Below the pieces are notes generated by a model. The model was not told where the DNA came from. It saw only the letters and a list, made by a program, of their open reading frames with translations, and did not search any database. Position numbers and translations under genes: made by a program. This document shows, piece by piece, positions 1 to 64,000 of a stretch of DNA of 64,000 bases (position 1 is the stretch's first letter; the number at the start of each line of letters is the position of its first letter). The DNA comes from a virus. The stretch lies in IMG/VR virus record IMGVR_UViG_3300013093_000001, positions 1-64,000 of that record. The stretch is one strand, 5' to 3'.

Positions 1-1
1 G

Positions 2-412
2 GGTTGGCGACTGATCCTCCACCACCCCATTGTTGTAGAAGCAATTAAGCAACGTGCTACAGGCATTGCGGAAGCGGCCAACGACATGTCAATTACGCGC
101 AACGCGGAAGAAAAAGCGGACTATGTGGTGACAATCCAGAACTGGAGTCCCAGCAGTTCGACTAGGGCCAGGGCTCGCGTCAAGACCGGCAATTTAATGG
201 CAAAGCTGGACAACGCTTCCCATTCAACGCTGTTACATGCGATGGATATGTTCCCCAGCGACCCTAAAGACAATGAGTCAGCCAGCTACAATTACGGTCA
301 CGAAGATTATCAACCCGAAGAAAAAACGATTTACCACTCCAAACAAACATTCGACAACGGGCAGACGGTGTATCGTGACAAGTCCGGTCGATTTACGCGC
401 GGACCGAAGTAA
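2..412 (+). CDS. Neck / head-tail connector protein, 5' partial
   Basis: The reading frame is open to the left window edge, so the true start lies outside; the ATG at 86 is internal. Visible residues include 'HPIVVEAIKQRATGIAEAA', followed by a basic, threonine/serine-rich segment. This resembles HK97 gp10-type neck proteins that join head and tail. It is followed after 2 bases by the tail-terminator-like gene, as expected for a neck module. The assignment rests on position and general pattern; no catalytic motif is expected. Confidence 0.6.
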   Translation, partial: GWRLILHHPIVVEAIKQRATGIAEAANDMSITRNAEEKADYVVTIQNWSPSSSTRARARVKTGNLMAKLDNASHSTLLHAMDMFPSDPKDNESASYNYGHEDYQPEEKTIYHSKQTFDNGQTVYRDKSGRFTRGPK

Positions 413-414
413 CC

Positions 415-867
415 ATGACCAGACCCTATCCCACTACAGCCCCGCCACCGACCGGTGGGCTCGCTATCAGCTACTTCACGCCATTAATGGCTCCAACGCC
501 CGTCGCAACCCGGCTGCCGCAACCAAGCAAAACCGATGACACGGTCAACGGATTCCTACGTGTTGAGTCATCTGGCGGCTTCCTGCGCGCAGATGGGTTG
601 CTGTATGACGTGGGGGTCATTTTGCACGCTTACGCGCCCAACAGCGCGGAGAGTGCGGCTGAGCAGTTGTTGGCGACCGCGTTGGGTTGGGGTGGTAACG
701 CTATGGGTACAACCATTACTCACCCCAGCAGTCAGGTTCAATACTTTGTCGCTTTTTCCCGCGTCAGTGGAGCCGGTGTTCGGCTCCAAGACCCGCTGGT
801 CAACTTGACCCGATTTGTCGGTAAGGTGTCATGGCGGCTCCAGGGCCGCTACGTCGCATCAAGCTGA
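415..867 (+). CDS. Probable tail terminator / tail completion protein
   Basis: This 150-residue protein lies between a neck protein and the major tail protein, where siphoviruses place the tail terminator that caps the tail tube. Its proline-rich N-terminus is followed by a compact alpha/beta-looking body with 'GLLYDVGVILHAYA' and a C-terminal 'VSWRLQGRYVASS' strand. The ATG at 415 follows the previous stop by 2 bases. Its last 68 bases overlap, in antisense, the 3' end of the HNH gene. The function is inferred from synteny. Confidence 0.55.
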   Translation: MTRPYPTTAPPPTGGLAISYFTPLMAPTPVATRLPQPSKTDDTVNGFLRVESSGGFLRADGLLYDVGVILHAYAPNSAESAAEQLLATALGWGGNAMGTTITHPSSQVQYFVAFSRVSGAGVRLQDPLVNLTRFVGKVSWRLQGRYVASS

Positions 868-1237
868 GGTGTTCCTCCCGGACACATAAGCGGTTCTTAC
901 ATAGGTGGGTGACTATCGCATTGACCGGTATGGGTCCGTGTATTTGCTCCCACGCCACCCTGTGAACGTAGAGCAGGCGGTGGCCGGACCAGATAGCGCC
1001 GAAGCCGCTTTTATGGCGGTACCCCGTCCACACGGAACACTGTCCGAGGGTAGGGTCGGCTGGCAGGCCACCGTAGATTTGTATGGAGTTCAGTAGGCGG
1101 TCAGTGAAGGGTGCACGGTGTCCGATCATGTTGGTGGGGCCGGGACCACCGTAGCGGCGTAGACGTTCATAGTGCATACGACACAAGTTCCGCGCATAGG
1201 CGCGTTTATCACAGATTCGGCAGCTATTCGTGCTCAT
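800..1237 (-). CDS. HNH endonuclease (antisense insertion between tail genes)
   Basis: This is a 145-residue homing-type endonuclease. It has an N-terminal zinc-knuckle (CRICDKRAYARNLCRMH) and a C-terminal HNH_3-like core 'HRVAWEQIHGPIP...THLCKNRLCVREEHL'. The minus-strand ATG has GGAGG just upstream. It sits against the direction of the structural operon and overlaps the 3' end of the tail terminator gene, typical of a mobile homing endonuclease that entered the gap before the major tail gene. Confidence 0.85.
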   Translation of the reverse strand: MSTNSCRICDKRAYARNLCRMHYERLRRYGGPGPTNMIGHRAPFTDRLLNSIQIYGGLPADPTLGQCSVWTGYRHKSGFGAIWSGHRLLYVHRVAWEQIHGPIPVNAIVTHLCKNRLCVREEHLSLMRRSGPGAAMTPYRQIGSS

Positions 1238-1306
1238 CGGCCTCCAGCGTACTAGGCAAATGAAAGGTCAGCATCGACACGCCGCACCTCAACCTGGAAA
1301 CCGGGA

Positions 1307-1312
1307 TATAAT
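1307..1312 (+). promoter_or_regulatory. Possible -10 box before the major tail gene
   Basis: A perfect TATAAT lies 45 bases before the major tail protein ATG, in the short gap left of that gene. No matching -35 box is seen at 16-18 bases, so this is only a candidate for extra transcription of an abundant subunit. Confidence 0.25.
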
Positions 1313-1356
1313 CATGTCACGCTTCCCAGTAAGTTCCGTCAACAGGAAGAGGAATT

Positions 1357-1953
1357 ATGAGTTACCCAGTTTTCGGGCAGGAACTCCAGGTCATGGAGGT
1401 CGCTGCTCCGCTCCCCAAGGTCAGCGGTGGCGTACTGTACGCTCCGCTCGGTACCACCCTCCCCAGCGACGCGACGACCGCGATTGGTGCACCGTTTGTG
1501 ACGTTGGGTCGTGTTTCGAATGAGGGTGTGGACCGTACCGAGGACCGTGGTCAGGTAGAGGTATTCGACTGGGGAACCAACTTGGTTGCCAGCTTGCAGG
1601 ACAAGTACGCGCTGACCATCAAGTTCAAGCTGCTGCAGATCGCTAACGCGGACGTGACTCGCGCTGTCCGAGGTAAGAGCAACGTCGGCGTTACCGCCGC
1701 CACCCTCAGCAGCGGCAACCTGATCACCAGTGCTCTTAACCCGACGCTGCTCGACACGGGCGTGTGGGTCATCGACGCATACTACATGGCGCAGTCCATG
1801 CGGCTGGTCTTGCCCAATGCCCGGGTCGTGCAAGTCGGACCTGTGCAGTGGGCAAGCAAGCAGTTGACCATGTACGACCTGACACTTCGTCCGTTCCCCG
1901 ACACCAACGGCAACCACGCCTATGAGTACTGGAACGACGGTCAGGTGCTGTGA
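1357..1953 (+). CDS. Major tail protein
   Basis: This 198-residue protein would form the tail tube. It precedes the two tail assembly chaperone frames and the tape measure gene, the invariant order in siphoviruses. It contains 'DRTEDRGQVEVFDWGTN', a pattern seen in actinophage major tail subunits, and a conserved C-terminal strand region 'LTMYDLTLRPFPD'. A strong ribosome binding site (AGGAAGAGG) precedes the ATG. The stop overlaps the GTG start of the next gene. Confidence 0.85.
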   Translation: MSYPVFGQELQVMEVAAPLPKVSGGVLYAPLGTTLPSDATTAIGAPFVTLGRVSNEGVDRTEDRGQVEVFDWGTNLVASLQDKYALTIKFKLLQIANADVTRAVRGKSNVGVTAATLSSGNLITSALNPTLLDTGVWVIDAYYMAQSMRLVLPNARVVQVGPVQWASKQLTMYDLTLRPFPDTNGNHAYEYWNDGQVL

Positions 1954-2375
1954 CAACCAGCACCAGGAAAGTTACACCCCGTAAGTCTGCACGGAAGGCC
2001 GCACGTCCCGTCAACAAAGAAGTTGACGGGACTGCGGTCACACCGCCTGAGCGGTTTGACTTACCGGAGCAGCAAGACGATCAGCACCCAGCGTATGGAA
2101 AGCGCCGGTTGTACCGGTATCAACCCAAAGGTGGGCAACCGGAGATTGTCTTTCCGCATATCACAACGGTTTCTGTCAATCCCAAATTCTTCTGGCGTAT
2201 TTACCCGATGAATGAGATGTTCCAGAGTTTTGAGTGGATGATTCAGGCTGAAGTACCGCGTGATATTCAAGCGCAGGTCATGGACTTGAATGATCGGGAA
2301 CAGGCCGACTTTTTCAGGGGATGGTTTTCTGACATCACCGCGCCGCAGGGGGTTTCTCCGCCGGGGGAATCATAA
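1950..2375 (+). CDS. Tail assembly chaperone, upstream frame (gpG-like)
   Basis: This 141-residue product lies between the major tail and tape measure genes, where chaperones coat the tape measure during tail assembly. The GTG start overlaps the preceding TGA. The N-terminus is basic and the centre carries 'NPKFFWRIYPMNEMFQSFEWM'-type aromatic segments. Its 3' end contains runs of G that could allow a -1 shift into the next frame, which overlaps by one base at TAATG. Confidence 0.75.
   Translation: MTTSTRKVTPRKSARKAARPVNKEVDGTAVTPPERFDLPEQQDDQHPAYGKRRLYRYQPKGGQPEIVFPHITTVSVNPKFFWRIYPMNEMFQSFEWMIQAEVPRDIQAQVMDLNDREQADFFRGWFSDITAPQGVSPPGES
2348..2369 (+). other. Candidate -1 ribosomal frameshift region (G/GT chaperone)
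   Basis: Two heptamers in the upstream frame could support a -1 slip: G.GGG.GTT at 2348-2354 and G.GGG.GAA at 2363-2369. The -1 frame is open from 2333 onward, so slippage at either joins the 141-residue frame to the 126-residue frame. G/GT frameshifting is conserved in long-tailed phages. Neither heptamer is a perfect XXXYYYZ, so the exact site is uncertain. Confidence 0.45.
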
Positions 2376-2755
2376 TGCTGGGCTGGGTCGTCGGCAAGCA
2401 CTGGCACGCGTTGGTCAGGGATGTCCTGGCGTTGGGGTACAAATCCGGCGACATGTTCAAAAGTTTGGACTTGGCAGAAATGTTGTCCATTGTTGTGGCG
2501 GCCCCACCCGGTAGCAGTGTGAGGTTTGCGTTGGATGAAGGCTGGTCCCGCACCGATCATTTGCTCGCAAATTTGCAAGAGGGTAATGCGGGGTTAGCGG
2601 ATTTGACGAAACCCTATGAGCGTCCTGGTCAACGAGCCGGTACTTCCTTCGGTAATGCGGATGTGATGACGTGGGAAGAGATGGACGAAATGGACCGCCG
2701 TCGTGCGTCACAGGTTGAGGTTGCCCAACCCGCGTCGAATGTGAGGGTATTTTGA
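2375..2755 (+). CDS. Tail assembly chaperone, downstream frame (T-like)
   Basis: This frame encodes the C-terminal extension of the frameshifted chaperone, or a separate 126-residue protein from its own ATG inside TAATG. It is mostly helical, with acidic 'TWEEMDEMDRRRAS' near the end, and it runs into the tape measure start (TTGA overlap). By family knowledge the longer fusion product binds tape measure and tail tube subunits. Confidence 0.7.
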   Translation: MLGWVVGKHWHALVRDVLALGYKSGDMFKSLDLAEMLSIVVAAPPGSSVRFALDEGWSRTDHLLANLQEGNAGLADLTKPYERPGQRAGTSFGNADVMTWEEMDEMDRRRASQVEVAQPASNVRVF

Positions 2756-5700
2756 CCGCCGCCGCTGGGGGAGAATTAGGGACAGTTTGGGTTAACGTCG
2801 TCCCGTCGATGGCTGGCGTGGTTGCCAGGATGACAGCTGAGGGTAAGCAGGCTGGCGATAAGTTCTCCAGCAGCTTTATGAATACCTTCAAGGGGATCGT
2901 TGAGGGTGACAATCCGGGTGCTGATTTCGGTAACAAGTTCATGCTCTCAGCCATGGAGGCGGTTGCCAGTACCGCTACGGATCGCATGCGGGATGCAATC
3001 AAAGGTGTCGGTAGCGCCGCCGCGACGACGATGATGTCGGAATTTGACTCCGTTGTTCATGGTCAGATGCCGAGTTTCATGCAGGCGTTTGACTTGCTGG
3101 AAGACAGCACAATGAAGCTCGTCAAAGCAATCCCGCTAATCGGGGGTGCTTTTGCTGGAACCATTGAAACAGTGTTGCCCTATTTCGATCAATTCAAGGA
3201 AATGGGTGGTCAACTGACTGACACGTTACTGGAAATCGGTAACGAGTATCAGGAAGTGGCCCGTAAGGTTGCCTCTCAGGGCATGGACTTCAGCCAGATC
3301 GATAATTTGACTAACGCCGTCAGGGACATCATGGCGTCCGGTGCAATTCTGCACTTTGAGGACGTTGGCAATACAATCGGTCGGCTGGGTCAGAATATAG
3401 AGGGTCTGAACCTTGGTCAACTCAAAGAACTGACTAAAACGATGGCCGAGTCCATTGAGTTGGTCGGTAAGTATGACCCCACCCAGTTTGCTGGCGCGAT
3501 CAATGCCTTCTCAATTCCGGCTGAGAAAGCCAATGAGGCTCTTATCCACTTGACGAATATGTCAGAAAAAACTGGCATCTCAATGGTCAAGTTGCTGGGC
3601 GATATGAAAACTTCCGGCGCCGCCTTGAGGGAGTTGGGTTACGGCTTGGATCAGACGGCGGCAATTTTTGCGTTGATGGAAAAGGGTGGCGACCAGGCGC
3701 TGCGTGCCTCGTTCCTATTTAACCGCGCTGTTAAGGAATTCCTCAAGGAGGGGAAAGTTCCGAAAGACGCGATGAAATCTCTGCTAGAAGTCACGAAGGA
3801 AATGATTAGCAATGGCGAGGGTGATGCCGCCATTAAGATGCTCTACACGTATTTCGGTGACCGTGGCGCTACCTTCATTAAAGATGCTGTTGAGCGCGGC
3901 CTGCTGAAACCAGCTGATATGCAAGCCGCTATGGCCGGTCTGGACGACAGCCTTGAAGGGCAGTTGGAGAAAACCAAGTCCCTGGGAGATGCAGTAGAAA
4001 TTATCGGCCAGCAGATGCGGGCGGCTTTAGAGCCAGCTGGGATCGGTCTCGCTCAGAATCTCGTCAAGATGGGTAATTCCATCTCGACCTGGTTGGCTAA
4101 GCATCAGGGTGACATTGCTACATGGGCAGCTAATTGTGAGAGCATTTTTGTTGACGTGATGGGCAGAGCGGCCAACTTTTTCGGTGACCTGATGAATTTC
4201 ATCGGACCGTTCATTGACTTCACAATTAAATGGGTGGCTCAACTCAGTGATCTGACAGCGCAATTCGTTCACATGTTCACCTATCTAGGTGCAAACATTC
4301 CTATATTCAAGGACAGTCGTTTCGGTCATTTCTTCCAATCCGCTAATGACGCGGTCAACCAGTTCTCGAAAATGGCTGAGCGTGCAGAATTTTTCGACTG
4401 GGCCGGAATGATCAACACAGGTGATGAAAAGCTACACCAATTCACTGGTGTTGTTTTGCCGCAACTCACGGCTGGTCTGGCTGACTCAGCGCAGGGATTC
4501 AAAAATCTTCAAGATGCTACGAACGCATACTTGACGGGAATTGACAGCGGTGACCTTAATCAAGCGTTTAAGCCGCTACTTGATGCTGAAGGTAAGTTTG
4601 CGGGTAAGGACGCTGAGCATCCGCTGTTCCGGTTATTGGGTGATAAGAAGCATTGGGATGAAGTAAAAGCAGCGTTGATGGACCTGGGCGTGGCAGCGAA
4701 AATTGATGCCCAGGGTGTCGTATATGAGTTGAGCTATGTTGGCGACAAAGCCAACAAGGCCCGGACGATGATGGAAGAGTTTTTCAAGACAATGCAGGAA
4801 GACTCCAAACCCGTCAAGCAGGGTTTGGAACCGGTGGACGGGGACGGCAATGCCGTTAAGGACACTAGCGACCTCGTCGGTCCAGGTACGCAGAAGCTGA
4901 CTATTGATGCCAGCGGTAACATTTCTGGGCTTTTACCGCCTGGTGTCGTTGCTGGTCCTGGTGGTGTTCCAACACCGGCTTACATGCTGCCAGGTAGCCT
5001 TCCCGCTGCGCCGCAAATACCGGCACTTGATCCGAATATTCTGACCGGTCCTTACGGTAGGTTGCCTGGTGGTGTAGGACCGGCAACCTCGCCGTCTTCG
5101 ACACCTGCTGCGCCGTCAGGGCAACCAATGTCACTGCCCCCGTTTAGTGGTGCACCAAGTCAGGCTAATATAGCTGGTTACATTTTTCAGGCCGCTAAAT
5201 CAGTTGGTTTCAGCGACAGTGACGCGACGAAAATTGTTGCGTACTCTGTTGGAGAAAGTAGCCTTAACCCCAGCATTAGTGGCGGTCCGCAGGTTCCACA
5301 GGGGGGTACGCCTGCCGCTAACCCAGAGGATGACACGGTTCGGGGCTTGTTCCAGGAAAAGCCGGACTTTCTTCGGAGTGCCGGGGTTGACCCCTACGCG
5401 GGTGGTTCTGTAACGGAGAACGTGCAGGCCTATCTGACTCACCTACTTGAGAACAGAAACGCCACTGGTTTTAATGGCAACTCCTTCGGCCCAGCAGGAA
5501 CCATTGAAAATATGCTCGCGGCGACGAGTAAGGGTGGTCCGTTAGGTACCAACCCCATCAGTCCACATTGGGAAGATTTTCAGAAAACTGCTGCTGATTT
5601 ACTGAAGCAGCAGCAGCCGTCGAATGCGCCTACACCAGTCATGCCTTCTGGTACGCCGTCGCAACCACTCTATACAATGCCCGCACCGAACATGTCGGGT

Positions 5701-8700
5701 GGACCGCCCAAGGGAACTTTGAATGATCCGCTGTACGTAATCGTGACATCCGGTGGCGCGGGGTCTGCCGCGTCTGTCAGCAACAGCGGTCTGGCTACAC
5801 CGGGCTTAACTACGGGTGGTGTACCACTAATCATTCCGAACACTAGCGGTAGCCTGGGTAACTCTCACCTGGGTAGCGGGTCTGCACCCGGTCCTGGCAG
5901 CAGCCCCAACACTCATCATGGTAGCGGGACACCACCCGGTCCTTCCGCGTCACACACGGCTCCTGGTTCCCACACCGCGCCTGGTTCCCACACTGCTCCC
6001 GACGGGCAACAGCACACGCCGGGAACGGGGGCTTGGTCGTGGAAGAAAGGCAACACGCTCGTCGGTCCTCTGCTGGCTACGGAACCAGAAGGTGCTGGTC
6101 CCGAGGGTGCTACCGGATATGAGTGGTTCCCCGGCGCTACACCTACCGACGCAACAGCAGCCCAAGTCAATGGTGTCAATGGTAGTGGGTCGGCGATTCC
6201 AGGCGGCAGTTTCGGTCCGTTCCCCGTTAGCGACCCCCGTTATGGGCAGCAAAATCCTGATCGTGCTAAATACGATCAGCAACTGCACGCAAAGTGGGAT
6301 TCAATCCTCTCGGGTACACCGGTGTCCATTTACGACATTGAATCCCTACCCAAAAACGCGCAAGATTATATTGCGGCCCACCCGGAATCCATCAAGCATG
6401 GGCTCAACAAATTACAAGAAACTCAGAGTCTAGACCGCGACGGTAATCTTTATGACGGGAAGAGTGGTGTTCTTCCTTTCGGCGGCGTCAATGACCTGCT
6501 TAAAGGACAGCCTTCTAAGAAAAACGTCACGCCGAGGACTTTCTTCAATGCGGAGGACCAGAAGACGTGGGATGCGATTGCCGACTGGTTCTCAAAGACC
6601 AGCGATCACGGCATTGGCGTACCTGACGGCCTAGCTGACCTGTGGAATCAAATTGTTGACACACCATCAGTTTGGGACATGGTGAAGGATTCGTGGCTGT
6701 TTTATCAAAATCCTGATAACAACCAGCCGCCGCTGCCCGGAGGTCCAGATAACACACCTGTCCATGTAGAGCCGCCGCCGCCGCCTGCTCACCACCAGTA
6801 CGGACAGTTCCCTTGGGAACAAACTCCGCATCATTTTGGTGGGATGATTGGTTTTTCCGGCGGCGGTGACACCGTATCGGTCAAAACGAATCCAATACCC
6901 GGTATCGGATATCCAGGAATGGGTGCAAGTTCCAGTATCGAATTGTACCGAAAACCCGATGGTACGTGGACCTCTACGGACCCGACCTGGGCACACCTCA
7001 TCAATCGGGAGTCTTCCGGTATCTCAAACATCATTCAGCAGATTACTGATGTCAACAGCGGCGGCAATGAAGCAGAGGGTTTATTTCAAATCACTCCAGA
7101 AAATTGGCGGCTGCTGGGTGGTACCGCTTACGCGCCTACCCCAAGGCAGGCAACGCCGCAGCAGCAGGCCGAGATTGCGGCGAAGTTGTTTAGTATCAAC
7201 CCCAACGGCAAAGACTGGGGTGCAAATCTGCCGGGGAGGGAGTCCAGTGCTGGTTTACAGAGCGGCCTTCGTTTAACGCCGCAATCCCCAGTGTTACCTG
7301 GCTTCACCGGTGGCGGTAGTCCCTGGGTTCAGGGTAGTTGGTTGCCGGGGCGCGACACCATTCCTGCTGCGCTTGAGGTCGGTGAATATGTTGTGCGTCG
7401 AGATCAGGCTCAAAAGCACAAGGGACTGTTGGACGCTGTCAATTACGGCCTTAAGGGTTTCGCCGGGGGCGGTTCTGTCGCTATCGACACCACTGGCGCC
7501 CAGGTGGACACAATTGCGGCGACAGAAGCAATCGCACAGGTGTTCCCCGGTGTCAGCAGTTTTGGCCTCTATCATGGTCCTGACGGCTATAACGAACACA
7601 GTTCCGGAGAGGCTGTGGACGTTATGGTCGGCAACGATACGGCTCTGGGTAATGCGGTGGCGAGCTTTGTGCTGGCAAACAGTCAAGCGTTGGGTGTTGA
7701 GTATGCGTTGTGGCAGCAAACGCAGTGGAATCCTGACGGTACATCGTCTCGTATGAGTGATCGTGGTTCGCCGACGCAGAACCACATGGATCATGTTCAC
7801 GTTAGGACGCAAGGTGGTGGCTTCCCGCAAGGGGGTGGTCCCGGTCCGCAGGGAACGGGAGACATGCCAGCGGGCACGTCCTCCACGCCAGCGCCAGCAG
7901 CCTATGGGTTTACCTTTGCTGGAATGAATGGCGGCGGCGGCGGGTACGGCGGCGGCGGCGGGTACGGCGGCGGCGGCGGGTACGGCGGCGGCGGCGGGTA
8001 CGGCGGCGGCGGCGGCGGTTTAACGTATGCGACGTTATCTGGTGCTATCAAGGGAGGTGGTCAGGAGCCAAATTACAGCAACGACCCAGAATTTGTTCCT
8101 TCAGGTAGTTTACCGTTTGGGCCAACAACGCCGAGCGGGGTGCGATATGAACCCGCACCCTATGACACGACGAAGAAAGCCTATGCCGATTGGGAATTAC
8201 GCCGTTTGCGGCACGCGAATAAAATGGCTGCCCGGCCACAAGAAGACGCATCAGACGACCTCAAATTGACGGAGTTGCAAACGAAATATGACAACGCTGA
8301 CACCGTGTATAGAGCTCGCGAAAAGGAGTATGAGGCGCTAACGCCGCAGGAGCAGAACGTACGAAGCCAAGAATTCATTGGCGACGGTAAGAATAGCTTG
8401 CAGTCGTTGGCTGCGGCTGCTAACGCAGCAAACGCGGAGTTGGAGAAGTTCAAGACGAGCCTCACTACGAAGCGTGGTGAGCGGGAAATTGAGGATCAGG
8501 TTCCAGACGAGAGTCTTGAGGGTCCGACGCCGTACAAACCCAAGGGTGGTGCTGCCAAACAGACCCCTGACAAGAATGCTGAGCGTTTCGGCTCTGGATT
8601 CACGCGCGGTATTTTGCAGGAGTTAGGTTTTCCAGAGGTATTCGGCAAGCCGCCAAATCAGTGGGGCAGCGTCAAGCTGGGCGAAAATGTCCTCGGCGCT

Positions 8701-9054
8701 TTTATGAGCATCTTTACTAACCCGTTGCAGGGTGGACCGCAGAATGGGCAGAGTTTGCTGGACATGTTCGGTGGTGGCGCCGCAGAGTTGGGTGGACCGC
8801 AACTGAAAATCAAAATCCCGGCAAGAAATGATAGAGACCCGACCGGTGCCGCGAATGCTGATTTACCTGGCAGGATGACTGACAATAGGGACACAAGGCC
8901 GGGAAGGTCGCAGAATAACAACCACACTGTCAACTATTTTCACGATCAGCGCGGGGCTGTCGTAGGATCAGGTGAAACAGCAGATTTCGTGACTCAACAA
9001 ATATCCCAGGCGGCGAAGCTGGTCAGTTCGTTTACGCGCGCAATCCCGGCGTGA
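2752..9054 (+). CDS. Tape measure protein with three embedded cell-wall hydrolase-like modules
   Basis: At 2100 residues this sets tail length and travels in the tail lumen. The N-terminal third is a helical core. Near 805-925 is a lysozyme-like segment with 'SVGESSLNP' (candidate Glu835) and 'GLFQ'. Near 1413-1490 is a transglycosylase-like domain with 'INRESSG' (Glu1420) and 'GLFQITPENW' (1443-1452). Near 1590-1690 is a LAS-type metallopeptidase motif: His1616-X6-Asp1623 and His1681-Val-His1683. Low-complexity linkers include TAPGSH repeats near 1065-1085 and GGGGGY repeats at 1727-1756. The TTG start overlaps the previous stop. Such modules are thought to help DNA cross the peptidoglycan. 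Confidence 0.92.
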   Translation: MTAAAGGELGTVWVNVVPSMAGVVARMTAEGKQAGDKFSSSFMNTFKGIVEGDNPGADFGNKFMLSAMEAVASTATDRMRDAIKGVGSAAATTMMSEFDSVVHGQMPSFMQAFDLLEDSTMKLVKAIPLIGGAFAGTIETVLPYFDQFKEMGGQLTDTLLEIGNEYQEVARKVASQGMDFSQIDNLTNAVRDIMASGAILHFEDVGNTIGRLGQNIEGLNLGQLKELTKTMAESIELVGKYDPTQFAGAINAFSIPAEKANEALIHLTNMSEKTGISMVKLLGDMKTSGAALRELGYGLDQTAAIFALMEKGGDQALRASFLFNRAVKEFLKEGKVPKDAMKSLLEVTKEMISNGEGDAAIKMLYTYFGDRGATFIKDAVERGLLKPADMQAAMAGLDDSLEGQLEKTKSLGDAVEIIGQQMRAALEPAGIGLAQNLVKMGNSISTWLAKHQGDIATWAANCESIFVDVMGRAANFFGDLMNFIGPFIDFTIKWVAQLSDLTAQFVHMFTYLGANIPIFKDSRFGHFFQSANDAVNQFSKMAERAEFFDWAGMINTGDEKLHQFTGVVLPQLTAGLADSAQGFKNLQDATNAYLTGIDSGDLNQAFKPLLDAEGKFAGKDAEHPLFRLLGDKKHWDEVKAALMDLGVAAKIDAQGVVYELSYVGDKANKARTMMEEFFKTMQEDSKPVKQGLEPVDGDGNAVKDTSDLVGPGTQKLTIDASGNISGLLPPGVVAGPGGVPTPAYMLPGSLPAAPQIPALDPNILTGPYGRLPGGVGPATSPSSTPAAPSGQPMSLPPFSGAPSQANIAGYIFQAAKSVGFSDSDATKIVAYSVGESSLNPSISGGPQVPQGGTPAANPEDDTVRGLFQEKPDFLRSAGVDPYAGGSVTENVQAYLTHLLENRNATGFNGNSFGPAGTIENMLAATSKGGPLGTNPISPHWEDFQKTAADLLKQQQPSNAPTPVMPSGTPSQPLYTMPAPNMSGGPPKGTLNDPLYVIVTSGGAGSAASVSNSGLATPGLTTGGVPLIIPNTSGSLGNSHLGSGSAPGPGSSPNTHHGSGTPPGPSASHTAPGSHTAPGSHTAPDGQQHTPGTGAWSWKKGNTLVGPLLATEPEGAGPEGATGYEWFPGATPTDATAAQVNGVNGSGSAIPGGSFGPFPVSDPRYGQQNPDRAKYDQQLHAKWDSILSGTPVSIYDIESLPKNAQDYIAAHPESIKHGLNKLQETQSLDRDGNLYDGKSGVLPFGGVNDLLKGQPSKKNVTPRTFFNAEDQKTWDAIADWFSKTSDHGIGVPDGLADLWNQIVDTPSVWDMVKDSWLFYQNPDNNQPPLPGGPDNTPVHVEPPPPPAHHQYGQFPWEQTPHHFGGMIGFSGGGDTVSVKTNPIPGIGYPGMGASSSIELYRKPDGTWTSTDPTWAHLINRESSGISNIIQQITDVNSGGNEAEGLFQITPENWRLLGGTAYAPTPRQATPQQQAEIAAKLFSINPNGKDWGANLPGRESSAGLQSGLRLTPQSPVLPGFTGGGSPWVQGSWLPGRDTIPAALEVGEYVVRRDQAQKHKGLLDAVNYGLKGFAGGGSVAIDTTGAQVDTIAATEAIAQVFPGVSSFGLYHGPDGYNEHSSGEAVDVMVGNDTALGNAVASFVLANSQALGVEYALWQQTQWNPDGTSSRMSDRGSPTQNHMDHVHVRTQGGGFPQGGGPGPQGTGDMPAGTSSTPAPAAYGFTFAGMNGGGGGYGGGGGYGGGGGYGGGGGYGGGGGGLTYATLSGAIKGGGQEPNYSNDPEFVPSGSLPFGPTTPSGVRYEPAPYDTTKKAYADWELRRLRHANKMAARPQEDASDDLKLTELQTKYDNADTVYRAREKEYEALTPQEQNVRSQEFIGDGKNSLQSLAAAANAANAELEKFKTSLTTKRGEREIEDQVPDESLEGPTPYKPKGGAAKQTPDKNAERFGSGFTRGILQELGFPEVFGKPPNQWGSVKLGENVLGAFMSIFTNPLQGGPQNGQSLLDMFGGGAAELGGPQLKIKIPARNDRDPTGAANADLPGRMTDNRDTRPGRSQNNNHTVNYFHDQRGAVVGSGETADFVTQQISQAAKLVSSFTRAIPA
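7930..8019 (+). repeat. 18-bp tandem repeat encoding GGGGGY
   Basis: Four near-identical copies of GGCGGCGGCGGCGGGTAC are followed by a glycine-only partial copy, all in frame inside the tape measure gene just after the LAS peptidase-like module. They encode a flexible Gly/Tyr linker and could change copy number by slippage. Confidence 0.9.
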
Positions 9055-9098
9055 CGTAGAGCCGGTAGTTTCAAATAATAAATTGTATCGGAGCGGCT

Positions 9099-9479
9099 AT
9101 GAAAGCAAAGAGCGAGAAGGTGGCAGAGCCGGTGTCGGCTAGTCCCGCCACTGTGCAGCGTCATGGTAGTTGGCATCTCGTCACCTACGGTTGCTGGCAA
9201 ATCAGTGTCGATCCTGCCGGGGTTATCATGCTGCCACGGCATCTCCATCCGCGAGAGGTCGATGACTTTGTGGGATGTATGGCCGTGGCTAAGGATGTGG
9301 CGCTGACAGTGGTGTCCACGAATGAGCGGGCTACCGCTGTTGCCGCTACGCGACCTGGTGGGCGCAGCAGCAGCGCGGTTGTAATAACGCAGGGACCGCC
9401 GCCGCCAGGTCTGCAAAGGATTCCCACGCAGCAGCGTACCGCCACCATTGGGCGAGTTAAGAGCCGCACCAGTAAATGA
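9099..9479 (+). CDS. Hypothetical protein after tape measure gene
   Basis: This 126-residue protein of unknown function lies between the tape measure and first baseplate gene, so a tail role is likely. It has a central 'GSWHLVTYGCWQISVDPAG' segment and a Pro/Arg-rich tail. The ATG follows GGAGCGG; the stop overlaps the next ATG as ATGA, implying coupled translation. Confidence 0.6.
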   Translation: MKAKSEKVAEPVSASPATVQRHGSWHLVTYGCWQISVDPAGVIMLPRHLHPREVDDFVGCMAVAKDVALTVVSTNERATAVAATRPGGRSSSAVVITQGPPPPGLQRIPTQQRTATIGRVKSRTSK

Positions 9480-10588
9480 GTAACGTCATCAATTTTGCCG
9501 GTACCCCGGTCGTTGCCTCAGGTAACAGCAGCGCCACGGTCGGCAGGGTCATTGCAACGGAGGCGGCTGTTGAGTTTCCGCAGCTGTCGTTAGGGTTGCA
9601 GGGGGTTGGTACCAAAATCATCTACCTGGACCCGTTGGGCAATATTCATAACCTGGCTGGCGGTTATGCTGGGCTTGAGGGCTGCCGGATTGCGACACAG
9701 GTGTATGGCGACCAGCAGTGGCCGTTCACGCAGGTCATGGTCAACAGCCCCTACATTATGGGGTCTTTAATCCAACGTCAGAACATTCCGGAGCGTAAGT
9801 TCAACTTCAGTATCATCATCGGCGGCAACCCGCCCATGACGGAATACCAGTACCGGTTGGCTGAGGACTATTGGTGGTCCGGCCAGGATGAGTCGAATGA
9901 CGGCTGGATGGGTATTTACACCCGTTACTCTGGTTGGCGGTGGATTCCCGTCCGGCCGGAAGAGCCAACTAAGACGCCGCAGACGATGGACAACACCGCG
10001 TGGGGTAATAACGTGTCCCGGTGGGACATCACCTGGGTGGCGCAACGCCCGTATTTCACTAAACCGGCTAGGGCGGCAACTTTCCAATCAGCACAGTCAG
10101 GGAGCTACCAGGCTGCGCCTGCGAATTTGGCGACGGGTGTGACACCAGGGTTGCAGCATTTGGCTTACTTCTGGGGTAATTTGCCGCTGGCTAACGCGGG
10201 AGATTTGCCGAGTTATGTCACCTACTACGTTTCCTCTCCCGGTCAAGCTGTCGTGCAGGATAATTCCTCTGGCCGGTTGGTACCGTTGCCGGGAACGGTG
10301 TCGAGCGTCGGGACGTTTATGTGTGATACGGAACCTGGGCACCGTACTTTGACCGCCGCCAACGACCCCACCAGCAATCTAGTCTTCGATCTTGTACGAC
10401 AGTCAACTGTGCTCAATTACTTCCTTGCCGCCGCCACTAGCGGCAGTAAGCCCCTGCAATTGCAGTTTCAAAACAGGTTCATATACGCCATACCGCCGCG
10501 TTCAGAGGTGACGTTGACGGTGGGGCACAGCGACCCGAATGGAGTTGTTGTGGCGGCTGTCCCGCAGCGGTATAAGAGGAGTCGCTGA
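9476..10588 (+). CDS. Minor tail protein (distal-tail type)
   Basis: This 370-residue protein directly follows the tape measure region, where the distal tail hub protein is normally encoded. It is rich in aromatic residues ('RYSGWRWIPVRPEEP', 'WGNNVSRWDITWVAQRPYF') and ends with a beta-strand-rich 'NRFIYAIPPRSEVTLTV' segment, as in actinophage minor tail subunits. Coupled to neighbours by ATGA and TGATG overlaps. The hub role is an inference from order. Confidence 0.7.
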   Translation: MSNVINFAGTPVVASGNSSATVGRVIATEAAVEFPQLSLGLQGVGTKIIYLDPLGNIHNLAGGYAGLEGCRIATQVYGDQQWPFTQVMVNSPYIMGSLIQRQNIPERKFNFSIIIGGNPPMTEYQYRLAEDYWWSGQDESNDGWMGIYTRYSGWRWIPVRPEEPTKTPQTMDNTAWGNNVSRWDITWVAQRPYFTKPARAATFQSAQSGSYQAAPANLATGVTPGLQHLAYFWGNLPLANAGDLPSYVTYYVSSPGQAVVQDNSSGRLVPLPGTVSSVGTFMCDTEPGHRTLTAANDPTSNLVFDLVRQSTVLNYFLAAATSGSKPLQLQFQNRFIYAIPPRSEVTLTVGHSDPNGVVVAAVPQRYKRSR

Positions 10589-12534
10589 TGCCGCAGTTCC
10601 TCGACACCCTGGGGGTCATCCCCACGACTTCTCCCATCCAATTCGGCGCTGGTCCTGACTCGTTTTTGCAGACACCGGGGTCCAACGGCTCTGTACCGTC
10701 CCTGCTCAGTCAACCAGCGCAGGCCGCCAATTACCTCAATGGGGTCAGGCAAACAGCTATACAAGGCGCTGGCCTGGTACCGCTGGTCAGGATCGGTGAC
10801 GGCAACCTTAGCAGCCTGTGGGAACTTGATGGGATCATCAAAAGCGAGGCAGAGGAGCTGCTAGAGGACAGCGGAAAGCTCATTGTGACCGTTGCCTGGG
10901 AGAACTGGATTCAAGACCTGCTGGTTAATGAAACTTTGCTGGTAGAAGATTTGCACATTATTGTGGACTGGGATCGGACCAACCCGAATTGGCGCACCCG
11001 GTGGGGTGGCAAAATTGTTGAAGTTCACATTAAGCAAGACGGAGATGGTAAGCACACCATCGAGTTGTCGGCTTTACACCACAGGGAACACGCGAAGCAT
11101 TTGCTGGTTGCCGCCAACCCGATTTTCCCGCCGGAGATACAACTGCCGCGCATGTGGGTGATGCCCGGTCCTTGCCGTACTATTTTGGCGACGACGGCGC
11201 TCATTAACCTGGGTCGGCTTTTCGTTCCCGGTTGGTCCGGGATTGCCAGTGGTTTGGACCCCGCAGGGTGGCTCAATCCGCTTAACCCTGACGCGGTGCT
11301 AAACCTGCTGCCAACTGAGTGGCCGATACAGGTGGCGTTTGTGGACCCGGTACTCGACCAGTCTCGGTGGACATGTATTGGGACGACGTGGCAGAACTGG
11401 CACGATTCGTTCAAGGATTTACTGAGTGACAGTGGTGTCGCGATGAAGGCGTACACCTACTTGACCACTGACGCTGACAGCCCTAACACGGAGTTAGTAG
11501 ACCTCGTCCAACTCATACCTGAATTGTTGGCGCAGATTCCGGGTATTTCCGTTGCGGGACTTGAAGCTGGGTTAGCTCGACTCTGTTCTCCGCAACGCAA
11601 CTGCGTGGTTTTTGCTTTTGAAGACGTGAGCGGGGTGACGGGGCCGACTGGGACGATTGCTGACGGTTTGCTGTCCACCGTCGCCGTCACCTTAGATGAC
11701 TTAATCACTCCGGTGTTGGTTAACGTCAAAACAGGTGACACCTATGATGCTGCCGGTGTCCTCAACGGACTTAGCGTTGAGGACTCTTCAGGTCTGGGGC
11801 AGACGTATCTGCTGGAGCAACTGCTGAATGTGGCCGTACCGCCGCCGAAGGTTATTTGGTGGGACGGGACTTTCAACGGCAGGTTGTCAGCTAACGTCAC
11901 CTATCACAAAGGTTCCCCCAAAACGATTATGACCGGGGGTAAGAGTCCAGTAATTATTAATGAAGCGCAAACCTTTGCCATTAAATACGGGCTCAGTCAA
12001 CTGCAAACTGTCATCACGGACGGTTTCATCCAAGAGTTTGGTGGTGCACCACAGGGTGCGGGACTCGACAATCTCTACCAGGGTCAGCTGGACAACGTAT
12101 TGTTTGCGTGGGAGCGTTTCACAGACCCGATGCGTGCTTTATATGCTGGCGATTTGGCGTGGCAGGAGCATTTTGAGCGTGGCAGTGGCGCGGCTTACAC
12201 GCTGGCTTCTGTGTTGACTTTGCGGAGCGGCAACTGGAAGACGAGGCCGTTCGCCGGTTTTGATGTCAGTACCTTGAACTGTTTCCCCTGGATTTATGGT
12301 GTTGACTACACGCTGGGTGACCGGGTGGGTTTTGAGCAGGACGGTGTCATCTACGTTGATAACATTTACACAGTAAAACATACTTGGGAGTGGGAAAAGC
12401 CGCTGACCATAGTCAATCGTATCGGTGAGGATAAGAAAAAAGCTGATCCGTTTGGGGCTGCCTTCAAAACCATCGCCACCCTCTACACTTTCATCAGCCA
12501 GCTGGCTGGTGAGGGTACTATCTTCCAAGGGTAA
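10588..12534 (+). CDS. Minor tail protein, Gp37-like
   Basis: This 648-residue protein matches the pattern of the Gp37-like minor tail family of actinophages (named from Rhodococcus phage ReqiPepy6): 'VPLVRIGDGNLSSLWELDG', then 'TRWGGKIVEVHI', 'ELSALHHREHAKHLLV' and a C-terminal 'TYLLEQLLNVAVPPPKVIWW' part. It would form part of the tail tip. The ATG overlaps the preceding stop by one base. Confidence 0.8.
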   Translation: MPQFLDTLGVIPTTSPIQFGAGPDSFLQTPGSNGSVPSLLSQPAQAANYLNGVRQTAIQGAGLVPLVRIGDGNLSSLWELDGIIKSEAEELLEDSGKLIVTVAWENWIQDLLVNETLLVEDLHIIVDWDRTNPNWRTRWGGKIVEVHIKQDGDGKHTIELSALHHREHAKHLLVAANPIFPPEIQLPRMWVMPGPCRTILATTALINLGRLFVPGWSGIASGLDPAGWLNPLNPDAVLNLLPTEWPIQVAFVDPVLDQSRWTCIGTTWQNWHDSFKDLLSDSGVAMKAYTYLTTDADSPNTELVDLVQLIPELLAQIPGISVAGLEAGLARLCSPQRNCVVFAFEDVSGVTGPTGTIADGLLSTVAVTLDDLITPVLVNVKTGDTYDAAGVLNGLSVEDSSGLGQTYLLEQLLNVAVPPPKVIWWDGTFNGRLSANVTYHKGSPKTIMTGGKSPVIINEAQTFAIKYGLSQLQTVITDGFIQEFGGAPQGAGLDNLYQGQLDNVLFAWERFTDPMRALYAGDLAWQEHFERGSGAAYTLASVLTLRSGNWKTRPFAGFDVSTLNCFPWIYGVDYTLGDRVGFEQDGVIYVDNIYTVKHTWEWEKPLTIVNRIGEDKKKADPFGAAFKTIATLYTFISQLAGEGTIFQG

Positions 12535-12536
12535 AG

Positions 12537-13118
12537 ATGGACACAAACTTTCTAAACGGACAGGAATTTCCGCCGCAATTCGCTGGCAATGCGAAGCGGC
12601 GGCGGCAAGGCACGGCCCCGTTACTCCAGTTCGGGGATCGCGGGGAGTTAACCCCAAAGACAATCCAGCAAGCCAATTTGACGCCCGAGGAAGAAGAACG
12701 CGCCTACGAGATGCTCAAGGTGCAGGCCGCGTATTTGGAGATTTTTGATTGCCTATCGTACCCGGTGGACCCGGAGGGTCATGTCCATGACTTATCTGCA
12801 CTGGGTCCGTCTAAGATCGCTATCGCGTGGACGCTTGCGCTCAATGGTTTTCGTAGCAGCGGTCCACGGTACATCAAAAAGCGTCAATTCGCTGCTCCTG
12901 GTGTGTACGCTGACGCGCACACTTGGGTTGATGTTCGGAGCGCGGATGACGCCAGCCAGGAGTTGACACCGGAAACCAAGGCTAATGACCCCAGGTTGCC
13001 GCCAGATACCCGTAGGCTGGCCGCTATGCGGGATAACGCGCCGCCTATGGAGATGCCGCCGCAGTGGCGGGTCACACCGACCGTCACTGTGGTAGATGAG
13101 CCGAGGAGTCGTCCGTGA
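12537..13118 (+). CDS. Hypothetical tail-region protein
   Basis: This 193-residue protein begins 2 bases after the Gp37-like stop and overlaps the next gene. It has a helical N-terminal half ('TPEEEERAYEMLKVQAAYLE') and a proline-rich C-terminus. It may belong to a DUF2744-type actinophage family, but this is not certain. Position implies a tail tip or assembly role. Confidence 0.6.
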   Translation: MDTNFLNGQEFPPQFAGNAKRRRQGTAPLLQFGDRGELTPKTIQQANLTPEEEERAYEMLKVQAAYLEIFDCLSYPVDPEGHVHDLSALGPSKIAIAWTLALNGFRSSGPRYIKKRQFAAPGVYADAHTWVDVRSADDASQELTPETKANDPRLPPDTRRLAAMRDNAPPMEMPPQWRVTPTVTVVDEPRSRP

Positions 13119-15472
13119 CCGCTCCTAGCGTGGGCACGATCCTGTACCTGGGGAGTTGCGCGGTTAAGATGGCTGTGTCGGCGGCAACGACTTACCCCGA
13201 CACCCCTAACCAGTACACCGCGTCATTCAAGGTGATGAGTGATGTGGGTTTTACGTTGGATGCTGCGGCGGGGCCGCAGGGACCGGCAGGGCAGGGTCTG
13301 GTAGCCCTGCGGGAGCAGACCGACGAGAATGTGACGGCGGTCAGTGATTTGCCGACGCTGAGCAACACGACAGCGGATATCGGTAAGTATTACCTGATTG
13401 ATGAATTGGACAGCGCCGGTCATATCCTGACGACGTGGTGCTACGTCTGGTGGGGCACCTACTACCGGCAAATCATGATGGGTACGGTCGGTCCACCTGG
13501 GTCGATGCCGGAAATCTCAATCGCCACTCAAACAATTACTCCTGGGCTGCCAGCGGCGGTGTCTACGTCGGGTGGGACATGGGCTCCCGGCTGGGACTTT
13601 GAATTTCCGAGCCCGGTTGGCGCTCCAGGTCCGAATTGTGAGTTAGGTTTCTTCCCGGACGTTAATGTGCTTGGTGGTTTGCCTGCGAACCCTTGTGTCC
13701 TTGCCTCATCGGGTGGGGTCACCGCTGACGGTTATGAAATCTGGACACCATTCAACATTGAGGCTTATCTGCCGAAAATGTTCTCAATGCCGATGTCACA
13801 ATTCTCCGCCTACAGTGGTATCGCGCAGCAGGCCAACGTGGGTTCCTACACCCTCCCGCCGCAACCCTATCCGTGGACCCCCGTCGTGTGGGGCCACCTG
13901 TCAGCCGGTGGTTTCAACCTGTCCGGCAATCCCCTCATGGTGGGTGCCCAGGTGCTGCTGAGCGACAGCAGCTTGACTGATGACGGAATGTATGATGGTC
14001 AGCGCATTGGGCGCGGCATGGGTGCACGGCATGGCGTTGTCAACATTTCACCTCACTATTCAACTCCGAAAACGCCGTCGCGTAACATCAAACCCGCCAA
14101 CGGCCTAGCGGTAATTCCTGCCAGTCCGTCTAATCTTGTTGCCACCGCCTCCTCAGCAGGTGGTTCACTCCCAGCGGCCACCTATTACTACGTTGTGACC
14201 GCCGTCAACGCGGATACGGAAACGCCGCCGTCTGCGGAGGTTGCGGTGACCACTAAGGGCACACACAGCAAGGTCACCTTGTCGTGGATCGGCCCCCCAG
14301 CTACCGGCTATAACATCTATCGCGGGACAAGCAGCGGTGCGGAAAGTGTGCTGGTACAGAGCGTGTCAGGTACCACTTTCAGTATCATTGATTCCGGTGG
14401 CGGGACAACCAACACGTCGCCACCCCCGCCAACCAAGGTCTACGTCAACCTCTATAACGACGGCCAGTACGGCTACTACACTTTTAATCCGACTATTAAC
14501 CCCAACACCCTGCAATCCGCGCTCGACGCGCTCGTCGCCGCCATAGGCCACCCGGTCGCCACCATACAAGGGACAATCAGTCTGGTGCAGGGCCTTGTCG
14601 CTGGCGTACCGCAGGAAGTGCAGAACAGCTTGGATGCTATTGCGAGCCTGGTGACTGGGAACCCGGTGGTCAGCGCCGCAACGAACGTCGTCACAGAAGC
14701 GCTGAACGGGTTGAATGCCCAGGTCAATATTCTGGCAGGTAAACTGACCTCCATCCTGGGTTTCAGCGTTCCCAATTTGCTGTCGTCCATTGCCAGCAAC
14801 CTGGCCTCTTTCTCTGCTACTGTGACCGCTGACCTGCAGAATAGTCTTGATGCTGTTGCTAATCAGATTGGCATACCGGGCATTTCTCACACCCCGTCGG
14901 AGCTTGCCAGTGTCCTCAACACCATCCAGCCGACCTTGCAGCAGTTGTCCGACGTACTCGGCGGCAACTGGATTCCCAACGTCGTAACATTATTCAATTC
15001 GTTTATCAGTTCTCCTGGCGCTACTATCACCACAGATATCAGGACGGCGCTGGACGCGGCGACCAGCGCCATCAATCAAGGTACTGGCCTCTCTCCGACT
15101 TCTGCCGTCGCAGCGCTCAACTTGTTCCAGCAAAACCTGGACGGGGTGGCTAACAAAATCGGTTTGACGGGTGCAAATAACACCATCAGCAGCGTCATGG
15201 TGGCGCTGGTACCGTGGATTAACGGTGCTGTCAGTACCGTCACTGGCCTGCAAACGAAGATAGATGCGCTCGCTAACTTCCTCGGACTCCCCGGCTTGGG
15301 TAACGCGGTATTGAGTGTGATTGATGCTTTACTGGCGTTAACGGGTAATATTTCCACCTACTACACCACGGATGCTCAGCTTTTCATTATGGTCGTACCG
15401 ATGTTGGCTAATGTGACGCCGCAAACCTACGACACCTTCCCGTTGAGCTTCCCGTTCGTTTTTAAGGAATGA
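13115..15472 (+). CDS. Minor tail protein with collagen-like and FN3-like parts
   Basis: This 785-residue tail tip/fibre protein starts with GTG inside the previous stop. Short Gly-X-Y stretches ('GPQGPAGQG', 'VGPPGSM', 'GAPGPN') flank an alpha/beta region. A fibronectin-III-like unit follows ('TYYYVVTAVNADTETPPSAE', 'GYNIYRGTSSGAES'). The C-terminal third is a heptad-like helical run. The first half is paralogous to the 488-residue protein at 17138; both contain 'ADIGKYY/WLID' and 'YVWWGT/YVWYGT' elements. Confidence 0.8.
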   Translation: MTAPSVGTILYLGSCAVKMAVSAATTYPDTPNQYTASFKVMSDVGFTLDAAAGPQGPAGQGLVALREQTDENVTAVSDLPTLSNTTADIGKYYLIDELDSAGHILTTWCYVWWGTYYRQIMMGTVGPPGSMPEISIATQTITPGLPAAVSTSGGTWAPGWDFEFPSPVGAPGPNCELGFFPDVNVLGGLPANPCVLASSGGVTADGYEIWTPFNIEAYLPKMFSMPMSQFSAYSGIAQQANVGSYTLPPQPYPWTPVVWGHLSAGGFNLSGNPLMVGAQVLLSDSSLTDDGMYDGQRIGRGMGARHGVVNISPHYSTPKTPSRNIKPANGLAVIPASPSNLVATASSAGGSLPAATYYYVVTAVNADTETPPSAEVAVTTKGTHSKVTLSWIGPPATGYNIYRGTSSGAESVLVQSVSGTTFSIIDSGGGTTNTSPPPPTKVYVNLYNDGQYGYYTFNPTINPNTLQSALDALVAAIGHPVATIQGTISLVQGLVAGVPQEVQNSLDAIASLVTGNPVVSAATNVVTEALNGLNAQVNILAGKLTSILGFSVPNLLSSIASNLASFSATVTADLQNSLDAVANQIGIPGISHTPSELASVLNTIQPTLQQLSDVLGGNWIPNVVTLFNSFISSPGATITTDIRTALDAATSAINQGTGLSPTSAVAALNLFQQNLDGVANKIGLTGANNTISSVMVALVPWINGAVSTVTGLQTKIDALANFLGLPGLGNAVLSVIDALLALTGNISTYYTTDAQLFIMVVPMLANVTPQTYDTFPLSFPFVFKE

Positions 15473-15479
15473 TAGAGAC

Positions 15480-17111
15480 ATGACACTGCCTGCCAACTGG
15501 ACTTCCGGTAGCATCTTCTCTTCTAGCAGCGAAAACGCTGTTGAAGCGGCGGTCAACAACCTGCAAATAGAGCCAGTTGCCGTACAGAACGCCAATTACA
15601 CGGCTGCTGCCGGTCAACTGATCCCGGTCAATGCTACTGCTGGCGCGGTAACCGTCACCCTTCCGAATGCGCCAGCGGATGAAGCCCAGATCGTTGTGAA
15701 GAAAATTGACTCCTCTGCTTACGCCGTGACAGTGCAGACACAGGGCAGCGACAAGTTTAACTCTGTTGGCGACGGGACGCAGTTGTCGCTTGTCCTCCAA
15801 TATCAAACGCTGCACCTACTGTATTCCGCATCAGCGGCGGTGTGGTATGTAGTCAGCACGGACGCGCCACTGACCGCAACTGATAGCCGATACGTCCAGG
15901 TTGGCGGCGCTTTAGGGACACCCACCAGTGGAACCCTGACTAATTGCACATTCCCCACTATCAGCGTGGCGAATGGCGGTACCGGTACGACGACGTTGAC
16001 CGGCCTTGTCAAAGGAACTGGAACGACCCCGATGACCGCAGCTGTCGCGGGTACCGACTATCTTGTACCCGGTGGCGCTTTGGGTACGCCGTCCAGCGGT
16101 ACGTTGACGAATGCAACAGGACTACCGTTATCCGGCCTGCTGTCGTCGGCGTATTCCACAACGCCCACTTCTTCTACGTTAGCTGAGTGGGATTCCAACA
16201 AGAATCTTTCAGCCAATGCGCTCCTCCCGGCGCAAACGTCAACGGCGGTGGCATCCGCAAACACCGTCACATTGACCATTGCAAGCAGTCAGACTCAGAT
16301 TTTTACTGGTAGCGGCGGGTTTGTTCAGACAGTGAAATTGCCGACGACCAGCATCAACGCCGGTTACGCATATACCATCTCAAACGGTCAGACTGGTACC
16401 GGCACGGTTGTTGTTCAGTCATCCAACGCGACTACAATTACAACTCTGTTGGTCGGTCAGACCGCGACATTCGTCGCGGCCACCGCTACTCCGACGACCC
16501 CCGCCAACTGGCTCCTGGCTTTCAATTCATCGGTCCCTGTGCCCGCAGTTAACCTGCCAAACGGAATAACGAACTTCAACACTGCTGTGCAGTCTCAGGC
16601 TTGTGTGGCGAATACCAAGTATTACGTCACGTCATCAAACTTGGCGCTGCCGTCTAACCCATTGAGCGGTACTTATGGTTTGACCGCAAACAAGAGCACA
16701 TTCATTTGGGACATTGCCATGAACAAGGACCAGCCGAGTACGGGTGGCACCTTCAGCATCATCCTGTTTAGGGGCACTAACGGTAACGCTACCGACACCG
16801 CTGATGTAACTCAGCCGCTCGGTACGTTAACAAACGTGGCCGACAACATGACCTTGGAAGTTCAGATCACGGTCACAAGTACGGCCAGTGGTTCTAGCTC
16901 CTATTTTTACTCCGTGGTCACGACACACCTGGCTGCGTCCGGTACTGGTTTTGGGTTGACTACGGGCGGTACCGGTGCCTCTCACTTCAGTGGGACAGTC
17001 GGTTCCCTGACGTTTGCGGCCGGAACCACTTTTGGGATCGGTTTTGTGTCCACTGGTACACCCACAGTGGGTATACCTCAGGTTCAGTCTTCTACCTTCA
17101 ACATCTACTAA
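15480..17111 (+). CDS. Tail fibre-like protein
   Basis: This 543-residue protein is rich in Thr, Ser, Gly and Ala. Two copies of a 'GGALGTP(T/S)SGTLTN' unit flank 'ISVANGGTGTTTLTG', an arrangement common in phage fibre stalks. The C-terminal 150 residues ('TFSIILFRGTNGN...') look like a compact beta domain that could contact a receptor. It lies 7 bases after the collagen-containing tail gene. Confidence 0.75.
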   Translation: MTLPANWTSGSIFSSSSENAVEAAVNNLQIEPVAVQNANYTAAAGQLIPVNATAGAVTVTLPNAPADEAQIVVKKIDSSAYAVTVQTQGSDKFNSVGDGTQLSLVLQYQTLHLLYSASAAVWYVVSTDAPLTATDSRYVQVGGALGTPTSGTLTNCTFPTISVANGGTGTTTLTGLVKGTGTTPMTAAVAGTDYLVPGGALGTPSSGTLTNATGLPLSGLLSSAYSTTPTSSTLAEWDSNKNLSANALLPAQTSTAVASANTVTLTIASSQTQIFTGSGGFVQTVKLPTTSINAGYAYTISNGQTGTGTVVVQSSNATTITTLLVGQTATFVAATATPTTPANWLLAFNSSVPVPAVNLPNGITNFNTAVQSQACVANTKYYVTSSNLALPSNPLSGTYGLTANKSTFIWDIAMNKDQPSTGGTFSIILFRGTNGNATDTADVTQPLGTLTNVADNMTLEVQITVTSTASGSSSYFYSVVTTHLAASGTGFGLTTGGTGASHFSGTVGSLTFAAGTTFGIGFVSTGTPTVGIPQVQSSTFNIY

Positions 17112-17137
17112 ACTAGCGCAGGACGGGAGGAGGTCGG

Positions 17138-18604
17138 ATGACCCAGCCAGCGGTCGGTGACACGACCTTCCTAAACGACTACTTTATCAACACCCGCGTG
17201 TATGGGGTTGTGACGCAAGGACCACCTGAGTTCTTGGCGACGTATGAAATCCAGGGCGACCAGGGTTCTCTGCTCATTGCGGTGGCCGTGGGACCAGAGG
17301 GTCCACCTGGGCAAAACATGTTTGCCATGACGTTGCAGAATGACAGCATTGACAGCGTGTCGAATCTGCCTAAAACTTTGCAGAACAGTAGCGCGGACAT
17401 CGGCAAATACTGGGTGATTGACGACATTGATGCCAATGGTGACATCATCGGTAGTTCTATTTATGTGTGGTACGGGACAACATTCAAGCGTTTGACCTTG
17501 GGGAGTCCCGGCCCACAGGGTCCGGTTCCGGTCATCACACCGCAGCTTAACGTACTGCCACCGAATCAGAGTAACAGTGTCACGCAGACCGGTAATGCGT
17601 GGACACCGACCCTCACGTTCAATATTTCCGCGCCTGCGGGACCGCAGGGTCCAGCCGCCGCGCTGGCTTTGTGTCCTGACGTTGATTTTACGACTGCGCC
17701 GCCGCAGGCCGGGGATGTGTTGGGTTTTACCGGCAGTTACCAGAATGGGTTGCTGTCGCCACCATCAGGCCTACTCGGAATTGTGAGTAGCACAGGTGGT
17801 ACTTTAGCTGCTGGTACCTACTACTATGTGGTGACCAGCGTCAACAGCAACGGTGAAACGACAGCGTCCAATGAAATAGCTGTGACGACAACCGGCAGTA
17901 CGTCCAAAGTCACGCTTCATTGGAATGCTGGTGGACGCGGCAACTTTAGCCCTACTGCCTACCACATTTACCGTGGTACCACAGCCGGTGGCGAAAACTC
18001 TCAGGTAGCGTCTGTTTCAGCTCCCGCCGCTGGTGTCAGTCCTACCTTTATCGACACAGGTGGCTCCGGTACCGGTGGCGGCATCCCACCATCAGTCAAC
18101 ACTGCAACAATCAGCCTTCCGGTGTGGACACCGGTTTCCATTTCTCAACTGATGCCCTCCCCGTACTCCATGCCAGAGGCATCCTTCACGCACTTCTCAG
18201 GCATCTCTCAGATGGCACCAATCGGCAGCTTCTCGATACCGCCGCAGTCATTTGACTGGACACCAATCGTGTGGGGTCACATCGGCGCATTCGGTATCGA
18301 GTTAAGTACCAACCCGCTGATGATTGGGTGTGAAGTCCTGCTAGGCGACCCAGGCTCGGGTCAACAAATCGCACGCGGCTTCGGTAACAGTCTTGGCGAA
18401 GTGAACATCATGCCGCACTACAGCACACCAAATCAGACCGGAGCCGCAATCACGCCGTACAACGGTACCGCTGTCGTTCCAGCACATCACAGCAATCCGG
18501 CGCAAGGGACCATCTACGTCAACCTTTACAACGACGGACAGATCGGGTTGTACTCGTTTCATCCCACTGACGCGCAAATCTTCATCATGCTGGTCCCGGT
18601 GTAG
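17138..18604 (+). CDS. Minor tail protein with collagen-like and FN3-like parts (paralog)
   Basis: This 488-residue protein has an excellent ribosome binding site (GGGAGGAGG). Gly-X-Y stretches ('GPEGPPGQN', 'GSPGPQGPVP', 'AGPQGPAA'), the 'SADIGKYWVIDDIDANGDI' segment and an FN3-like unit ('TYYYVVTSVNSNGETTASNE', 'AYHIYRGTTAGGEN') make it a shorter paralog of the 785-residue protein. It lacks that protein's long helical C-terminus and ends with 'VNLYNDGQIGLYSFHP', which the paralog has in its middle. Confidence 0.78.
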   Translation: MTQPAVGDTTFLNDYFINTRVYGVVTQGPPEFLATYEIQGDQGSLLIAVAVGPEGPPGQNMFAMTLQNDSIDSVSNLPKTLQNSSADIGKYWVIDDIDANGDIIGSSIYVWYGTTFKRLTLGSPGPQGPVPVITPQLNVLPPNQSNSVTQTGNAWTPTLTFNISAPAGPQGPAAALALCPDVDFTTAPPQAGDVLGFTGSYQNGLLSPPSGLLGIVSSTGGTLAAGTYYYVVTSVNSNGETTASNEIAVTTTGSTSKVTLHWNAGGRGNFSPTAYHIYRGTTAGGENSQVASVSAPAAGVSPTFIDTGGSGTGGGIPPSVNTATISLPVWTPVSISQLMPSPYSMPEASFTHFSGISQMAPIGSFSIPPQSFDWTPIVWGHIGAFGIELSTNPLMIGCEVLLGDPGSGQQIARGFGNSLGEVNIMPHYSTPNQTGAAITPYNGTAVVPAHHSNPAQGTIYVNLYNDGQIGLYSFHPTDAQIFIMLVPV

Positions 18605-18606
18605 CC

Positions 18607-21600
18607 GTGGCAGGCGCAATTGACATTAAATCCGGCAGTAACTCCCTGTCCGGTGCTAACCTGTTTTACGCTGACAAAAACCCCCTCAATCAACTTTTCC
18701 AGGGGGTTGATGATGTTCTGGGACATCAAGCTCACAGCGCCGGACAGGCGTTTCTGGACTACGTTCACCAAATCGTCCAGGAGCTCATTAAGGCGATTGT
18801 TGGGTTGCCGTCTGAAATTCTGCAGGGTGTACTCTCGACCATTGCGCCGCTGCTGCACGATGTCAGCACGTATTTCGGCAACGTCGAAGCGTTCCTCGGT
18901 GGTATCAATCCCTTGTCGGCTTTATTCGACGCAACGACAGAGGCTGAGAATTATTTTCAAAATGTGTTACTGGCAACCGGCGCTGGTGCTGATTTAGTTG
19001 CTGCCGCTAATCTAGGTCAGCAAATTGTCAATGAAGTTGTCAACACCATCAATAATCTAGTACCGACGACGCCGCCCGTAACGTATGCGCTTAGTGATCT
19101 GCAAACCGCTTTAAAGAACATTCCTGCGAACTTCGTCAAAGACGTGCTCGGCGGGAGTAATCTAGGGGCTGATGTTCAGCAGATTGTCACTAATATAAAC
19201 ACTGCTCTCAATTATACGGATTCGATAACTCACGCGGTGCTGACCGACGTGGGCTCTCTTGAGAAGGCGCTGCAAAGTATTCCGAACGTCAACTTGCAGT
19301 CGATTCTTAGCGGTGAAAGCCTGGGTAATGATGTGCAGGCACACGCCAACGCGTTCGTTAACTATATTTCCAGTGAATCCCAGGCCACCGTCACTAACAT
19401 TCAGACGCACTGGAACAGCTTCGTCAGCAATTTTCTCGGCTTCACTCAGTCGTCATCTGGTACTCCACCACCGCCACCAGCACAGTCCGTCAACTATGTT
19501 GCGCAAACGCAGCAAACATTCAACACGCAACAAGCGCAGAATAAACAGATCGCCAACAATGTTGATCCGACCTTAGACCCGGTTTTTCATCTTTCAACAA
19601 TTGCTACGACCCTCTCTACCAACAGCGTTACTCAGTCAGCGTCAACTATTGGTTTTATATCAATTCCAGACATCTCAGCTACAAAAGATGAAATTGCTTG
19701 GCTGGGAAATTTCGGCAGCACTGGAACTGTCACCGGCTTCTACCTGACCGTTTACGCTCTTAATACCAAGACCGGCGTTATGACGTGGCTGTATTCGTCA
19801 CCGAACCTCATGTATTACACGTCCGCGCTTTTTAGCGGAGTTGCTGTATCTGGCAGTGCAGTGTGGAATTATTTTCAGTTTCCAAACACGACGACCGTGT
19901 CAAGCGGCATCACCACTGTCACCGGGTGCGCTTTGCAGAACATCTCTTTAGGTAACGCAACGGGCGGAACTTTTACTCTGACGCTCGGTAGTGCGACTAC
20001 CTCTGCGATTGCCTACAATGCCCCGGCGTCTGGTACCGGTTCCGTTCAGGCAGCATTGTCGGCTTTGAGCAGCGTCGGCAGCGGTAACGTCGTGGTGCAG
20101 GGTAATGCTGGTGGTCCTTACCTCGTCACATTCACTAATAGTCTGGCTGGCAGCGCTGAACCTCTGCTGACGGTAAACGCTGCGTCTCTGATGGGAGGTG
20201 CACCCCAGGTGACGCCGTTCATCAATGTTTCCCAAGGCCAGGTTTATGCTGTTGAACTGGCCGTAACTGGCAGTGGTAGTTATAACCTCGTCGGCCAGAC
20301 CAGTCTGATCCCGCAGATTGGCGGGTCCATCTATCCGAAAGCGCTCGGGGCTGCGCGGACCAGTGTAAGTCCAACATTCGATACTAGCGGCGCTGGTTCT
20401 ACATTGAACGTCACAACTGCGGTGACTTCGTGGAGTACTTCATGGTCACACACGGTGGGAAGTTCCGCGTCGTCGGCGCTAGTCGTATATTTTGCACGTA
20501 ACGGTGGTACAAGTAATAACCACGCTGGGGTTAACGTCTATGCCGTTGACTCCAATACGGGATTGACCTACAACCTCGCTTTTTTAATTTCAGAGGCCTT
20601 CAACAACTCTAATGCTAATGGCGTGATTGAAGTGTTTGGGACAGTAGGTATTCCTGCTGGAACTTACACCCTATACATGTCGGCCAGCTTGTCGACATCA
20701 ATCTACGTTGCTTACGTCAACTCTTTTAGCTATCTCAATGTGGCGTCCATGACCTCATCTGGCAGTTACGGCGCATCGACGTCTCCAAGTCAAACTGTCA
20801 CGTCGGCTGTCGGTCATCTTGTTTCCAACTGTTTAGCCGCGCAAGCCACTGGGTCTACGGAGGCTTTGAGCGCTTATTCAGCGTCTTCTTCTCACGCCAG
20901 CCAGGACATTCTTAACTCGACGCTCGGGTTCAAATTTCCGTTGGCAATCGGAGACTTTGCTGGTGCAGCCAGCGTGACTTTCTCCGCAACAAATTCTACT
21001 TCTGCAAACTGGGCATCAGCGGCGGTTGATCTCGTCGGACTTGTTCCAGCTTTCACTTCGTTCCCCACCTACAGCGGGGTCGGCAGCGGCTACAGTCACA
21101 CAACATCTGCCAGCAGCGTGACTGGAACATGGAGGCACACGGCGAACGCAGGTGACTGCGTAATCGTTGCCGTTAGCGTCATGGTATACCCCAATAGCGC
21201 CTCCTACACTGCCTATACGCGAAGTGTGACCTACGGCGGCGTAGCCATGACCTCTCTTGGCGCAACGAACTACACCAGCACTACGCAGGGGTTTACTGAA
21301 TATTTTTATTTGAATGCGGTGACGGGTGGTTCTCAGACGGTTTCTCTGACCATTTCGGGAACGACGAATATTACTCTGGTGCAGGCAAATTCTGTGAGCT
21401 ACAGCAATGTCGGCGGTGTAGGTGCAGCCCAGGTTTTGACTGGTTCGACTAGTGGCGTATTTAGCAATAGTTACACTGTTGCCACCACCGCTGCGCTGTA
21501 CGTGTCAATACAGTCTGTCATCAACGGCAGCGTCACGACAGCGACAATCACGAACTTTTCTCAGGCCGGGAGTTCGACTGAGCCGGTTGCTAACGTCGTG

Positions 21601-22467
21601 GCAGTTAGCCGTTATAACGCGTCAGTAATCAGCGGTACCACCAACAGCGCCGCAATACTCATTGGTGACTGCACTTCTGCCAGTACCGCACTGTATACCG
21701 CAGCAGCCGTTACGCCGTCAACAACTCAAGATGCTACGGCGGTAGTCATCCCGCTGTATCCCGCTATTTCCAATCTCGGCGGTAGCGTTATTTCAAGTAT
21801 CGCTAGTTCGGCAACACTCGGTGCGTATTATTCGCAGACAACACCCTGGTTCGGACTGAGTGGAGAAGCAAACGCAACTTCGTACCCGCCGTTGCTGACG
21901 ACTTTCACGGCAAACACTTTAGGTTTTGTACCTCCAACCTGGGCTAACAGCATTGATATCGCCGTTTTCGGAGCTGGCGCTGGGGGTTACCAGGGCAGCA
22001 ATAACGGTGACTACAGCGGCGGCGGCGGCGGCGCTGGTGTCTGCACTACAACTACCTGTACCAAAGCTCAATTTGGAGGTACCTGGCCTTCGCTGACCAT
22101 CAAAGTCGGCGCGGGCGGCAGTGGCGCCCCATATAGCACCACCAATCAGGGGGTTCCCTACACTGGGACGCCGCCGACCGGTGGCGGAGGTAGTCAAGTG
22201 TTGAACGGCGCGACGAGCTTATGTGCTGCCAGTGGCGGTACGATCAATGCAACGGGACAGATAGCGGGGTATTGGTCATCCCAAGCAAGTGGACAATCCG
22301 AAAGCAACAAGAGCTACAATGGGACCACTTACTACGGGGGCGCTGGCGGCCAGTCCATATCGGCTAGCGGAAGCGTTCCCGGTGGCGGTGGCGCTGGCGG
22401 TGGGGAAGGAAGCGGGAATGGCGGTAGCGGCGGCGGCGGCGCGGTCTACATACTCGCCTACCAGTAA
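18607..22467 (+). CDS. Large tail fibre protein with glycine-rich C-terminus
   Basis: This 1286-residue GTG-start protein has an N-terminal helical region of about 290 residues, a proline hinge, and then many beta-rich modules. One module near residues 440-530 ('GGTFTLTLGSATTSAIAYN', 'GSVQAALSALSSVGSGNVVV') also occurs in the reverse-strand gene at 40181. The last 100 residues are glycine-rich ('GGGGGAGV', 'GGGAGGGEGSGNGG'), resembling tip domains of receptor-binding fibres. It is the largest adhesin candidate. Confidence 0.78.
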   Translation: MAGAIDIKSGSNSLSGANLFYADKNPLNQLFQGVDDVLGHQAHSAGQAFLDYVHQIVQELIKAIVGLPSEILQGVLSTIAPLLHDVSTYFGNVEAFLGGINPLSALFDATTEAENYFQNVLLATGAGADLVAAANLGQQIVNEVVNTINNLVPTTPPVTYALSDLQTALKNIPANFVKDVLGGSNLGADVQQIVTNINTALNYTDSITHAVLTDVGSLEKALQSIPNVNLQSILSGESLGNDVQAHANAFVNYISSESQATVTNIQTHWNSFVSNFLGFTQSSSGTPPPPPAQSVNYVAQTQQTFNTQQAQNKQIANNVDPTLDPVFHLSTIATTLSTNSVTQSASTIGFISIPDISATKDEIAWLGNFGSTGTVTGFYLTVYALNTKTGVMTWLYSSPNLMYYTSALFSGVAVSGSAVWNYFQFPNTTTVSSGITTVTGCALQNISLGNATGGTFTLTLGSATTSAIAYNAPASGTGSVQAALSALSSVGSGNVVVQGNAGGPYLVTFTNSLAGSAEPLLTVNAASLMGGAPQVTPFINVSQGQVYAVELAVTGSGSYNLVGQTSLIPQIGGSIYPKALGAARTSVSPTFDTSGAGSTLNVTTAVTSWSTSWSHTVGSSASSALVVYFARNGGTSNNHAGVNVYAVDSNTGLTYNLAFLISEAFNNSNANGVIEVFGTVGIPAGTYTLYMSASLSTSIYVAYVNSFSYLNVASMTSSGSYGASTSPSQTVTSAVGHLVSNCLAAQATGSTEALSAYSASSSHASQDILNSTLGFKFPLAIGDFAGAASVTFSATNSTSANWASAAVDLVGLVPAFTSFPTYSGVGSGYSHTTSASSVTGTWRHTANAGDCVIVAVSVMVYPNSASYTAYTRSVTYGGVAMTSLGATNYTSTTQGFTEYFYLNAVTGGSQTVSLTISGTTNITLVQANSVSYSNVGGVGAAQVLTGSTSGVFSNSYTVATTAALYVSIQSVINGSVTTATITNFSQAGSSTEPVANVVAVSRYNASVISGTTNSAAILIGDCTSASTALYTAAAVTPSTTQDATAVVIPLYPAISNLGGSVISSIASSATLGAYYSQTTPWFGLSGEANATSYPPLLTTFTANTLGFVPPTWANSIDIAVFGAGAGGYQGSNNGDYSGGGGGAGVCTTTTCTKAQFGGTWPSLTIKVGAGGSGAPYSTTNQGVPYTGTPPTGGGGSQVLNGATSLCAASGGTINATGQIAGYWSSQASGQSESNKSYNGTTYYGGAGGQSISASGSVPGGGGAGGGEGSGNGGSGGGGAVYILAYQ

Positions 22468-22481
22468 CCAATAGGAAGATT

Positions 22482-22823
22482 ATGACTACGAACCTCCTGA
22501 TGCCCAACAACGCTGATCCAATTACCGGTTTGACTATTGCTCTCATTGGTTGGCAGTTGACAGCAGCGACTGCGATGGACGCGTTCACAGGCTGCAATTT
22601 TATTCATCAATTGGGTTACATCAGTACGCTAGTTGATGACGTTGATCCAACCGCGAATCCACCTATCTGGCGTTTGACGATTGATCGTCCCGGCGATGTT
22701 CCCATCGTTATTGCCGATACAGATTGGTTGGTCTGCGACGGTCACCATGCGTGGGGGATACCGCAGGCAACAGTGAACTCTGAATACGCAGTAACGGCCT
22801 ATACCCTGCCGAGTTCTGGCTAA
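22482..22823 (+). CDS. Hypothetical protein at end of tail operon
   Basis: This 113-residue protein follows the big fibre gene with a clear AGGAAG ribosome binding site. It has strand-rich 'PPIWRLTIDRPGDVP' and 'DWLVCDGHHAWGIP' segments. It is probably a small tail or fibre-associated protein by position; no family recognised. Confidence 0.65.
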   Translation: MTTNLLMPNNADPITGLTIALIGWQLTAATAMDAFTGCNFIHQLGYISTLVDDVDPTANPPIWRLTIDRPGDVPIVIADTDWLVCDGHHAWGIPQATVNSEYAVTAYTLPSSG

Positions 22824-22828
22824 GCCCG

Positions 22829-22996
22829 ATGTTATGTTGCGTATGTCTGCTGGATGATATTGATATCAAAGCTGTCTGCTACGTGCAGGGAACTTCGGTG
22901 TGCAGGAGTCATGCAATAGCACTTGGCAAGCTCGACCTCGCCGGTCGTCTGCAAGCCGTTTATAAGCTCTTGCAGTCTCAAGCCAGCGGCGCCTGA
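22829..22996 (+). CDS. Small zinc-ribbon-like protein
   Basis: This 55-residue frame begins 5 bases after the previous stop. It has paired cysteines ('CCVCLLDD', 'CYVQGTSVCRSH') consistent with one zinc site, then a helix 'LDLAGRLQAVYKLLQ'. Its last 19 bases overlap the convergent regulator gene. The composition looks coding, but the ribosome binding site is weak. Confidence 0.5.
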   Translation: MLCCVCLLDDIDIKAVCYVQGTSVCRSHAIALGKLDLAGRLQAVYKLLQSQASGA

Positions 22997-23226
22997 GCTT
23001 TCTTGTCGAATTTAATTTGAAAAATCCTTGAGCTACTAAGCCCAGTAGCGGCCATAATTGGCCCCACAAGGACGCCTTCTCTGCAAGCGCCTCGGATGGC
23101 GTGACCTAATTCTGTTTCTGTCTGCTTGGCGAGTTCTCGTCGTTCTGCCAGTTTTCTGCTTATGGTTGACAGGGCTGTGACCCACCTGTCGGTGACGTGC
23201 TGGTCTGGTGCTGCTCTCCTAGCCAT
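22978..23226 (-). CDS. Small helix-turn-helix-like regulator
   Basis: This 82-residue protein has a basic N-terminus and a helical C-terminus with 'VGPIMAATGLSSSRIFQIK', which reads like the recognition part of a helix-turn-helix. The start codon lies inside a perfect inverted repeat and 6 bases after a TATACT box, suggesting leaderless and perhaps autoregulated expression. It is convergent with the tail operon. Confidence 0.6.
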   Translation of the reverse strand: MARRAAPDQHVTDRWVTALSTISRKLAERRELAKQTETELGHAIRGACREGVLVGPIMAATGLSSSRIFQIKFDKKAQAPLA

Positions 23227-23238
23227 ACTTTAAGTATA
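23225..23238 (-). promoter_or_regulatory. Leaderless promoter and palindromic operator candidate
   Basis: ATACTT-T-AAGTAT is a perfect inverted repeat (23225-23237) covering the start codon of the minus-strand regulator. The same bases give a -10 (TATACT on the minus strand, 23233-23238) exactly 6 bases before ATG. An operator bound by the adjacent regulator is an inference. Confidence 0.45.
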
Positions 23239-23395
23239 CCGGAGTGGCAATAAAGGGTGGTAGTGTGGGGTTGTGGTCGGCAAAGGGTCGGCCAGTGGAA
23301 AGGCTGGTTTAGCAATGCCCAATGTTGTTGCACGGATGGGACCGCTGGCGGGTAGAGTGGAGCCGTCAGATGGCACAGGCCGACTTAGGAGCATA

Positions 23396-23827
23396 ATGTC
23401 TACGGTCCCGCGTAATGTATCGAAAGATTTGCCCGCAATGACTGGAGCCGAGTTGCAGTCGATGCGGGAGTATTTGGGGTTGTCGATTGACTGGTTGGCC
23501 GAGCAGCTGACGTTGAATAAGCGGCGCATGTTGCGGATGGAAGAGGGTAAGGAGCGCATACCGACAGTGTTGGTGTCGCTCATTGACGACATTTATGAGG
23601 AAACTAACCAGATGGTTGATGAGTTGTCTGGTCATTACCGTCGTAAGGTTAAGGCCACGCAGAATGATGTGGTGGTGGCGACGTACCGGACTGATCGGGA
23701 GTATGACGCTGCTGGCGGCAAGTATCCCAGTAGGTGGCACAGGATGGTTATGGCGCGGGTGGCGCACGCTGTACCGGGTCTAGTTATTACCCACGCTGTT
23801 GCGGAGGCTGACGCAGAAGCGTTGTAG
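23396..23827 (+). CDS. Helix-turn-helix DNA-binding protein
   Basis: The 143-residue start at 23396 has a good AGGAG site; the frame is open further upstream, but without one. Residues about 15-60 form an XRE-like helix-turn-helix ('TGAELQSMREYLGLSIDWL', 'LTLNKRRMLRMEEGKERIP'). The remainder is a dimerisation-like domain. It is divergent from the small regulator at 22978, so the two may control this intergenic region. Its 3' end overlaps a convergent zinc-motif gene. Confidence 0.7.
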   Translation: MSTVPRNVSKDLPAMTGAELQSMREYLGLSIDWLAEQLTLNKRRMLRMEEGKERIPTVLVSLIDDIYEETNQMVDELSGHYRRKVKATQNDVVVATYRTDREYDAAGGKYPSRWHRMVMARVAHAVPGLVITHAVAEADAEAL

Positions 23828-23986
23828 GCAGGGTATGTTGCTGGGTTGCCCTGTGGTTGGGTTGGTGCAGATTTCTGTGGGTATTGCCCCGCATCGTGGA
23901 CATACGTTTTGTACGGCATCTCGGTATGCGGCGGGCCAGCGTCGTTGCAGCGTTCCCACCACTTCTGTATATGCGTGACTGTGCAT
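23780..23986 (-). CDS. Zinc-motif protein typical of actinobacteria and their phages
   Basis: This 68-residue protein contains 'CPRCGAIPTEICTNPTTG' and 'PCLQRF', the small Cys-rich motif seen in many actinophage proteins of unknown role. The ATG has no ribosome binding site but lies 6 bases after CATACT, as in the other leaderless genes here. It overlaps the 3' end of the helix-turn-helix gene by 48 bases. Confidence 0.6.
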   Translation of the reverse strand: MHSHAYTEVVGTLQRRWPAAYRDAVQNVCPRCGAIPTEICTNPTTGQPSNIPCLQRFCVSLRNSVGNN

Positions 23987-24098
23987 GTATTAAGTATGTG
24001 ATAGATTGCGCCTAGACGCAAATACCAGCGTGGCGGCTTTAAGGAATACCGACAGCGCGATAACCTAGCAGCGAATCAACTACAGGAGAATCGAACGT
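23987..24098. promoter_or_regulatory. Divergent intergenic region before the DNA-modification operon
   Basis: These 112 bases separate the minus-strand zinc protein from the plus-strand ParB-like gene. A CATACT -10-like box for the minus gene is at 23993-23998 (AGTATG on the plus strand). TTGCG-CCTAGA-CGCAA near 24006-24021 is a small inverted repeat. A plus promoter is expected but no clear -35/-10 pair was found. Confidence 0.35.
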
Positions 24099-24710
24099 AT
24101 GAGTGGCATCAAATTCGTCGGACAGCAGGATGTTCCCGTAGACGACCTCAAGCCGCATCCTGATAATCCGAACCGTGGCAGTGTGGACGACCTACAAACC
24201 TCGCTGGAGCAGTTTGGACAGTTCAGGTCCATCGTCGCCACCAAGGATTTGACTATTCTCGCTGGTCACCACCTGTGGCAAGCGGCTAAGGAGTTGGGTT
24301 ACAAGACCATGCGGGTGGATATTTTGGATGTTGACGACAAAACGGGTCGTAAAATCATGCTGGCCGACAACAGGCTGGCCGATCTGGGTATGGGACCGGA
24401 CCTGGACTTGCTGCTTAAAAACCTGGAAGAGCTTCATGGTGACATCGCAGGGACCGGTTTTGATGAGGAATACCTGCGGATGCTGGAAGATGCCATCCAG
24501 GGTCCACCCGACCTTGAGGAATTGGAGCGGGAGGTCGACGAAAAGCCACCAAGCCCCACGGACTTCTTCAAGCGCATCACCCTACTGGTAGACCCTAGAG
24601 AGCAGACAAGGTGGGAGCGGCACCGCGCTATGTTCCCCGACGACAATGAGGCTTTCCGGTATCTACTGGTCAAGAACGTTCAGGATTCGGAAGCAGGGGA
24701 CGACGGCTAG
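24099..24710 (+). CDS. ParB-like nuclease-domain protein
   Basis: This 203-residue protein has an N-terminal ParB/Srx-like fold: 'PVDDLKPHPDNPNRG', 'ILAGHHLWQAAKELG' and 'RKIMLADNRLADLG'. The C-terminus is acidic, then basic. AGGAG precedes the ATG. It directly precedes dpdA (TAG then GTG). In phages ParB-like proteins often sit beside DNA modification or methylation genes; a role in recognising or modifying DNA is inferred, not shown. Confidence 0.8.
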   Translation: MSGIKFVGQQDVPVDDLKPHPDNPNRGSVDDLQTSLEQFGQFRSIVATKDLTILAGHHLWQAAKELGYKTMRVDILDVDDKTGRKIMLADNRLADLGMGPDLDLLLKNLEELHGDIAGTGFDEEYLRMLEDAIQGPPDLEELEREVDEKPPSPTDFFKRITLLVDPREQTRWERHRAMFPDDNEAFRYLLVKNVQDSEAGDDG

Positions 24711-25745
24711 GTGGGTAAACCGAGCGTCCGCGGGAGGTCAACGATCCCGCCACCGAAAAATGTCCTGTGCTCTTTTTTTTACTACAAAAAAGCGGATATG
24801 GAAAAGATAGCGCCCTGCCGCGTGATCGCGGATTCAGGAGCGTTCTCAGCTAAGCAAAATACGGAAACTTACCAGTTTGGTAACGCCGTCACTACGAAGG
24901 CGTTGGTTGCCTGGACCAAGAAGTGGGAACATTTGCTGTGCTGGGTGGCGTGTATTGACGTTGCGAGTGCTGAGCAAACGAAAATAAATTGGGATCGGAT
25001 GTGTCAGAGCGGTTTGCAGGCTGTTTCTACTCTGCATGTTGGTGACCATCCCAGTACGATGGACTGGTATGCGGAACGCGGGGTAGACTTTCTCGGTTTG
25101 GGTGGTATGGCGGGGAGTTATATTTCCGATAACGCTAAGATGCGCTGGATGATTGACTGCTTCAAATATGCGCGGGAAAACCACCCCGACATGCGCTTTC
25201 ATGGTTGGGGTATCACGCACGCGAAATTCCTGCGGTTACCGTTCTTTTCAGTGGATTCTTCCGGCTGGGGCAGTAGCTATCGGTATGGCCGCATTTCTTT
25301 GCGGAACCCGCTGACGGGAGAAACGCTGCCGTGCGTACTGGACGGTAAGTCTATCTATGACGCTAAGAACAAAAAACTCCGAGAGTTACTGATAGAGCAT
25401 TACGGTGTCAGTCCTAGCGAGATTGCTAAGGCTGGTCCCGCTAACCGGGTGTTGTTAGTCAAGCTATCTGCCTTGTCGGCCTCTGTGCAGGAACAGGAGT
25501 GGCGTAAGACGTTTCGAAAGCAACCCATTTACCCACCCTCTTGGGGCAGACTCAAAGGTTGGACGTTGGGTGACGGTCCTAATCAGCATTTGGCTTTAAG
25601 TGGTTGCGGCGCGGGGATCAGGGAGCGTAAAGCCTTCGCTGAATTCGACTATGGTCCACATATGCACCTGGTTGACGGATTTCCACCCCACTTGCGGGTG
25701 GTGGCTGAATTGAATGGCGCAGAACACCCCGAGGAGCTTGTATGA
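24711..25745 (+). CDS. dpdA: DpdA-like DNA 7-deazaguanine transglycosylase
   Basis: This 344-residue TGT-fold protein would exchange guanine in phage DNA for a 7-deazaguanine. Matching motifs are 'ADSGAFSAKQ' (Asp41, cf. DSGGFQ of tRNA transglycosylases) and 'FHGWGITH' followed by 'FFSVDSSGW' (Asp182), plus a C-terminal extension. It starts GTG right after the ParB-like stop and overlaps queD, so it belongs to the same operon as the precursor genes. A T8 run at 24773-24780 is a possible slippage site. Confidence 0.82.
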   Translation: MGKPSVRGRSTIPPPKNVLCSFFYYKKADMEKIAPCRVIADSGAFSAKQNTETYQFGNAVTTKALVAWTKKWEHLLCWVACIDVASAEQTKINWDRMCQSGLQAVSTLHVGDHPSTMDWYAERGVDFLGLGGMAGSYISDNAKMRWMIDCFKYARENHPDMRFHGWGITHAKFLRLPFFSVDSSGWGSSYRYGRISLRNPLTGETLPCVLDGKSIYDAKNKKLRELLIEHYGVSPSEIAKAGPANRVLLVKLSALSASVQEQEWRKTFRKQPIYPPSWGRLKGWTLGDGPNQHLALSGCGAGIRERKAFAEFDYGPHMHLVDGFPPHLRVVAELNGAEHPEELV

Positions 25746-26164
25746 GTACAATTTCTGTGAGAACGCACTTTGCCGCTGGTCACAGGATTTTAGGTTTGGT
25801 CGGCGCTGGCGCTAAGTGTAGGAACATACATGGTCACACCTTCCATGTGACATGGACGTTTGAGCAGAGCAAAGACAACTTCAGCCTGGAGTTCGGTACG
25901 CTCAAGCAGGCGTTGCGCGGCGTCATCAAGGACAATTTCGATCACTCTTTCATCGTTGACCAGGATGACCCGTTTTCGGAATACCTGCGGTTGGAGAGTC
26001 TGAAGCACTACGTTTTGGCCGGTAAACCGACGACTGAGGCCATTGCGGAGGAGATTGCCAACCTGTCTGCCGCTAGCCTTAAAGCGGTGACCAAGCATGT
26101 TGTGATGCGCCGGGTGGCGTTGGAAGAAGGACCGAACAATGTGGCGACGTGGGAAGATGACTAG
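25742..26164 (+). CDS. queD: QueD, 6-carboxy-tetrahydropterin synthase
   Basis: This 140-residue enzyme converts dihydroneopterin triphosphate to 6-carboxytetrahydropterin in preQ0 synthesis. Zinc ligands His14 ('HFAAGH') and His30/His32 ('CRNIHGHTFHV'), catalytic Cys26 and the 'FDHSFIV' motif are all present, followed by 'PTTEAIAEEI'. It overlaps dpdA and queE by a few bases, indicating translational coupling. Confidence 0.93.
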   Translation: MSTISVRTHFAAGHRILGLVGAGAKCRNIHGHTFHVTWTFEQSKDNFSLEFGTLKQALRGVIKDNFDHSFIVDQDDPFSEYLRLESLKHYVLAGKPTTEAIAEEIANLSAASLKAVTKHVVMRRVALEEGPNNVATWEDD

Positions 26165-26856
26165 TGCTGTCGCTCTCGGAGGTCTTTGTCAGTCACCAGG
26201 GTGAGGGTCCGCGCTCTGGCAGACTGTGTACGTTCATCAGGCTCGGTGGTTGTAATTTGTCTTGTTCCTGGTGTGACACCCCCTATACCTGGGACGCTAA
26301 GCGCTTTGATTTGCGGCAGGAATTGAAAAGGGTCAAAGCTGAGGACATTATGGCGCTTGTTCCCGGTGACGTTGATGAGGTTGTCATTACTGGTGGTGAG
26401 CCGCTGATGCACCAAAAGACAGCCGACTGGGAGATGCTTTTACGGTTACTGAACCGCGCCGACAAGTACATATGCGTGGAAACTAATGGAACGATTGCGC
26501 CTACGCCGGTCACGCAAACCTACGTCCGACACTACTCAATTTCTCCTAAGCTCCCTAACGCGGGTACCCACAAGAAAGGCCAGAGTCCGGTCATGGCGGT
26601 GTGGCCTAACAGGCTGCGGCATGACGGAACCTGCCTGAAATTCGTGGTTAAAGACGAGTCAGAGGTTAGAGTAGCTGCCGAATTGGCTGACAGTTTGGGT
26701 TGGCAGCGCCGTAACGTGTGGATGATGCCGGAAGGAAGATTTAAGGAATTCCTCCTCGACAGGTGGCCGGAGATTTGTGATGAAGCTAAGGCGCAGCGCG
26801 TCAATGTGACGATGCGCCTGCATGTCCTGGCCTACGGTGACACAAGAGGGACGTAA
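26164..26856 (+). CDS. queE: QueE, 7-carboxy-7-deazaguanine synthase
   Basis: This 230-residue radical SAM enzyme makes 7-carboxy-7-deazaguanine from the QueD product. The cluster motif is Cys30-X3-Cys34-X2-Cys37 ('GGCNLSCSWCDTPYTWD'), preceded by 'SHQGEGPRSG' and followed by 'VVITGGEPLMH'. The GTG start overlaps the queD stop (TAGTG) and the stop overlaps the folE ATG. Confidence 0.93.
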   Translation: MLSLSEVFVSHQGEGPRSGRLCTFIRLGGCNLSCSWCDTPYTWDAKRFDLRQELKRVKAEDIMALVPGDVDEVVITGGEPLMHQKTADWEMLLRLLNRADKYICVETNGTIAPTPVTQTYVRHYSISPKLPNAGTHKKGQSPVMAVWPNRLRHDGTCLKFVVKDESEVRVAAELADSLGWQRRNVWMMPEGRFKEFLLDRWPEICDEAKAQRVNVTMRLHVLAYGDTRGT

Positions 26857-27419
26857 TGGACAAGGTTGAGGCGGCGGTCACCGACCTACTGGCCGCGCTG
26901 GGATTTCCTGCTGACGAGCATTTACGGGACACGCCCCGCAGGGTTGCTCGCGCTTGGCGGGACCAAACGTGGGGCTATGAGGAGGAGCCGGGTCACCACC
27001 TACGCAGAACATTCCCAGCGCCGGACGACGCGGGACTCATTGTTCAGGCTGGTATCGACGTGCAGAGCATCTGCGCTCATCATTTGCTGCCGTTCGGGGG
27101 CCGCGCCACCGTTGCGTACAGGCCCCGGCCGGGTGCACCCATCGTCGGGTTGTCTAAGCTGGCGCGTTTGGTCTACGGGTATGCTGCGCGGCTGCAAGTA
27201 CAGGAGCGGATTGGGAATCAAGTGACGGCGGCGTTAATGGACGAATTGAATCCAGTCGGCGCGGTTTGTCTAATAACGGCTAGCCATGACTGCATGAGAT
27301 TGCGCGGCGTGAGAAGTCCCAGGACAGAGACTACGACAGAATCGGTCGGCGGGTTACTCGCAATCAGCGACATCAACTTGGCTCGGCAGCTGCATGTGCA
27401 GGGAGCCACGCTGCTGTGA
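26856..27419 (+). CDS. folE: GTP cyclohydrolase I
   Basis: This 187-residue FolE makes dihydroneopterin triphosphate from GTP, the first step toward preQ0. Zinc ligands Cys73 and His76 ('SICAHHLLPF') and Cys146 ('HDCMRLRG') are intact, along with 'GLSKLARLV' and 'QERIGNQV'. Encoding its own FolE lets the phage push flux to 7-deazaguanine. It ends the dpdA-queD-queE-folE operon. Confidence 0.93.
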   Translation: MDKVEAAVTDLLAALGFPADEHLRDTPRRVARAWRDQTWGYEEEPGHHLRRTFPAPDDAGLIVQAGIDVQSICAHHLLPFGGRATVAYRPRPGAPIVGLSKLARLVYGYAARLQVQERIGNQVTAALMDELNPVGAVCLITASHDCMRLRGVRSPRTETTTESVGGLLAISDINLARQLHVQGATLL

Positions 27420-27601
27420 ATGTTTTGTCAGCGCCGCAAATGGCGCGACGTTACGAGATTCCACTGCGAACAATACAGGCGGCGTGTAAGACCGGTACGT
27501 TGTTGGCGCAGAAGTTTGGCAGGGTATGGATGATTGAGGATCAGGAAGCCGCGAAATTCGCGGCTAATCATCGCAAGGTCCAGCGCCTACGTCTTTCATA
27601 A
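27416..27601 (+). CDS. Small helix-turn-helix (excisionase-like) protein
   Basis: This 61-residue protein resembles MerR/excisionase-type DNA-binding domains: 'APQMARRYEIPLRTIQAACK' then 'GRVWMIEDQEAAKFAANH'. GTG start within the folE stop (GTGA). With no integrase nearby, a regulatory role is more likely than excision. The end overlaps the convergent methyltransferase gene by 34 bases. Confidence 0.65.
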   Translation: MNVLSAPQMARRYEIPLRTIQAACKTGTLLAQKFGRVWMIEDQEAAKFAANHRKVQRLRLS

Positions 27602-28191
27602 ACACTGACTGTGTCGTGGATACCGGGCCACCTGACGGGTCGGTGTTCCGCAACAAGGTTCCACTGCTGCAACTCCGTAAACATTGCGTCGTTGCCGGTA
27701 CACCCGCCCTGTTCCTCACCTATGTAAATGATGCGGTGTCCTGCGTATTTTTTGACCGCATTGTATCCGTCATCTGTCTTGTACGGCGGCCAGGACAGCA
27801 GTAGCGTGCTTTCTGGGTGCTGCTGGACTGACCGCGTGCAGTTGCGCCGCGTCACAAATGTGTGTGGTTCATGACTATGCCAGTGATTTTTGGGGTACGG
27901 GTTGCGGTCATAGGAATAAACGACGACACCGGCCTGTTGCAGTAGGTATCCCCACCAACCAGTTCCCGCCATAGGGTCTACGACGCTGCTGTGGGCATTG
28001 TTGACAACGAAATCCACGGTGGCCGGGTCTGTGATTGTCCAACTGTATTTTTTGCTGAACAAGTCTCTTGCAGGCATGACCCGACACAGGGAGTCAACGC
28101 TGTACCCATTTATTCCACCGCTGGTGTCCAAGTCCTCAAATAACGGTTGCAGTTGCTCCCAAAACCGGTTAGTCACCCGGCAGAACTTCAA
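27568..28191 (-). CDS. SAM-dependent methyltransferase (DNA-methylase type)
   Basis: This 207-residue protein has motif I 'VVDPMAGTGWWGYLL' and a motif IV-like 'LLLSWPPY', the Pro-Pro-Tyr signature of amino-methyltransferases acting on nucleic acid. It could methylate phage DNA or another nucleic acid. It is the terminal gene of a minus-strand unit with the DUF4314-like and HNH genes, and convergent with the 7-deazaguanine operon. Confidence 0.7.
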   Translation of the reverse strand: MKFCRVTNRFWEQLQPLFEDLDTSGGINGYSVDSLCRVMPARDLFSKKYSWTITDPATVDFVVNNAHSSVVDPMAGTGWWGYLLQQAGVVVYSYDRNPYPKNHWHSHEPHTFVTRRNCTRSVQQHPESTLLLSWPPYKTDDGYNAVKKYAGHRIIYIGEEQGGCTGNDAMFTELQQWNLVAEHRPVRWPGIHDTVSVYERRRRWTLR

Positions 28192-28378
28192 ACGGGTCGG
28201 TACCCAGCAGGATTAAAGCGCTGGCGTTGTCGTCCCAATCCACAGCGTACTGGTCAAAGGAGCCGACCCAGTTGACCGTACCCTCAGTCCCTACGGGTAT
28301 TGGGTTAGGTTCTTCAGGCAGTGGACCCGTAATGCGTATCCGGTCGCCTACCTGGCATCTCGGTACCCAGTTTTCCAT
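28169..28378 (-). CDS. DUF4314-like small protein
   Basis: This 69-residue protein reads 'VGDRIRITGPLPEEPNPIP', 'GTEGTVNWV', 'YAVDWDDNASALIL', matching the short SH3-like DUF4314 family found in actinobacteria and phages. Function unknown. It overlaps both neighbours, so it is co-translated with them. Confidence 0.75.
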   Translation of the reverse strand: MENWVPRCQVGDRIRITGPLPEEPNPIPVGTEGTVNWVGSFDQYAVDWDDNASALILLGTDPFEVLPGD

Positions 28379-28944
28379 GACAGTCCTTTCTTCTGTGCAG
28401 GCCTGGTGCCCGCAGCTGACCTTCTTTTATTGGGTGGGACCACTTGGTCGCTAATGAATGACGTAATGCCGTTCAGTCTTTGCAGGGGTATCGACTCAGG
28501 GTTGTCGCCGTGGCGCAGCGACAGACCCCTCCTGTAAGCCATGTTGGGATGGTCGGTGATGTAACCGTGACAAGACCTGCATAGGTGGAGGATGTTGGCG
28601 GGAGTCCACTGACCGCCGACTCCGCGAGAAATCCTGTGGTGCATGTCCGTGGCCTTAGCGCGTCCGCAACATTCGCAAATGCCACACGACCTCCCCGCCA
28701 CTGCCTTCCTGGTCGTGTACTCATCCCACTCGTAGTAGAACTTCCCCGACATCTCGCAAGTTTTTCTGGTCTTTGGGACCGGGTGTGGCAGGATTTCATT
28801 CTCGATATCTACGTCAATTAGCTCAAAGCAGCCGGGACAAACGATCACAGGCTTCACCCTTTTTCGGGACGACGTGTGGAGTGGTGTGTTGCACTCCACG
28901 TTAGCCGGTCCTGGTGCTTGTCGACAACAAAGGTCGATAGGCAT
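28348..28944 (-). CDS. HNH endonuclease
   Basis: This 198-residue protein has two zinc-binding cysteine pairs, 'VCPGCFE' and 'CECCGRAKATDMHHRISRG', leading into the HNH core with 'NILHLCRSCHGYITDHP'. The ATG at 28944 is preceded by AGGGG and a clear promoter. It could be a homing nuclease or a DNA-processing HNH. Confidence 0.85.
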   Translation of the reverse strand: MPIDLCCRQAPGPANVECNTPLHTSSRKRVKPVIVCPGCFELIDVDIENEILPHPVPKTRKTCEMSGKFYYEWDEYTTRKAVAGRSCGICECCGRAKATDMHHRISRGVGGQWTPANILHLCRSCHGYITDHPNMAYRRGLSLRHGDNPESIPLQRLNGITSFISDQVVPPNKRRSAAGTRPAQKKGLSWKTGYRDAR

Positions 28945-28976
28945 CGTTTTTCCCCTGTCGGTCCTGGTACTTAGTC

Positions 28977-29006
28977 ATTATATGACAGGCGGCTGGCTAT
29001 TCACCA
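28977..29006 (-). promoter_or_regulatory. Minus-strand promoter (TGGTGA/TATAAT)
   Basis: On the minus strand a perfect TATAAT (28977-28982) lies 18 bases from TGGTGA (29001-29006). The same -35 hexamer occurs 17 bases before TAAAAT at two other minus-strand units, near 46.1 and 58.8 kb. It would transcribe the HNH, DUF4314-like and methyltransferase genes. Confidence 0.65.
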
Positions 29007-29009
29007 TAG

Positions 29010-29369
<360 letters not shown>

Positions 29370-29375
29370 TACAAT
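29370..29375 (+). promoter_or_regulatory. -10 box of a leaderless HNH gene
   Basis: TACAAT is followed by six bases and then ATG with no ribosome binding site, the spacing of a leaderless start. The -35 match is weak. Confidence 0.4.
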
Positions 29376-29381
29376 TTTTTG

Positions 29382-29906
29382 ATGCAAGAAATCTGGCGTT
29401 CCATAGTTGATTGTCCTGGCTATGAAGTTAGCAATCGCGGCCGCGTCAGGTCAATTAACCGTGTCGGAGTAGATGGTCGTAGGGTACACGGACGTATCCT
29501 GACGGGTAGTCTTAGTGGGTCCACTGGTGCGCGCTTAACGGTCCGTCTTCATAGGCCAGACGGTACGGTCGCCAAGCGCTACATCCACAGCCTGGTACTT
29601 GAAGCCTTTATTGGTCCCAGGCCGCGTGGTTGCGTTGCTCGACATATCAACGATGATGGTATGAATAATGCCTTGTCGAACTTACGGTGGGGCACTAAAT
29701 CTCAGAACGGCTATGACGCGGTCGCCAACGGACGGCATGGAAACTCTACTAAGACCACCTGTCCTCGTGGTCACGCCTTAGCTGTACGGTGGGGAGAAAG
29801 CGGTGGTAGGCGGTGTCGAGAGTGCCAGCAGCAGCGGCAGGTGCTGCGGAGAAATAAAAAGAAACGCTCAATTGAGAAGAAAAAATCAACCGGGATGCTG
29901 GAATAA
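29382..29906 (+). CDS. NUMOD4/HNH endonuclease
   Basis: This 174-residue homing-type nuclease has an N-terminal NUMOD4-like DNA-binding segment ('CPGYEVSNRGRVRSINRV'), an HNH_3-type core ('RYIHSLVLEAFIG', 'ARHINDDGMNNALSNLRWG') and a C-terminal zinc knuckle ('CPRGHA', 'CRECQQQR'). ATG 29382 is preferred over an adjacent TTG because a -10 box sits 6 bases upstream. Related in design to the gene at 36121. Confidence 0.85.
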   Translation: MQEIWRSIVDCPGYEVSNRGRVRSINRVGVDGRRVHGRILTGSLSGSTGARLTVRLHRPDGTVAKRYIHSLVLEAFIGPRPRGCVARHINDDGMNNALSNLRWGTKSQNGYDAVANGRHGNSTKTTCPRGHALAVRWGESGGRRCRECQQQRQVLRRNKKKRSIEKKKSTGMLE

Positions 29907-29913
29907 TATTGGT

Positions 29914-30231
29914 ATGACAAACGGCGACGGTGATGCTCTGACGGACCCCGTTAAAATAGCGGAGACATGCAGTGAGCTAGAAATGATGGCCCGTCCGCTG
30001 TGTGTACGGTGTAACACCCGACCAGCAGAGAGAATCGTGCGGCTTCACAGCGTCGTTACGCCTGGTGGGAACGTATGGTTGATGTGTCGTCATTGTGGAC
30101 AGAAAACCCTGGACACTATTTGTGTGGAGTTAGCGAACGCCGCATTCTGTACCAGCGGACCCCTTGTTTGTCACTGTTGTCAACAGATTGTCAACAGCGT
30201 GTATGACGTTTTTAGTATGGAGAAGCTATGA
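29914..30231 (+). CDS. Zinc-ribbon protein of unknown function
   Basis: This 105-residue protein has three Cys pairs, 'LCVRCNTRP', 'MCRHCGQKT' and 'VCHCCQQI', likely one or two zinc sites. The start at 29914 follows a TAATAT box by four bases; the frame is open upstream, but that part overlaps the HNH gene. The stop overlaps the next ATG. Confidence 0.6.
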   Translation: MTNGDGDALTDPVKIAETCSELEMMARPLCVRCNTRPAERIVRLHSVVTPGGNVWLMCRHCGQKTLDTICVELANAAFCTSGPLVCHCCQQIVNSVYDVFSMEKL

Positions 30232-30395
30232 CTGACGATGACGTAAACTTCACCAGCGACATGATCTACTTCCGCGCGCTGGCAGAAGATGTGTATTTTA
30301 GGGTCGAGTACGGCGATGCCGTAGAACCTTTTCCAACTTACCTGTCTGATGACTTGCGTAACATGCGGTTAGCTTTGCCTGATCCAATGACATGA
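30228..30395 (+). CDS. Small hypothetical protein
   Basis: This 55-residue acidic protein ('MTDDDVNFTSDMIYFRALAE') fills the gap between two genes. It overlaps both by four bases (ATGA at each end), which strongly suggests a genuine coupled cistron. No family recognised. Confidence 0.6.
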   Translation: MTDDDVNFTSDMIYFRALAEDVYFRVEYGDAVEPFPTYLSDDLRNMRLALPDPMT

Positions 30396-31018
30396 CGCAG
30401 CCGCTATTTACCGATGAGGGCGAGGAGTACTACGCCGCCGCTTATGCCCATAACCGACCTTTCGCCACGCCCGGTCCATATAACACAACCCTGACACCAG
30501 ACCAGGAAAAAAACTTTCGCGCCTGGGTTGCTACGAGGAAGGTTCCATTCGATCCCGACGCAAGTGTCATCGACTATGATATGCGTGGGTTTTGGCGCGA
30601 TGACCCGTCAGAGGCACGCAAGTGGCGACGTGGCGAGCATTTCCCAGATACTTACAAAACACCGTATGACACGACCTTTAGTAACGAGTCTAAGTACGCA
30701 ACCAAAGACAATCCATTCAAGTGGGATGGTGACGGACCGGACGCGCACCTTGTCGATCAGCGTAACGGCCAGGTTATCTTCGCGCCACCACAGGATGACC
30801 GGCCAGCAAAAAAACCATCATCATTTTCCTCTGAGTCCGGTTACGGTACCCGCTGGTGGTTAGACGTGGTTCACAGAAACGGTCAGACTAGCCGAGCTCA
30901 ACTTCATATGGTTAGCACTGGTAACGGAGAAACACATTGGGAACTAGTGACACCACTGTCACCGGGTGACCGATTGAAGATAAGCGGACGCGGCACTATG
31001 AGCATCGACCGCAGCTAG
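30392..31018 (+). CDS. Hypothetical protein conserved in lytic phages
   Basis: This 208-residue protein begins with 'FRAWVATRKVPFDPDASVID' and 'YDMRGFWRDDP', continues with 'FPDTYKTPYDTTFSNESKY', then a Ser-rich linker and a small beta domain ('RLKISGRGTMSIDRS'). Similar sequences are frequent in virulent phage genomes near structural or replication genes. Its function is unknown. Confidence 0.65.
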   Translation: MTQPLFTDEGEEYYAAAYAHNRPFATPGPYNTTLTPDQEKNFRAWVATRKVPFDPDASVIDYDMRGFWRDDPSEARKWRRGEHFPDTYKTPYDTTFSNESKYATKDNPFKWDGDGPDAHLVDQRNGQVIFAPPQDDRPAKKPSSFSSESGYGTRWWLDVVHRNGQTSRAQLHMVSTGNGETHWELVTPLSPGDRLKISGRGTMSIDRS

Positions 31019-31123
31019 GACCGTTTTTCTCGGCGCGCGTCCCATTCTTGTCGGTGGCCGCTGGTAGGTTTCTGTCTAGTACAACGGCAAACGGTCGTCA
31101 CCGGGATTCGGGAAGGTTGCATC

Positions 31124-31999
31124 ATGTTCAAAACGCAAACATTTATCCACGGAGAACCCGGATTTATAGCGCCGGGAAGCGAAGAACATGCCCAGTATAT
31201 CAGTCCCAGCAAAGTCGCCTCAATCTGTGGCGTCAGCCGCTGGGAAAGCGCCTACACGCTGTGGCATCGGATGAAAAATCTGATCCCACCGAAATCTCAC
31301 GTCGACATTTTTGACACTGGCATCGCTATGGAATTGGCGATGGCAGAGTTATGGAAGTTGCGAAACCCAGGATGGCGTGTATCCCGCGGAGAAGTCCAGT
31401 ATGTGACCGATGAGTTCGATTTCCCCGCGCTGGCGACCATTGACCGCCGCGTCAGCAAAGGCAGGGCAAAACATATTTTGGAGATGAAGATTGCGCGTGA
31501 CCTTGAGGGGTGGGGTGACCCTGACCTGTCAGGGGATGCGCCAGCGGACTACGTCCTGCAAGTAATCTGCCAGCAACTATTCACAGGTCTGCGTGCACCG
31601 GCCAATCTTATGGTTCTGGGTCCGTTTTTCACAGAGCGTGTCTACACCGTTGATTTTGATGTAGATGTCAGCAATTGGGTGATACATGAATGTACCAAGT
31701 TCTACAAGTCGCTGTCGGGTAGTCATGCCCCGGAACTTGATGACAGTGTGTCCACGTATCGTACGGTCAGGCAACTTCACACCAGTATCAACGGGTCCGT
31801 CGTTGAGATACCGGAGGAGCTGGCGACAGAGGTAAATAGCTTACGGCGGCAAATAGAGCCGCTGGAGTCCAGGCTGCGGGGCTGCCGGTCCCAACTCCTG
31901 GAATTGATGGGTGATGCCCAGTACGCCGAAGTCAATGGAGAAAGGATTGCAAGACGCCAACCCAATAGGAGTGGCGGCGTGTCACTGGTGATGGTCTAA
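31124..31999 (+). CDS. YqaJ-like viral exonuclease (RecE-type)
   Basis: This 291-residue protein resembles YqaJ/lambda-type recombination nucleases: 'ISPSKVASICGVSRWESAYT' at the N-terminus, 'DIFDTGIAMELAMAELW', 'TIDRRVSKG' and 'HILEMKIARD' for the metal-binding Asp/Glu/Lys cluster, then a C-terminal helix. It would resect DNA ends to expose single strands for the RecT protein encoded 21 bases downstream. A GGAAGG site lies before ATG. Confidence 0.85.
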   Translation: MFKTQTFIHGEPGFIAPGSEEHAQYISPSKVASICGVSRWESAYTLWHRMKNLIPPKSHVDIFDTGIAMELAMAELWKLRNPGWRVSRGEVQYVTDEFDFPALATIDRRVSKGRAKHILEMKIARDLEGWGDPDLSGDAPADYVLQVICQQLFTGLRAPANLMVLGPFFTERVYTVDFDVDVSNWVIHECTKFYKSLSGSHAPELDDSVSTYRTVRQLHTSINGSVVEIPEELATEVNSLRRQIEPLESRLRGCRSQLLELMGDAQYAEVNGERIARRQPNRSGGVSLVMV

Positions 32000-32020
32000 C
32001 TAGGGAAAGGAAAGCAAGAC

Positions 32021-32932
32021 ATGAACGAAATTAGAGAATACAACGAACCGGTCCTGGACAGCCTGGGACCGCCAGATGATGTGTTTATTACACAGCCGAC
32101 AACCGGCGCATTGCAGCGCATGGAGGCAGAAGCACGAGCAATGAAGACGGCGTACACCATCGCCAGCAGTTTAAGTAAGACTGAGATGGTACCGGAGGCA
32201 TACCAGGCCGGTAAGCATGGTGAAAGCGCCGCCTACAACCTCTGTGCAGCAATCATGTATGGCGCAGAATTGGGTTTGTCTGCCGTCCAGTCCGCGCAGA
32301 ACATCTTCATTGTGCGGGGCAAACCGGCTATTTACAGCGTCACAATGGCAGCAGTCATTCGGCGCGCCGGTTTTGTCATTGAGGAGGTAGAAGCGACAGA
32401 TGAAAAGGTTGTGTGGAAAGGACTGCGCGACGGCGCGTGGGCCTTTTCAGAATGGACAATCGGTCGCGCTAAACTCGCCGGTTACACATCAAATAAACTG
32501 TATGAGACAAACCCCAAAGCAATGCTAAGGGCTAAATGTATTGCGGAATTGGCGCGTATAAAATTCCAAGACTGCATTACCGGTCTAGCGCATAGCATTG
32601 AGGAATTGCAGTTGGAAAACGTCACGGTACAGCGCGTAGTCAAACCGGCCAATGTCGTAAGAGGCGCGGCGGCGTTACGGCAAGCGGCTGCCGCATCCCA
32701 AGCGCCGGAACAACCGGTTGAGGAGCCAGAGGTGACGCCTGAGCCGGTAGAGCAGTGGATGATTTCCAAAATGCAAGTCGACAAGATTAGGAAACTGTAT
32801 CTACAAAAAGGCATAAAAGGTCAGGGTGTCATGGACGATGTTGCTGAGTTCCTACAGTTGGATTCTCCGCTCAAAGACCTCAATGACCTGTCCTTGGAGG
32901 ACGGGGACGCGGTCCTGGCTTACCTGTCGTGA
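32021..32932 (+). CDS. recT: RecT-like single-strand annealing protein
   Basis: This 303-residue protein matches RecT: 'NLCAAIMYGAELGLSAVQSA', 'IFIVRGKPAIYSVTMAAVI', 'ETNPKAMLRAKCIAELAR'. It anneals single-stranded DNA made by the upstream exonuclease. The C-terminal 100 residues are a Pro/Glu linker plus a small helical domain. A GGGAAAGGAAAG ribosome site and a strong hairpin after the stop define it as the last gene of its transcript. Confidence 0.92.
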   Translation: MNEIREYNEPVLDSLGPPDDVFITQPTTGALQRMEAEARAMKTAYTIASSLSKTEMVPEAYQAGKHGESAAYNLCAAIMYGAELGLSAVQSAQNIFIVRGKPAIYSVTMAAVIRRAGFVIEEVEATDEKVVWKGLRDGAWAFSEWTIGRAKLAGYTSNKLYETNPKAMLRAKCIAELARIKFQDCITGLAHSIEELQLENVTVQRVVKPANVVRGAAALRQAAAASQAPEQPVEEPEVTPEPVEQWMISKMQVDKIRKLYLQKGIKGQGVMDDVAEFLQLDSPLKDLNDLSLEDGDAVLAYLS

Positions 32933-32944
32933 CCCAAGATGCAG

Positions 32945-32978
32945 CAGACCCCCGCCAGAAAGGGGTGGCGGGGGTCTG
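32945..32978 (+). terminator. Terminator hairpin after recT
   Basis: A perfect 13-bp stem (CAGACCCCCGCCA paired with its complement) closes an 8-base loop. No U-run follows, as is usual for mycobacterial hairpin terminators. Confidence 0.75.
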
Positions 32979-33159
32979 TGTGCACCGGGTGATGCGCGTC
33001 CAGATTAGCACGCCAATAATCCGATAGCAAAACTTCTCAAAAAAACCTCCGTGGCTACTACCGCTGAGGGGGTCGGAGCTAGTACGCTACGGCGGTACCT
33101 AAAGGTACAAACCGGGTGACCTGCCAGAAGGGGTAACATGATGACTTGGGTTGACACAT
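32979..33159. promoter_or_regulatory. Regulatory gap before the replication gene
   Basis: This A/T-richer segment lies between the recT terminator and the initiator-like gene. It contains an inverted repeat GTACCT-AA-AGGTAC (33095-33108), which could be an operator or part of an origin. No convincing -35/-10 pair was found. Confidence 0.3.
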
Positions 33160-33990
33160 ATGTGGTTTAACGTAGATGACCACCTACACAGCACGCCAGA
33201 ACTTTTTGAGATACCACGCCGTTTTCGTGCCGCCGCCGTTGGCGTGTGGACCCTGTGCGGCAGCTGGCTGTCGCAGCACTGCGCTGACTATGTACCGGAT
33301 GAGGTTGTTCGCGACTTCGGAGGTACGGCGGAAATCAGAGGTTGGCTAGTCCGTGCAGGTCTGTGGACAGAGACAGACAGGGGCATTGCGTACACGTCGC
33401 GTGGCTGCCGCGTACCGAACGCGCAAGCCGTACAGCAATCTCGCGCAGCGACTACGGAGCGGGTACGTAAGCACCGTGCAAACAAGCAAAAGGGCCCCGA
33501 CCAGCAGGTTGAGGCCGACGTAACGCCGTTACACCCTCCGGGACAGGGTGCGTTACTAACGCTGCACGACGGTATAGGTATTGGTAATGGGGTTGGTTCT
33601 TTAACTAAACCTACTTCTTCTAAAGCTGTCGTTACGTTCAGGGGTACGTCACCAGGCGGTCCTCTAGCTGAGGCGAGAGTGTTGGTGCAGCAAGCCCTGG
33701 TAGGGCTGAGTTATTTTGGGCGCAAGCAGCGCAAGGCGCTTGAGGACAAAACACTGGAATTGCTGGGCGACGGCGCTAAGCCGGAGGACTTGGCAGAGGC
33801 TTTGCGGATTTGGGTTCAGACTGATGACGTATACCCAGGCCACTTGTCTCACATGTATACGGAGCTAATGAAAAGACGTAGTGGTGTGACACGCTCACGG
33901 TCGGCAAGTAATATTGACCATTCCTTTCAGCAATTGGCCGACTTGGACCGGCGTTACGCCGCAGAATCAGAAAGCGGGTCGTCAATATGA
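33160..33990 (+). CDS. Replication-initiator-like winged-helix protein
   Basis: This 276-residue protein opens 'MWFNVDDHLHSTPELF', then 'VGVWTLCGSWLSQHCADYVP', the pattern of actinophage DNA-binding proteins thought to start replication. The centre is a basic linker and the C-terminus is helical ('FGRKQRKALEDKTLELL'). The ATG at 33160 is chosen over an upstream TTG because it matches the family N-terminus; neither has a good ribosome site. Confidence 0.65.
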   Translation: MWFNVDDHLHSTPELFEIPRRFRAAAVGVWTLCGSWLSQHCADYVPDEVVRDFGGTAEIRGWLVRAGLWTETDRGIAYTSRGCRVPNAQAVQQSRAATTERVRKHRANKQKGPDQQVEADVTPLHPPGQGALLTLHDGIGIGNGVGSLTKPTSSKAVVTFRGTSPGGPLAEARVLVQQALVGLSYFGRKQRKALEDKTLELLGDGAKPEDLAEALRIWVQTDDVYPGHLSHMYTELMKRRSGVTRSRSASNIDHSFQQLADLDRRYAAESESGSSI

Positions 33991-34124
33991 GAAAGTTTTT
34001 AAGCAGTTTTAAGGTCAGCAGCATATTAGATATTTTATGGCCGGACTTTACTTTCTGGTCAACAAAGAAACCGACGCAACGCGAAGAGCCTGGTTTGTTG
34101 GATAAGAAAAGGCCGCAAAAGTGA
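33987..34124 (+). CDS. Small hypothetical protein
   Basis: This 45-residue protein ('MRKFLSSFKVSSILDILWP') overlaps the previous stop (ATGA) and the next GTG. The coupled overlaps support it being translated. No family is recognised; the aromatic N-terminal half could be a membrane or interaction helix. Confidence 0.5.
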   Translation: MRKFLSSFKVSSILDILWPDFTFWSTKKPTQREEPGLLDKKRPQK

Positions 34125-34495
34125 ATAACGTCCCGGCAAAGGCTAAGGAAGAATTAGGCTTTAAGCGAATGGCTGTCAGGGTTATTGCGAAAGCCAAAGC
34201 ATATGATGCCAGGGTTTCGGTGGGAGATGAGAACTCAGCTGATGCCAAGGTAGAGGCGTGGGCAGAACACTTCGCGTTAACGCGCTGTGATGATCTGAGT
34301 GACCTGTTGGCGGCAGTTGCACAGTTCTACCTCCAACCACGCGACCGCGTCGTCCAACCCGCCGACATCACCAGTATCGTCAAGGCCAACCGGCGCGACT
34401 GGCTTGACCGCCAATCCGTACCGCAGTCGGTACCGGCGAATGAGGACAGGCGACTGGCGCTGATGGGTGAAATCAGAAAACACTTTAGTATGTGA
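34121..34495 (+). CDS. Hypothetical protein of the replication region
   Basis: This 124-residue helical protein includes 'DAKVEAWAEHFALTRCDDLS' and 'QPADITSIVKANRRDWLDR'. Proteins of this pattern follow the initiator-like gene in other actinophages. A helicase-loading role is possible but unproven. GTG start overlapping the previous stop. Confidence 0.6.
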   Translation: MNNVPAKAKEELGFKRMAVRVIAKAKAYDARVSVGDENSADAKVEAWAEHFALTRCDDLSDLLAAVAQFYLQPRDRVVQPADITSIVKANRRDWLDRQSVPQSVPANEDRRLALMGEIRKHFSM

Positions 34496-35526
34496 CTATG
34501 CGAGTAGGGCTGATAGCACGTTCAGATAACACCGGCCTGGGTAACCAAACTTATGAATTTTTTTCGCACGTCAAACCAGCTAAAACACTCGTCGTAACGC
34601 TGTACGCCAAAAAGTTGACAGAGCACGTTGAGCGCTACCCCGACAGCCCGACAACCCACACCCCCAACGCGGCTCAGATACACCGATTCCTCGACGGCCT
34701 CGACATCGTTTACACGGCAGAAACGCCCTATAACCATGAGTTATACAGTTTTGCGCGAGACAAGGGCATCCACACCATCGAACACTCAAACTATGAGTTC
34801 CTGGGCTACCCGCAGCGGTTCACGGAAGCTCCGAAACCGAGCATCTTTGCAGCGCCTAGCGCGTGGCACTTCAATGACTTTCCGGAACCCAAAGTATTCC
34901 TCCCTGTGCCCATAGCAACCCGCCGATTCAAACGCAAAAAGAAAGTGAAAGGTCCGGCCTCGCGATTCCTGCATGTCATTGGACACCCCGCAACCAACGA
35001 CCGCAACGGAACAAAAGACTTGCTGGCAGCACTCCCCTTCATTACGTCCGATGTCACGGTCACTTTGACATGCCAGTCCAGCAAATACATCCCCGAAATC
35101 GGGCCACTCCCCTCCAATGTCACAGTTCACAAGCGGTGTGGAGATGTGGAGAACTACTGGGAGTTGTACGACGGTCAAGACGTGCTGATTTTGCCGCGCA
35201 GATATGGTGGTCTATGCCTACCGGCGCAGGAATCTATCGGTGCAGGGATGCCGGTCATCATGCCGGACGTATCACCTAACCAATGGCTACCGCTGCAATG
35301 GAGGACACCGGCTAAGCAGTCAGGGGAACTGATGGTACGTCGGTCATTCACAACCTACAAGACGGACCCCGTTGATCTTGCGGCTAAAATCGACTCCTTC
35401 TGCGACTTAGACTTCTACCGCAATGCCATGCACGAAGTGGACAACTTGCGAGAGGAATACAGCTGGGACGCGCTGCTGCCCGTTTACCATCAAGTCTTTG
35501 CAGACACCCTGTCGCGGCAACCCTGA
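34492..35526 (+). CDS. Glycosyltransferase (GT4-like)
   Basis: This 344-residue protein has a Rossmann-like N-terminus ('RVGLIARSDNTGLGNQTYEF') and a GT-B C-terminal donor-binding motif 'DVLILPRRYGGLCLPAQESI' followed by 'GAGMPVIMPDVSP'. It may glycosylate a virion protein, modified DNA base or host surface; nothing here decides between these. GTG 34492 overlaps the previous stop; ATG 34498 is an alternative. Confidence 0.82.
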   Translation: MTMRVGLIARSDNTGLGNQTYEFFSHVKPAKTLVVTLYAKKLTEHVERYPDSPTTHTPNAAQIHRFLDGLDIVYTAETPYNHELYSFARDKGIHTIEHSNYEFLGYPQRFTEAPKPSIFAAPSAWHFNDFPEPKVFLPVPIATRRFKRKKKVKGPASRFLHVIGHPATNDRNGTKDLLAALPFITSDVTVTLTCQSSKYIPEIGPLPSNVTVHKRCGDVENYWELYDGQDVLILPRRYGGLCLPAQESIGAGMPVIMPDVSPNQWLPLQWRTPAKQSGELMVRRSFTTYKTDPVDLAAKIDSFCDLDFYRNAMHEVDNLREEYSWDALLPVYHQVFADTLSRQP

Positions 35527-35532
35527 AAAAGT

Positions 35533-35547
35533 AGGCCCAAATGGCCT
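35533..35547 (-). terminator. Intrinsic terminator for the 35.5-36.1 kb minus genes
   Basis: AGGCC-ATTTG-GGCCT on the minus strand is followed by ACTTTTT, a short stem with a U-tract in the gap between convergent genes. Confidence 0.55.
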
Positions 35548-35565
35548 GTAACGAGATTAAATGCG

Positions 35566-35772
35566 TCAGGTGGCCGCAGACCCCAACAGTTGCGACAGGA
35601 TGTCTGGTGGGGAACCTAAGACCAACCGGTCCTCCCCGCCAACCAAAGAGATCGCTGAGCAATCAACCATCGGAGAACCCCAGTCATCCTCACCCACAAG
35701 TATTGATACAACGTGGTCGGTGTTGACCCACCAATCCCCACCCGCCACCAGCTTCAGCTGACACCAGGCCAT
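35566..35772 (-). CDS. Small hypothetical protein
   Basis: This 68-residue protein has 'WWVNTDHVVSILVGEDDWG' and 'VDCSAISLVGGEDRLVLGS', a small beta-rich fold resembling FlbD-type domains. The ATG overlaps the previous stop (TGATG). It ends 18 bases before an intrinsic terminator. Confidence 0.6.
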   Translation of the reverse strand: MAWCQLKLVAGGDWWVNTDHVVSILVGEDDWGSPMVDCSAISLVGGEDRLVLGSPPDILSQLLGSAAT

Positions 35773-36122
35773 CAGGGTTCCTGCGGGTTATTTCCGTAGT
35801 CGGCAAGCATCCACAGCGCTTCCTGTAACTTGCTTTCCTCGCGCTGGAAACTGAGTTCCCAAGCGAGTCTCATGACAGTGGCTAAACGGTAATCAGTCAC
35901 CCGGCGCAGCAACAGCATCAGGTCACCGTGAACCCCTACCGGTACCTGCTGTGGTGAACCGCTATGGATCACTGTTGCCAGGTGCGGTCCATCGTGACCG
36001 ACCGGCAAACCACAATTTCTCGCAGGATCGATATTGATTGAAGCGCCGCAGGAAGAGTCCGGAAATGAATCCTCGTTCATGCCAGTGGTCCAATCGGTCC
36101 GTTTGCCGTATTCTGGCTTCAT
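35772..36122 (-). CDS. Hypothetical protein
   Basis: This 116-residue protein contains 'CGASINIDPARNCGLPVGHD', a Cys/His-rich segment common in actinophage proteins of unknown role, then helices ('RLAWELSFQREESKLQEAL'). The ATG at 36122 has an AGGA site and overlaps, in opposite polarity, the ATG of the divergent HNH gene; ATG 36080 is an alternative. Confidence 0.55.
   Translation of the reverse strand: MKPEYGKRTDWTTGMNEDSFPDSSCGASINIDPARNCGLPVGHDGPHLATVIHSGSPQQVPVGVHGDLMLLLRRVTDYRLATVMRLAWELSFQREESKLQEALWMLADYGNNPQEP
36109..36114 (+). promoter_or_regulatory. -10 box of a leaderless HNH gene
   Basis: TATTCT (TANNNT type) lies six bases before the ATG of the NUMOD4/HNH gene, which has no ribosome binding site. 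Confidence 0.35.
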
Positions 36123-36444
36123 GCTACATGAATCCTGGTCAACAATACCTGGGTATGAGGGCCAGTACGAGATTTCCGACTGGGGCCGCTGCCGATCAAT
36201 CGACCGGGTCGTCAAAGGACGTGACGGCTCAACCCGGTGGATTCAAGGTAAGATCATCAAACCTCATGCGCGGCGTGACGGCGTCATCGTCGTAAACCTG
36301 TGGCGGGAGAGCAAATACCGACAGAAGCAACTGCGCCGACTGGTACTTGAGGTCTTTGACCAGCCGCAACCAGCCGGTCAGGATGCGCGTAACTTAGACG
36401 GAGATCCTCACAATAACCGCCGCGACAACCTCACATGGTCGTAG
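36121..36444 (+). CDS. NUMOD4/HNH endonuclease (short)
   Basis: This 107-residue protein has a NUMOD4-like 'IPGYEGQYEISDWGRCRSID' and a truncated HNH_3-like end ('NLDGDPHNNRRDNLTWS'). It is shorter than the homolog at 29382 and lacks the zinc knuckle. Inserted against a block of minus-strand genes, with its end overlapping the convergent gene at 36431, it looks like a mobile homing nuclease. Confidence 0.75.
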   Translation: MLHESWSTIPGYEGQYEISDWGRCRSIDRVVKGRDGSTRWIQGKIIKPHARRDGVIVVNLWRESKYRQKQLRRLVLEVFDQPQPAGQDARNLDGDPHNNRRDNLTWS

Positions 36445-36934
36445 TCGGAGAATACTGCAACCGCCACTCGTACAGGTCTTTCTTGTGGGCATCTGCGCGT
36501 AAAATCTCGTCAATAAGTTTGATGACCTCGTCGGATGTTTTGCAGGTGAAAAACAACTCATCAGCTTCACTCCAACCTAGACCGAGAATTTCAGTCGCGT
36601 AGTCCTTGACATTACGCACTGATTTATTAGGCAGGACGCAATAGTCGGTTACGATACTGCCGTCCACGCGCAGATTTAAAAGCTCCTCCTTAAAAGCTAA
36701 TTGGGCACCAGAGTTGACGACGGTCCAGCCTGCTGCACATGCGGTTGTCGGACAGGATGCCGTCAACCACTTGACTGGCTCGCCGTAATAAGTTCCCGAC
36801 TCAATTTCATCGGCATTGTCCATGTCATCGCGGGACAATTTACCCCAACTGGCCTGGTCATGCGTACCTGCTTTCGCTGCGGCAACAATTGTTGCCCGCA
36901 ACTTCTTCAAGGCCGGAATGTTGTAGTCAGCCAT
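36431..36934 (-). CDS. Hypothetical protein
   Basis: This 167-residue protein has 'LTASCPTTACAAGWTVVNSG' in the middle and a helical C-terminus ('WSEADELFFTCKTSDEVIKL'). Proteins with a CPTTACAAG-like segment are widespread in phages without known function. Strong GAAAGGAAG ribosome site and its own promoter upstream. Confidence 0.65.
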   Translation of the reverse strand: MADYNIPALKKLRATIVAAAKAGTHDQASWGKLSRDDMDNADEIESGTYYGEPVKWLTASCPTTACAAGWTVVNSGAQLAFKEELLNLRVDGSIVTDYCVLPNKSVRNVKDYATEILGLGWSEADELFFTCKTSDEVIKLIDEILRADAHKKDLYEWRLQYSPTTTM

Positions 36935-36980
36935 TTGCTTCCTTTCTATTTACGCGGCTGCCGTTTGCCGCCGCATACCA

Positions 36981-37009
36981 ATTATGACCGTCCCTGCTGT
37001 TAATCGCAA
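36981..37009 (-). promoter_or_regulatory. Minus-strand promoter (TTGCGA-17-CATAAT)
   Basis: CATAAT (36981-36986) and TTGCGA (37004-37009) are 17 bases apart on the minus strand. The leader then contains a GCGGCGGCAAACGGCAGCCG-like hairpin before the ribosome site, like other minus-strand leaders here. Confidence 0.6.
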
Positions 37010-37209
37010 TTGTTGAGAACGCGCTTTACGCGCTCTGGGTAAAAAGAGCGGTAACTATAGTGACCGGGCATACCACCCACGAATGTCAGCGACAGTCGTC
37101 CATCTTTCGACCACGTCGGATAGAGAAATGTGAATTTTCCGCGAACACCGGAAATTGTCATCACAGTTCCAGGACCGACAGCCTTGCCCTTAATTCTCAA
37201 TTCGGCCAT
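37000..37209 (-). CDS. Small conserved actinophage protein
   Basis: This 69-residue basic protein begins 'MAELRIKGKAVGPGTVMTIS' and ends 'SYRSFYPERVKRVL'. The pattern is common in mycobacteriophages; function unknown. GGAG precedes the ATG. It overlaps the end of the upstream gene. Confidence 0.75.
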   Translation of the reverse strand: MAELRIKGKAVGPGTVMTISGVRGKFTFLYPTWSKDGRLSLTFVGGMPGHYSYRSFYPERVKRVLNNCD

Positions 37210-37438
37210 CGGATTCTCCGTTCACCAACCTGTATATGACCGTATCGCATCTAATAATTACTTCTTCAATAATTCCACGCTTGACCAAACCAGCGAGCAG
37301 TTGCCTGTCCCTGTATGTCTTCCTCCATTGCGGCAGGTAATAACCTCTGCCGTAGCGCAGCATTTTTTCAATCATCTTCTGCTGCGCTTGACCCAGGCCA
37401 CTACCCATGCGTGTCTGAAACAGGTTGCGACATGTCAT
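37190..37438 (-). CDS. Hypothetical DNA-binding-like protein
   Basis: This 82-residue basic protein has 'QQKMIEKMLRYGRGYYLP' and 'RQLLAGLVKRGIIEEVIIR', suggestive of a winged-helix. The start is uncertain: ATG 37438 overlaps the end of the upstream gene by 38 bases and has no clear ribosome site. Confidence 0.5.
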   Translation of the reverse strand: MTCRNLFQTRMGSGLGQAQQKMIEKMLRYGRGYYLPQWRKTYRDRQLLAGLVKRGIIEEVIIRCDTVIYRLVNGESDGRIEN

Positions 37439-37733
37439 GCTCTGGATCATCGAAAAACCAACCCTGGTCGGGGGCATATTCCGACGGGCCGGTATATTTT
37501 GATGGACGACTCGCCTGCTCCCAGCAACTTTTATGCCAGACACTAGGATCATCTGCGTCGATGCTGATTGGTCGACCGTTGAGGTTGCCGTAGCCGTCGT
37601 ACTCTCCCACCAGCAGGCTGCCATCTGGGGTTAACGCCACTGCATCAACCATCCAGCGGTTTATGTTGTTAGCCGCCATGTGACTGAGCAAAGGGTGGCG
37701 ACAGTCATTGCATAACCAGGAAAAGAATCCCAT
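37401..37733 (-). CDS. Conserved actinophage protein with N-terminal Cys pair
   Basis: This 110-residue protein opens 'MGFFSWLCNDCRHPLLS' and contains 'GSLLVGEYDGYGNLNG' and 'SVWHKSCWEQASRP', a pattern repeated in many actinophage genomes. Possible zinc site from two Cys pairs. GGAGGG precedes ATG. Confidence 0.7.
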   Translation of the reverse strand: MGFFSWLCNDCRHPLLSHMAANNINRWMVDAVALTPDGSLLVGEYDGYGNLNGRPISIDADDPSVWHKSCWEQASRPSKYTGPSEYAPDQGWFFDDPEHDMSQPVSDTHG

Positions 37734-37764
37734 TTTCCCTCCATATTCAAGGTGGTCCGGTGCA

Positions 37765-37800
37765 CCCTACCTGGGACGGGAGTAGGTGTCCCAGGTAGGG
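37765..37800 (-). terminator. Terminator hairpin
   Basis: A perfect 13-bp stem (CCCTACCTGGGAC with its complement) encloses a 10-base loop. It lies just past the stop of the minus gene ending at 37839. Confidence 0.65.
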
Positions 37801-37838
37801 GCCCGACCGGCCATGCGCTTCCCCGCGCACAACCGGGG

Positions 37839-38267
37839 TCATTGGACGTGCTTCGCTAACTGCTTCGCCGCCGCCGTCACCGGTCGGTTGACTTGTCGCT
37901 CTGCGTGGACAACCTTGGGTGCCTTGACCCGCAGGGTGGCCTTAAACGCCTGCTCCGCAGCAAGCCAATCAGCTAGCTTTTCGTGGTACTTGGCTTCCTC
38001 CTCTAACCACTGCTGACATTTGACAGAATGTGTACGCTCAGCGACCAGCCACTCGGCTATAGCCTTTTCATTGGCTTTTGCTTCCCTGGATTTAATCCAT
38101 TCCAGGGTCTTCGTGTGTAACTCATGTCCACCACACACGCTGTTCGCGCAACAAACATGAGAGTGGGTGTTGTCTTTGTAATATGTTTCCCCGCAGGGGT
38201 CGCAACCTGCTGGGCAGGTTGGCGTCTTGTCGCCGGTCCAACCCATGCACCGCAAGTATTGCCTCAT
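37839..38267 (-). CDS. Hypothetical protein with Cys-rich N-terminus and long helix
   Basis: This 142-residue protein begins with a likely zinc domain ('CPAGCDPCGETYY', 'VCCANSVCGGHE') and continues as a long charged helix (Glu/Lys/Ala-rich), probably a coiled coil. ATG overlaps the previous stop (ATGA). Confidence 0.6.
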   Translation of the reverse strand: MRQYLRCMGWTGDKTPTCPAGCDPCGETYYKDNTHSHVCCANSVCGGHELHTKTLEWIKSREAKANEKAIAEWLVAERTHSVKCQQWLEEEAKYHEKLADWLAAEQAFKATLRVKAPKVVHAERQVNRPVTAAAKQLAKHVQ

Positions 38268-38773
38268 TGCGCCATGTCCAATGGTCCGTATGCGTTGTAG
38301 GGCAGGTCTTGGACAGTCAAAACTTCCTCCCACCGGTACCGGACACCGTCCGGTGTGACAGCCTCATGCGGTCCGTCATGCTCATAAACCCTGTCACCGC
38401 AACCACATGTCAAAGACTCAAAAAACACGCTAATAAAGCAGCAGACACCATCAGGGTGTACCGCTCCGCAGTCGCGGGTAGCCAACGCCACCCCATCACC
38501 ACCGTGGGTAACCAGCGCCGCAGTTTCCTGCAACGCCACAATCACAGGGTCCACAACAACCGGTTCGACCGGCTGCTCCGGCTCATGCTTTTTTAACGTC
38601 GCCGGTCGCCGGGCCGGGTCTGTGTGAGGTACCCGTATAGTCCACGCATCTACGTGGACCGCCTGGTGCATAACAAACCCACGTCCAGCTAACTCGTCAC
38701 CTACAGCTTGGAAGCTGTTGGCTCTAATGCGCGTCCTGCCATAAACAGCCTCAAAGGCATGTTTGTCGTCCAT
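38264..38773 (-). CDS. Hypothetical protein
   Basis: This 169-residue protein has an N-terminal 'HAFEAVYGRTRIRANSFQAV' domain, a Pro-rich linker and a Cys-rich C-terminal part ('LTCGCGDRVYEHDG'). AGGGAGTAGG before ATG; first gene after a promoter. Confidence 0.6.
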   Translation of the reverse strand: MDDKHAFEAVYGRTRIRANSFQAVGDELAGRGFVMHQAVHVDAWTIRVPHTDPARRPATLKKHEPEQPVEPVVVDPVIVALQETAALVTHGGDGVALATRDCGAVHPDGVCCFISVFFESLTCGCGDRVYEHDGPHEAVTPDGVRYRWEEVLTVQDLPYNAYGPLDMAQ

Positions 38774-38826
38774 TACCTACTCCCTGATCTACTCCCTGTC
38801 GGCTGCCGTTTTGCCGCCGTACCACC

Positions 38827-38856
38827 ATTATGGCCGACACCCCCAGCCACTCACAA
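38827..38856 (-). promoter_or_regulatory. Minus-strand promoter with hairpin leader
   Basis: CATAAT (38827-38832) lies 18 bases from TTGTGA (38851-38856) on the minus strand. The transcript leader then contains a GGCGGCAAAACGGCAGCC hairpin, as before the genes at 36934, 46036 and 58736. Confidence 0.5.
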
Positions 38857-38859
38857 CCC

Positions 38860-39801
38860 CTAATTCTGCGTTACCACATCCAGTATCGTCTGCCAACGGT
38901 GCAGGTAGGTGTGCTTTTCGCGGACCAGGTTGTGCCCAGCGATTCGTATAGACTCCCGTTCCTCGTCGGCGGCGACGTAATAATCAATTACGTCCCGCAG
39001 TTGATCGAAGTCACCGAAGTCGTAGTAGACCAGATGCCGCTTGTCAACAAATGACTTCTCCAAGCCCGAGATTTTAGGCATAATGAGGAAACCCCCGCGA
39101 CCCATGCATTCATAAACCCGGTCACTCCAATAATCGGGGTAGCTGAAGTGTTGGCAGAGGCTGTCGCCAACCGCCACCTTGGCATTGCCGTACACCCTGT
39201 TGAGTGCTGTTGACCGAACCGTCTTGATGCCGTCACCGCCGTAATGCCTGAATCTCTTGCCATAGGTTGTTGCCAACCAGTCAATCAGCTGCGGTCGGTA
39301 CGGCCACTCCTCGTGATAGCCGCGGCTGCCGACGAAGACAACATCAAAGGGATCGTCCCTGGTGATGTCGCGATAGCAGTCGCTGTGAAAAACACCGGCA
39401 GGTAGGTAGTGGCCCTTAACGGCGGTGTTGTTATTCAACCATTCTGCCATCAGACGGTCAGCGGTGAAGAAGTGATCCACCGTCCAGTAGGGCTCTGCTC
39501 CCATGTCCCGCTGCCGCTGTAAACCCATCCACAAGTCCAAGTGGTAGGTCACTACCGGGACACCGCAGTCGCGAATGCGATCCAGCGCCAACTCCATGCC
39601 AGGGGTGTCCCAGCCGTGGGTGTGAACCCACACCAACATATCTGCGCCTTGACAGGCTGTAACGACCTCGCGCCACGTCACCCTACGCTCCTGTAGCCGG
39701 GTAACGGTGTAACCTAACTCCTCCAAGCTGGCGGCGTGGTGATTTTCGCTGCTATACGAAACATCGAAATTGCCCAGGAAAGCAATCCTGCGGCTCACCA
39801 C
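38860..39801 (-). CDS. Glycosyltransferase (GT-B, DUF3880-like)
   Basis: This 313-residue protein has a GT-B-like layout: N-terminal 'IAFLGNFDVSYSSENHHA', 'DPFDVVFVGSRGYHEEWPYR' and the C-terminal 'DRVYECMGRGGFLIMPKISG', ending with 'IAGHNLVREKHTYLHRW'. It is distinct from the GT4-like enzyme at 34492. The acceptor is unknown; modified DNA, virion protein or host glycan are all possible. Confidence 0.8.
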   Translation of the reverse strand: MVSRRIAFLGNFDVSYSSENHHAASLEELGYTVTRLQERRVTWREVVTACQGADMLVWVHTHGWDTPGMELALDRIRDCGVPVVTYHLDLWMGLQRQRDMGAEPYWTVDHFFTADRLMAEWLNNNTAVKGHYLPAGVFHSDCYRDITRDDPFDVVFVGSRGYHEEWPYRPQLIDWLATTYGKRFRHYGGDGIKTVRSTALNRVYGNAKVAVGDSLCQHFSYPDYWSDRVYECMGRGGFLIMPKISGLEKSFVDKRHLVYYDFGDFDQLRDVIDYYVAADEERESIRIAGHNLVREKHTYLHRWQTILDVVTQN

Positions 39802-40178
39802 ACCTCACTCGGTTGTCCAATGTCCAAGACGGGTGCATCACTGCCGCGACGTATATTGCAGTCCAAATGAGAGGCTGCCCAGTTGGACACGTCCATCAAC
39901 AAATCTGGACGCTCCTTCGCGGTAAGGATGTGATCTACACTCCACGATAAAGGGTGCGGGTATGCCAACTTGTAGTCGATGGCATTGCCGCAAAGCCAGC
40001 ACGGCTTACCCACCACCCCCTCCGGGCTTCTGAAGCGTGCACACTCATCACGAAAATCTTTTTTCCTGGCTTTGTACTGCGGCGACTCACGCAGAGAACG
40101 GATTTTCGATGCGTTGACTGACGCCGCAGTTTTCGGTACTGGTGGCGCTGACTCGGGGGTGTCGTCTAGCTCATCCAT
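39795..40178 (-). CDS. HNH endonuclease
   Basis: This 127-residue protein has 'CWLCGNAIDYKLAYPHPLSW' then 'SVDHILTAKERPDLLMDVSN' and 'SHLDCNIRRGSD', a complete HNH fold with the zinc Cys pair. ATG 40178 (GGGGTAGG upstream) is preferred to 40211, which overlaps the previous gene. It precedes a glycosyltransferase and follows a structural protein gene. Confidence 0.82.
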   Translation of the reverse strand: MDELDDTPESAPPVPKTAASVNASKIRSLRESPQYKARKKDFRDECARFRSPEGVVGKPCWLCGNAIDYKLAYPHPLSWSVDHILTAKERPDLLMDVSNWAASHLDCNIRRGSDAPVLDIGQPSEVW

Positions 40179-40180
40179 GC

Positions 40181-41416
40181 CTACCCCGCTTGCGGGATGC
40201 TTTGCCGCCAATTACCTGGCATCTGCTGCTTGGCTGACAGCGACATGACATTCGCCAAGCCGTCGCCAGGTGACCAAGTCACCGTGCTGGGTTGCTGGTA
40301 CGGCAGGACCGCCAGCGTCGGGTCGGTCAGATTGACCGCCGTGTTGTCGGTGGACGCATAGAAAGCGAATGGCGCGAGGTACTGGCTTTGACCGTTGAAC
40401 GTCACATCACTAAACGTCACATCGTAAATCAAATGCGTACCGGTCGGTAAACCCAGCACGGACGTTTCGGCTACCAGCTGAAATCCGGGCGTATTGGCGT
40501 AGTCGATGGTGGACAGGACACCGTTATATATACGCGCCGTCAGTGGCGGCAAGGAAATCGCCGTACTCGCTGTCACAGCGGGTCCACCTGTGTTGGTCAC
40601 CGCAACAGTAATCTCACAAAAACCGAGGCCTTGCGCGTTGGAGAGCAGGTCGGCGTTGCCGGTCACCGCTTGAATCGCAGTATTGACCAGAGAACCCCCG
40701 AAGGACAGCAGGTACGTCTGCGGCGCATTATTGGAACTGACCGTGACGTTTCCACTCCCTATGGACGTAAGCGCCTGCAATGCGGATTGGACGCTGGTGA
40801 CACCCGTCGTCGTATGGGAAATGGAGACAGTAGGCGTGGTACCGCCAGTCAAGCTCGACGTTGCCACCAGCAACGACTGGGGCGCATTAGCGAGAGCACT
40901 GACGAATGTGATCGTGTAGGGACCGCCAGCGGAGCCGGTGACGGTGACATTGCCGGTCCCATTAATGGATGACAACGCGCCCAGCGCAGCCTGTACGGAG
41001 TTGGTCCCGGTGGCTGGCGCGTTATAGGCAATCGCAGCTGTCGTATTTCCACCGAAGGTCAGCGTGTAAGTCCCGCCCGTAGGAGAACCTGTCAAGGTAA
41101 CGGTCTGTACGTCGTTGACAGAGGCATTGGCTGGCGCAGTGTAGGGCAAAGCCACCGTTGTGTAGCCGCCGTAAGACAGGGTGAAGGTGCCCCCGGTCGG
41201 GTTGTTGATGAGGTAGACAGTCTGAGTTCCACTCGACGCAGCAGAAATTAAATAACTGGCTACGGGGAACTGCTGACCTTGCGGTAGGCGTGGCGTGAAC
41301 GTAACAAGCCCATTGACAGGCTGCACGACGGGACTGTTCGTATTACCTGAGATGGACGGGTCTGCAACCGCATAGTAGTAGCCGGTGACCTGGAAAAAAG
41401 TCAGCGAATTCGTCAT
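40181..41416 (-). CDS. Repeat-rich structural (tail-like) protein
   Basis: This 411-residue protein is built from repeated beta modules: 'GGTFTLSYGGYTTVALPYTA', 'GGTYTLTFGGNTTAAIAYNA', 'SVQAALGALSSI', 'GNVTVTGSAGGPYTITF', in about two and a half copies. The same module is in the 1286-residue fibre on the other strand. It is likely a virion decoration or fibre-associated protein. AGGAG precedes ATG 41416. Confidence 0.7.
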   Translation of the reverse strand: MTNSLTFFQVTGYYYAVADPSISGNTNSPVVQPVNGLVTFTPRLPQGQQFPVASYLISAASSGTQTVYLINNPTGGTFTLSYGGYTTVALPYTAPANASVNDVQTVTLTGSPTGGTYTLTFGGNTTAAIAYNAPATGTNSVQAALGALSSINGTGNVTVTGSAGGPYTITFVSALANAPQSLLVATSSLTGGTTPTVSISHTTTGVTSVQSALQALTSIGSGNVTVSSNNAPQTYLLSFGGSLVNTAIQAVTGNADLLSNAQGLGFCEITVAVTNTGGPAVTASTAISLPPLTARIYNGVLSTIDYANTPGFQLVAETSVLGLPTGTHLIYDVTFSDVTFNGQSQYLAPFAFYASTDNTAVNLTDPTLAVLPYQQPSTVTWSPGDGLANVMSLSAKQQMPGNWRQSIPQAG

Positions 41417-41673
41417 CAAGCTCTCCTGCGTTTGCGTTGGCCGTCATGAACAGTGGTAATGATCGCTTCTCCATCTCGCGGGTCGGACCCGAAAACCTCC
41501 GGCGGCATCTCCTGTATCTCTGGCTGGTCAACCATCTTGGGCTGAATCAACGCGGTCACCCGCAGCTTTTCTTCGTCGCTAATAATTTTCTGGTCGTACA
41601 CGACGCTGGAAAACACGAGCCGATCATTGACGCGGATATCCAACCTCGCAGGTTTCGACACAGGAACCTTCAC
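41416..41673 (-). CDS. Hypothetical protein
   Basis: This 85-residue protein precedes the repeat-rich structural gene with an ATGA overlap. It contains 'KPARLDIRVNDRLVFSSVV' and a basic C-terminus. GTG start directly after the previous stop. Perhaps an assembly partner of the downstream protein. Confidence 0.55.
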   Translation of the reverse strand: MKVPVSKPARLDIRVNDRLVFSSVVYDQKIISDEEKLRVTALIQPKMVDQPEIQEMPPEVFGSDPRDGEAIITTVHDGQRKRRRA

Positions 41674-41877
41674 CTAAACCGCCGCCCCCACCTTAAGCTG
41701 GAACAACGAGAATTTAGGGTTAGAAACCAGCGGCAGGTGATCCGCACACGTCGCGTATGTGTTGGCAACAGTGATTGCAGGGATGCGTGAGCCGGTCCTG
41801 ACAAAACACACAGCACAAGCGATGTAGTTGTCTGCGACAGCACAGGTCATGTAATTTTCTGCGGCGGTTTTCTTCAC
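41674..41877 (-). CDS. Small protein with repeated N-Y-x-x-C motif
   Basis: This roughly 67-residue protein has three short repeats, 'AENYMTCAV', 'ADNYIACAV' and 'ANTYATCAD', before a 'FSLFQLKVG' end. The start is uncertain (GTG 41877 proposed). Possibly a small virion component; no family recognised. Confidence 0.45.
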   Translation of the reverse strand: MKKTAAENYMTCAVADNYIACAVCFVRTGSRIPAITVANTYATCADHLPLVSNPKFSLFQLKVGAAV

Positions 41878-42020
41878 CCCGACAGTATGACACCTTTTAA
41901 CGCGACAAGATGCGCCGCTGGCAGTGTGTCCAATACACACGCCAACCCGGTAGCGAAGCCGGTGGACCGGGGTTACCCTGTTGTTATACGGCAAACCGCC
42001 GTGGTCGGAAAGGGGTAACA
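41878..42020. promoter_or_regulatory. Divergent intergenic region
   Basis: The 143-base gap separates minus structural genes from a plus gene. It contains an inverted repeat GTGTGT-CCAAT-ACACAC (41924-41940) and a TTATAC -10-like box before the plus gene. No full promoter is certain. Confidence 0.3.
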
Positions 42021-42392
42021 ATGAACCAAAATACTGCGTCAGTAGGTGGTGGCCTGCGGCAAGCGAGAAAACAGCAGGCCGCTAAGAGGACACCAGCCAA
42101 GGTCACGCAACTGCGTACCGACACAGATCAGGCGACAAGCCGCAATGCAGCAAAGCCGCAAAGCAGCAAACGAGCAACCCTGAAGTGGACCTTGTCCGGT
42201 GACGCGAAGGGTCGCAAGCAGGTTCCGGCGACCGCTGTCGCGCCAAACGGTGACCTCTACAGCATTGCCGGGTCCGACAAGCAATGGCGAGCCGATGTCA
42301 TTGATGTCAACAAGAACAAGTCAACCCTGGTGGTGGATGTGGCGTTCGACAAGGCTTACAAAGCCTGCGTGGAACACAGCAAGTCGCCGTAA
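42021..42392 (+). CDS. Basic hypothetical protein
   Basis: This 123-residue protein has a very basic N-terminal half ('RQARKQQAAKRTPAKVTQLR') and a small beta domain ('WRADVIDVNKNKSTLVVDVA'). GGAAAGGGG gives an excellent ribosome site for ATG 42021. It is possibly nucleic-acid binding. A strong hairpin follows. Confidence 0.6.
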   Translation: MNQNTASVGGGLRQARKQQAAKRTPAKVTQLRTDTDQATSRNAAKPQSSKRATLKWTLSGDAKGRKQVPATAVAPNGDLYSIAGSDKQWRADVIDVNKNKSTLVVDVAFDKAYKACVEHSKSP

Positions 42393-42393
42393 A

Positions 42394-42759
42394 TTGCGGA
42401 TGTGGATGTGCCCGACCCAATGGATGTGTCGGGCACATCTACTAGGAGAACACCGGGAGCTTCATGCCCTGGTAGGCATCATACGGCGCGGGACCAGCTT
42501 AGATGGTTATGCGGCCAATGGTTTGATTGAAACCGGGTCAATCCTCGCTCGACATGAGCAGTTAGTTGCTGAAATGACAAAAAGGGGCTACCAGCACCAC
42601 AGCCCATTGATATATCAGGACGATATATCTTTCGGCGTTGTTGACCGGGAGTCAGCTGCGACAGAATTAGCCAGACGATGCAGCCATTGCAGGAACATGA
42701 TGCCAGTCAAGAACTTACCGGCCACCCAAACCCAGGGCACCCAGTTCGTCATTGAATAG
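42394..42759 (+). CDS. Pyrimidine-dimer DNA glycosylase (T4 DenV-like)
   Basis: This 121-residue protein starts at TTG 42394 so that its N-terminus reads 'MRMWMCPTQWMCRAHLLGEH', lining up with small Pyr_excise-family proteins. 'GEHRELH' matches 'AEYRELP' of T4 endonuclease V, placing Glu22 at the catalytic position. 'LARHEQLVAEMTKRGYQHHS' follows, then a CSHC pair. It would cut at UV-induced dimers. A perfect hairpin overlaps codons 4-16. Confidence 0.72.
   Translation: MRMWMCPTQWMCRAHLLGEHRELHALVGIIRRGTSLDGYAANGLIETGSILARHEQLVAEMTKRGYQHHSPLIYQDDISFGVVDRESAATELARRCSHCRNMMPVKNLPATQTQGTQFVIE
42405..42439 (+). terminator. Perfect 12-bp hairpin, possible terminator/attenuator
   Basis: GATGTGCCCGAC pairs perfectly with GTCGGGCACATC around an 11-base loop, 13 bases past the stop of the gene ending at 42392. 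It lies inside the 5' end of the DenV-like frame. Confidence 0.5.
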
Positions 42760-42763
42760 TAGT

Positions 42764-43477
42764 TCAGGTAATTATTCGGGTGTAACCGTTCCAAGCATCT
42801 AAAATATCGCGACAGAAATCCTCTGACCTCCACGCTGGCGGCCCCTCCTCAATCTCTTGGACATAATGCCGTATAGCTGCTCGTCCATCAAAGCCAACGT
42901 CTACGCCCCACACCGTGAAGGCTGCCCACTTGCGGCCACAAGGGGGGCATTTGCCGCAAGCCCTGCCCCTGACCGGCTCATAACAGGAAAACGTGTCTTT
43001 GACCATGCGCTTACCATCAAACCCCCTGGTCAAACATTCTCCGACCAAAGCGGCCTTCGTCAATCTATACACCGGCAACTCAACCTTGACATTTCTCCCG
43101 TCAGGTAACCACCGCTGGACGGCGAATAAATACTCTGTCAGGTTGTTCAACCTGCTGACGAACTCCAAATCCTTGTCGTGGCCGGTACTGCTGTCAACGG
43201 ACCCCATCTGAATCCTGTCACCGTAGTTGGCGGCTACGAGCGCCAATATAGCGTTGCGACCGGGGATGACTTTGGAGTCCTGCAATTCATAATTCCCCAA
43301 TTGGCGCAGGTCAGCTACTTCTAACCGGCCAGTAAATCCAGGTGGCTTCTTAAGCCGACGATACTCCTGCTCCCCGTATCGCCCCCCCATGCGGCAGTAG
43401 AGCAACACGTCAGGCTTTGTCAACAGACTCATGCAATAACTGTCAACCCCACCACTGTAGAGCGCTACAACGGTCAC
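42764..43477 (-). CDS. QueC-like PP-loop enzyme (second copy, divergent)
   Basis: This 237-residue ATP-pyrophosphatase has the PP-loop 'YSGGVDSYC' (8-13), 'VIPGRNAILALVAANYGDRI' and a QueC-type zinc site Cys165, Cys174, Cys177, Cys180 ('CGKCPPCGRKW'). It is longer and much diverged from the canonical QueC two genes upstream. It may act on a 7-deazaguanine derivative beyond preQ0 or be a specialised QueC. GTG start overlaps the small upstream gene. Confidence 0.78.
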   Translation of the reverse strand: MTVVALYSGGVDSYCMSLLTKPDVLLYCRMGGRYGEQEYRRLKKPPGFTGRLEVADLRQLGNYELQDSKVIPGRNAILALVAANYGDRIQMGSVDSSTGHDKDLEFVSRLNNLTEYLFAVQRWLPDGRNVKVELPVYRLTKAALVGECLTRGFDGKRMVKDTFSCYEPVRGRACGKCPPCGRKWAAFTVWGVDVGFDGRAAIRHYVQEIEEGPPAWRSEDFCRDILDAWNGYTRIIT

Positions 43478-43611
43478 GGCGACATTCTCTGACTGCTGAC
43501 AGCTTTGAGGGAAGCGTTATCGTTTAAGGCTGCTTCTAACTTAGCCTCAGCCCGCAAACACCTTTGTCGCCACTCGTCTTTTTCTCGTTGCAATTCACAG
43601 TCCATGTCCAT
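43474..43611 (-). CDS. Small coiled-coil protein
   Basis: This 45-residue charged helix ('CELQREKDEWRQRCLRAEAK') lies between queC and the QueC-like gene. It starts 3 bases after the queC stop and overlaps the next GTG by four bases, which supports a real coupled cistron. Confidence 0.55.
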   Translation of the reverse strand: MDMDCELQREKDEWRQRCLRAEAKLEAALNDNASLKAVSSQRMSP

Positions 43612-43614
43612 GTG

Positions 43615-44235
43615 TCAGCATTCTAGTCCAGCCTCTCGCCGGGACAGGCAAGCACCGCAGTTATTACACGGTCGTTGTTCGCCACGGTAACAGGACCACG
43701 TCAAACCCAGCGGAACATCAGACCAACGTCCCAGCTCAACGATTTGCCGCTTATTGAGATTGATGAGGGGAGCAGATACCTTAACCCCATACGCGGAACG
43801 TCCGGCAGCGTTGAGGAATGCTATAAATTCGGGACGACAATCAGGGTATCCGGCAGCATCGTCGCGGTTACACCCCAATACCACCTCATCGCAGTTACAC
43901 ACGCTGGCGCGAGCTAAAGCTATAGATATAAGTAGCAGGTTGCGTCCCGGTACGAATGTTGCGTCCACTGTCTCAGCGTGCTTGACAGGGATTATGCCCT
44001 GTCCTGTTAAGGCAGATGGTAGCGTCATCGGCAAGGTGACAACTTCATGGACCACGCCGTAGTAATCCGCAATAGCGGCTGCCGCTTCCAGCTCCTTGAC
44101 ATGATTCTGCCCGTAATTGACTGAAAGCGCTAGGTGGACGTTTTTCCTTGCCACTGTCAGATCAAGCGCAACTGTGGAATCGATGCCACCTGATAGCAGT
44201 ACAACCGCTGCGTCAGCCCCTGAAAAGTGGCTCAC
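43615..44235 (-). CDS. queC: QueC, 7-cyano-7-deazaguanine synthase
   Basis: This 206-residue canonical QueC converts 7-carboxy-7-deazaguanine to preQ0. PP-loop 'LLSGGIDSTVAL' (15-20), 'VNYGQNHVKEL', 'TFVPGRN', 'NRDDAAGYPDCRPEF' and the four zinc cysteines 182, 190, 193 and 196 are intact. It completes the pathway begun by folE, queD and queE on the other strand. Overlaps the end of the TGT-like gene. Confidence 0.93.
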   Translation of the reverse strand: MSHFSGADAAVVLLSGGIDSTVALDLTVARKNVHLALSVNYGQNHVKELEAAAAIADYYGVVHEVVTLPMTLPSALTGQGIIPVKHAETVDATFVPGRNLLLISIALARASVCNCDEVVLGCNRDDAAGYPDCRPEFIAFLNAAGRSAYGVKVSAPLINLNKRQIVELGRWSDVPLGLTWSCYRGEQRPCNNCGACLSRREAGLEC

Positions 44236-44842
44236 AGTTCACACTCTCCTCTAGCCATTCAATCAACTTTGGCAAGTTTTTATCAGGACCGAAAATTAAA
44301 AACGTTCCATCTGCACTATCACAACCCAGGTGGTCGGCGTATCGGTAACGGCGGGCTGAGTTGACACGTCCGAAGTGCACCCACATTCCAATGGACTTGG
44401 CGTGAGAAATTACCCGCCGCGCCTGCTGACCCAACTTCCAGGCCGTGGTACCCCCAACAAATAACACATCAAAGGTCGACCAGGGGATTGTGTCCGGCTC
44501 CGCACCATCCTGTGCAACGAAGGCGGCAGGAAAACCTAATTCCCTGATCTTCGGTAACCATTGCTCGGACCGCTCGATGGTTGCGACATGATTACCGACA
44601 ACATCTGGAGCGGTTGCAAACAAACAAGTGTTGAGATGTTTTACCTGCGCCGTCAACCATCGCCACCACCGTGCCTCATCGAAATCTTTTTTGCCAAAGC
44701 AACCGTTATCAGCACACCACTGTGCACCATCAACGCGCTGACATGGGCGCGAAGAATCAGGAGTAGCGATAAAACCTAGCTTCGGCTGGTCTTGCATCGC
44801 ATCCCGTATCGGTTGCGTGGAAGGATTTGCGAAATACAGCAT
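44213..44842 (-). CDS. TGT/DpdA-like TIM-barrel protein (second copy)
   Basis: This 209-residue protein shares the signature layout of the DpdA at 24711: 'CADNGCFGKKD' (Asp45) corresponds to 'ADSGAFSAKQ', and 'VHFGRVNSARR' followed by 'GCDSADGTFL' (Asp175) corresponds to 'FHGWGITH' and 'VDSSGW'. It is a compact barrel without the C-terminal extension. It could be a second transglycosylase or a partner that acts on the inserted base. ATG overlaps the previous stop. Confidence 0.68.
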   Translation of the reverse strand: MLYFANPSTQPIRDAMQDQPKLGFIATPDSSRPCQRVDGAQWCADNGCFGKKDFDEARWWRWLTAQVKHLNTCLFATAPDVVGNHVATIERSEQWLPKIRELGFPAAFVAQDGAEPDTIPWSTFDVLFVGGTTAWKLGQQARRVISHAKSIGMWVHFGRVNSARRYRYADHLGCDSADGTFLIFGPDKNLPKLIEWLEESVNCEPLFRG

Positions 44843-45156
44843 CACGTCAACTTTTCAAAAGCCACGGTAAAGCCAGTGAGGGGACGATTAGGGTTACCGT
44901 CACTGCGTATCGGGTTGCGCTGATCGACCCTTTTGTAAACCTCGTAAGCAGATTCCGTAGTGAACACCGTGGCGTCAGAAAGACGCTTAGTTGTCACCAT
45001 GTGGCATTGCATCGGTCGGCCAGTAATAGGCTCCAGTCCCGGTCTATCTGGGTCATACTCTACCAGATACTGGCCGTCGAAGGCTGTTGGCGTACCATTG
45101 ACAAGACCAATCACGCGTATGACAACCCTGTCATCTCGTTCTACAAACCCCGTCAC
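44842..45156 (-). CDS. Hypothetical protein
   Basis: This 104-residue protein ('VIRVIGLVNGTPTAFDGQYL', 'RPMQCHMVTT', 'RPLTGFTVAFEKL') is of a type seen in actinophage early regions. Unknown function; tightly coupled to the TGT-like gene and the small gene upstream. Confidence 0.65.
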   Translation of the reverse strand: MTGFVERDDRVVIRVIGLVNGTPTAFDGQYLVEYDPDRPGLEPITGRPMQCHMVTTKRLSDATVFTTESAYEVYKRVDQRNPIRSDGNPNRPLTGFTVAFEKLT

Positions 45157-45365
45157 GCTGGCCTCAAAACAAGTGCTTGACCGTGTCCGAATCCCAGTTC
45201 ACACTGAAATTGGTTGAAGTGAAAACGGCAGACATAAGCCCACGTCCCAGGACGGTCACCGACAGCCAACTTCGCATCCGCGTAGGCCGCGACCTTAATG
45301 CCGCGCTGCGCCTCACAGATATCACAGGACGGTCTGACCTTGACTATTGTGTATTTGCTACCCAC
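45153..45365 (-). CDS. Small Cys-containing protein
   Basis: This 70-residue GTG-start protein has 'SCDICEAQRGIK' and 'YVCRFHFNQFQCELG', a likely zinc site. It overlaps the next gene by four bases and begins directly after the previous stop. Confidence 0.6.
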   Translation of the reverse strand: MGSKYTIVKVRPSCDICEAQRGIKVAAYADAKLAVGDRPGTWAYVCRFHFNQFQCELGFGHGQALVLRPA

Positions 45366-45680
45366 CTACTCCCTCTCTGCTAATCTTTTTTCGCGCCGGT
45401 AGTCCCTCATCCATTTGCGGCATAAATCACACCGGCAGCGTAGGCTTGAGTACCCGGTTGAGGTCCCATGCATCTCAGGACTCAATACTTGGCGTTCGCG
45501 CCAGTCCTCAATCTGACCGTACTGCCTGGTACGACGACATCTGTCTGAGCAAGTGACGGGTTTGCGGCCCAACTGACCGGCTGGAACTACAAATGACGTG
45601 GCGCAAACGGTGCACGACCGCTCTGCGTCGAAGCTTCTTGGTTTGCGCTGACGGGGTCGCGGTTCAGACGGTTGTGTCAT
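45366..45680 (-). CDS. Zinc-finger protein
   Basis: This 104-residue basic protein has 'CTVCATSFVVPAGQLG', 'CSDRCRRTRQYG' and 'CRCDLCRKWMRDYRR', two probable zinc sites with a DNA-binding look. It heads the minus-strand unit leading into queC. Confidence 0.65.
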   Translation of the reverse strand: MTQPSEPRPRQRKPRSFDAERSCTVCATSFVVPAGQLGRKPVTCSDRCRRTRQYGQIEDWRERQVLSPEMHGTSTGYSSLRCRCDLCRKWMRDYRREKRLAERE

Positions 45681-45750
45681 TTAATGACTCCTTTCTTGTT
45701 TGTCCAAGTCACGCTACCGTATCTAGTCAGATTTGTCATTGTCGGCAGAA

Positions 45751-45802
45751 GCCGTTGAGAAGCCGCCGGGGAGGAGGTTGTACCCGGCGGCTGCCCAACG
45801 GC
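45751..45802 (-). terminator. Terminator hairpin
   Basis: AGCCGCCGGG (45761-45770) pairs with CCCGGCGGCT (45783-45792) and an outer GCCGTTG/CAACGGC pair extends the stem. It lies just past the stop of the small secreted-protein gene. Confidence 0.6.
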
Positions 45803-45808
45803 TCCTGG

Positions 45809-46036
45809 TCAGCCGCAGTCGCCTCGTATGATCGGCCAGTTGGTGGAACGCCAAGCTCTCCACTCGTTAAATCGGCCATCGTTGCGCTGCAACCCCTGAC
45901 GTATCTCGTCCTGTGATAGACCCAGGTTGTACGCGCCGCAAACCTCTGCAGTGGTTTGGTCGTCACTATCAGCTCGCGCTGGTATTGACAAAACCAATGA
46001 CAATGCAGCGGCGACTCCCACCGCAATAACTCTCAT
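45809..46036 (-). CDS. Small secreted protein
   Basis: This 75-residue protein has a signal peptide ('VAAALSLVLSIPARADS') and a mature part with two cysteines ('EVCGAYNLGLS', 'RGDCG'), like small exported DUF732-type mycobacterial proteins. Role unknown, perhaps envelope-directed. It has its own promoter and terminator. Confidence 0.65.
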   Translation of the reverse strand: MRVIAVGVAAALSLVLSIPARADSDDQTTAEVCGAYNLGLSQDEIRQGLQRNDGRFNEWRAWRSTNWPIIRGDCG

Positions 46037-46084
46037 AACTAACTCCTACCTGTCGTCAGCGACCCTTTGCCGCCGTACACCACT

Positions 46085-46113
46085 ATTTTAGCTTGCCGGG
46101 TGTTGGTTCACCA
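46085..46113 (-). promoter_or_regulatory. Minus-strand promoter (TGGTGA-17-TAAAAT)
   Basis: TAAAAT (46085-46090) is 17 bases from TGGTGA (46108-46113) on the minus strand. The same pair occurs before Ku; the sequence around the -35 box matches that at 29.0 kb. A short hairpin lies in the leader. Confidence 0.6.
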
Positions 46114-46157
46114 TAGCCAAATCCCACTTGTTAACCGAGAGTCCAACGCGGCGTCCG

Positions 46158-46184
46158 TTGAACGTCAGTCCCATCAGCTATGCT
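46158..46184 (+). promoter_or_regulatory. Promoter of the lysis region
   Basis: TTGAAC (46158-46163) is 15 bases from TATGCT (46179-46184), followed by GGGAGG and the ATG at 46210. It is divergent from the minus promoter. Confidence 0.5.
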
Positions 46185-46209
46185 GAGTCTGACTGGGAGG
46201 AAAGAACAC

Positions 46210-46965
46210 ATGGCTTACAAACTCGGGCTGCAGCCGCCAAAACCAGGCGCTGTCCGCTTGCGACTCGCCACCTACCTGGACTTCCGCATGCTCCCCACAC
46301 CTCCACAGGAGTTCGGCCACTACAGCAAAATCAATGAGTGGGGCATGCTCGCTAATGACCAGTACGGCGACTGCGCCCTAGCCGGGGCATGCCACCAGAC
46401 CATGCTGTATACGGCAGAGGGCGGTACACCAGCGCCATTCAACGACAAAGCCGCGCTGGCTAACTACTCTGCCGTCACCGGCTTCAACGCCGACGACCCC
46501 AGTAGCGACCAGGGCACCCAGGTGGGCGCTCTGGCAGATTACTGGCTGCGGCAAGGGATCGTCGACGCTGCCGGGAAGCGCCACCAGGTTGTCGCCATCG
46601 CTGACATGAACCCCGGCGACCTGAGAGAACTGTGGATCGCAACCTACCTTTTCCAAGCTGTCGGCCTCGGTTTTGCTCTGCCGGAAAGCGCGATGGATCA
46701 GACGCGGGACGGCAAAGTGTGGGACGTGGTTCCCGGTGCAGACATTGTCGGCGGCCATTACGTTCCCTGCTTCGGCAGGTCCAACGGTAACGGCATTGGC
46801 GTGACATGGGGCGCTTTGCAACCCTTCACACCCGACTTTTACCGGACCTACAACAACCAGGGACTCTGCGTGCTGAGCGAAGAAATGATGGTCAACGCCA
46901 AAAGCATCGACGGTATTGACGATCAACTCCTCCGCGCCGACATTGCCGCCATGCAGGCAGGGTGA
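46210..46965 (+). CDS. Papain-like-fold protein of unknown role
   Basis: This 251-residue protein has 'WGMLANDQYGDCALAGACHQ' (Cys55) and 'VGGHYVPCFG' spaced like a Cys/His pair of papain-fold proteins. Homologous sequences are scattered in phages and bacterial chromosomes. It is the first gene before the lysis genes, so an envelope or host-protein target is plausible, but no activity is proven. Start chosen by the GGGAGG site. Confidence 0.6.
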   Translation: MAYKLGLQPPKPGAVRLRLATYLDFRMLPTPPQEFGHYSKINEWGMLANDQYGDCALAGACHQTMLYTAEGGTPAPFNDKAALANYSAVTGFNADDPSSDQGTQVGALADYWLRQGIVDAAGKRHQVVAIADMNPGDLRELWIATYLFQAVGLGFALPESAMDQTRDGKVWDVVPGADIVGGHYVPCFGRSNGNGIGVTWGALQPFTPDFYRTYNNQGLCVLSEEMMVNAKSIDGIDDQLLRADIAAMQAG

Positions 46966-46966
46966 C

Positions 46967-47419
46967 ATGCCCAACTGGTTGAGCCGCCTACAGGTTAAAA
47001 AACCCGACACACCAGCACATGACGGAAGAATCACTCATTCTTACGTCATCCATTACCCGGCACACCCGCCGAGGGACGGCGACCCCCACTACAAGGACTT
47101 TGAGGCGTTTAGGAAACGAACGAAGGACACGGCGCAATGCGCTATCGGCAGCCACCGCGAAGACTTCTCAGAATGCCAGGGCAGTTTAGAACTACACCAC
47201 TGTCATGTAGAATTCAGTTTGCAGAATGGCATCGACCTGAAGTGGCTGGAAACCGACTACCCTGGCATCAGCGACCCCGACACTGTCGGGGCTTGGGTTG
47301 AGTCAGCGAACAACCTGCTGTACCTATGTGAATACCACCATAGAGGCCACGGCGGTGTCCACGTTGCCAGCGCCAGCGACTATGAGGCTGAGAAGTACGT
47401 CAGAGGATTGATTTCGTGA
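46967..47419 (+). CDS. HNH endonuclease-like protein
   Basis: This 150-residue protein contains 'CQGSLELHHCHVEFSLQN' and 'ANNLLYLCEYHHRGHGGVH', an HNH-type arrangement with Cys and His clusters. It sits between the papain-like gene and lysA. Confidence 0.75.
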   Translation: MPNWLSRLQVKKPDTPAHDGRITHSYVIHYPAHPPRDGDPHYKDFEAFRKRTKDTAQCAIGSHREDFSECQGSLELHHCHVEFSLQNGIDLKWLETDYPGISDPDTVGAWVESANNLLYLCEYHHRGHGGVHVASASDYEAEKYVRGLIS

Positions 47420-47432
47420 GAGGAGAGGAATA

Positions 47433-48782
47433 ATGCCGCTACTGAGAAGCAACGTGGAGTTCGCTAAGCGCGTTTTCCTCGACCGCCTGACCACCGATCA
47501 GCAGGGTCTTTACCAGGCAGACGATAACGATGCAGGACCGGGCGATGTTTATGACTATGCTGGCTGCTACGACCCCGATAACCTCGGTGTGGGCGCAGAC
47601 TGCTCTGGCTCGGCTGGCATCTTCATCGGCGCAGCATTCAACGGACCTGACGGGTTGCAGTGGATCAGGCAATTTTGCACAGAAACATTCCCCGGTTCGT
47701 TCCTCGGCTTCCGTCAAACCACGCAGGAAGATTTAGTCAACAACTACTATCCGATTAAAGTCTGCATTGAGCATGGCGGCGGTGGACCCAACAGCCACAT
47801 GAACTGCTCCATCGACGGCATCGTCATGGAATCAAACGGTGACTACGGTACCTGCACCCTGGACCACGGCGCAATCCCGCAGGACAGCGACTTTTGGAAT
47901 GACTGGTGGGTGTTTGATGGACCCATACAGGAGGACACCACCTACCGCTGCCCCATGGAGTACCCGCAGGGTGTTGACTACGCCGGGGGCACCATCGGTG
48001 CGTTGGATTTGCGAGAAGCTGGAATCAGTTTCGTATGCCGTTACTTGACGGACGGCGGCGCATCCTTACCGGGTAAACAATTGCAGCGACAGGAGTTCCT
48101 TGACCTGTGCGCTAACGGAATCAGCATTGTTTTCAACTGGGAAACCACAGCCGACTTCATGCTCAACGGCTACGACCAGGGCGTGAGTGACGCGCAGCAG
48201 GCACTCGACTACATTCGCTCCCTTCCTGGTGCACCGTCACAACCCGTCGTCTACTTTTCTGCCGACTTTGATGAAACGCCTGACCAGGACTCCGTGGTGT
48301 GGGAGTACATGGCTGGCGCTAACAGCGTCTTGGGCACCAATGCACAAGGAAAAATGTGCGCCGGTATATACGGCGACTACTGGGTTTGCTCGCGAGCTTT
48401 GGATGCCAATGTGGCTGACTATGTGTGGCAGACAGAGGCGTGGAGTGGCGGCAATGTCACCGGGTCGGTCAACATCTTCCAAAGGAATTCTCTAGGCTAC
48501 CGCGACTTTAACGGCATCCAATGCGACATTGATGAAGCACACACTGACGACTTTGGTCAATTCACACCAGGAGGAATCATGCCAGAAAAACCGACCGATC
48601 TCATCCTCGACCAACTGGAGGGACCGCTGGGACCGGATGGCAGCCGTCAAGGCTGGCCGCAACTCGGCAACCGCAGTGTCGTAGATTACCTGGCCCAAGT
48701 CGTTGGACCAGCACTGCAACAAATCCAGGCCAGCCTCACGTCCGTGCACGTCCGCTCACCTTTCTCTAAGGACAAAAAATGA
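47433..48782 (+). CDS. lysA: Endolysin LysA (peptidase + glycoside-hydrolase-like)
   Basis: This 449-residue lysin has an N-terminal NlpC/P60-like peptidase (Cys57 in 'GADCSGSAGIF', His122 in 'NSHMNCSIDG'). From about 178 to 375 is a DUF1906/Rv2525c-like glycoside-hydrolase fold ('GVDYAGGTIGALDLREAG', 'FVCRYLTDGG'). A helical C-terminal tail of about 70 residues may bind the wall. It cleaves peptidoglycan at lysis. GAGAGGAGAGGAA precedes ATG; LysB follows one gene later. Confidence 0.85.
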   Translation: MPLLRSNVEFAKRVFLDRLTTDQQGLYQADDNDAGPGDVYDYAGCYDPDNLGVGADCSGSAGIFIGAAFNGPDGLQWIRQFCTETFPGSFLGFRQTTQEDLVNNYYPIKVCIEHGGGGPNSHMNCSIDGIVMESNGDYGTCTLDHGAIPQDSDFWNDWWVFDGPIQEDTTYRCPMEYPQGVDYAGGTIGALDLREAGISFVCRYLTDGGASLPGKQLQRQEFLDLCANGISIVFNWETTADFMLNGYDQGVSDAQQALDYIRSLPGAPSQPVVYFSADFDETPDQDSVVWEYMAGANSVLGTNAQGKMCAGIYGDYWVCSRALDANVADYVWQTEAWSGGNVTGSVNIFQRNSLGYRDFNGIQCDIDEAHTDDFGQFTPGGIMPEKPTDLILDQLEGPLGPDGSRQGWPQLGNRSVVDYLAQVVGPALQQIQASLTSVHVRSPFSKDKK

Positions 48783-49129
48783 CCTCTCCCAACGCCGACG
48801 CCACCCCGCAGAGCGTGTCGGACAAGCTGGACGGCATCAACGCCAACGGCAACCAGGAACCCTACGACGTTGTCGCCATGCTCTATGACGCCAATCTCCT
48901 GGGACTCGCCAAGGACTACGCCTTCCCCGAGGGCAGCAACACGTCCAGTTCCGCACTCGACCACGTCAACACGCTGGCAAAAATCCTCACAAGGACACAC
49001 AAGCACGCTGACGGGAACAGCTACGACGCATGGGACGCTCTGCAAACCTGCCTGAAGTGGGTATTGACCCAAAACCTACACATCAACGATGACGAAAAGG
49101 ACTCTGTCAACTACAAGGGTGTCAAGTAG
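48779..49129 (+). CDS. Hypothetical protein between lysA and lysB
   Basis: This 116-residue protein overlaps both lysA and lysB by a few bases. It is largely helical with His-rich 'LTRTHKHADGNSYDAWDAL'. Position suggests a lysis accessory protein. No transmembrane segment is present. Confidence 0.6.
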   Translation: MTSPNADATPQSVSDKLDGINANGNQEPYDVVAMLYDANLLGLAKDYAFPEGSNTSSSALDHVNTLAKILTRTHKHADGNSYDAWDALQTCLKWVLTQNLHINDDEKDSVNYKGVK

Positions 49130-49971
49130 TGGTACAGCCCCTGCTGTTGACCGTTAACGGTACCGGTGTTCCCGATCCTTACGGACCGGGCTTTTCCTCT
49201 GACTTGGGGCGCATGCTGCAAGTCAATCCATGGCAAGTCATTGCCGACAAGCTCGATGGACTCGTTTCACCCGCAGCGCCAGTACAGTGGCAGCCCATCG
49301 GCTACCCCGCCGCTGTCGTCCCGATGGGTCCGAGCGTGGAAGCCGGTAGAGCCGAAGTGGTACGGCAGATTAAGCTAAGGCCAGCCGGTACGCCTTTATT
49401 CCTCTCTGGCTACAGCCAAGGCGCTATCGTCACCGGCCAAGTATGGGCACTCGACATTCTTGCACCCAGCGGCTCCCTACACAGCCGCCTACCGGACGTA
49501 CTTGGTGTCATTCAATTCGGTGACCCCCTGCGCTGTCCCGGTAAGGCGAACGGCAATTTGGTTGCCGGAATCCCCATGCCCAAGGACTTAGATGGTCAGG
49601 TCACTGGCGGCATCGCCGGTCCCGCTGACCTAACTCCTAGTCAAACGCCTGACTTCCTGCTGTCCTGCGCGTTGGACGGCGACCTATACGCGTCAGCACC
49701 TGTTGGAAATTCTCCCTGGAATGCGGAGTCCAAGGTGGGAAACGTCGAGACGTCAATCTATAACATTATTGAACAACCGACGTTTACCGATATCATCGCC
49801 GTGGCGCGTGACCTCCTAATGCCAATTGCCACCGTAGAGGGAGCAATGAACGCACTGATGTTCTTCGCTGCCGGTACAAACGCCCCGCATTGGCAATATC
49901 AACCATTCCTACCAGCTATCATCGACTGGATCACTAGTCGCATTAAAGAAAGAGGAACAAGTAATGTCTGA
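49129..49971 (+). CDS. lysB: LysB mycolyl-arabinogalactan esterase
   Basis: This 280-residue alpha/beta hydrolase has the nucleophile elbow 'GYSQGA' (Ser96) and a C-terminal 'HWQYQPF' His region, as in D29 LysB. It detaches the mycolic-acid outer membrane after LysA acts, which points to a mycobacterial or other mycolate-bearing host. GTG start overlapping the previous stop. Confidence 0.9.
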   Translation: MVQPLLLTVNGTGVPDPYGPGFSSDLGRMLQVNPWQVIADKLDGLVSPAAPVQWQPIGYPAAVVPMGPSVEAGRAEVVRQIKLRPAGTPLFLSGYSQGAIVTGQVWALDILAPSGSLHSRLPDVLGVIQFGDPLRCPGKANGNLVAGIPMPKDLDGQVTGGIAGPADLTPSQTPDFLLSCALDGDLYASAPVGNSPWNAESKVGNVETSIYNIIEQPTFTDIIAVARDLLMPIATVEGAMNALMFFAAGTNAPHWQYQPFLPAIIDWITSRIKERGTSNV

Positions 49972-50164
49972 CAATTTTTCCCTCGGCGCAGTAGACCCGG
50001 CTACGATTGCCAAGCAGCTGGATGAGGCAATCGTTGGACTCAACGCCGTGATCGGCGTACTGGAAACACTGCCGATCATCCCCGAATCGTTGCAGAAAAA
50101 CTTGGTGGAAGCCCAGCATGTCCTGGCTGTCATCAAGCAAATTCTGGACAAAGTTGCATCGTGA
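49964..50164 (+). CDS. Small helical protein in lysis region
   Basis: This 66-residue protein forms one or two amphipathic helices ('LDEAIVGLNAVIGVLETLP', 'KNLVEAQHVLAVIKQILDK'). GAGGAAC before ATG. It overlaps lysB and the holin-like gene, so it probably belongs to the lysis operon. Confidence 0.6.
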   Translation: MSDNFSLGAVDPATIAKQLDEAIVGLNAVIGVLETLPIIPESLQKNLVEAQHVLAVIKQILDKVAS

Positions 50165-50484
50165 CCACACCGGTCATCCCACATAGCCTCTCGTCACTGG
50201 CCTTCTGGCTAGACACGACAGAACGGGCACTCCGTAGCTTCGCGCAGGGTACCCTAGCGGCTCTCGGCGTGGGCAGTACCAGCCATGTTGCGCCGGGGGT
50301 GTCAGTACCCTGGGATGCCGCGCTGGCATTCGGTGGCATCTTAGCCATCATGTCCGTCCTGACTTCTATTGCCAGCATTGCTGTACCCGGTAGCGACCCG
50401 CAAAATGGTTCTTTCTTCCCGCCTTACCCGGTACCGGAGGTTAAGATGGCAATGTGGTGGCGGCGACTTATCAGGAGGAAGTGA
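50161..50484 (+). CDS. Holin (r1t-type)
   Basis: This 107-residue membrane protein has 'FWLDTTERALRSFAQGTLAA', then a transmembrane helix 'ALAFGGILAIMSVLTSIAS', resembling the phage r1t holin family. It would form membrane lesions that time lysis. GTG start inside the previous stop. Confidence 0.75.
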   Translation: MTTPVIPHSLSSLAFWLDTTERALRSFAQGTLAALGVGSTSHVAPGVSVPWDAALAFGGILAIMSVLTSIASIAVPGSDPQNGSFFPPYPVPEVKMAMWWRRLIRRK

Positions 50485-50485
50485 T

Positions 50486-50869
50486 TTGCTCTGGCATCAA
50501 AAGCTGTTAGCCAGATTCACTGCTTGGTTCGGTTCTGGTGGCGGCGTCATCCAAACCTTCATAGCAACCGTCGTCGTTGTGGCCTTGGAATTTCTATTCC
50601 CACAGCTTGACAAGCATGGCATCTGGTTGCTGTACTGGCTTACAATCTATTCTGCCGTGACGCAGCCAGCCTTGGCGCACGCTGGCGCGGAGAGTAACAA
50701 ACTCCTACACAAAGTACTTCTCAACCAAGGCGAAATGCTCGCCAATCAGAGCAAGATTTTAGACCGCATAGAACACATGCTGCATGAGGACACGGTGCTG
50801 GACCGCCGAACTCACGACCTCGTCCAAGCCATACACGCTTCCGTCGACACCAGTAAGAAAAGACGTTAG
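50486..50869 (+). CDS. Second holin-like membrane protein
   Basis: This 127-residue protein has two predicted membrane helices ('IQTFIATVVVVALEFLF', 'IWLLYWLTIYSAVTQP') and a cytoplasmic helical tail. TTG 50486 is chosen because AGGAGG lies seven bases upstream and no other start fits. It is a likely second holin or antiholin. Confidence 0.65.
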   Translation: MLWHQKLLARFTAWFGSGGGVIQTFIATVVVVALEFLFPQLDKHGIWLLYWLTIYSAVTQPALAHAGAESNKLLHKVLLNQGEMLANQSKILDRIEHMLHEDTVLDRRTHDLVQAIHASVDTSKKRR

Positions 50870-50925
50870 TAGCTTCCACTAGCGTACTTGCCAGTACACG
50901 GCTAAAGGCGTGAGAACATAGAGTT

Positions 50926-51549
50926 GTGTACGCCGCAGATTTGCCGACACCCGTAGTCACAGGCGATCTTGCAGTATTGATTGCCGTGCTAGGCCATAGT
51001 TGGCTGACATGGATTCTATTCGTCGTCGTCCTGTGGCTCCTGATCACACGGCTGGCAGAGACTTATGAAGGCGCTGCTAAACTCCTCGGACCATTCGGTA
51101 AGCGCGTCATGCGCGGCTACCAGCAACGCCACAGCGAAAGATACATGCACGATGTTGCGGAGCAAGCAAAGGTTATTGCGGCAAAGCTGGAGGCAGACGG
51201 CATACCGGCAGACTATGAACTGGTCAAGACCCAGTTGGACAACGTCATCACCAGGGTCACCGACTTAGAAGTAGAGAATGCAGCACTTCGATCCTTCGTC
51301 GTCTACGACGAGCAATGGCACTTCGCCGTTCTCCTTCAAGCGGCGCAGAACGGGTCGGCCCCGAATTTCCCCATCAGGCTGACTTGGTTAGAGTTCCGAG
51401 AGAAATGGCGGCAGGGTTGGCGGCCTCCAGCTGGTCCACCGACTGAGCTAAAGACCTACGTCGCAGACGTAGGGAAGGCGGCTCGCCGCGCTGCCCGTCA
51501 AGCGCAGGTTCACGAGGAAGATTTACCAGGTGAATACGCTAGCGACTAA
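50926..51549 (+). CDS. Membrane protein with coiled-coil domain
   Basis: This 207-residue GTG-start protein has one membrane helix near residues 17-42 ('LTWILFVVVLWLLITRL'), then a long helical region and a basic Ala/Arg-rich end. It may be a spanin-like or lysis-timing protein, or act with the downstream PAS protein, which it overlaps. Confidence 0.6.
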   Translation: MYAADLPTPVVTGDLAVLIAVLGHSWLTWILFVVVLWLLITRLAETYEGAAKLLGPFGKRVMRGYQQRHSERYMHDVAEQAKVIAAKLEADGIPADYELVKTQLDNVITRVTDLEVENAALRSFVVYDEQWHFAVLLQAAQNGSAPNFPIRLTWLEFREKWRQGWRPPAGPPTELKTYVADVGKAARRAARQAQVHEEDLPGEYASD

Positions 51550-51841
51550 AAATCACCGCGACGAGGTTCTGCTCAACACCTTTGCTGTCGTTTTGATAGA
51601 AGCGTCAACGGGTCGCATCATTTACGCCAATGATCAGATGTCCAATATGACCGGGCTGAAATTAGATGACCTGATGGGCTGCTACATAGCAGACATACTC
51701 GCAAAAGACAGCGTCTTTGAAAACGGACAAGTTCACATCAAACACAGGGACGGTACTACCCTCCCTGCGTGGGTCGCGCTAGACCGCAATATGAAATATG
51801 CACCTAAATACATCGCCGCCGCGCTGCTGCCCGCAATTTGA
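51530..51841 (+). CDS. Stand-alone PAS domain protein
   Basis: This 103-residue protein is one PAS sensor domain: 'VVLIEASTGRIIYANDQMSN', 'TGLKLDDLMGCYIADIL' and 'VHIKHRDGTTLPAWVALDR'. No kinase, GGDEF or other output domain is attached. GTG start inside the end of the membrane protein gene. PAS domains bind small ligands or cofactors or form dimers; here the partner could be the upstream membrane protein. Confidence 0.8.
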   Translation: MNTLATKNHRDEVLLNTFAVVLIEASTGRIIYANDQMSNMTGLKLDDLMGCYIADILAKDSVFENGQVHIKHRDGTTLPAWVALDRNMKYAPKYIAAALLPAI

Positions 51842-51847
51842 AAATCT

Positions 51848-52858
51848 ATGTTCGAACCACCGGAAATAATTTCTGAGCAACTCTACGCTGGACCGGGTGC
51901 TGCTCCGATGTTGACGGCGGCGGCAGGCTGGCAGGGCACTGCGAACAACCTAGCTGGTACAGGTCAAGACTTCGCTCGTATTATCTCCCAAATCCCCTGG
52001 TCGGGACCAAGTTCAGAATCGATGCGCGCAACGGCAGCGTCTTACGCGACGTGGCTATTCGCGACAGCGGAACAAGCCGCGCAGACCGCTGCCTTGGCGC
52101 ACGCCGCCGCAACGGCCTATGAATTAGCACGCGCGACCGCCATACCACCGGAAGCTGTGACATGTAACAGAATGCAACTGGCAATACTGACGGCAACCAA
52201 CATCCTCGGCATGAACTCCGTTGCTATCGCAGCCACAGAATCCCAGTACGCAGAGATGTGGACACAAGATATAGCCGCTATGACAGCCTACAGCGCAACA
52301 TCTGCTGAGCTAACGAGCGCATTACCGAATTGGACTACGCCCCCCGCCGCAACGGCTCCACCATCAGCACCTGCTATTTGGACTTATTTACTCGGAGGTC
52401 AAACAATCCCACAGCTGTTTTGGACTACTTTCCAAGCCAATCTGAGCAGCGGACCATTTTCTTTACCGCTGCAACTCCTCAGCCTGTTTACAGTGCTATG
52501 GGCCACCGGCAGTCCCGACAGCCCTATCAATCAAATACTGGGGCTGGCCCAGAATCCGGTCATTGCGCCGCCAACATACCTAGCAGAGCCGTTGGCGACA
52601 GCGCCAACACCTCAAATACGCGCCAACATGGGCAGCGGCAATACTCTGGGACCGCTGCGGGTGCCTCCGACATGGGCACAACCGCCTAAGCAACTAGTTC
52701 CCCGACCCATTACCGTCAACACAGTGGGATCGGAACTAGAACCCTACCCGTTGGGACTGCCGATACTGACAGGTAGCGGCGGTACGACCACGCGGAAACC
52801 GTTACCCGAATACGGCAAGAGCTCGACCGTGATGGTCAAACACCCATATGGCGGCTAG
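51848..52858 (+). CDS. PPE family protein
   Basis: This 336-residue protein has a textbook PPE domain in residues 1-175: 'MFEPPEIISEQLYAGPGAAP', the W-x-G turn 'IPWSGPSSESMRATA', 'ALAHAAATAYELARATAIPP' and 'LTATNILGMNSVAIAATESQ'. The C-terminal half is Pro-rich and includes 'LGPLRVPPTW', close to the GxxSVPxxW motif of PPE-SVP proteins. PPE proteins are a mycobacterial family exported by ESX systems; no PE partner gene was found in the window. It closes the lysis-region operon. Confidence 0.9.
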   Translation: MFEPPEIISEQLYAGPGAAPMLTAAAGWQGTANNLAGTGQDFARIISQIPWSGPSSESMRATAASYATWLFATAEQAAQTAALAHAAATAYELARATAIPPEAVTCNRMQLAILTATNILGMNSVAIAATESQYAEMWTQDIAAMTAYSATSAELTSALPNWTTPPAATAPPSAPAIWTYLLGGQTIPQLFWTTFQANLSSGPFSLPLQLLSLFTVLWATGSPDSPINQILGLAQNPVIAPPTYLAEPLATAPTPQIRANMGSGNTLGPLRVPPTWAQPPKQLVPRPITVNTVGSELEPYPLGLPILTGSGGTTTRKPLPEYGKSSTVMVKHPYGG

Positions 52859-53301
52859 GACTGTCGAATTGTTGGAGTAGAACTCAAATCACGCCGACAG
52901 TCGAGGAAGTTTCGCAAAGCTATGTGCATAACTTCTGACAGCTGCCACCCCTCGCTGGACTCACAGAAAGCCTGAACTATATTTTCTTCGCTGTTCGCCC
53001 AACCATCCTCATGGTCATTGTAAATGCCAACACACCAGCCCATCGGTTTACCAAACCATTCCAAACCTAACCGCGACCGCAGTGAGTGGCAATCTGGGTC
53101 CGTGGCAACTATCCAATGGCCGCTCTCTAAGCGGCCCTCTAAGGCATAGCAACCACCACCTGTATGCACTTCATGCAATAAAATACCCAGGTCAAGCCTT
53201 ACTTTCCACAGGATGATCGCGGCATGGGCACCTGACGATTTTCCAATCTCATGCTCATAGTCTGAGAACGGCGGGTCGGTTGGTTTCATAAAAATACCCA
53301 T
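52855..53301 (-). CDS. Hypothetical protein
   Basis: This 148-residue protein ('AIILWKVRLDLGILLHEVHT', 'LGLEWFGKPMGWCVGIYNDH') is of unknown function. Its stop shares the palindromic CTAG with the PPE stop. The start overlaps the previous stop (TAATG). Confidence 0.6.
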   Translation of the reverse strand: MGIFMKPTDPPFSDYEHEIGKSSGAHAAIILWKVRLDLGILLHEVHTGGGCYALEGRLESGHWIVATDPDCHSLRSRLGLEWFGKPMGWCVGIYNDHEDGWANSEENIVQAFCESSEGWQLSEVMHIALRNFLDCRRDLSSTPTIRQS

Positions 53302-53717
53302 TACACGTCCCGTCTGAAGCTGTAGGCATCATAGGGCTTTCGGCCACACCACACGTCCGTCAGAGCTTGTGTGACGTTAAGGCCAGTTGCTTCGTCAATG
53401 GCCTGCCACTCAACGATGCAACGCGGTTCTCCATCAAGACCCAGCAGAACAGACTCCACCGGTTCCATAAGTGTCATGCGGAGTCGGTTATACCACCACG
53501 ACTTTTGCATCGTCAGGCGCATGAACCGCAAACCGTCATCAACACTGGCAAAAACGATGTTCCCGTTCGGCGTCATGTCAGGACTACCAGGGTAGTGTGC
53601 ACCACCTTGACAGGAGAACTGCGTTGCAATGCCAGACCGCCACACGGCGTCCAGCAGATCAACCATGCCTTCGTCAACATGGCCGTTGCTCGTCAATACT
53701 TGCTTATGAATACTCAC
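53301..53717 (-). CDS. Hypothetical protein
   Basis: This 138-residue protein has 'VDLLDAVWRSGIATQFSCQG' and 'NIVFASVDDGLRFMRLTMQ', a small alpha/beta fold seen in actinophages. The GTG at 53717 is chosen because AAGGAGG lies just upstream and hairpin elements occupy the preceding gap. Confidence 0.62.
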   Translation of the reverse strand: MSIHKQVLTSNGHVDEGMVDLLDAVWRSGIATQFSCQGGAHYPGSPDMTPNGNIVFASVDDGLRFMRLTMQKSWWYNRLRMTLMEPVESVLLGLDGEPRCIVEWQAIDEATGLNVTQALTDVWCGRKPYDAYSFRRDV

Positions 53718-53732
53718 TATCCTCCTTATCTG

Positions 53733-53784
53733 GGTCGGCCTCTGCCGACCGCGCACCCAGGCCAGGTAATGAACCTGACCTGGG
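53733..53784 (-). repeat. Double-hairpin intergenic element 1
   Basis: Short stem GGTCGGC/GCCGACC (53733-53750) and long stem (53756-53784) with loop AATGA. One plus-strand C.A mismatch in the long stem is G.U on the minus strand. Confidence 0.75.
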
Positions 53785-53791
53785 CCTTCTT

Positions 53792-54268
53792 TCAGTTGTG
53801 GTAGTCGACGTGCACCAGCCACGTTGACGGGTCGAGCGAAGCCAGGAATTTCAAAAACTGCTCTTCAAATTCCGGTCCGCGTTCCCAGTCACCAATCACG
53901 GTTGACCCGCTACCCTCTGGGCCAAGCCACTTCGTGTGCCACACGCAATCAAGGTCCAGGTAACTGTAGACGTAGTCTATCGACTCTGCTACAAGGTCAC
54001 CGACGCGTGCACAGTCGGTAGCGCCAGCTTCCGCGACTTCATCGGGGAAACCGAAACTGCTGGGCTCAGACGGCAGACCGCTAACACAGTCGGGTTTCAA
54101 CCGCCACTCACCACCCCACCTGCCGCCAACAACCCACCAGTCCCATTCAGGATCACCTTCTGGGTCACATGAATCGTAGCCATACCGGGACATGCGTAGT
54201 TCCAACTCGGACCGCAAGTTATCCGGCTCAACATCTCCCGGTATGGCGACAACATGGCTATAGTGCAT
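53792..54268 (-). CDS. Hypothetical protein with WWVVGGRWGG motif
   Basis: This 158-residue protein contains 'WDWWVVGGRWGGEW', a motif of a phage family of unknown role. It is mostly acidic with an aromatic C-terminus. ATG 54268 has GGTGG upstream and overlaps the DUF3846-like gene by 11 bases. Confidence 0.65.
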   Translation of the reverse strand: MHYSHVVAIPGDVEPDNLRSELELRMSRYGYDSCDPEGDPEWDWWVVGGRWGGEWRLKPDCVSGLPSEPSSFGFPDEVAEAGATDCARVGDLVAESIDYVYSYLDLDCVWHTKWLGPEGSGSTVIGDWERGPEFEEQFLKFLASLDPSTWLVHVDYHN

Positions 54269-54668
54269 TAGCCGCCACCTCATCTGTCACCGTGGACGCT
54301 GGGTATTTCGGCGCGAGTTGGTCCCGCAGGAACACCCAAATCCGGTCAGGCAGGCTGGTGGTTTCTCCCTGATCGTCGTGCGACGTCAGGGCAACAGGAC
54401 CGCAAATCACGTCCTGGTTACGCATCTCAGGGCATAAACCCCACCACAACGCTGTCGCTGGCTCATTAACCGGCAAGCCTTGCAGTTTGCCTTCTTCGTT
54501 ACACCACATGTCCAGTTCGTCTGTCACCCGAACCAGTTCAATGTAGCCACCGACAACACCCTGTAGGAATCCCAAACTGGTGGCTTCGTCACCTGACGAC
54601 ACCCGCCGAAATTCGTACAGACCACCAGAGTCCTGGTCGATAATGGCCGCTTTGTAACCTGTATTCAT
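54258..54668 (-). CDS. DUF3846-like protein
   Basis: This 136-residue protein fits DUF3846: 'GFLQGVVGGYIELVRVTDEL', 'MWCNEEGKLQGLPVNEPAT' and 'ICGPVALTSHDDQGE'. Common in phage early regions; function unknown. GGAGGAAAG precedes ATG. Confidence 0.75.
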   Translation of the reverse strand: MNTGYKAAIIDQDSGGLYEFRRVSSGDEATSLGFLQGVVGGYIELVRVTDELDMWCNEEGKLQGLPVNEPATALWWGLCPEMRNQDVICGPVALTSHDDQGETTSLPDRIWVFLRDQLAPKYPASTVTDEVAANAL

Positions 54669-54682
54669 CTTTCCTCCTGTCG

Positions 54683-54734
54683 GGTCTGACCTCGTGTCAG
54701 ACCTCGTGTCGCGGCAAGGTAGTGAGCCTTGCCG
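54683..54734 (-). repeat. Double-hairpin intergenic element 2
   Basis: Short stem GGTCTGAC/GTCAGACC (54683-54703) and long stem CGGCAAGG/CCTTGCCG (54712-54734). Confidence 0.7.
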
Positions 54735-54743
54735 GGACGAACT

Positions 54744-54899
54744 TTACGCTGGCGTGTCTGGGCCAAACATAGAGCGCAAGTAATTGAGCTCTTCTTTTTT
54801 GAGCTCACTGACATAGCGCAACTCGCCGCAGTGTTCGCAACTATGCGGGTGGTCATTGCCACCGTCGCATGAGCCACACACCCAATCGTCATACGTCAA
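54744..54899 (-). CDS. Small zinc-ribbon protein
   Basis: This 51-residue frame ('DDWVCGSCDGGNDHPHSCEH', 'CGELRYVSELKKEELNYL') has four Cys and several His residues, a compact zinc ribbon. The proposed TTG at 54899 is the only start before an upstream stop. A different overlapping frame gives a longer but non-protein-like sequence and was rejected. Confidence 0.55.
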   Translation of the reverse strand: MTYDDWVCGSCDGGNDHPHSCEHCGELRYVSELKKEELNYLRSMFGPDTPA

Positions 54900-54906
54900 T
54901 CTACTG

Positions 54907-55124
54907 CTACCTGCCTCTCTTGGTCACATTGAACTTGCCAGCCTTCAAGCGGTCTACTAATTCTCCCAATGCCGCCTCAAAACCGTCCGCGAAGGCGCTC
55001 GCTTCGTTTTGGTCCAGGTTTTTTCGTCTTTGCACAGCCACATGGGAGAGTGTTCCAGTTGGTCACGGACCCCGGCGACTGCTTCTTGACACCACTCCTC
55101 AACCGCGTGCTCGTCAAACTCCAT
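54907..55124 (-). CDS. Small helical protein split by a frameshift
   Basis: From ATG 55124 (AGGAAGG upstream) the frame reads 'MEFDEHAVEEWCQEAVAGVR' and 'SPMWLCKDEK', then meets an A6 run (minus strand, near 55019-55024). A -1 shift there continues 'NLDQNEASAFADGFEAALG' and ends 'KFNVTKRGR' at 54907, giving one smooth helical protein of about 72 residues. Without the shift the frame ends at 54957 with unconvincing sequence. This could be programmed frameshifting, a true indel, or a homopolymer error. Confidence 0.5.
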
Positions 55125-55241
55125 TGTTGCCTTCCTATAAATTGGTCCTGGCCTGTGCCAATACTCGCGTCCCGGTAAGGTAATAAGCCTTACCGGGACT
55201 GTACTAATAATTAGTACGCTTCACCACACCGGCAACCACAG
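55125..55241 (-). repeat. Double-hairpin intergenic element 3, with palindrome
   Basis: The long stem TCCCGGTAAGG/CCTTACCGGGA (55170-55198) is perfect. The short hairpin is degenerate (GGC-CTGT-GCC). A perfect palindrome GTACTAATAATTAGTAC follows at 55201-55217. Confidence 0.6.
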
Positions 55242-55454
55242 TTACGACGTTATCGGTTCTCCGCGTTGTTCGCCGCGTGCATTGTCCCAGGTATACATCA
55301 TGACATCGAGTGCATTAATGAACCTGACGTACATCTCCGATCCTGTCGGAAGGTAGCGCGGTATAGTTGCGCGTTGATCCCGACCGGTTACGGTTTCCGT
55401 CAAATGCACGTCCACTTGTATGCCGTCGTAGTCAATGCTGACCCTGATCGTCAC
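55242..55454 (-). CDS. Hypothetical protein
   Basis: This 70-residue GTG-start protein ('MTIRVSIDYDGIQVDVHLTE') is strand-rich and acidic. It overlaps the upstream gene by four bases. No family recognised. Confidence 0.55.
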   Translation of the reverse strand: MTIRVSIDYDGIQVDVHLTETVTGRDQRATIPRYLPTGSEMYVRFINALDVMMYTWDNARGEQRGEPITS

Positions 55455-55633
55455 GACCTAGACTCCCGCTGCATTATACGAATTTCGTCACGGATAACTG
55501 GGTGCCAAAAACTGTTAATTTCCGTTCCTGGTGTCCAATTTTGACGTGCCCACGACCGAAATTCTGCTTCTTCCTCCGGGGTCAAGTCACGGAAAATGCT
55601 CTCAAACTGACCCGACTTGCTGTTGCGGATCAT
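55451..55633 (-). CDS. Hypothetical protein
   Basis: This 60-residue protein contains 'LTPEEEAEFRSWARQNWTPG' and 'INSFWHPVIRDEIRIM', a short phage-type helical protein. The ATG overlaps the previous stop by one base. Confidence 0.6.
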   Translation of the reverse strand: MIRNSKSGQFESIFRDLTPEEEAEFRSWARQNWTPGTEINSFWHPVIRDEIRIMQRESRS

Positions 55634-55797
55634 TAAATTCCCCTCCGCATAGTCAAAACATGCGCTGCATGAGCTAAATTAATCCAAGCGTCAGCAAGTT
55701 GTATCTGACAATTGACTGTCAGTCTCTGACCTAGCGGACCATTCTCCACCGCAGTGAGTATTTTTTCTGCTTTCCGCAGGTACTCAACGGTTTCCAT
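55633..55797 (-). CDS. Small helical protein
   Basis: This 54-residue protein ('METVEYLRKAEKILTAVENG', 'QLADAWINLAHAAHVLTMR') is all helical. ATG 55797 is fixed by GGAGGAGGA immediately upstream; the open frame further up lies in the hairpin element. Confidence 0.65.
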   Translation of the reverse strand: METVEYLRKAEKILTAVENGPLGQRLTVNCQIQLADAWINLAHAAHVLTMRRGI

Positions 55798-55811
55798 TCC
55801 TCCTCCAATCA

Positions 55812-55866
55812 CCTTGGCCGGTTGCCAAGGACAGCGCCTGGGCGGGGCACTGAACCCCACCCAGGC
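55812..55866 (-). repeat. Double-hairpin intergenic element 4
   Basis: Short stem CCTTGGC/GCCAAGG (55812-55830) and long stem (55836-55866). The long stem has one plus-strand C.A that is G.U on the minus strand. Confidence 0.75.
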
Positions 55867-55870
55867 TTCC

Positions 55871-56149
55871 TCAATCTTTGTAAATCTTGGACCCCAATGC
55901 TTCTTCGGTCGCAATGACCAAATTCTGCATTGTAGTCAACTCCTGCTCCGTGGTTTCCGCCGCCATTGGCATCATCTCAACCCGGTACTCGACAATTTCG
56001 TCAAAACCAGCTTCTAGGTGGTCGTCAACGATTTTGGCAGCAGTAGCCGCTGTCATGCCGGGGTTATTCTCTCGCAGTTGCTGGATAAGTTCGCTGCGAC
56101 TGCCTCGGTAAACTCGGCTCTGGCCTTCCGGCCTCTTGCCGTCAGTCAT
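55871..56149 (-). CDS. Hypothetical protein
   Basis: This 92-residue protein has 'SRSELIQQLRENNPGMTAAT' and 'HLEAGFDEIVEYRVEMMPM'. ATG 56149 overlaps the upstream stop by eight bases, so translation is probably coupled. Unknown function. Confidence 0.58.
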   Translation of the reverse strand: MTDGKRPEGQSRVYRGSRSELIQQLRENNPGMTAATAAKIVDDHLEAGFDEIVEYRVEMMPMAAETTEQELTTMQNLVIATEEALGSKIYKD

Positions 56150-56612
56150 TTTGGCCGTCAACGTCGATATACAGCGTCCTGCTTGCACCCGGTCCTGTTT
56201 CAACGGTAATAGAAGCGTGGTCACCGTCAAAAACGATTTCAGCACTCCTGACTGCTTCCAACGACCGCTGCTTCACCGCCGCATACTTTGCGTCATGCGC
56301 CGCAAGACTCGCCGCCAAAGGACTTCTGTCTGTCAGGAATCCTGGGACTCGTTCTGACTGCAACCACTTGACCAAACCACTGACAAATTCTCGTGGTAAG
56401 GAAACCGTTGCTTCTGGCGCCTGCTCTACCATTGTGCCAAGCAGCGCATGGGGCCGGTTATTGACGACGGCAAGCATGACATCCAATGCCGGGTTAAGCT
56501 GCTCCAGCGGTAACTCCACGTCCCAGTCCAGACGGTCGAATGCCTGATCGGCTAGTTCGACAGCCCTATTTCGCACGGACTGCAACACGTCAGCAGTATT
56601 AGTATCTGCCAT
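56142..56612 (-). CDS. Hypothetical protein
   Basis: This 156-residue helical protein ('ALDVMLAVVNNRPHALLGTM', 'PREFVSGLVKWLQSERVPGF') shares the 'F..GL...L' arrangement of the gene at 57339. ATG 56612 follows GAGGAG. Unknown function. Confidence 0.62.
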   Translation of the reverse strand: MADTNTADVLQSVRNRAVELADQAFDRLDWDVELPLEQLNPALDVMLAVVNNRPHALLGTMVEQAPEATVSLPREFVSGLVKWLQSERVPGFLTDRSPLAASLAAHDAKYAAVKQRSLEAVRSAEIVFDGDHASITVETGPGASRTLYIDVDGQND

Positions 56613-56639
56613 GTTTAACTTCTCCTCTAATCTAGTGCA

Positions 56640-56691
56640 GGTCGGCTCTTTGCCGACCTCGTACCGGGTGCCGGTACGACCCGACACCCGG
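56640..56691 (-). repeat. Double-hairpin intergenic element 5
   Basis: Short stem GGTCGGC/GCCGACC (56640-56658) and long stem (56664-56691). The long stem has one plus-strand C.A that is G.U on the minus strand. Confidence 0.75.
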
Positions 56692-56698
56692 CCTCTTT

Positions 56699-57256
56699 TT
56701 ACGCTACAGCCTCAACGCGGTGGGTGTAAAAACACCCATTCTTCCCGCAGTCCACTTCCTGCTGCACAAGCGACCACATTGCGTCCCACACGCCGAATAG
56801 CAAATCATAATCGGACGGACGACGACCCAAACCGAAATCGTCTTCCGGCTTCATAAACATTGCTATGATCTCGCGTAGCGCCGCTGTCACAATGTCCTTC
56901 GCTGCGTCACACCAAACGAAATTCACGTCTGCCGGGTCGAAGCCCCGGTACCACGACCTCGGTCCCGGCGCTGGCTCTAAACCAGCGTTGGACCGCTCAA
57001 TTTGAGCGGCCCTGTACGCCTTCGTGTCGTGGCAGTCGCAGTAATTCCTGTCAGACGCGACAATCTCATCACTGGCAAGTAACTGCCAAATACTGAGATG
57101 GACACCGGCAAGCAACTCGCTGTCACTGGTCCTGCTGTGCAGGTCCGTGGCATACAAGTCCACGACCTCACGCAAAGCATCCTTCAGGATATCCGTGGCA
57201 TCTTCACACCACAGATAGTCGTCTGACTTTTTGTCGTCTTGGTACTCCCAAGCCAT
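56699..57256 (-). CDS. Hypothetical protein with internal duplication
   Basis: This 185-residue protein consists of two copies of one unit: 'YLWCEDATDILKDALREVV' with 'LLAGVHLSIWQLL', and 'FVWCDAAKDIVTAALREII' with 'LLFGVWDAMWSLV'. Each unit ends in a Cys pair region ('CDCHD', 'CGKNGC'). A dimer-like fold from one chain is likely. GGAGGAGAAAAG before ATG. Confidence 0.65.
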   Translation of the reverse strand: MAWEYQDDKKSDDYLWCEDATDILKDALREVVDLYATDLHSRTSDSELLAGVHLSIWQLLASDEIVASDRNYCDCHDTKAYRAAQIERSNAGLEPAPGPRSWYRGFDPADVNFVWCDAAKDIVTAALREIIAMFMKPEDDFGLGRRPSDYDLLFGVWDAMWSLVQQEVDCGKNGCFYTHRVEAVA

Positions 57257-57274
57257 ACTTTTCTCCTCCACTAT

Positions 57275-57330
57275 GGGAACCGGCCTTTGCCAGTCCCTCG
57301 TACCCCGGCCGGATTTGACACCGACCGGGG
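57275..57330 (-). repeat. Double-hairpin intergenic element 6
   Basis: Short stem with one bulge (57275-57297) and long stem CCCCGGCCGG/CCGACCGGGG (57303-57330). Each stem has one plus-strand C.A that is G.U on the minus strand. Confidence 0.7.
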
Positions 57331-57338
57331 CTGACCTA

Positions 57339-57803
57339 CTACCTACCCTGCGGGAACTCTTCCTGAATCAAAGCGGTGATAAACGCTTTGTGGTCAGCCA
57401 GGGCTTTATTCAGCGCAACGATCACGCCATACACCGCTTGTCGCTCTCGCCAGTCCTGCATCTGCTCCTCGTAGTATTGTCCAGCGGTGACCGTGGAAGC
57501 AGGCAAACGGAACTGTTTGTCCTCACTAAGCGAGTTTAGTATCGCGTTAGGGTCGTCCGGCTTCTGGGGTTGCGGTTCGTTGCCAACAACAGGAGAAAAA
57601 CCCCAGTATTGTGCTTCCAGATGATCGATCAGACCTGTCAGAAATTGCTGCGTTATCGGGAAGCCGTCTTCTCCTGCTGGCTGATCATCCGTCAACACAA
57701 CGTCGGCAGCCTGCTTCAGCGCTAGCTTCAACGTGCTGCCAGGTACTTCCAAGACGTAATGATCACACGCCTCGTCAATCCGACGCTGCAATTCTGTTGT
57801 CAT
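57339..57803 (-). CDS. Hypothetical protein
   Basis: This 154-residue mostly helical protein ('STLKLALKQAADVVLTDDQP', 'FLTGLIDHLEAQYWGF') lies just after Ku in the transcript. Unknown function. GGAGGAAAG precedes ATG. Confidence 0.62.
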   Translation of the reverse strand: MTTELQRRIDEACDHYVLEVPGSTLKLALKQAADVVLTDDQPAGEDGFPITQQFLTGLIDHLEAQYWGFSPVVGNEPQPQKPDDPNAILNSLSEDKQFRLPASTVTAGQYYEEQMQDWRERQAVYGVIVALNKALADHKAFITALIQEEFPQGR

Positions 57804-57817
57804 CTTTCCTCCAATCT

Positions 57818-57870
57818 GACCCGACCCTTTGCCGGGTTCGTACCCCGGTCAGGCTCGACCCTGACCGGGG
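57818..57870 (-). repeat. Double-hairpin intergenic element 7
   Basis: Short stem GACCCGAC/GCCGGGTTC (57818-57839) and perfect 11-bp long stem CCCCGGTCAGG/CCTGACCGGGG (57843-57870). Confidence 0.75.
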
Positions 57871-57878
57871 CTGGGCAG

Positions 57879-58736
57879 CTAGCTGACCTTCCTGGTCGGC
57901 GCTGCTCGCTTAGCTGGCGCTTTCTTAGGCGCAGCCTTCTTAGCTGGTGTCTTACCAGCCGGATGCCGCTTGACGGACGCTTCCAGCTGCGCCATCAAGT
58001 CGGACACGTCGTCGTCGCGCTGGTCCAGATCAACGACGCTGGTCAACACGCCACCCTTAGCTTTCGTGTCAATCAACGCCGCGACCTGCGCGGTGTAGGT
58101 GTCAACGAAGTTGGCGGGACTAAAGTCCTCAATCATGCTGTCAACGACTGCGTGCGCCATTTCCAGCATTTTGGGTGACTCAATGGTCCCGTTTAAATGC
58201 TGCAAACCATTAGCGTCACGGATTTCGTCCAGCCAAATCAGGGTGTGCATGACCAACACGTTGCCAAGGACGCGGATGACAGCCATTTGCTGTCGTGTTC
58301 GCAACACAAACTTTGCGACCGCAACAACATCTGACTCCACCATGACCCGACGCAACAGCGCGTAACCTTGAGAGCTGTTGTCTGTGGGTTCCAAAAAGTA
58401 ACTGGACTCCCACATAATCGGGTCAATCTCGTCACTGTGACAAAACTGGACCACCTCAATGGCCGACAACTTATTGGCTTCCTGCAACTGCGCCAGGTCG
58501 TCATCGGTAATAACGACAATCTTGTCGTCATCAACCAGCTTGCCTTTAATGACTTCGTCAGACCGTGGGTTGACGCCACACTTCTTACACACGCGGGGCT
58601 GACCAATCGCACCCTCGCAACCTGCATGGAACAGGTTAAACGAGATGTCATGGCTGTCCGTTGCCTTGTAGAGTTTGACACCCACATTCACTAAACCGAA
58701 GTTCAGTGACGTGTTTTTCACTGATCTCATACCCAT
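57879..58736 (-). CDS. ku: Ku-like DNA end-binding protein
   Basis: This 285-residue protein matches bacterial and phage Ku: 'LNFGLVNVGVKLYKATDSHD', 'ISFNLFHAGCEGAIGQPRV', 'CHSDEIDPIMWESSYFLEP' and 'VVAVAKFVLRTRQQMAVIRV'. The C-terminus is a Lys/Ala/Pro-rich tail ('AKKAAPKKAPAKRAAP') for DNA binding. It would recruit host LigD for end joining, as described for phages Omega and Corndog. ATG 58736 follows GGAGGAAAA and has its own promoter. Confidence 0.9.
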   Translation of the reverse strand: MGMRSVKNTSLNFGLVNVGVKLYKATDSHDISFNLFHAGCEGAIGQPRVCKKCGVNPRSDEVIKGKLVDDDKIVVITDDDLAQLQEANKLSAIEVVQFCHSDEIDPIMWESSYFLEPTDNSSQGYALLRRVMVESDVVAVAKFVLRTRQQMAVIRVLGNVLVMHTLIWLDEIRDANGLQHLNGTIESPKMLEMAHAVVDSMIEDFSPANFVDTYTAQVAALIDTKAKGGVLTSVVDLDQRDDDVSDLMAQLEASVKRHPAGKTPAKKAAPKKAPAKRAAPTRKVS

Positions 58737-58776
58737 GTTTTCCTCCTCCACGGCGACCCTTTGCCACCGCTTATTT

Positions 58777-58815
58777 ATTTTAGCCAGACAACTGGCTACT
58801 CACCACCCGGTGGTG
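58777..58815 (-). promoter_or_regulatory. Ku promoter with overlapping operator-like palindrome
   Basis: TAAAAT (58777-58782) is 17 bases from TGGTGA (58800-58805) on the minus strand. A perfect CACCACC-C-GGTGGTG palindrome (58801-58815) overlaps the -35 box, and TAGCCAG-ACAA-CTGGCTA (58781-58798 region) fills the spacer. The leader contains a short hairpin only. Confidence 0.55.
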
Positions 58816-58856
58816 GCGAAATCTATGACCCCTCCAGGTAAAATCTCCTCAATACA

Positions 58857-58898
58857 GGGGAGGTGTAACGACCCGTCAGGTTCGCTACACCCCCTCCC
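58857..58898 (-). terminator. Terminator-like hairpin
   Basis: GGGAGGTGTA pairs with TACACC/TCCC across a 3-base bulge, directly after the stop of the zinc-ribbon gene at 58898. It would separate that gene from the Ku promoter. Confidence 0.4.
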
Positions 58899-59143
58899 TA
58901 CTCAGGGTGGTAAATGCCGTGCATTTCGTCTAGGCATTTGTCGCAGTGCTTGACGTAAGACGGCTTTCCGTCAACTAGCCAAAACTCTGTACCATAAATC
59001 TGGTTTGGCAATATCTGCCTCACGCATGTACTACAGGCATGGCTCTTCCTTGCTCGGCGGTACCGGGTCTCACCTAGCTGTAATTCATCAATCCAGTCAA
59101 CTTCTTCTGGATCATCCCTGTAGCCAGCGTAGATGCTAGCCAC
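58898..59143 (-). CDS. Zinc-ribbon protein
   Basis: This 81-residue protein has 'HACSTCVRQILPNQIYGTEF' and 'HCDKCLDEMH', one zinc site. The GTG at 59143 is proposed from the 8-base overlap with the upstream gene. Unknown role. Confidence 0.58.
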   Translation of the reverse strand: MASIYAGYRDDPEEVDWIDELQLGETRYRRARKSHACSTCVRQILPNQIYGTEFWLVDGKPSYVKHCDKCLDEMHGIYHPE

Positions 59144-59525
59144 AATGCCACCGCAGCATTTGAGAATAGTTGACGCAACCCTCTGCGTAACCCTCGGTAT
59201 ACATTTCCGCTCTCTGCTGGTCGTATTGCCGCTCCGACTCCTTGTACTGCGCGAGCAGTTCAGGCGACAGACGTGACTCGTCAACAGTCAACAAAACTCG
59301 CTGACCATTGCACACAGAGCAAAGCGCATCATAGACACCCGACTTGTAATCCTGCCAAAAGTCGGGGTCTTGATCGTACATTTCATCCTGGGTCATACCG
59401 CCCTCCCAGCAATCATGCACACCGCGACCTTCACAACGCCAGCAGACCTCGTACTTGTCGGGCAAGTTGACGCTCGTCGGTCCGTCTTCGCTGTTTGCGT
59501 CGGTACCAAGCATCTGGTACTTCAT
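59136..59525 (-). CDS. DnaJ-type zinc-finger-like protein
   Basis: This 129-residue protein has two CxxCxG-like motifs, 'CWRCEGRGVHDC' and 'CSVCNGQRV', plus a Tyr/Glu-rich helical C-terminus. Similar short proteins are frequent in phage early regions. GGAGGAGAG precedes ATG. Confidence 0.68.
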   Translation of the reverse strand: MKYQMLGTDANSEDGPTSVNLPDKYEVCWRCEGRGVHDCWEGGMTQDEMYDQDPDFWQDYKSGVYDALCSVCNGQRVLLTVDESRLSPELLAQYKESERQYDQQRAEMYTEGYAEGCVNYSQMLRWHCG

Positions 59526-59544
59526 GCTTCTCTCCTCCTAACCG

Positions 59545-59595
59545 GGCTGGCTTGTGCCAGCCTCGCACCCTGGCCGGGTTCGACCCCGGCCAGGG
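59545..59595 (-). repeat. Double-hairpin intergenic element 8
   Basis: Short stem GGCTGGC/GCCAGCC (59545-59562) and perfect 11-bp long stem CCCTGGCCGGG/CCCGGCCAGGG (59568-59595), loop TTCGAC. Confidence 0.8.
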
Positions 59596-59599
59596 CTCG

Positions 59600-59800
59600 T
59601 CAGGCCAATCCCCTGACGTACAGGTAACCCTTCACCCGTTCGGCCAGCTCGTAAGCGGAATCGATGATATCCAATTCGTTGGACGAATTGTCATACCGCT
59701 CGTAAAACTGGTTCAGCGCAGCCACGACCGCCTTTGCGTCGTATTCTTGCCGCTCCTGCATAATCGGCAATGACTGCGGCGACCACCAGTGGCCGCTCAC
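59600..59800 (-). CDS. Hypothetical protein
   Basis: This 66-residue GTG-start protein ('AVVAALNQFYERYDNSSNEL', 'AYELAERVKGYLYVRG') is helical. It overlaps the upstream stop (GTGA). Unknown function. Confidence 0.58.
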   Translation of the reverse strand: MSGHWWSPQSLPIMQERQEYDAKAVVAALNQFYERYDNSSNELDIIDSAYELAERVKGYLYVRGLA

Positions 59801-60003
59801 ATACCCGGCTTGAAGTCGAAGTACACACGCGGGTTGTGCGTGAACTCCATGACACCTTCGACACGGTCCGACTTCCGTCGGACCATGACGTATGGAGCAG
59901 AGAAGCCAATGACTTCAAATTCTGCCTGTAACTGCTCGGTGTCCCACGTCTGTCCCTCTGGCTTGCGACCAGAGTCGTAGTTGTGGATTTCAATACCTGA
60001 CAT
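59797..60003 (-). CDS. Hypothetical protein
   Basis: This 68-residue protein ('QLQAEFEVIGFSAPYVMVRR', 'GVMEFTHNPRVYFDFKPG') is strand-rich. GGAGGAAAA fixes ATG 60003. Resembles short phage proteins with a 'V.VRRK..GV.G...F.H.PR.Y' pattern; function unknown. Confidence 0.65.
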   Translation of the reverse strand: MSGIEIHNYDSGRKPEGQTWDTEQLQAEFEVIGFSAPYVMVRRKSDRVEGVMEFTHNPRVYFDFKPGM

Positions 60004-60020
60004 TTTTCCTCCTCCACTTG

Positions 60021-60073
60021 GGTCGGCCTGGTGCCGACCTCGCGCCGTGGTTGAGTTCGACCCCAACCACGGC
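60021..60073 (-). repeat. Double-hairpin intergenic element 9
   Basis: Short stem GGTCGGC/GCCGACC (60021-60039) and long stem GCCGTGGTTG/CAACCACGGC (60044-60073), loop TTCGAC. One plus-strand A.C is U.G on the minus strand. Confidence 0.8.
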
Positions 60074-60084
60074 AATTCTTAGTC

Positions 60085-60435
60085 TCAAACCCGCAGCGTA
60101 ACAGCCTGCGGGTTCCTCAACCCAACCGCGAAGGTGTGGTCACCACCGACATCCGTATTACAATGACGGCAGTAGGTTGTAGCACCTACCACTGACAGCG
60201 CTGATCGCACCCAGGCGAAATGATCGCCAACACACGGCAGGCAAACAGCGCCTCCAGGTTGACCGCACTCCTGCATTGCAATATGCGTTGCTTCCCGTTT
60301 GCCACACAGGCCACACCGAATTACCCCGCCAGCTACCTCAGCTAACGAATAAATCTCCCTGAGAGTTTCGATATATGCTTCACCCGTTTTCTCGCTGAGA
60401 GACTCAAGTAATTCTGCTATTAATTCTTCTCCCAT
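60085..60435 (-). CDS. Multi-zinc-ribbon protein
   Basis: This 116-residue protein has a helical N-terminus ('LIAELLESLSEKTGEAYIET') and several Cys pairs ('RCGLCGKREATH', 'VCLPCVGDH', 'YCRHCNTDVGG'). Probably nucleic-acid or protein binding. GGAGGAGGAAAC before ATG. Confidence 0.65.
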   Translation of the reverse strand: MGEELIAELLESLSEKTGEAYIETLREIYSLAEVAGGVIRCGLCGKREATHIAMQECGQPGGAVCLPCVGDHFAWVRSALSVVGATTYCRHCNTDVGGDHTFAVGLRNPQAVTLRV

Positions 60436-60451
60436 GTTTCCTCCTCCTTGT

Positions 60452-60498
60452 GGCTGGTTGTCAGCCCCGTGCGCTGGCCGGGTAATGAACCCGGCCAG
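60452..60498 (-). repeat. Double-hairpin intergenic element 10
   Basis: Short stem GGCTG/CAGCC (60452-60466) and perfect 10-bp long stem CTGGCCGGGT/ACCCGGCCAG (60474-60498), loop AATGA. Confidence 0.75.
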
Positions 60499-60505
60499 GG
60501 CTGTG

Positions 60506-60859
60506 TCATAGCCGCGACAGGACACCGTTAATTAGTTCTGCCACCGCATCCAACGTCACGCCACCAGACAATTTTAGCTTCTCAGCAACATAATCAGCGC
60601 TGACCGGACTGTCGAAGGTGTATGCCCCGCAGGACTTGACTGCAACGAATACCTGCCTGTGGTTGACATAACTGATCGTATTGCTGCCACCGACGTCGCA
60701 AGGCGATGCAAACAAAATCCGCAGCGCAGTAGCCTGTCTATCCGTCCAAAGCAGAGCGACCGACCCGTAGTAATTCATATCGAACACCACGGCGTCGAAT
60801 GTACCGTCGCTGTTGACAACCTGATTGTATTCGTCAAGCGTGTACTGCCGCTCACCCAT
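60506..60859 (-). CDS. Hypothetical protein
   Basis: This 117-residue protein ('QYTLDEYNQVVNSDGTFDAV', 'RQVFVAVKSCGAYTFDSPV') looks alpha/beta. ATG 60859 overlaps the previous stop (TGATG). Unknown function. Confidence 0.6.
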   Translation of the reverse strand: MGERQYTLDEYNQVVNSDGTFDAVVFDMNYYGSVALLWTDRQATALRILFASPCDVGGSNTISYVNHRQVFVAVKSCGAYTFDSPVSADYVAEKLKLSGGVTLDAVAELINGVLSRL

Positions 60860-61020
60860 CACTCTGGTCCGTTCGCCCAAAAATCCAGCAACTCAAGAAT
60901 TCCGGTGAGGGCTTCGGCAATAGCTATCTGCGCGTGGTCCTGGCTAGTTGGACGCAAATCCGCACGCCCGTTTTTAGCCCAACCGATCCGCTCTCGCGCA
61001 TTTTTCAGGTGTTGATTCAC
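60859..61020 (-). CDS. Small hypothetical protein
   Basis: This 53-residue GTG-start protein ('VNQHLKNARERIGWAKNGRA', 'IAIAEALTGILELLDFWA') follows GGAGGAAAA. Helical; its end overlaps the next ATG. Confidence 0.6.
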   Translation of the reverse strand: MNQHLKNARERIGWAKNGRADLRPTSQDHAQIAIAEALTGILELLDFWANGPE

Positions 61021-61035
61021 TTTTCCTCCAATCTG

Positions 61036-61086
61036 GTCCGGCATTTGCCGGACTCGTACCCCGGCCAGGTTCGACCCTGGCCGGGG
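61036..61086 (-). repeat. Double-hairpin intergenic element 11
   Basis: Short stem GTCCGGC/GCCGGAC (61036-61053) and perfect 11-bp long stem CCCCGGCCAGG/CCTGGCCGGGG (61059-61086). Confidence 0.8.
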
Positions 61087-61091
61087 CGTGT

Positions 61092-61553
61092 CTAGCTCGC
61101 TATGACGCCGCTACCCTCGCAACGCAGGCAGGTCTGGTATCCCAGCGACTCGTGGTCGTAGTCAAACCATTGCGACCCTGGTTCAAGTTGCAGAAGCTTG
61201 CTGCGGTGCAATTCCTCGCTGTAGTTAAAGCCTTCGCCGCTGCAACCCGCGCAAGTGCGCTTGCCTGTCAACTGCAATTCCAGTTCGTAGACAATCGCCG
61301 CAACCTCACAGTTGCAAATATTGACGCTGTGATCGCAACCCAAATCGTCTGAGAGGTATTCAATCAACGACGCCACCAGCGCCTTGGGTACAGGTTGACT
61401 GTCACCCCGCTCTGGGTGTTTTTCCATCTCAGCGCGGTAGTCAGCGATCTCAGTTCTGCGCATCAATGTCCAAGACGGACGTTCGATGGGGTCACTGACC
61501 CGCAACGCCTCACTCAGCAGGACATTCTCAATTTCGACCCACTCAGTAGACAT
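61092..61553 (-). CDS. Protein with DnaJ-like zinc motif
   Basis: This 153-residue protein has a helical front and a C-terminal pair 'CAGCSGEGF' and 'CLRCEGSGV', like the DnaJ central zinc domain. Relative of the gene at 59136 in motif only. GGAGGAGAG before ATG. Confidence 0.65.
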   Translation of the reverse strand: MSTEWVEIENVLLSEALRVSDPIERPSWTLMRRTEIADYRAEMEKHPERGDSQPVPKALVASLIEYLSDDLGCDHSVNICNCEVAAIVYELELQLTGKRTCAGCSGEGFNYSEELHRSKLLQLEPGSQWFDYDHESLGYQTCLRCEGSGVIAS

Positions 61554-61568
61554 CTCTCCTCCTAACTG

Positions 61569-61620
61569 GGCTGGCCTCTTGCCAGCCTCGTACCCCGGCC
61601 AGGTTCGACCCTGACCGGGG
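61569..61620 (-). repeat. Double-hairpin intergenic element 12
   Basis: Short stem GGCTGGC/GCCAGCC (61569-61587) and long stem CCCCGGCCAGG/CCTGACCGGGG (61593-61620). One plus-strand C.A is G.U on the minus strand. Confidence 0.8.
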
Positions 61621-61625
61621 CTATT

Positions 61626-62024
61626 TCAACGAACCGTGAACGACACGGTCATTCCGTCACTCCTACGGTCTATCCTGTCACGCAAACGCGACAGCGAAGC
61701 AAACAGGTGTGCGTGTGGGACTGCTGCAACACCGAACCGTTTGAAACCACCTGGATCGTCAAACTCATCTGCTAAAAACGACTCCGTGTAGTAGTCCTCT
61801 GCGTCTTCGTCAACGTAGCGCACAACTAATCTCCTCACAGGCAACGGACTCAACTCAGCCAGCAACGGCTCCCACAAGCATTGATCGGCAGTGAACGTCA
61901 CTTCGTTCTTCGGCCAGCCAAACGTGTCCCTCGGTCCTTCTGACACCCAAGACCAACCTAGCCCTACGGCCATAGTCCGTATGTTTGCTCGGTTTTTCTC
62001 TGCAATCTCGTACTCGTACTGCAC
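61626..62024 (-). CDS. Hypothetical protein
   Basis: This 132-residue GTG-start protein ('MAVGLGWSWVSEGPRDTFGW', 'PVRRLVVRYVDEDAEDYYTE') appears alpha/beta. GGAGGAGGAAAAAA before the start. No family recognised. Confidence 0.62.
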   Translation of the reverse strand: MQYEYEIAEKNRANIRTMAVGLGWSWVSEGPRDTFGWPKNEVTFTADQCLWEPLLAELSPLPVRRLVVRYVDEDAEDYYTESFLADEFDDPGGFKRFGVAAVPHAHLFASLSRLRDRIDRRSDGMTVSFTVR

Positions 62025-62046
62025 AGTTTTTTCCTCCTCCTAACTG

Positions 62047-62097
62047 GTCTGGCTCATGCCAGACTCGTACCCGGTACAGGTTCGACCCTGTACCGGG
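62047..62097 (-). repeat. Double-hairpin intergenic element 13
   Basis: Short stem GTCTGGC/GCCAGAC (62047-62064) and perfect 11-bp long stem CCCGGTACAGG/CCTGTACCGGG (62070-62097). Confidence 0.8.
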
Positions 62098-62105
62098 CGC
62101 TACCG

Positions 62106-62345
62106 CTAAACCTTCTGCTTACGCGGCTCAAACTCGGTCACAATCGGTTGCGTAGCAGACCCATGATGTGTCCAGTGGTAGTACCCCATCTGGTCAACAC
62201 CAGTGAACTCTAAGGGTGGCGGGAACTCTACTAAAACATAGCCGTAACCCAACCGGGCACCTTGCTGCCGGAAGTTATGTTTGGCTTCCGACACGCTGCT
62301 GCCTCGACCCCAGCGGTTTTGACCCATCACAAGGAATGTGGACAT
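62106..62345 (-). CDS. Hypothetical protein
   Basis: This 79-residue protein ('MSTFLVMGQNRWGRGSSVSE', 'LGYGYVLVEFPPPLEFTGVD') is a small conserved-looking phage protein. GGAGGAAAG fixes ATG 62345. Function unknown. Confidence 0.62.
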   Translation of the reverse strand: MSTFLVMGQNRWGRGSSVSEAKHNFRQQGARLGYGYVLVEFPPPLEFTGVDQMGYYHWTHHGSATQPIVTEFEPRKQKV

Positions 62346-62360
62346 TCTTTCCTCCAATCT

Positions 62361-62414
62361 GACCCGACCTCTTGCCGGGTTCGCGTCCTAGCCAGGTTCG
62401 ACCCTGACTAGGAC
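62361..62414 (-). repeat. Double-hairpin intergenic element 14
   Basis: Short stem GACCCGAC/GCCGGGTT (62361-62382) and 12-bp long stem GTCCTAGCCAGG/CCTGACTAGGAC (62385-62414). C.A on plus is G.U on minus. Confidence 0.8.
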
Positions 62415-62421
62415 TCCTTTA

Positions 62422-62667
62422 TTAGTCTTGGGTACCGTAGCTACCCAACCTGCCACGCAATTCTTTCAGCGTGTCAATCTCCCGCGTCAACTGGTTGGCG
62501 TGTGCTTTGGCGACTTCCAGCGCCGCGTTCCCAACCGCTCGGGTGATGTGCCTGAGCGTGGCATTGATGTGGCTGATGTCAGTGGACTGCCGCAACCACA
62601 TCGCGTCCCGCAAGCAGCCATCCAACTCCAAAACCAAGTCGTTGATGGCGTCTTGTAAGTGCTCCAT
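62422..62667 (-). CDS. Helical / coiled-coil protein
   Basis: This 81-residue protein ('MEHLQDA INDLVLELDGC' then 'LEVAKAHANQLTREIDTLKE') is predicted to be all helix. AGGAGGAAA fixes ATG 62667. Unknown function. Confidence 0.6.
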   Translation of the reverse strand: MEHLQDAINDLVLELDGCLRDAMWLRQSTDISHINATLRHITRAVGNAALEVAKAHANQLTREIDTLKELRGRLGSYGTQD

Positions 62668-62683
62668 TTTCCTCCTTCTAACT

Positions 62684-62735
62684 GGCTGACTCTTTGTCAG
62701 CCTCGTACCCCGGCCAGTTCTGACACTGGCCGGGG
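62684..62735 (-). repeat. Double-hairpin intergenic element 15
   Basis: Short stem GGCTGAC/GTCAGCC (62684-62702) and perfect 11-bp long stem CCCCGGCCAGT/ACTGGCCGGGG (62708-62735), loop TCTGAC. Confidence 0.8.
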
Positions 62736-62740
62736 CCACC

Positions 62741-63271
62741 TCACGCCGCAAATGCGTCGTACCACACCTTCCGCTTGTCACCACAGCAAGGGCCATAAAA
62801 CCACCCACGCCTATTAACTCTAAGCCGGTGCGCTGTCACGTTACCGTGACAGTAGAAGCAATGCGGGACCAGCTTACCGTCAGCTATCGTAAACTCTAGC
62901 TGCTGCCTCGGCTTATTGTTCCAGCCAACAAAGAACCTAAAAATTCTCAGGTGACTGGTATGACGCATCAAATGCAATGACCTTGCTAGCCTCGCTAACC
63001 GCAGCAGGGCTAAACCACCACCTGCCACGGGCAGTAACGCTGCCACAATGACACAAGCATCAAACACGTTCCAAAAAGACCGGAAGAAAAGCCTGGTAAA
63101 CGCGACACGAAGAGCCAGTTCACACGCAAAGAACAGCAAAACAGCGTTGTCCAGCCGCTCAAGTAATTCAGCGTTCGTGTCATCTACAAGGCTCCACGCC
63201 ACCAGACCAAGGTTGGTTAGAATTGCGACCATCACTACCCGGTCTAGCGGGGAAGACCTGTTGTGCGACAT
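62741..63271 (-). CDS. Voltage-sensor-like membrane protein with zinc C-terminus
   Basis: This 176-residue protein has four membrane segments: 'VVMVAILTNLGLVAWSLV', 'NAVLLFFACELALRVAF', 'FWNVFDACVIVAALLP' and an S4-like 'LLRLARLARSLHLMR' with Arg at every third position. This is the layout of an ion-channel voltage-sensor domain without a pore. The last 60 residues form a cytoplasmic zinc-type domain ('HCFYCHGN', 'GPCCGDKRKVWY'). Role unknown: membrane-potential sensing, or depolarisation. AGGAGGAGG in the leader. Confidence 0.75.
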   Translation of the reverse strand: MSHNRSSPLDRVVMVAILTNLGLVAWSLVDDTNAELLERLDNAVLLFFACELALRVAFTRLFFRSFWNVFDACVIVAALLPVAGGGLALLRLARLARSLHLMRHTSHLRIFRFFVGWNNKPRQQLEFTIADGKLVPHCFYCHGNVTAHRLRVNRRGWFYGPCCGDKRKVWYDAFAA

Positions 63272-63327
63272 TTCTCATAAACCTCCTCCTAACATCCCCG
63301 ACCCTGTGTCGGGGAAATCTGTGTGGG
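63272..63327 (-). promoter_or_regulatory. Leader hairpin of the voltage-sensor-like gene
   Basis: CCCCGAC-CCTGT-GTCGGGG lies upstream of the ribosome site, like the short hairpin of the intergenic elements but without the long stem; the tandem cassettes take its place. Confidence 0.5.
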
Positions 63328-63444
63328 GAGGCGGCGGCGCAGGTACTGCGCCCGAGCCATGTAACCGGGCAAGGCAATCCTTGCTTCCATTGCCACCAAA
63401 AATGAATGAAAACGGTGGGATGGTGAGTTTAACGCCGCCGCCTC
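63328..63444. ncRNA. Structured RNA candidate, copy 1
   Basis: Outer stem GAGGCGGCGGCG/CGCCGCCGCCTC (12 bp) encloses an inner stem GCCCG/CGGGC and a stem CCACC/GGTGG. Its first 18 bases inside the stem and last 16 bases are identical to copy 2, but the interior differs. Strand unknown. Confidence 0.5.
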
Positions 63445-63477
63445 AAGCCTCAAAAAGTTTGTGTGGAAAGGTGGTGG

Positions 63478-63598
63478 GGGGGCGGCGGCGCAGGTACTAC
63501 ACGCCCCGTAGTAAAAGGGCGCTTATTGGTAGTCCTTACTTTCCAATTTCCCACCAGCAAGGAACGAGAAATTGGTTGAGCTTAACGCCGCCGCCTCC
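63478..63598. ncRNA. Structured RNA candidate, copy 2
   Basis: Outer stem of 12-13 bp with one G.T pair, inner stem CGCCC/GGGCG and stem CCAATTTC/GAAATTGG, in the same order and spacing as copy 1. Inner stems differ in sequence but keep pairing. Confidence 0.5.
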
Positions 63599-63601
63599 AG
63601 C

Positions 63602-63844
63602 CTATGCTGACCGCCGTGAAGCGGCCATCGTTCGTACCTTGCTGACCACCCAGCGGGTGAATTTTACAAGATAACGAACTGCTGTGACCAAGAACCACGC
63701 GAGGCAAGCGAAAATCAGCAGTTCAGACAACTTGCGATTCTTTCGCATAACGCTCAGTATCACTTCTCCAGCGATTAGCTGGACCGCGTTACTGCTCAGG
63801 TGCTTCGTCAGTTCTTCAAACTGGTTTGGTCGTTCAAGCAACAC
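63602..63844 (-). CDS. Small membrane protein
   Basis: This 80-residue GTG-start protein has one membrane helix ('LLIFACLAWFLVTAVRYLV') and basic flanks ('VSKVRTMAASRRSA'). GAGGAAAG precedes GTG. It is encoded just before the tandem RNA cassettes and the voltage-sensor-like gene. Confidence 0.62.
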   Translation of the reverse strand: MLLERPNQFEELTKHLSSNAVQLIAGEVILSVMRKNRKLSELLIFACLAWFLVTAVRYLVKFTRWVVSKVRTMAASRRSA

Positions 63845-63860
63845 CTTTCCTCCTCTCCTA

Positions 63861-63913
63861 AGCTGGCCTTATGCCAGCTTCGTGTCCAGCACGACTTCGA
63901 CATCGTGCTGGAC
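63861..63913 (-). repeat. Double-hairpin intergenic element 16
   Basis: Short stem AAGCTGGC/GCCAGCTT (63860-63880) and perfect 11-bp long stem GTCCAGCACGA/TCGTGCTGGAC (63884-63913). Confidence 0.8.
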
Positions 63914-63917
63914 TTCC

Positions 63918-64000
63918 TTACTTGCGGTGACCGTGACCGGCGATGTTGTAATGACCGATATCACCACTTGATGTACCGGGTTGGTCGCTGCGGAACACGG
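63918..64000 (-). CDS. Hypothetical protein, 5' partial
   Basis: The C-terminal 26 codons of a minus-strand gene reach the right window edge ('FRSDQPGTSSGDIGHYNIAG', ending 'HGHRK'). The stop at 63918-63920 is followed by element 16, which supports a real gene. Function cannot be judged. Confidence 0.45.
   Translation of the reverse strand, partial: VFRSDQPGTSSGDIGHYNIAGHGHRK

What the first reader, a model, noticed from the sequence alone, without database searches (positions are those of the whole stretch)
53718..63917. Sixteen double-hairpin intergenic elements with covarying stems
At 16 gene junctions in the minus-strand right arm the gap holds the same layout (minus strand): stop codon, long 8-12 bp stem with a 6-base GTCGAA-type or a TCATT-type loop, a short linker often TACGAG, a 7-8 bp stem with a 4-5 base loop, then AGGAGGA and the start codon. 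Stem bases vary but pairing is kept: GGCTGGC/GCCAGCC, GGTCGGC/GCCGACC, GTCTGGC/GCCAGAC, GGCTGAC/GTCAGCC, AGCTGGC/GCCAGCT, CCTTGGC/GCCAAGG. This is compensatory change at one family of sites in one genome. It implies a structured RNA with a shared function: cistron-by-cistron processing, 3'/5' stability, attenuation or a protein-binding site.
Basis: partly seen in the sequence, partly recalled or inferred. Interest (0 to 1): 0.88.

Follow-up and report, generated by a model that had tools for sequence, protein, structure and literature searches.

The report
tRNA-mimic hairpins between phage genes
Almost every gene junction in one arm of this uncultured actinobacteria-type phage carries a small RNA fold that copies the top half of a tRNA, and similar anticodon-less tRNA mimics sit between genes of cultured Mycobacterium and Gordonia phages, which suggests that the host's tRNA-cutting enzyme RNase P chops the long phage messages into single-gene messages.

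Summary
In detail: all 16 elements are there. The full 113.9-kb genome has 45, all on the minus strand: 44 at 53.7-75.3 kb and one at 90.4 kb. Stem 1 is a 12-bp helix in every copy, with 98.5% of cells paired and strong compensatory change.

The helix length equals 7+5 bp. The loop carries U55-C56-R57, position 1 is G (43/45), position -1 is unpaired, and position 73 is a purine followed by C74 (45/45 each).

Cultured phages settle the resemblance. Gordonia phages VanLee, Cafasso and Morgana, and M. smegmatis phages MrMiyagi, Cuke and Indlulamithi, have the same layout. There stem 1 is an unmistakable anticodon-less mini-tRNA: acceptor stem, D-loop-like GG, canonical T-arm TTCRANT, then R-C-G, second hairpin, Shine-Dalgarno and start codon. 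An Indlulamithi copy hits Rfam's tmRNA model.

Best explanation: tRNA punctuation by host RNase P, cutting 5' of G1 a few bases after each stop codon. The mimicry is shown; cleavage is inferred. I found no published description. Closest kinds: RNase P minimal substrates, mitochondrial tRNA punctuation, phage C4 RNA.

The parts
53733..53785 (-). element 1: 12-bp tRNA-like stem, 7-nt loop TTCATTA, GCGC, second hairpin
54683..54738 (-). element 2: 12-bp stem (one mismatch), loop CTCACTA, ACGA, second hairpin
55145..55199 (-). element 3: 12-bp stem, loop CTTATTA, GCGA, second hairpin
55812..55866 (-). element 4: 12-bp stem, loop TTCAGTG, GCTG, second hairpin
56639..56692 (-). element 5: 12-bp stem, loop GTCGTA, ACGA, second hairpin
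57276..57331 (-). element 6: 12-bp stem (one mismatch), loop GTCAAA, ACGA, second hairpin
57819..57871 (-). element 7: 12-bp stem, loop GTCGAG, ACGA, second hairpin (downstream of the Ku gene)
59545..59596 (-). element 8: 12-bp stem, loop GTCGAA, GCGA, second hairpin
60021..60073 (-). element 9: 12-bp stem, loop GTCGAA, GCGA, second hairpin
60449..60501 (-). element 10: 12-bp stem (one mismatch), loop TTCATTA, ACGG, second hairpin
61036..61087 (-). element 11: 12-bp stem, loop GTCGAA, ACGA, second hairpin
61569..61621 (-). element 12: 12-bp stem, loop GTCGAA, ACGA, second hairpin; best covariance-model score
62047..62098 (-). element 13: 12-bp stem, loop GTCGAA, ACGA, second hairpin
62362..62414 (-). 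element 14: 12-bp stem, loop GTCGAA, GCGA, second hairpin
62684..62736 (-). element 15: 12-bp stem, loop GTCAGA, ACGA, second hairpin
63860..63913 (-). element 16: 12-bp stem, loop GTCGAA, ACGA, second hairpin; the array continues beyond the window with 28 copies at 64.3-75.3 kb and one at 90.4 kb of the record

Best explanation
Each element is a two-part intercistronic RNA. Part 1 is a minimal tRNA mimic: a 12-bp helix equal to acceptor (7) plus T stem (5), capped by a UCR loop in the T-loop place and followed by purine-73, C74. It starts a few bases after the stop codon of the gene upstream. Host RNase P should bind it through the T-loop side, measure 12 bp, and cut between base -1 and G1. 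That would turn the long message into monocistronic pieces, each starting with a 5'-monophosphate base-paired in a very stable helix. Part 2, a 7-9 bp hairpin before a strong AGGAGG, would keep the new 5' region protected and the ribosome site open. Other actinophages use a fuller version with a D-loop-like GG or a D-arm and a canonical T-arm. Shown here: the structure, its compensatory change, the tRNA-like features, the position at junctions and the fuller relatives. Inferred: cleavage by RNase P, protection of the products and the benefit to the phage. A second cut by RNase Z after base 73 is possible but less supported, because C74 is conserved.
For: 12-bp register in 45/45, G1 43/45, U55 45/45, C56 44/45, purine 57 45/45, purine 73 45/45, C74 45/45, base -1 able to pair with 73 in 1/45 against 26% expected. 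Stop codon ends within 11 nt of stem 1 in most copies, and all but a few have a start codon 23-61 nt downstream. Six other phages have the same layout with unmistakable anticodon-less mini-tRNAs, one matching Rfam tmRNA at E=1.7e-6, VanLee copies folding with a D-arm. Bacterial RNase P cleaves acceptor/T-arm hairpins, uses the 12 bp as a ruler and pairs its GGU with R73-C74-C75; phage and mRNA targets are known (PMC11143913). A type-A RNase P RNA of Nocardia concava carries CGGGU at that place.
Against: No transcript ends were available. Most window loops are 6 nt with G at 54, pair 53-61 varies and there is no D-loop, so the T-loop fold is not canonical in this phage. C75 is replaced by G75 in 42/45 copies here and 33/39 elsewhere, losing one of three RCC contacts. 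Some Cuke-type copies look like 11 rather than 12 bp. The phages closest by structural genes lack the array.
Confidence: 0.6

Rival explanations
1. The tRNA mimicry is real but serves binding, not cutting: a tRNA-binding protein (EF-Tu, a T-arm modifying enzyme such as TruB, or a phage or host regulator) sits on the elements and coordinates translation or stability of the whole set.
For: The conserved parts are exactly those that tRNA-binding proteins read. G75 in place of C75 in several phage groups suggests a reader other than the plain RCC contact of RNase P. VanLee encodes a Ro (TROVE) RNA-binding protein.
Against: Base -1 kept unpaired and G1 kept are not needed for mere binding. Ro is absent from the window phage and from the other array-bearing phages. 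No shared phage regulator was found, though only some proteins were searched.
Confidence: 0.2
2. Ordinary insulating or stabilising hairpins, or RNase III sites as in T7: strong stems between cistrons shield mRNA ends, and the loop is conserved only because it is stable.
For: Stem 1 is very stable (mean -24 kcal/mol) and sits at junctions with a strong ribosome site.
Against: Stability alone does not explain the fixed 12-bp register with two loop lengths, the UCR loop, R73-C74 in 45/45, the unpaired -1 base, or the mini-tRNAs of the other phages. RNase III normally needs longer duplexes (own knowledge).
Confidence: 0.1
3. DNA-level elements: recombination or cassette-exchange sites (integron attC-like) or dyad protein-binding sites.
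For: One element per small-gene cassette resembles integron logic (own knowledge). Inverted repeats of cluster K phages are read by their authors as likely DNA-protein sites, and cluster O and EG phages have repeated dyads.
Against: Stem sequence varies freely while pairing holds; G.U outnumbers A.C 26 to 3 on the mRNA strand; all copies have one orientation relative to the genes. The tRNA features have no role in this view.
Confidence: 0.04

Closest known systems
RNase P minimal model substrates (AT1-type acceptor-stem/T-stem/T-loop hairpins; PMC11143913)
   Same: Acceptor plus T-stem stack of 12 bp, loop in T-loop place, G1, R73-C74.
   Different: AT1 is an artificial hairpin with a canonical T-loop and a full RCCA end; here the elements are natural, repeated 45 times in an operon, mostly with a 6-nt loop and RCGA.
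Mitochondrial tRNA punctuation (own knowledge)
   Same: tRNA folds between protein genes mark where a polycistronic RNA is cut.
   Different: There the punctuation is functional tRNAs; here it is tRNA mimics without an anticodon, with a second hairpin and a Shine-Dalgarno, in phages.
RNase P-processed phage RNAs (C4 antisense RNA of P1/P7, M3 RNA, T4 gene 32 mRNA; cited in PMC11143913)
   Same: Phage transcripts cut by host RNase P at tRNA-like folds.
   Different: Single sites in those phages; here an array at nearly every junction of one arm.
tmRNA tRNA-like domain, mascRNA/menRNA, YrlA (Rfam)
   Same: tRNA mimics without a normal anticodon arm; the tmRNA and mascRNA models hit mini-tRNAs of other phages.
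   Different: Stand-alone RNAs, not junction elements; no Rfam family reaches threshold in the window.
SAS/ESAS of cluster K mycobacteriophages and cluster EF Microbacterium phages (PMC3203893, PMC7302621)
   Same: Repeated elements just upstream of start codons in the non-structural arm, with an inverted repeat before the ribosome site.
   Different: SAS is a conserved 13-mer absent here; ESAS repeats keep sequence and, per the authors, do not support RNA pairing, the reverse of what is seen here.

Membership tests
RNase P substrate (acceptor/T-arm minihelix type) | 12 bp between the 5' end (G1) and the T-loop | tested here: met
   12-bp register fits 45/45
RNase P substrate (acceptor/T-arm minihelix type) | G at +1 and unpaired -1/73 | tested here: met
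   G1 43/45; -1 pairable with 73 in 1/45, 26% expected
RNase P substrate (acceptor/T-arm minihelix type) | 3' R73-C74-C75 pairing with GGU of RNase P RNA | tested here: inconclusive
   R73 45/45 and C74 45/45 but G75 42/45; Nocardia RNase P RNA has CGGGU
RNase P substrate (acceptor/T-arm minihelix type) | T-loop fold (7 nt, T54 T55 C56 R57 A58) | tested here: inconclusive
   Window: 40 loops of 6 nt, U55 45/45, C56 44/45, R57 45/45, but G54 38/45. Other phages: canonical
RNase P substrate (acceptor/T-arm minihelix type) | Cleavage between -1 and +1 | not testable with these tools
   no RNA or enzyme data
tRNA gene | cloverleaf with anticodon arm, found by tRNA finders | tested here: not met
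   ARAGORN finds none in the window or in Cafasso L089
tmRNA / mascRNA / YrlA (Rfam) | score above gathering threshold | tested here: not met
   none in the window; sub-threshold hits in other phages: tmRNA E=1.7e-6 to Indlulamithi, mascRNA E=0.21 to Cafasso
SAS/ESAS (cluster K) | 13-bp SAS consensus GGGATAGGAGCCC at the ribosome site | tested here: not met
   0 matches with up to 2 mismatches in the window
Intrinsic terminator | GC-rich hairpin followed by a U-tract | tested here: not met
   elements are followed by ACGA or the Shine-Dalgarno; not in the terminator list
Integron attC site | core site, extrahelical bases and integrase | not tested
   not searched

The most novel reading that the evidence does not exclude
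A previously undescribed mode of phage gene expression in actinophages: operons punctuated at nearly every gene by anticodon-less tRNA mimics, cut by host RNase P (perhaps also RNase Z) into protected monocistronic messages, with the mimic worn down to a bare 12-bp minihelix in the window phage.
Probability: 0.5. Interest if true: 0.92.

Novelty: new variant of a known kind. Interest (0 to 1): 0.82.

Why it matters
RNase P cutting of mRNA is known only from scattered cases. This would be a natural, array-scale use of tRNA mimicry to process phage messages. It is present in phages that grow on M. smegmatis and Gordonia laboratory strains, so it can be tested directly. It would add a reusable RNA part (a ~30-nt cistron separator), a class of functional non-coding elements that tRNA finders miss, and a host factor on which these phages' gene expression may depend.

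Tried and rejected
Looked for close relatives by DNA: no megablast hit in GenBank phages, none for the consensus in IMG/VR, and scattered single hits in IMG/VR and bacterial genomes that do not fit the covariance model. TerL relatives in IMG/VR, up to 77% identical but mostly short, gave at most one weak match each in two records. Typha, Bipper, prophiGD43A-5, Wanda and WXIN: no array. IMG/VR contig G014 looked like a hit but holds real tRNA genes, so I did not count it. Halovirus HF2 intergenic repeats are promoters, not tRNA mimics. The tail pattern GGCACCCAACA led to nothing tRNA-like in IMG/VR. Ro/Y-RNA as a general partner: TROVE only in VanLee. Intrinsic terminators, SAS/ESAS and tRNA genes rejected. 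Literature searches (the VanLee paper) found no report of these elements, but subscription journals and preprints are mostly not in that library.
Full report
What is there. The window is positions 1-64,000 of a 113,905-bp virus record. A purely structural scan (two GC-rich hairpins within 10 nt; no loop or linker sequence asked for) gave 48 pairs on the minus strand, against 2-4 in each of five dinucleotide shuffles of the whole genome. A covariance model from 31 of them recovered the rest, and one further copy (55,866) came from the first scan. In total there are 45 copies: 44 between 53.7 and 75.3 kb and one at 90.4 kb, all on the minus strand. The last also lies just upstream of a minus-strand ORF. 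The 16 copies of the finding are exactly those inside 53,718-63,917.

Anatomy (minus strand). Stop codon; a gap of usually 2-11 nt; stem 1 of 12 bp (at most one mismatch in a copy); a 6-nt loop (GTCGAA 24, GTCAAA 5, GTCAGA 5, others) or a 7-nt loop (TTCATTA 2, TTCAGTG, CTCACTA, CTTATTA); R-C-G-A; stem 2, mostly 7-9 bp with an A-rich 4-5-nt loop (two or three copies have no clear stem 2 of this kind); a Shine-Dalgarno around GGAGGAGG; start codon. In most copies the upstream stop codon ends within 11 nt of the first base of stem 1.

Covariation. 532 of 540 stem-1 cells pair; 11 of 12 pairs show changes on both sides; column shuffles never came near (tool version on 31 copies). G.U outnumbers A.C 26 to 3 outside the outer pair, so selection acts on the mRNA strand. 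Caveat: these are paralogous copies in one genome, and the shuffles ignore relatedness.

The tRNA resemblance. Numbering stem 1 as acceptor (1-7/66-72) plus T stem (49-53/61-65), the copies show G1 in 43/45, U55 45/45, C56 44/45, purine 57 45/45, purine 73 45/45, C74 45/45, G75 42/45 and A76 38/45. Base -1 could pair with base 73 in 1 of 45, against 26% expected. The 31 training copies were chosen on pairing alone, so these bases were not selected for in them; the later copies were found with a model that had learned them.

The clinching comparison. A BLAST of the consensus element gave one weak intergenic hit in Gordonia phage Cafasso and two near-identical phages. Cafasso's junctions have the same layout, but stem 1 is visibly a tRNA without the anticodon arm: GCCCCGA-ACGGTTCACCGG-CCAGG-TTCGATT-CCTGG-CCGGGGC-ACG, then a hairpin often with a GNRA loop, AACA, Shine-Dalgarno, ATG. 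Following this by BLAST led to VanLee and Morgana (Gordonia) and MrMiyagi, Cuke and Indlulamithi (M. smegmatis). VanLee has 13 copies, with a shuffle mean of 0.3, and an exact pattern over its whole genome gives 13 on one strand and none for the reversed control. In Cuke and MrMiyagi almost every successive gap of one cassette carries one. Over 39 clear copies: GG in the insert 39/39, A58 39/39, T60 37/39, R73 39/39, G75 33/39, G1 38/39; acceptor pairs 1-6 and the outer T-stem pairs co-vary, position 7 is mostly unpaired. In that scan loop length, U55, C56, R57 and C74 were part of the filter; R73, G75, A58 and GG were not. The invariant columns of a 19-copy alignment are GG, GGTTC, A58, T60, CC and C74, the bases that form the tRNA elbow. 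VanLee copies add a D-arm, for example GCTC-TGGT-GAGC and GCCC-TGGT-GGGC, and the centroid fold of one shows acceptor, D-arm and T-arm. Rfam's tmRNA model hits an Indlulamithi copy at E=1.7e-6, below its gathering score, and mascRNA/menRNA gives a weak hit to a Cafasso copy, E=0.21. ARAGORN does not see the Cafasso copies.

Mechanism. [quoted passage not shown] the 12 bp between T-loop and 5' end are its proposed ruler; its P15 GGU pairs with R73-C74-C75; known targets include phage C4 and M3 RNAs and some mRNAs (PMC11143913). A type-A RNase P RNA from Nocardia concava, in the order Mycobacteriales (own knowledge), has CGGGU where I place that contact in the Rfam alignment. The window element has the ruler, G1, the unpaired -1 base and two of the three RCC contacts. 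The most likely role is therefore cistron-by-cistron cutting by host RNase P just after each stop codon, leaving each message with a base-paired 5'-monophosphate end. RNase Z cutting after base 73 is possible, but a conserved C74 speaks against it (own knowledge). The second hairpin would then be the 5' guard. None of the cutting is shown.

What does not fit. The window loops are mostly 6 nt with G at 54, pair 53-61 varies, and there is no D-loop. G75 replaces C75 in all the phage groups, which may be an escape from CCA recognition or mark another reader. The nearest relatives by structural genes lack the array (TerL 57% to Typha-type phages; capsid 55% to prophiGD43A-5), so the system comes and goes independently of the virion genes. 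The host of the window phage is unknown; its terminase, capsid and Ku relatives are mostly mycobacteriophages.

Verdict. Observation confirmed and extended. First interpretation partly right but too general. Tiers: a tRNA-like element family shared by several actinophage genera, about 0.9; RNase P processing as its main function, about 0.6.

Noticed in passing
window 63330-63610 (minus), partial third copy near 68.9 kb of the record: Two tandem ~130-nt non-coding repeats (GCGGCGGCGTTAARCTCA ... GTACCTGCGCCGCCGC) that fold into a closed multi-branched structure, -62.5 and -49.4 kcal/mol; not a tRNA mimic, no Rfam hit. Possibly a separate structured RNA.
   Followed up: partly
window 62741-63271 (minus): 176-aa protein matching Pfam Ion_trans (E=4.9e-13) over a stretch that looks like a voltage-sensor-type domain; unusual for a phage.
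   Followed up: partly
window 57879-58751 (minus): Ku-like DNA-end-binding protein, about 36% identical to those of Omegavirus mycobacteriophages.
   Followed up: partly
window about 58740-58900 (minus): The long gap upstream of the Ku gene has different hairpins and no tRNA-like element, unlike its neighbours.
   Followed up: no
window 24711-25745 (plus): Queuine tRNA-ribosyltransferase-type protein (phrog_7068, E=3e-107), possibly for 7-deazaguanine modification of DNA or tRNA.
   Followed up: no
70.3 and 75.3 kb of the record (L005, minus): Two copies of a three-hairpin leader (GGGTGGG-type stem, CCCAACA-GCGA-TGTTGGG, then a tRNA-like element); may mark operon heads.
   Followed up: no
L101:7330-7406 and 7495-7558 (Gordonia phage VanLee): Two Rfam YrlA (Y RNA-like) matches, E=2e-7 and 0.002, both sub-threshold, next to a Ro-like protein gene; the annotated tRNA-Arg overlaps the second.
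   Followed up: partly
L103:6089-6290 and L106:7490-7688: After the mini-tRNA array MrMiyagi and Cuke have one longer element ending in ACCA that looks like a degenerate full tRNA; perhaps an ancestor-like form.
   Followed up: no

Follow-up and report, generated by a model that had tools for sequence, protein, structure and literature searches.

Two cassettes at the end of the window

The window, meaning the whole stretch of 64,000 nucleotides analyzed here, covers the opening 64 kb of a virus record of 113,905 bases whose terminase, among the named phages compared, is nearest to those of Mycobacterium phages such as Nadezda, Typha, and Bipper (54 to 57% identity). Gene calls were made with our own codon-usage scoring script. 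A Ku gene was found in the window at 57879-58751 (minus strand) by Pfam/PHROG profile search, an open reading frame (ORF) at positions 110666-111595 of the record (minus strand) resembles by eye an ATP-dependent DNA ligase, and ARAGORN detected no tRNA or tmRNA gene in the window. Many minus-strand genes of the record (for instance, near 71240 and 57747) are preceded by a recurrent leader hairpin, GTCGAACCTGGCCGGGG(T/C)ACGAG..GGCAAA..; 14 of the 23 minus-strand matches of this motif have a ribosome site and a start codon within 75 nt.

Two adjacent cassettes, with identical ends and unlike interiors, together span 63328-63598. On the plus strand, the 18-base left end GGCGGCGGCGCAGGTACT is located at 63330-63347 and 63481-63498 and nowhere else in the record, and the 16-base right end at 63429-63444 and 63582-63597; these ends enclose interiors of 81 and 83 bases, exactly as an earlier, sequence-only reading of this DNA had reported. 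The 12-bp outer stem described in that reading is exact in the first unit and has one mismatch in the second, and its inner stems can be paired as it proposed, but the conserved structure is better described by a junction on the minus strand. Read on that strand, unit U2 (63478-63598, scoring 56.4 bits with the covariance model R2 described below) consists of the 5' strand of stem P1 (63598-63586), UUAA (63585-63582), the P2 hairpin, AAGGA (63537-63533), P3, GUACCUG (63497-63491), and P1' (63490-63478). After a 33-nt spacer (63445-63477), unit U1 (63328-63444, minus strand, 52.7 bits) repeats this arrangement, with P1 at 63444-63433, UUAA at 63432-63429, then P2, AAGGA at 63382-63378, P3, GUACCUG at 63346-63340, and P1' at 63339-63328. 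The pieces common to both units are CG followed by UUAA, AAGGA, and GUACCUG followed by CG; their core reads GGA-YNNN...NNNR-U(A)CC with covarying NNN positions, and the P2 hairpin differs between them. For both units and both strands, the fold energy is better than that of all 200 dinucleotide shuffles, with z scores of -4.9 and -5.5 for the minus strand and -4.0 and -4.0 for the plus strand.

Upstream of U2 lies an 80-codon ORF (63602-63844, minus strand) that has a weak coding score and no above-threshold match to Pfam or PHROG; P1 of U2 follows the end of its stop codon at a distance of 3 nt, which is the usual stop-to-element geometry of the family. The gene downstream of U1 (62741-63271, minus strand) starts 56 nt after P1' and encodes a 176-residue protein matching PF00520 (Ion_trans; E value of 4.9e-13). 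This match involves only the first part of the profile, that is, sensor-like helices and, judged by profile coverage, no pore part; the protein has no relative in IMG/VR or in the named-phage collection, and its conservation is thus unusable. A core scan located a third copy, U3, at about 68897-68705 of the record, approximately 5 kb beyond U1 and U2 and outside the window, with different arms (P1 is GCGACG/CGUCGC, and P3 also differs). The likeness of U1 and U2 is far above chance, as the third copy in the same phage and dozens of relatives keep the core.

Relatives in phages and actinobacterial genomes

A related phage whose terminase is 72% identical carries a fourth copy, and a phage with a 36-tRNA array carries two more. 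Covariance model R1, trained on U1, U2, and L115 only, recovered members absent from its training set, namely, L116 (40.9 bits), U3 (30.6 bits), and L237 (51.5 bits). Pattern scans of IMG/VR gave 95 stretches with none passing the descriptor at first; a looser pattern followed, for which only L115, L116, and L166 were recognized as members among the matches listed, and a relaxed pattern returned 96 stretches, about 40 of which keep P1 and P3, with the remainder taken as chance. The pattern scan of genomes yielded 56 stretches, and the 8 that pass the descriptor are all in Actinomycetota. Microbacterium enclense NIO-1002, Mycolicibacterium rhodesiae JS60, and Mycetocola miduiensis are cultured hosts with the element. 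A ninth genome member (L336, the same place as L437) was regained at 46.7 bits by model R2, built from 42 members (alignment A4). When the class-mates of Microbacterium enclense were scanned with R2, 11 of 394 actinobacterial genomes matched, a number that includes the seed genome, a chance match in coding sequence (L447), and a doubtful one (L446); 0 of 299 genomes matched in the phylum of an Acidovorax and 0 of 299 in that of an Oscillospiraceae genome, in scans that had no positive control and scored few candidates per genome.

A sample meant to escape the motif filter was assembled from 52 relatives of the MuF-type head protein that adjoins member L265. R2 matches 25 of these 52 loci, 24 at no less than 39 bits (one of which, L449, is a training record again) and one at 24.4 bits that was read as chance. 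In total, the pattern, protein-anchored, and covariance-model searches brought together 82 matches, which lie in 81 loci from phages and from actinobacterial genomes. Alignment A7 comprises these 82 matches; L447, L490 (24.4 bits), L468 (identical to L467), and L312 were dropped or read as chance, and the doubtful L446 and L332 were retained. The reversed-sequence control gave 102 forward matches and none in reversed sequence, in loci that were preselected by pattern and include repeats of one place. When single elements were compared with phages by blastn, either no match was obtained or the matches were short and fell in coding genes. R2 finds one copy in most of the 44 member records and two in each of G000 and G011.

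Presence varies between related phages. The MuF relatives L451 and L452 are without an element at the place where L453 to L455 and L458 have one, and among named phages with related head genes (SV1, REQ3, Jace, Picard, GMA1, and TinyDot) there is one weak match, in Jace at 18.7 bits, which we read as a chance match in coding sequence. Only Bipper matches among 13 further named phages, weakly (20.4 and 16.2 bits). Its better match (Mycobacterium phage Bipper, KU728633.1, 72828-72965, 20.4 bits) overlaps annotated gene 124 and has a 14-bp P1, UCAA, and an A.C first pair of P2 but no bulged A, and is a candidate divergent member. Thus, 17 of the 19 named phage records have no match at the thresholds used, Jace and Bipper having weak ones only, and the function is therefore dispensable or replaceable.

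Consensus structure and covariation

The alignments show that the element is a three-way junction. Its consensus runs from P1 (variable, 8 to about 18 bp) through U(C/U)AA, the P2 hairpin, A, AGG(A/C)(C/U)NNY, and CAYGA into a variable arm and returns through AG, NN(G/A)(U/G), a bulged A, CCU, and G to P1'. P3 is formed by AGG(A/C)(C/U)NN pairing with NN(G/A)(U/G)-A-CCU around the conserved bulged A and is capped by the CAYGA/AG internal loop. P2 is variable in length, and its first pair is C-G in 53 of 82 members, A.C in 19 of 82, and in a few G-C, G.U, or A-U. In part of the family, a CUUUC in P3 was noticed by eye, a possible anti-Shine-Dalgarno loop.

Pairing is kept in 94.4% of the alignment cells in A4 (42 members) and in 94.0% in A7 (82 members), with both sides changed in 182 cells versus 55 in shuffles for A4 and in 369 versus 100 for A7; slid controls of A7 are only 28.9 to 48.2% paired. 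P1 and P3 pairing helped to select many members, so that their pairing percentages are biased, and cleaner evidence comes from P2, whose pairing was never a filter, and from the MuF-anchored set. The second pair of P2 in A7 is GC in 50 members, CG in 25, AU in 5, and UA in 1, with a single break in 82. Both-side changes occur at 17 of 21 pairs in A7 and at 15 of 21 in the 24 distinct MuF-adjoining rows (one of these being the doubtful L490, 24.4 bits), and the enclosing P1 covaries in 7 of its 8 modeled pairs in A7. Most MuF-anchored matches have the variant core AAGG-C-U ... A-G-ACCUG, in which C-G and U-A stand in place of the A-U and C-G pairs seen in the motif-selected members; this is a compensatory change inside the core that had previously been used as a fixed motif. 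Accordingly, core pair 68-137 of A7 is AU in 56 members, CG in 21, GU in 2, and GC in 1, and core pair 69-136 is CG in 64, UA in 17, and UG in 1. At the junction, C10-G75 and U10-A75 are weakly associated (Fisher P = 0.011, from post hoc counts made by eye on related sequences). Covariation in A7 requires no pairing of the nested double-pseudoknot (hepatitis delta virus [HDV]-like) type.

At A7 columns 77-130, in front of the CAYGA loop, 38 of 82 members have a U.G pair and none has A-C, and G.U exceeds A-C in A7 overall (89 versus 54). This pair and the orientation with the upstream gene (74 of 81 loci) fix the minus strand of the window as the RNA strand, one of the two strands that the sequence-only reading had considered; both kinds of evidence oppose its other option, free small RNAs from the plus strand. 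We regard the element as almost certainly a real conserved RNA. A MITE-like repeat, also raised in that reading, does not account for unlike stems that are kept by compensatory change across unrelated phages in a fixed orientation to genes, and we rejected a transposed repeat, as the conserved bases are internal and P1 changes freely with compensation. Relatives lacking the element do exist, as that reading had envisaged for a transposed element, but no insertion borders are definable, and at the MuF-clade loci, where the empty sites could not be aligned exactly, no target duplications were seen.

Placement behind stop codons

The upstream neighbor lies on the strand of the element in 74 of 81 cases (50 of 57 without the MuF clade), and by a within-25-nt criterion its stop codon stands 1 to 21 nt before P1 in 42 of these 74, whereas none of the 7 opposite-strand upstream neighbors comes that close. 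The downstream distance is broad, from 4 to 910 nt. The downstream neighbor is on the other strand in 21 of 79 cases, with 11 of these 21 genes ending within 25 nt of P1'; a same-strand downstream start lies within 35 nt of P1' in 13 of 58, mostly 20 to 24 nt after it. With the element removed, the median residual gap is 220 nt (n = 68 of 82, those with both neighbors called and no overlapping call), compared with 14 nt for 714 other gaps of the same loci, and gaps longer than 100 nt make up 72% at elements versus 21% elsewhere in these loci. A T-rich stretch (5 or more T among the 8 nt that follow P1') comes after 1 of 82 elements, and a U-tract hairpin within 150 nt downstream was found for 1 of 79; an intrinsic terminator was ruled out on account of the former count.

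The genes around the elements, upstream and downstream, are unrelated among loci. By eye, we take the upstream genes to encode a major capsid protein (L246), MuF proteins (L258 and L265), DUF397 proteins (L268 and L316), VWA-type proteins (L253 and L270), a head-tail protein (L328), and, at other loci, small proteins of unknown type. The 722-residue MuF-type protein of L258 has a long insertion relative to that of L265 that resembles an intein by eye. In the MuF clade, the element is followed on its own strand by genes of the late operon, scaffold and capsid genes among them. Six members are located in or beside tRNA genes: the elements of L116, L277, and L166 are at arrays of 36, 20, and 18 tRNAs, and those of L287, L293, and L302 adjoin tRNAs. 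The L116 record (98,878 bases) has its 36 predicted tRNA genes inside 14 kb.

Novelty and possible function

A search of the window with Rfam 15 gave no match at the gathering cutoff, the best score in the element region being 17.8 bits, far below the cutoff, and at nine loci with well-conserved members no match to the element was found even at E values of up to 5. In the open-access PMC literature, the scope of this comparison, no motif was recognized as this junction. These results and the strong covariation bear out the suggestion of the sequence-only reading that the cassettes are a new structured RNA. What we claim as new is the RNA family; its function may prove to be of a known kind. 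The family is backed by covariation, has an almost invariant junction, and is shared by many actinomycetotal phages and prophages. Its position, where translated sequence gives way to untranslated, bears on the long-standing question of how long late operons, tRNA arrays, and inserted reverse genes are transcribed. The model also serves annotators, who at present leave this stretch empty or, in one phage, have called a gene that overlaps it.

Tentatively, and with somewhat less than even confidence in the statement as a whole, we propose that U1 and U2 are copies of a phage-borne structured RNA family with an antitermination-type role in cis. The element would act on the RNA as it is being made, where the ribosomes come off it, most likely by altering the elongating RNA polymerase or by shielding the transcript, so that transcription would not be stopped (for example, by Rho) over the untranslated stretch; such a role would be put-like with a different fold. 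Antitermination is favored because a single copy is usual, a U-tract is lacking (1 of 82), tRNA arrays or reverse genes follow, and, in the MuF clade, the late genes run on past the element without a change of strand. Against it, at least 13 elements stand no more than 35 nt from the next same-strand start with no long untranslated stretch, and a place after stop codons and between convergent genes suits terminators, 3'-end stabilizers, and ribozymes too. As the mechanism, antitermination is doubtful, with a probability of perhaps one third. The HK022 put RNA, two stem-loops (V-shaped) downstream of the early promoters of that phage, shows that antitermination by RNA alone is possible (PMC9378689). 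Like put, a phage RNA of about 70 nt, the element is phage borne and would act in cis on its transcript, and we noticed no protein family that accompanies it. Unlike put, which has no enclosing stem, it is a three-way junction enclosed by a covarying P1, and it follows stop codons in actinobacterial phages, whereas put follows early promoters, a place that counts against a put-like reading.

The place of the element suits a 3'-end module or a self-cleaving RNA nearly as well as it suits antitermination. In the former case, which we consider unlikely, the fold would serve as a noncanonical terminator or exonuclease block that marks or protects the mRNA or tRNA upstream at its 3' end, and the next gene would have its own promoter in the long gap. 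The tight spacing behind the stop codon, the reverse-strand downstream neighbors (11 of 21 ending within 25 nt of P1'), the long residual gaps, and a very stable P1 are all consistent with this. Flavivirus-type exonuclease-resistant RNAs, three-way junctions just past a stop codon and sometimes in tandem, resemble the element in layout; they have no sequence relation to the element, for which no pseudoknot is shown. However, transcripts need many ends and most records have one copy, scaffold, capsid, and other late genes of the MuF clade lie beyond the element on its strand, the U-tract is missing, and a simple block would not require so nearly invariant a junction. A regulatory leader (a riboswitch or protein-binding leader) for the downstream gene seems improbable. 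The short distance to the next start in 13 of 58 cases and the position of the tandem copies before an ion-channel-like gene would suit it, and the sequence-only reading had likened them to a tandem riboswitch in the leader of a membrane-sensor gene; yet, members are mostly single, are anchored to the upstream stop codon, and precede unrelated genes at widely varying distances, or opposite-strand genes in 21 of 79 cases. Unrelated neighbors argue against a gene-specific riboswitch. Integron attC sites are structured inverted-repeat sites with a variable interior just past the stop codon of small genes, and a comparable DNA-level role, as a folded single-strand site of recombination or of a mobile element, could be imagined from the place just 3' of small variable genes and from the presence and absence between related phages. 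It is extremely unlikely: read from the opposite strand, the U.G pair of 38 of the 82 members would become C.A, the conserved core is enclosed by a variable P1 and is not terminal, and copies are mostly single with no repeat borders found.

A new self-cleaving or other catalytic RNA, which would separate mRNAs and trim tRNA 3' ends, is quite unlikely in our judgment. It would explain a compact conserved core with variable arms that is tied to no gene, oriented with the upstream gene, and sometimes near tRNAs; the element matches no Rfam ribozyme, however, and its invariant nucleotides could just as well be a binding site for a protein or ligand. Theta ribozymes of Caudoviricetes offer an analogy of use with an unrelated fold: they are HDV-like RNAs reported from phages of Bacteroidota and Bacillota, sense to neighboring genes and often beside tRNA genes (PMC10879173). 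The element may share this placement and orientation, but the nested double pseudoknot of HDV-like ribozymes is not established for it, and its hosts are Actinomycetota. That the family represents a new functional class of RNA, either a protein-independent reprogrammer of polymerase over untranslated DNA or a self-cleaving fold behind stop codons and tRNAs, is somewhat less likely than not.

Other structured sequences at the loci examined

Two further structures were noticed at the loci sampled. Right after the stop codon of the long MuF ORF, a conserved hairpin GAACGCGGC...GCCGCGTTC occurs in L454, L458, L464, L480, L498, L451, and L452, and it stands 82 to 83 nt before the element where one is present. 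A second structured leader consists of an 11- to 16-bp hairpin with the loop GGCCCUGCAC and, 14 to 21 nt further on, GCAGGG, which in many cases lies within a second hairpin's loop; the two probably form a kissing loop, immediately before the ribosome site of the late gene that follows. This leader is found in 21 places (L451 to L455, L457 to L460, L462 to L466, L480, L481, L493, L497, L280, L305, and L315), also where the three-way-junction element is absent.
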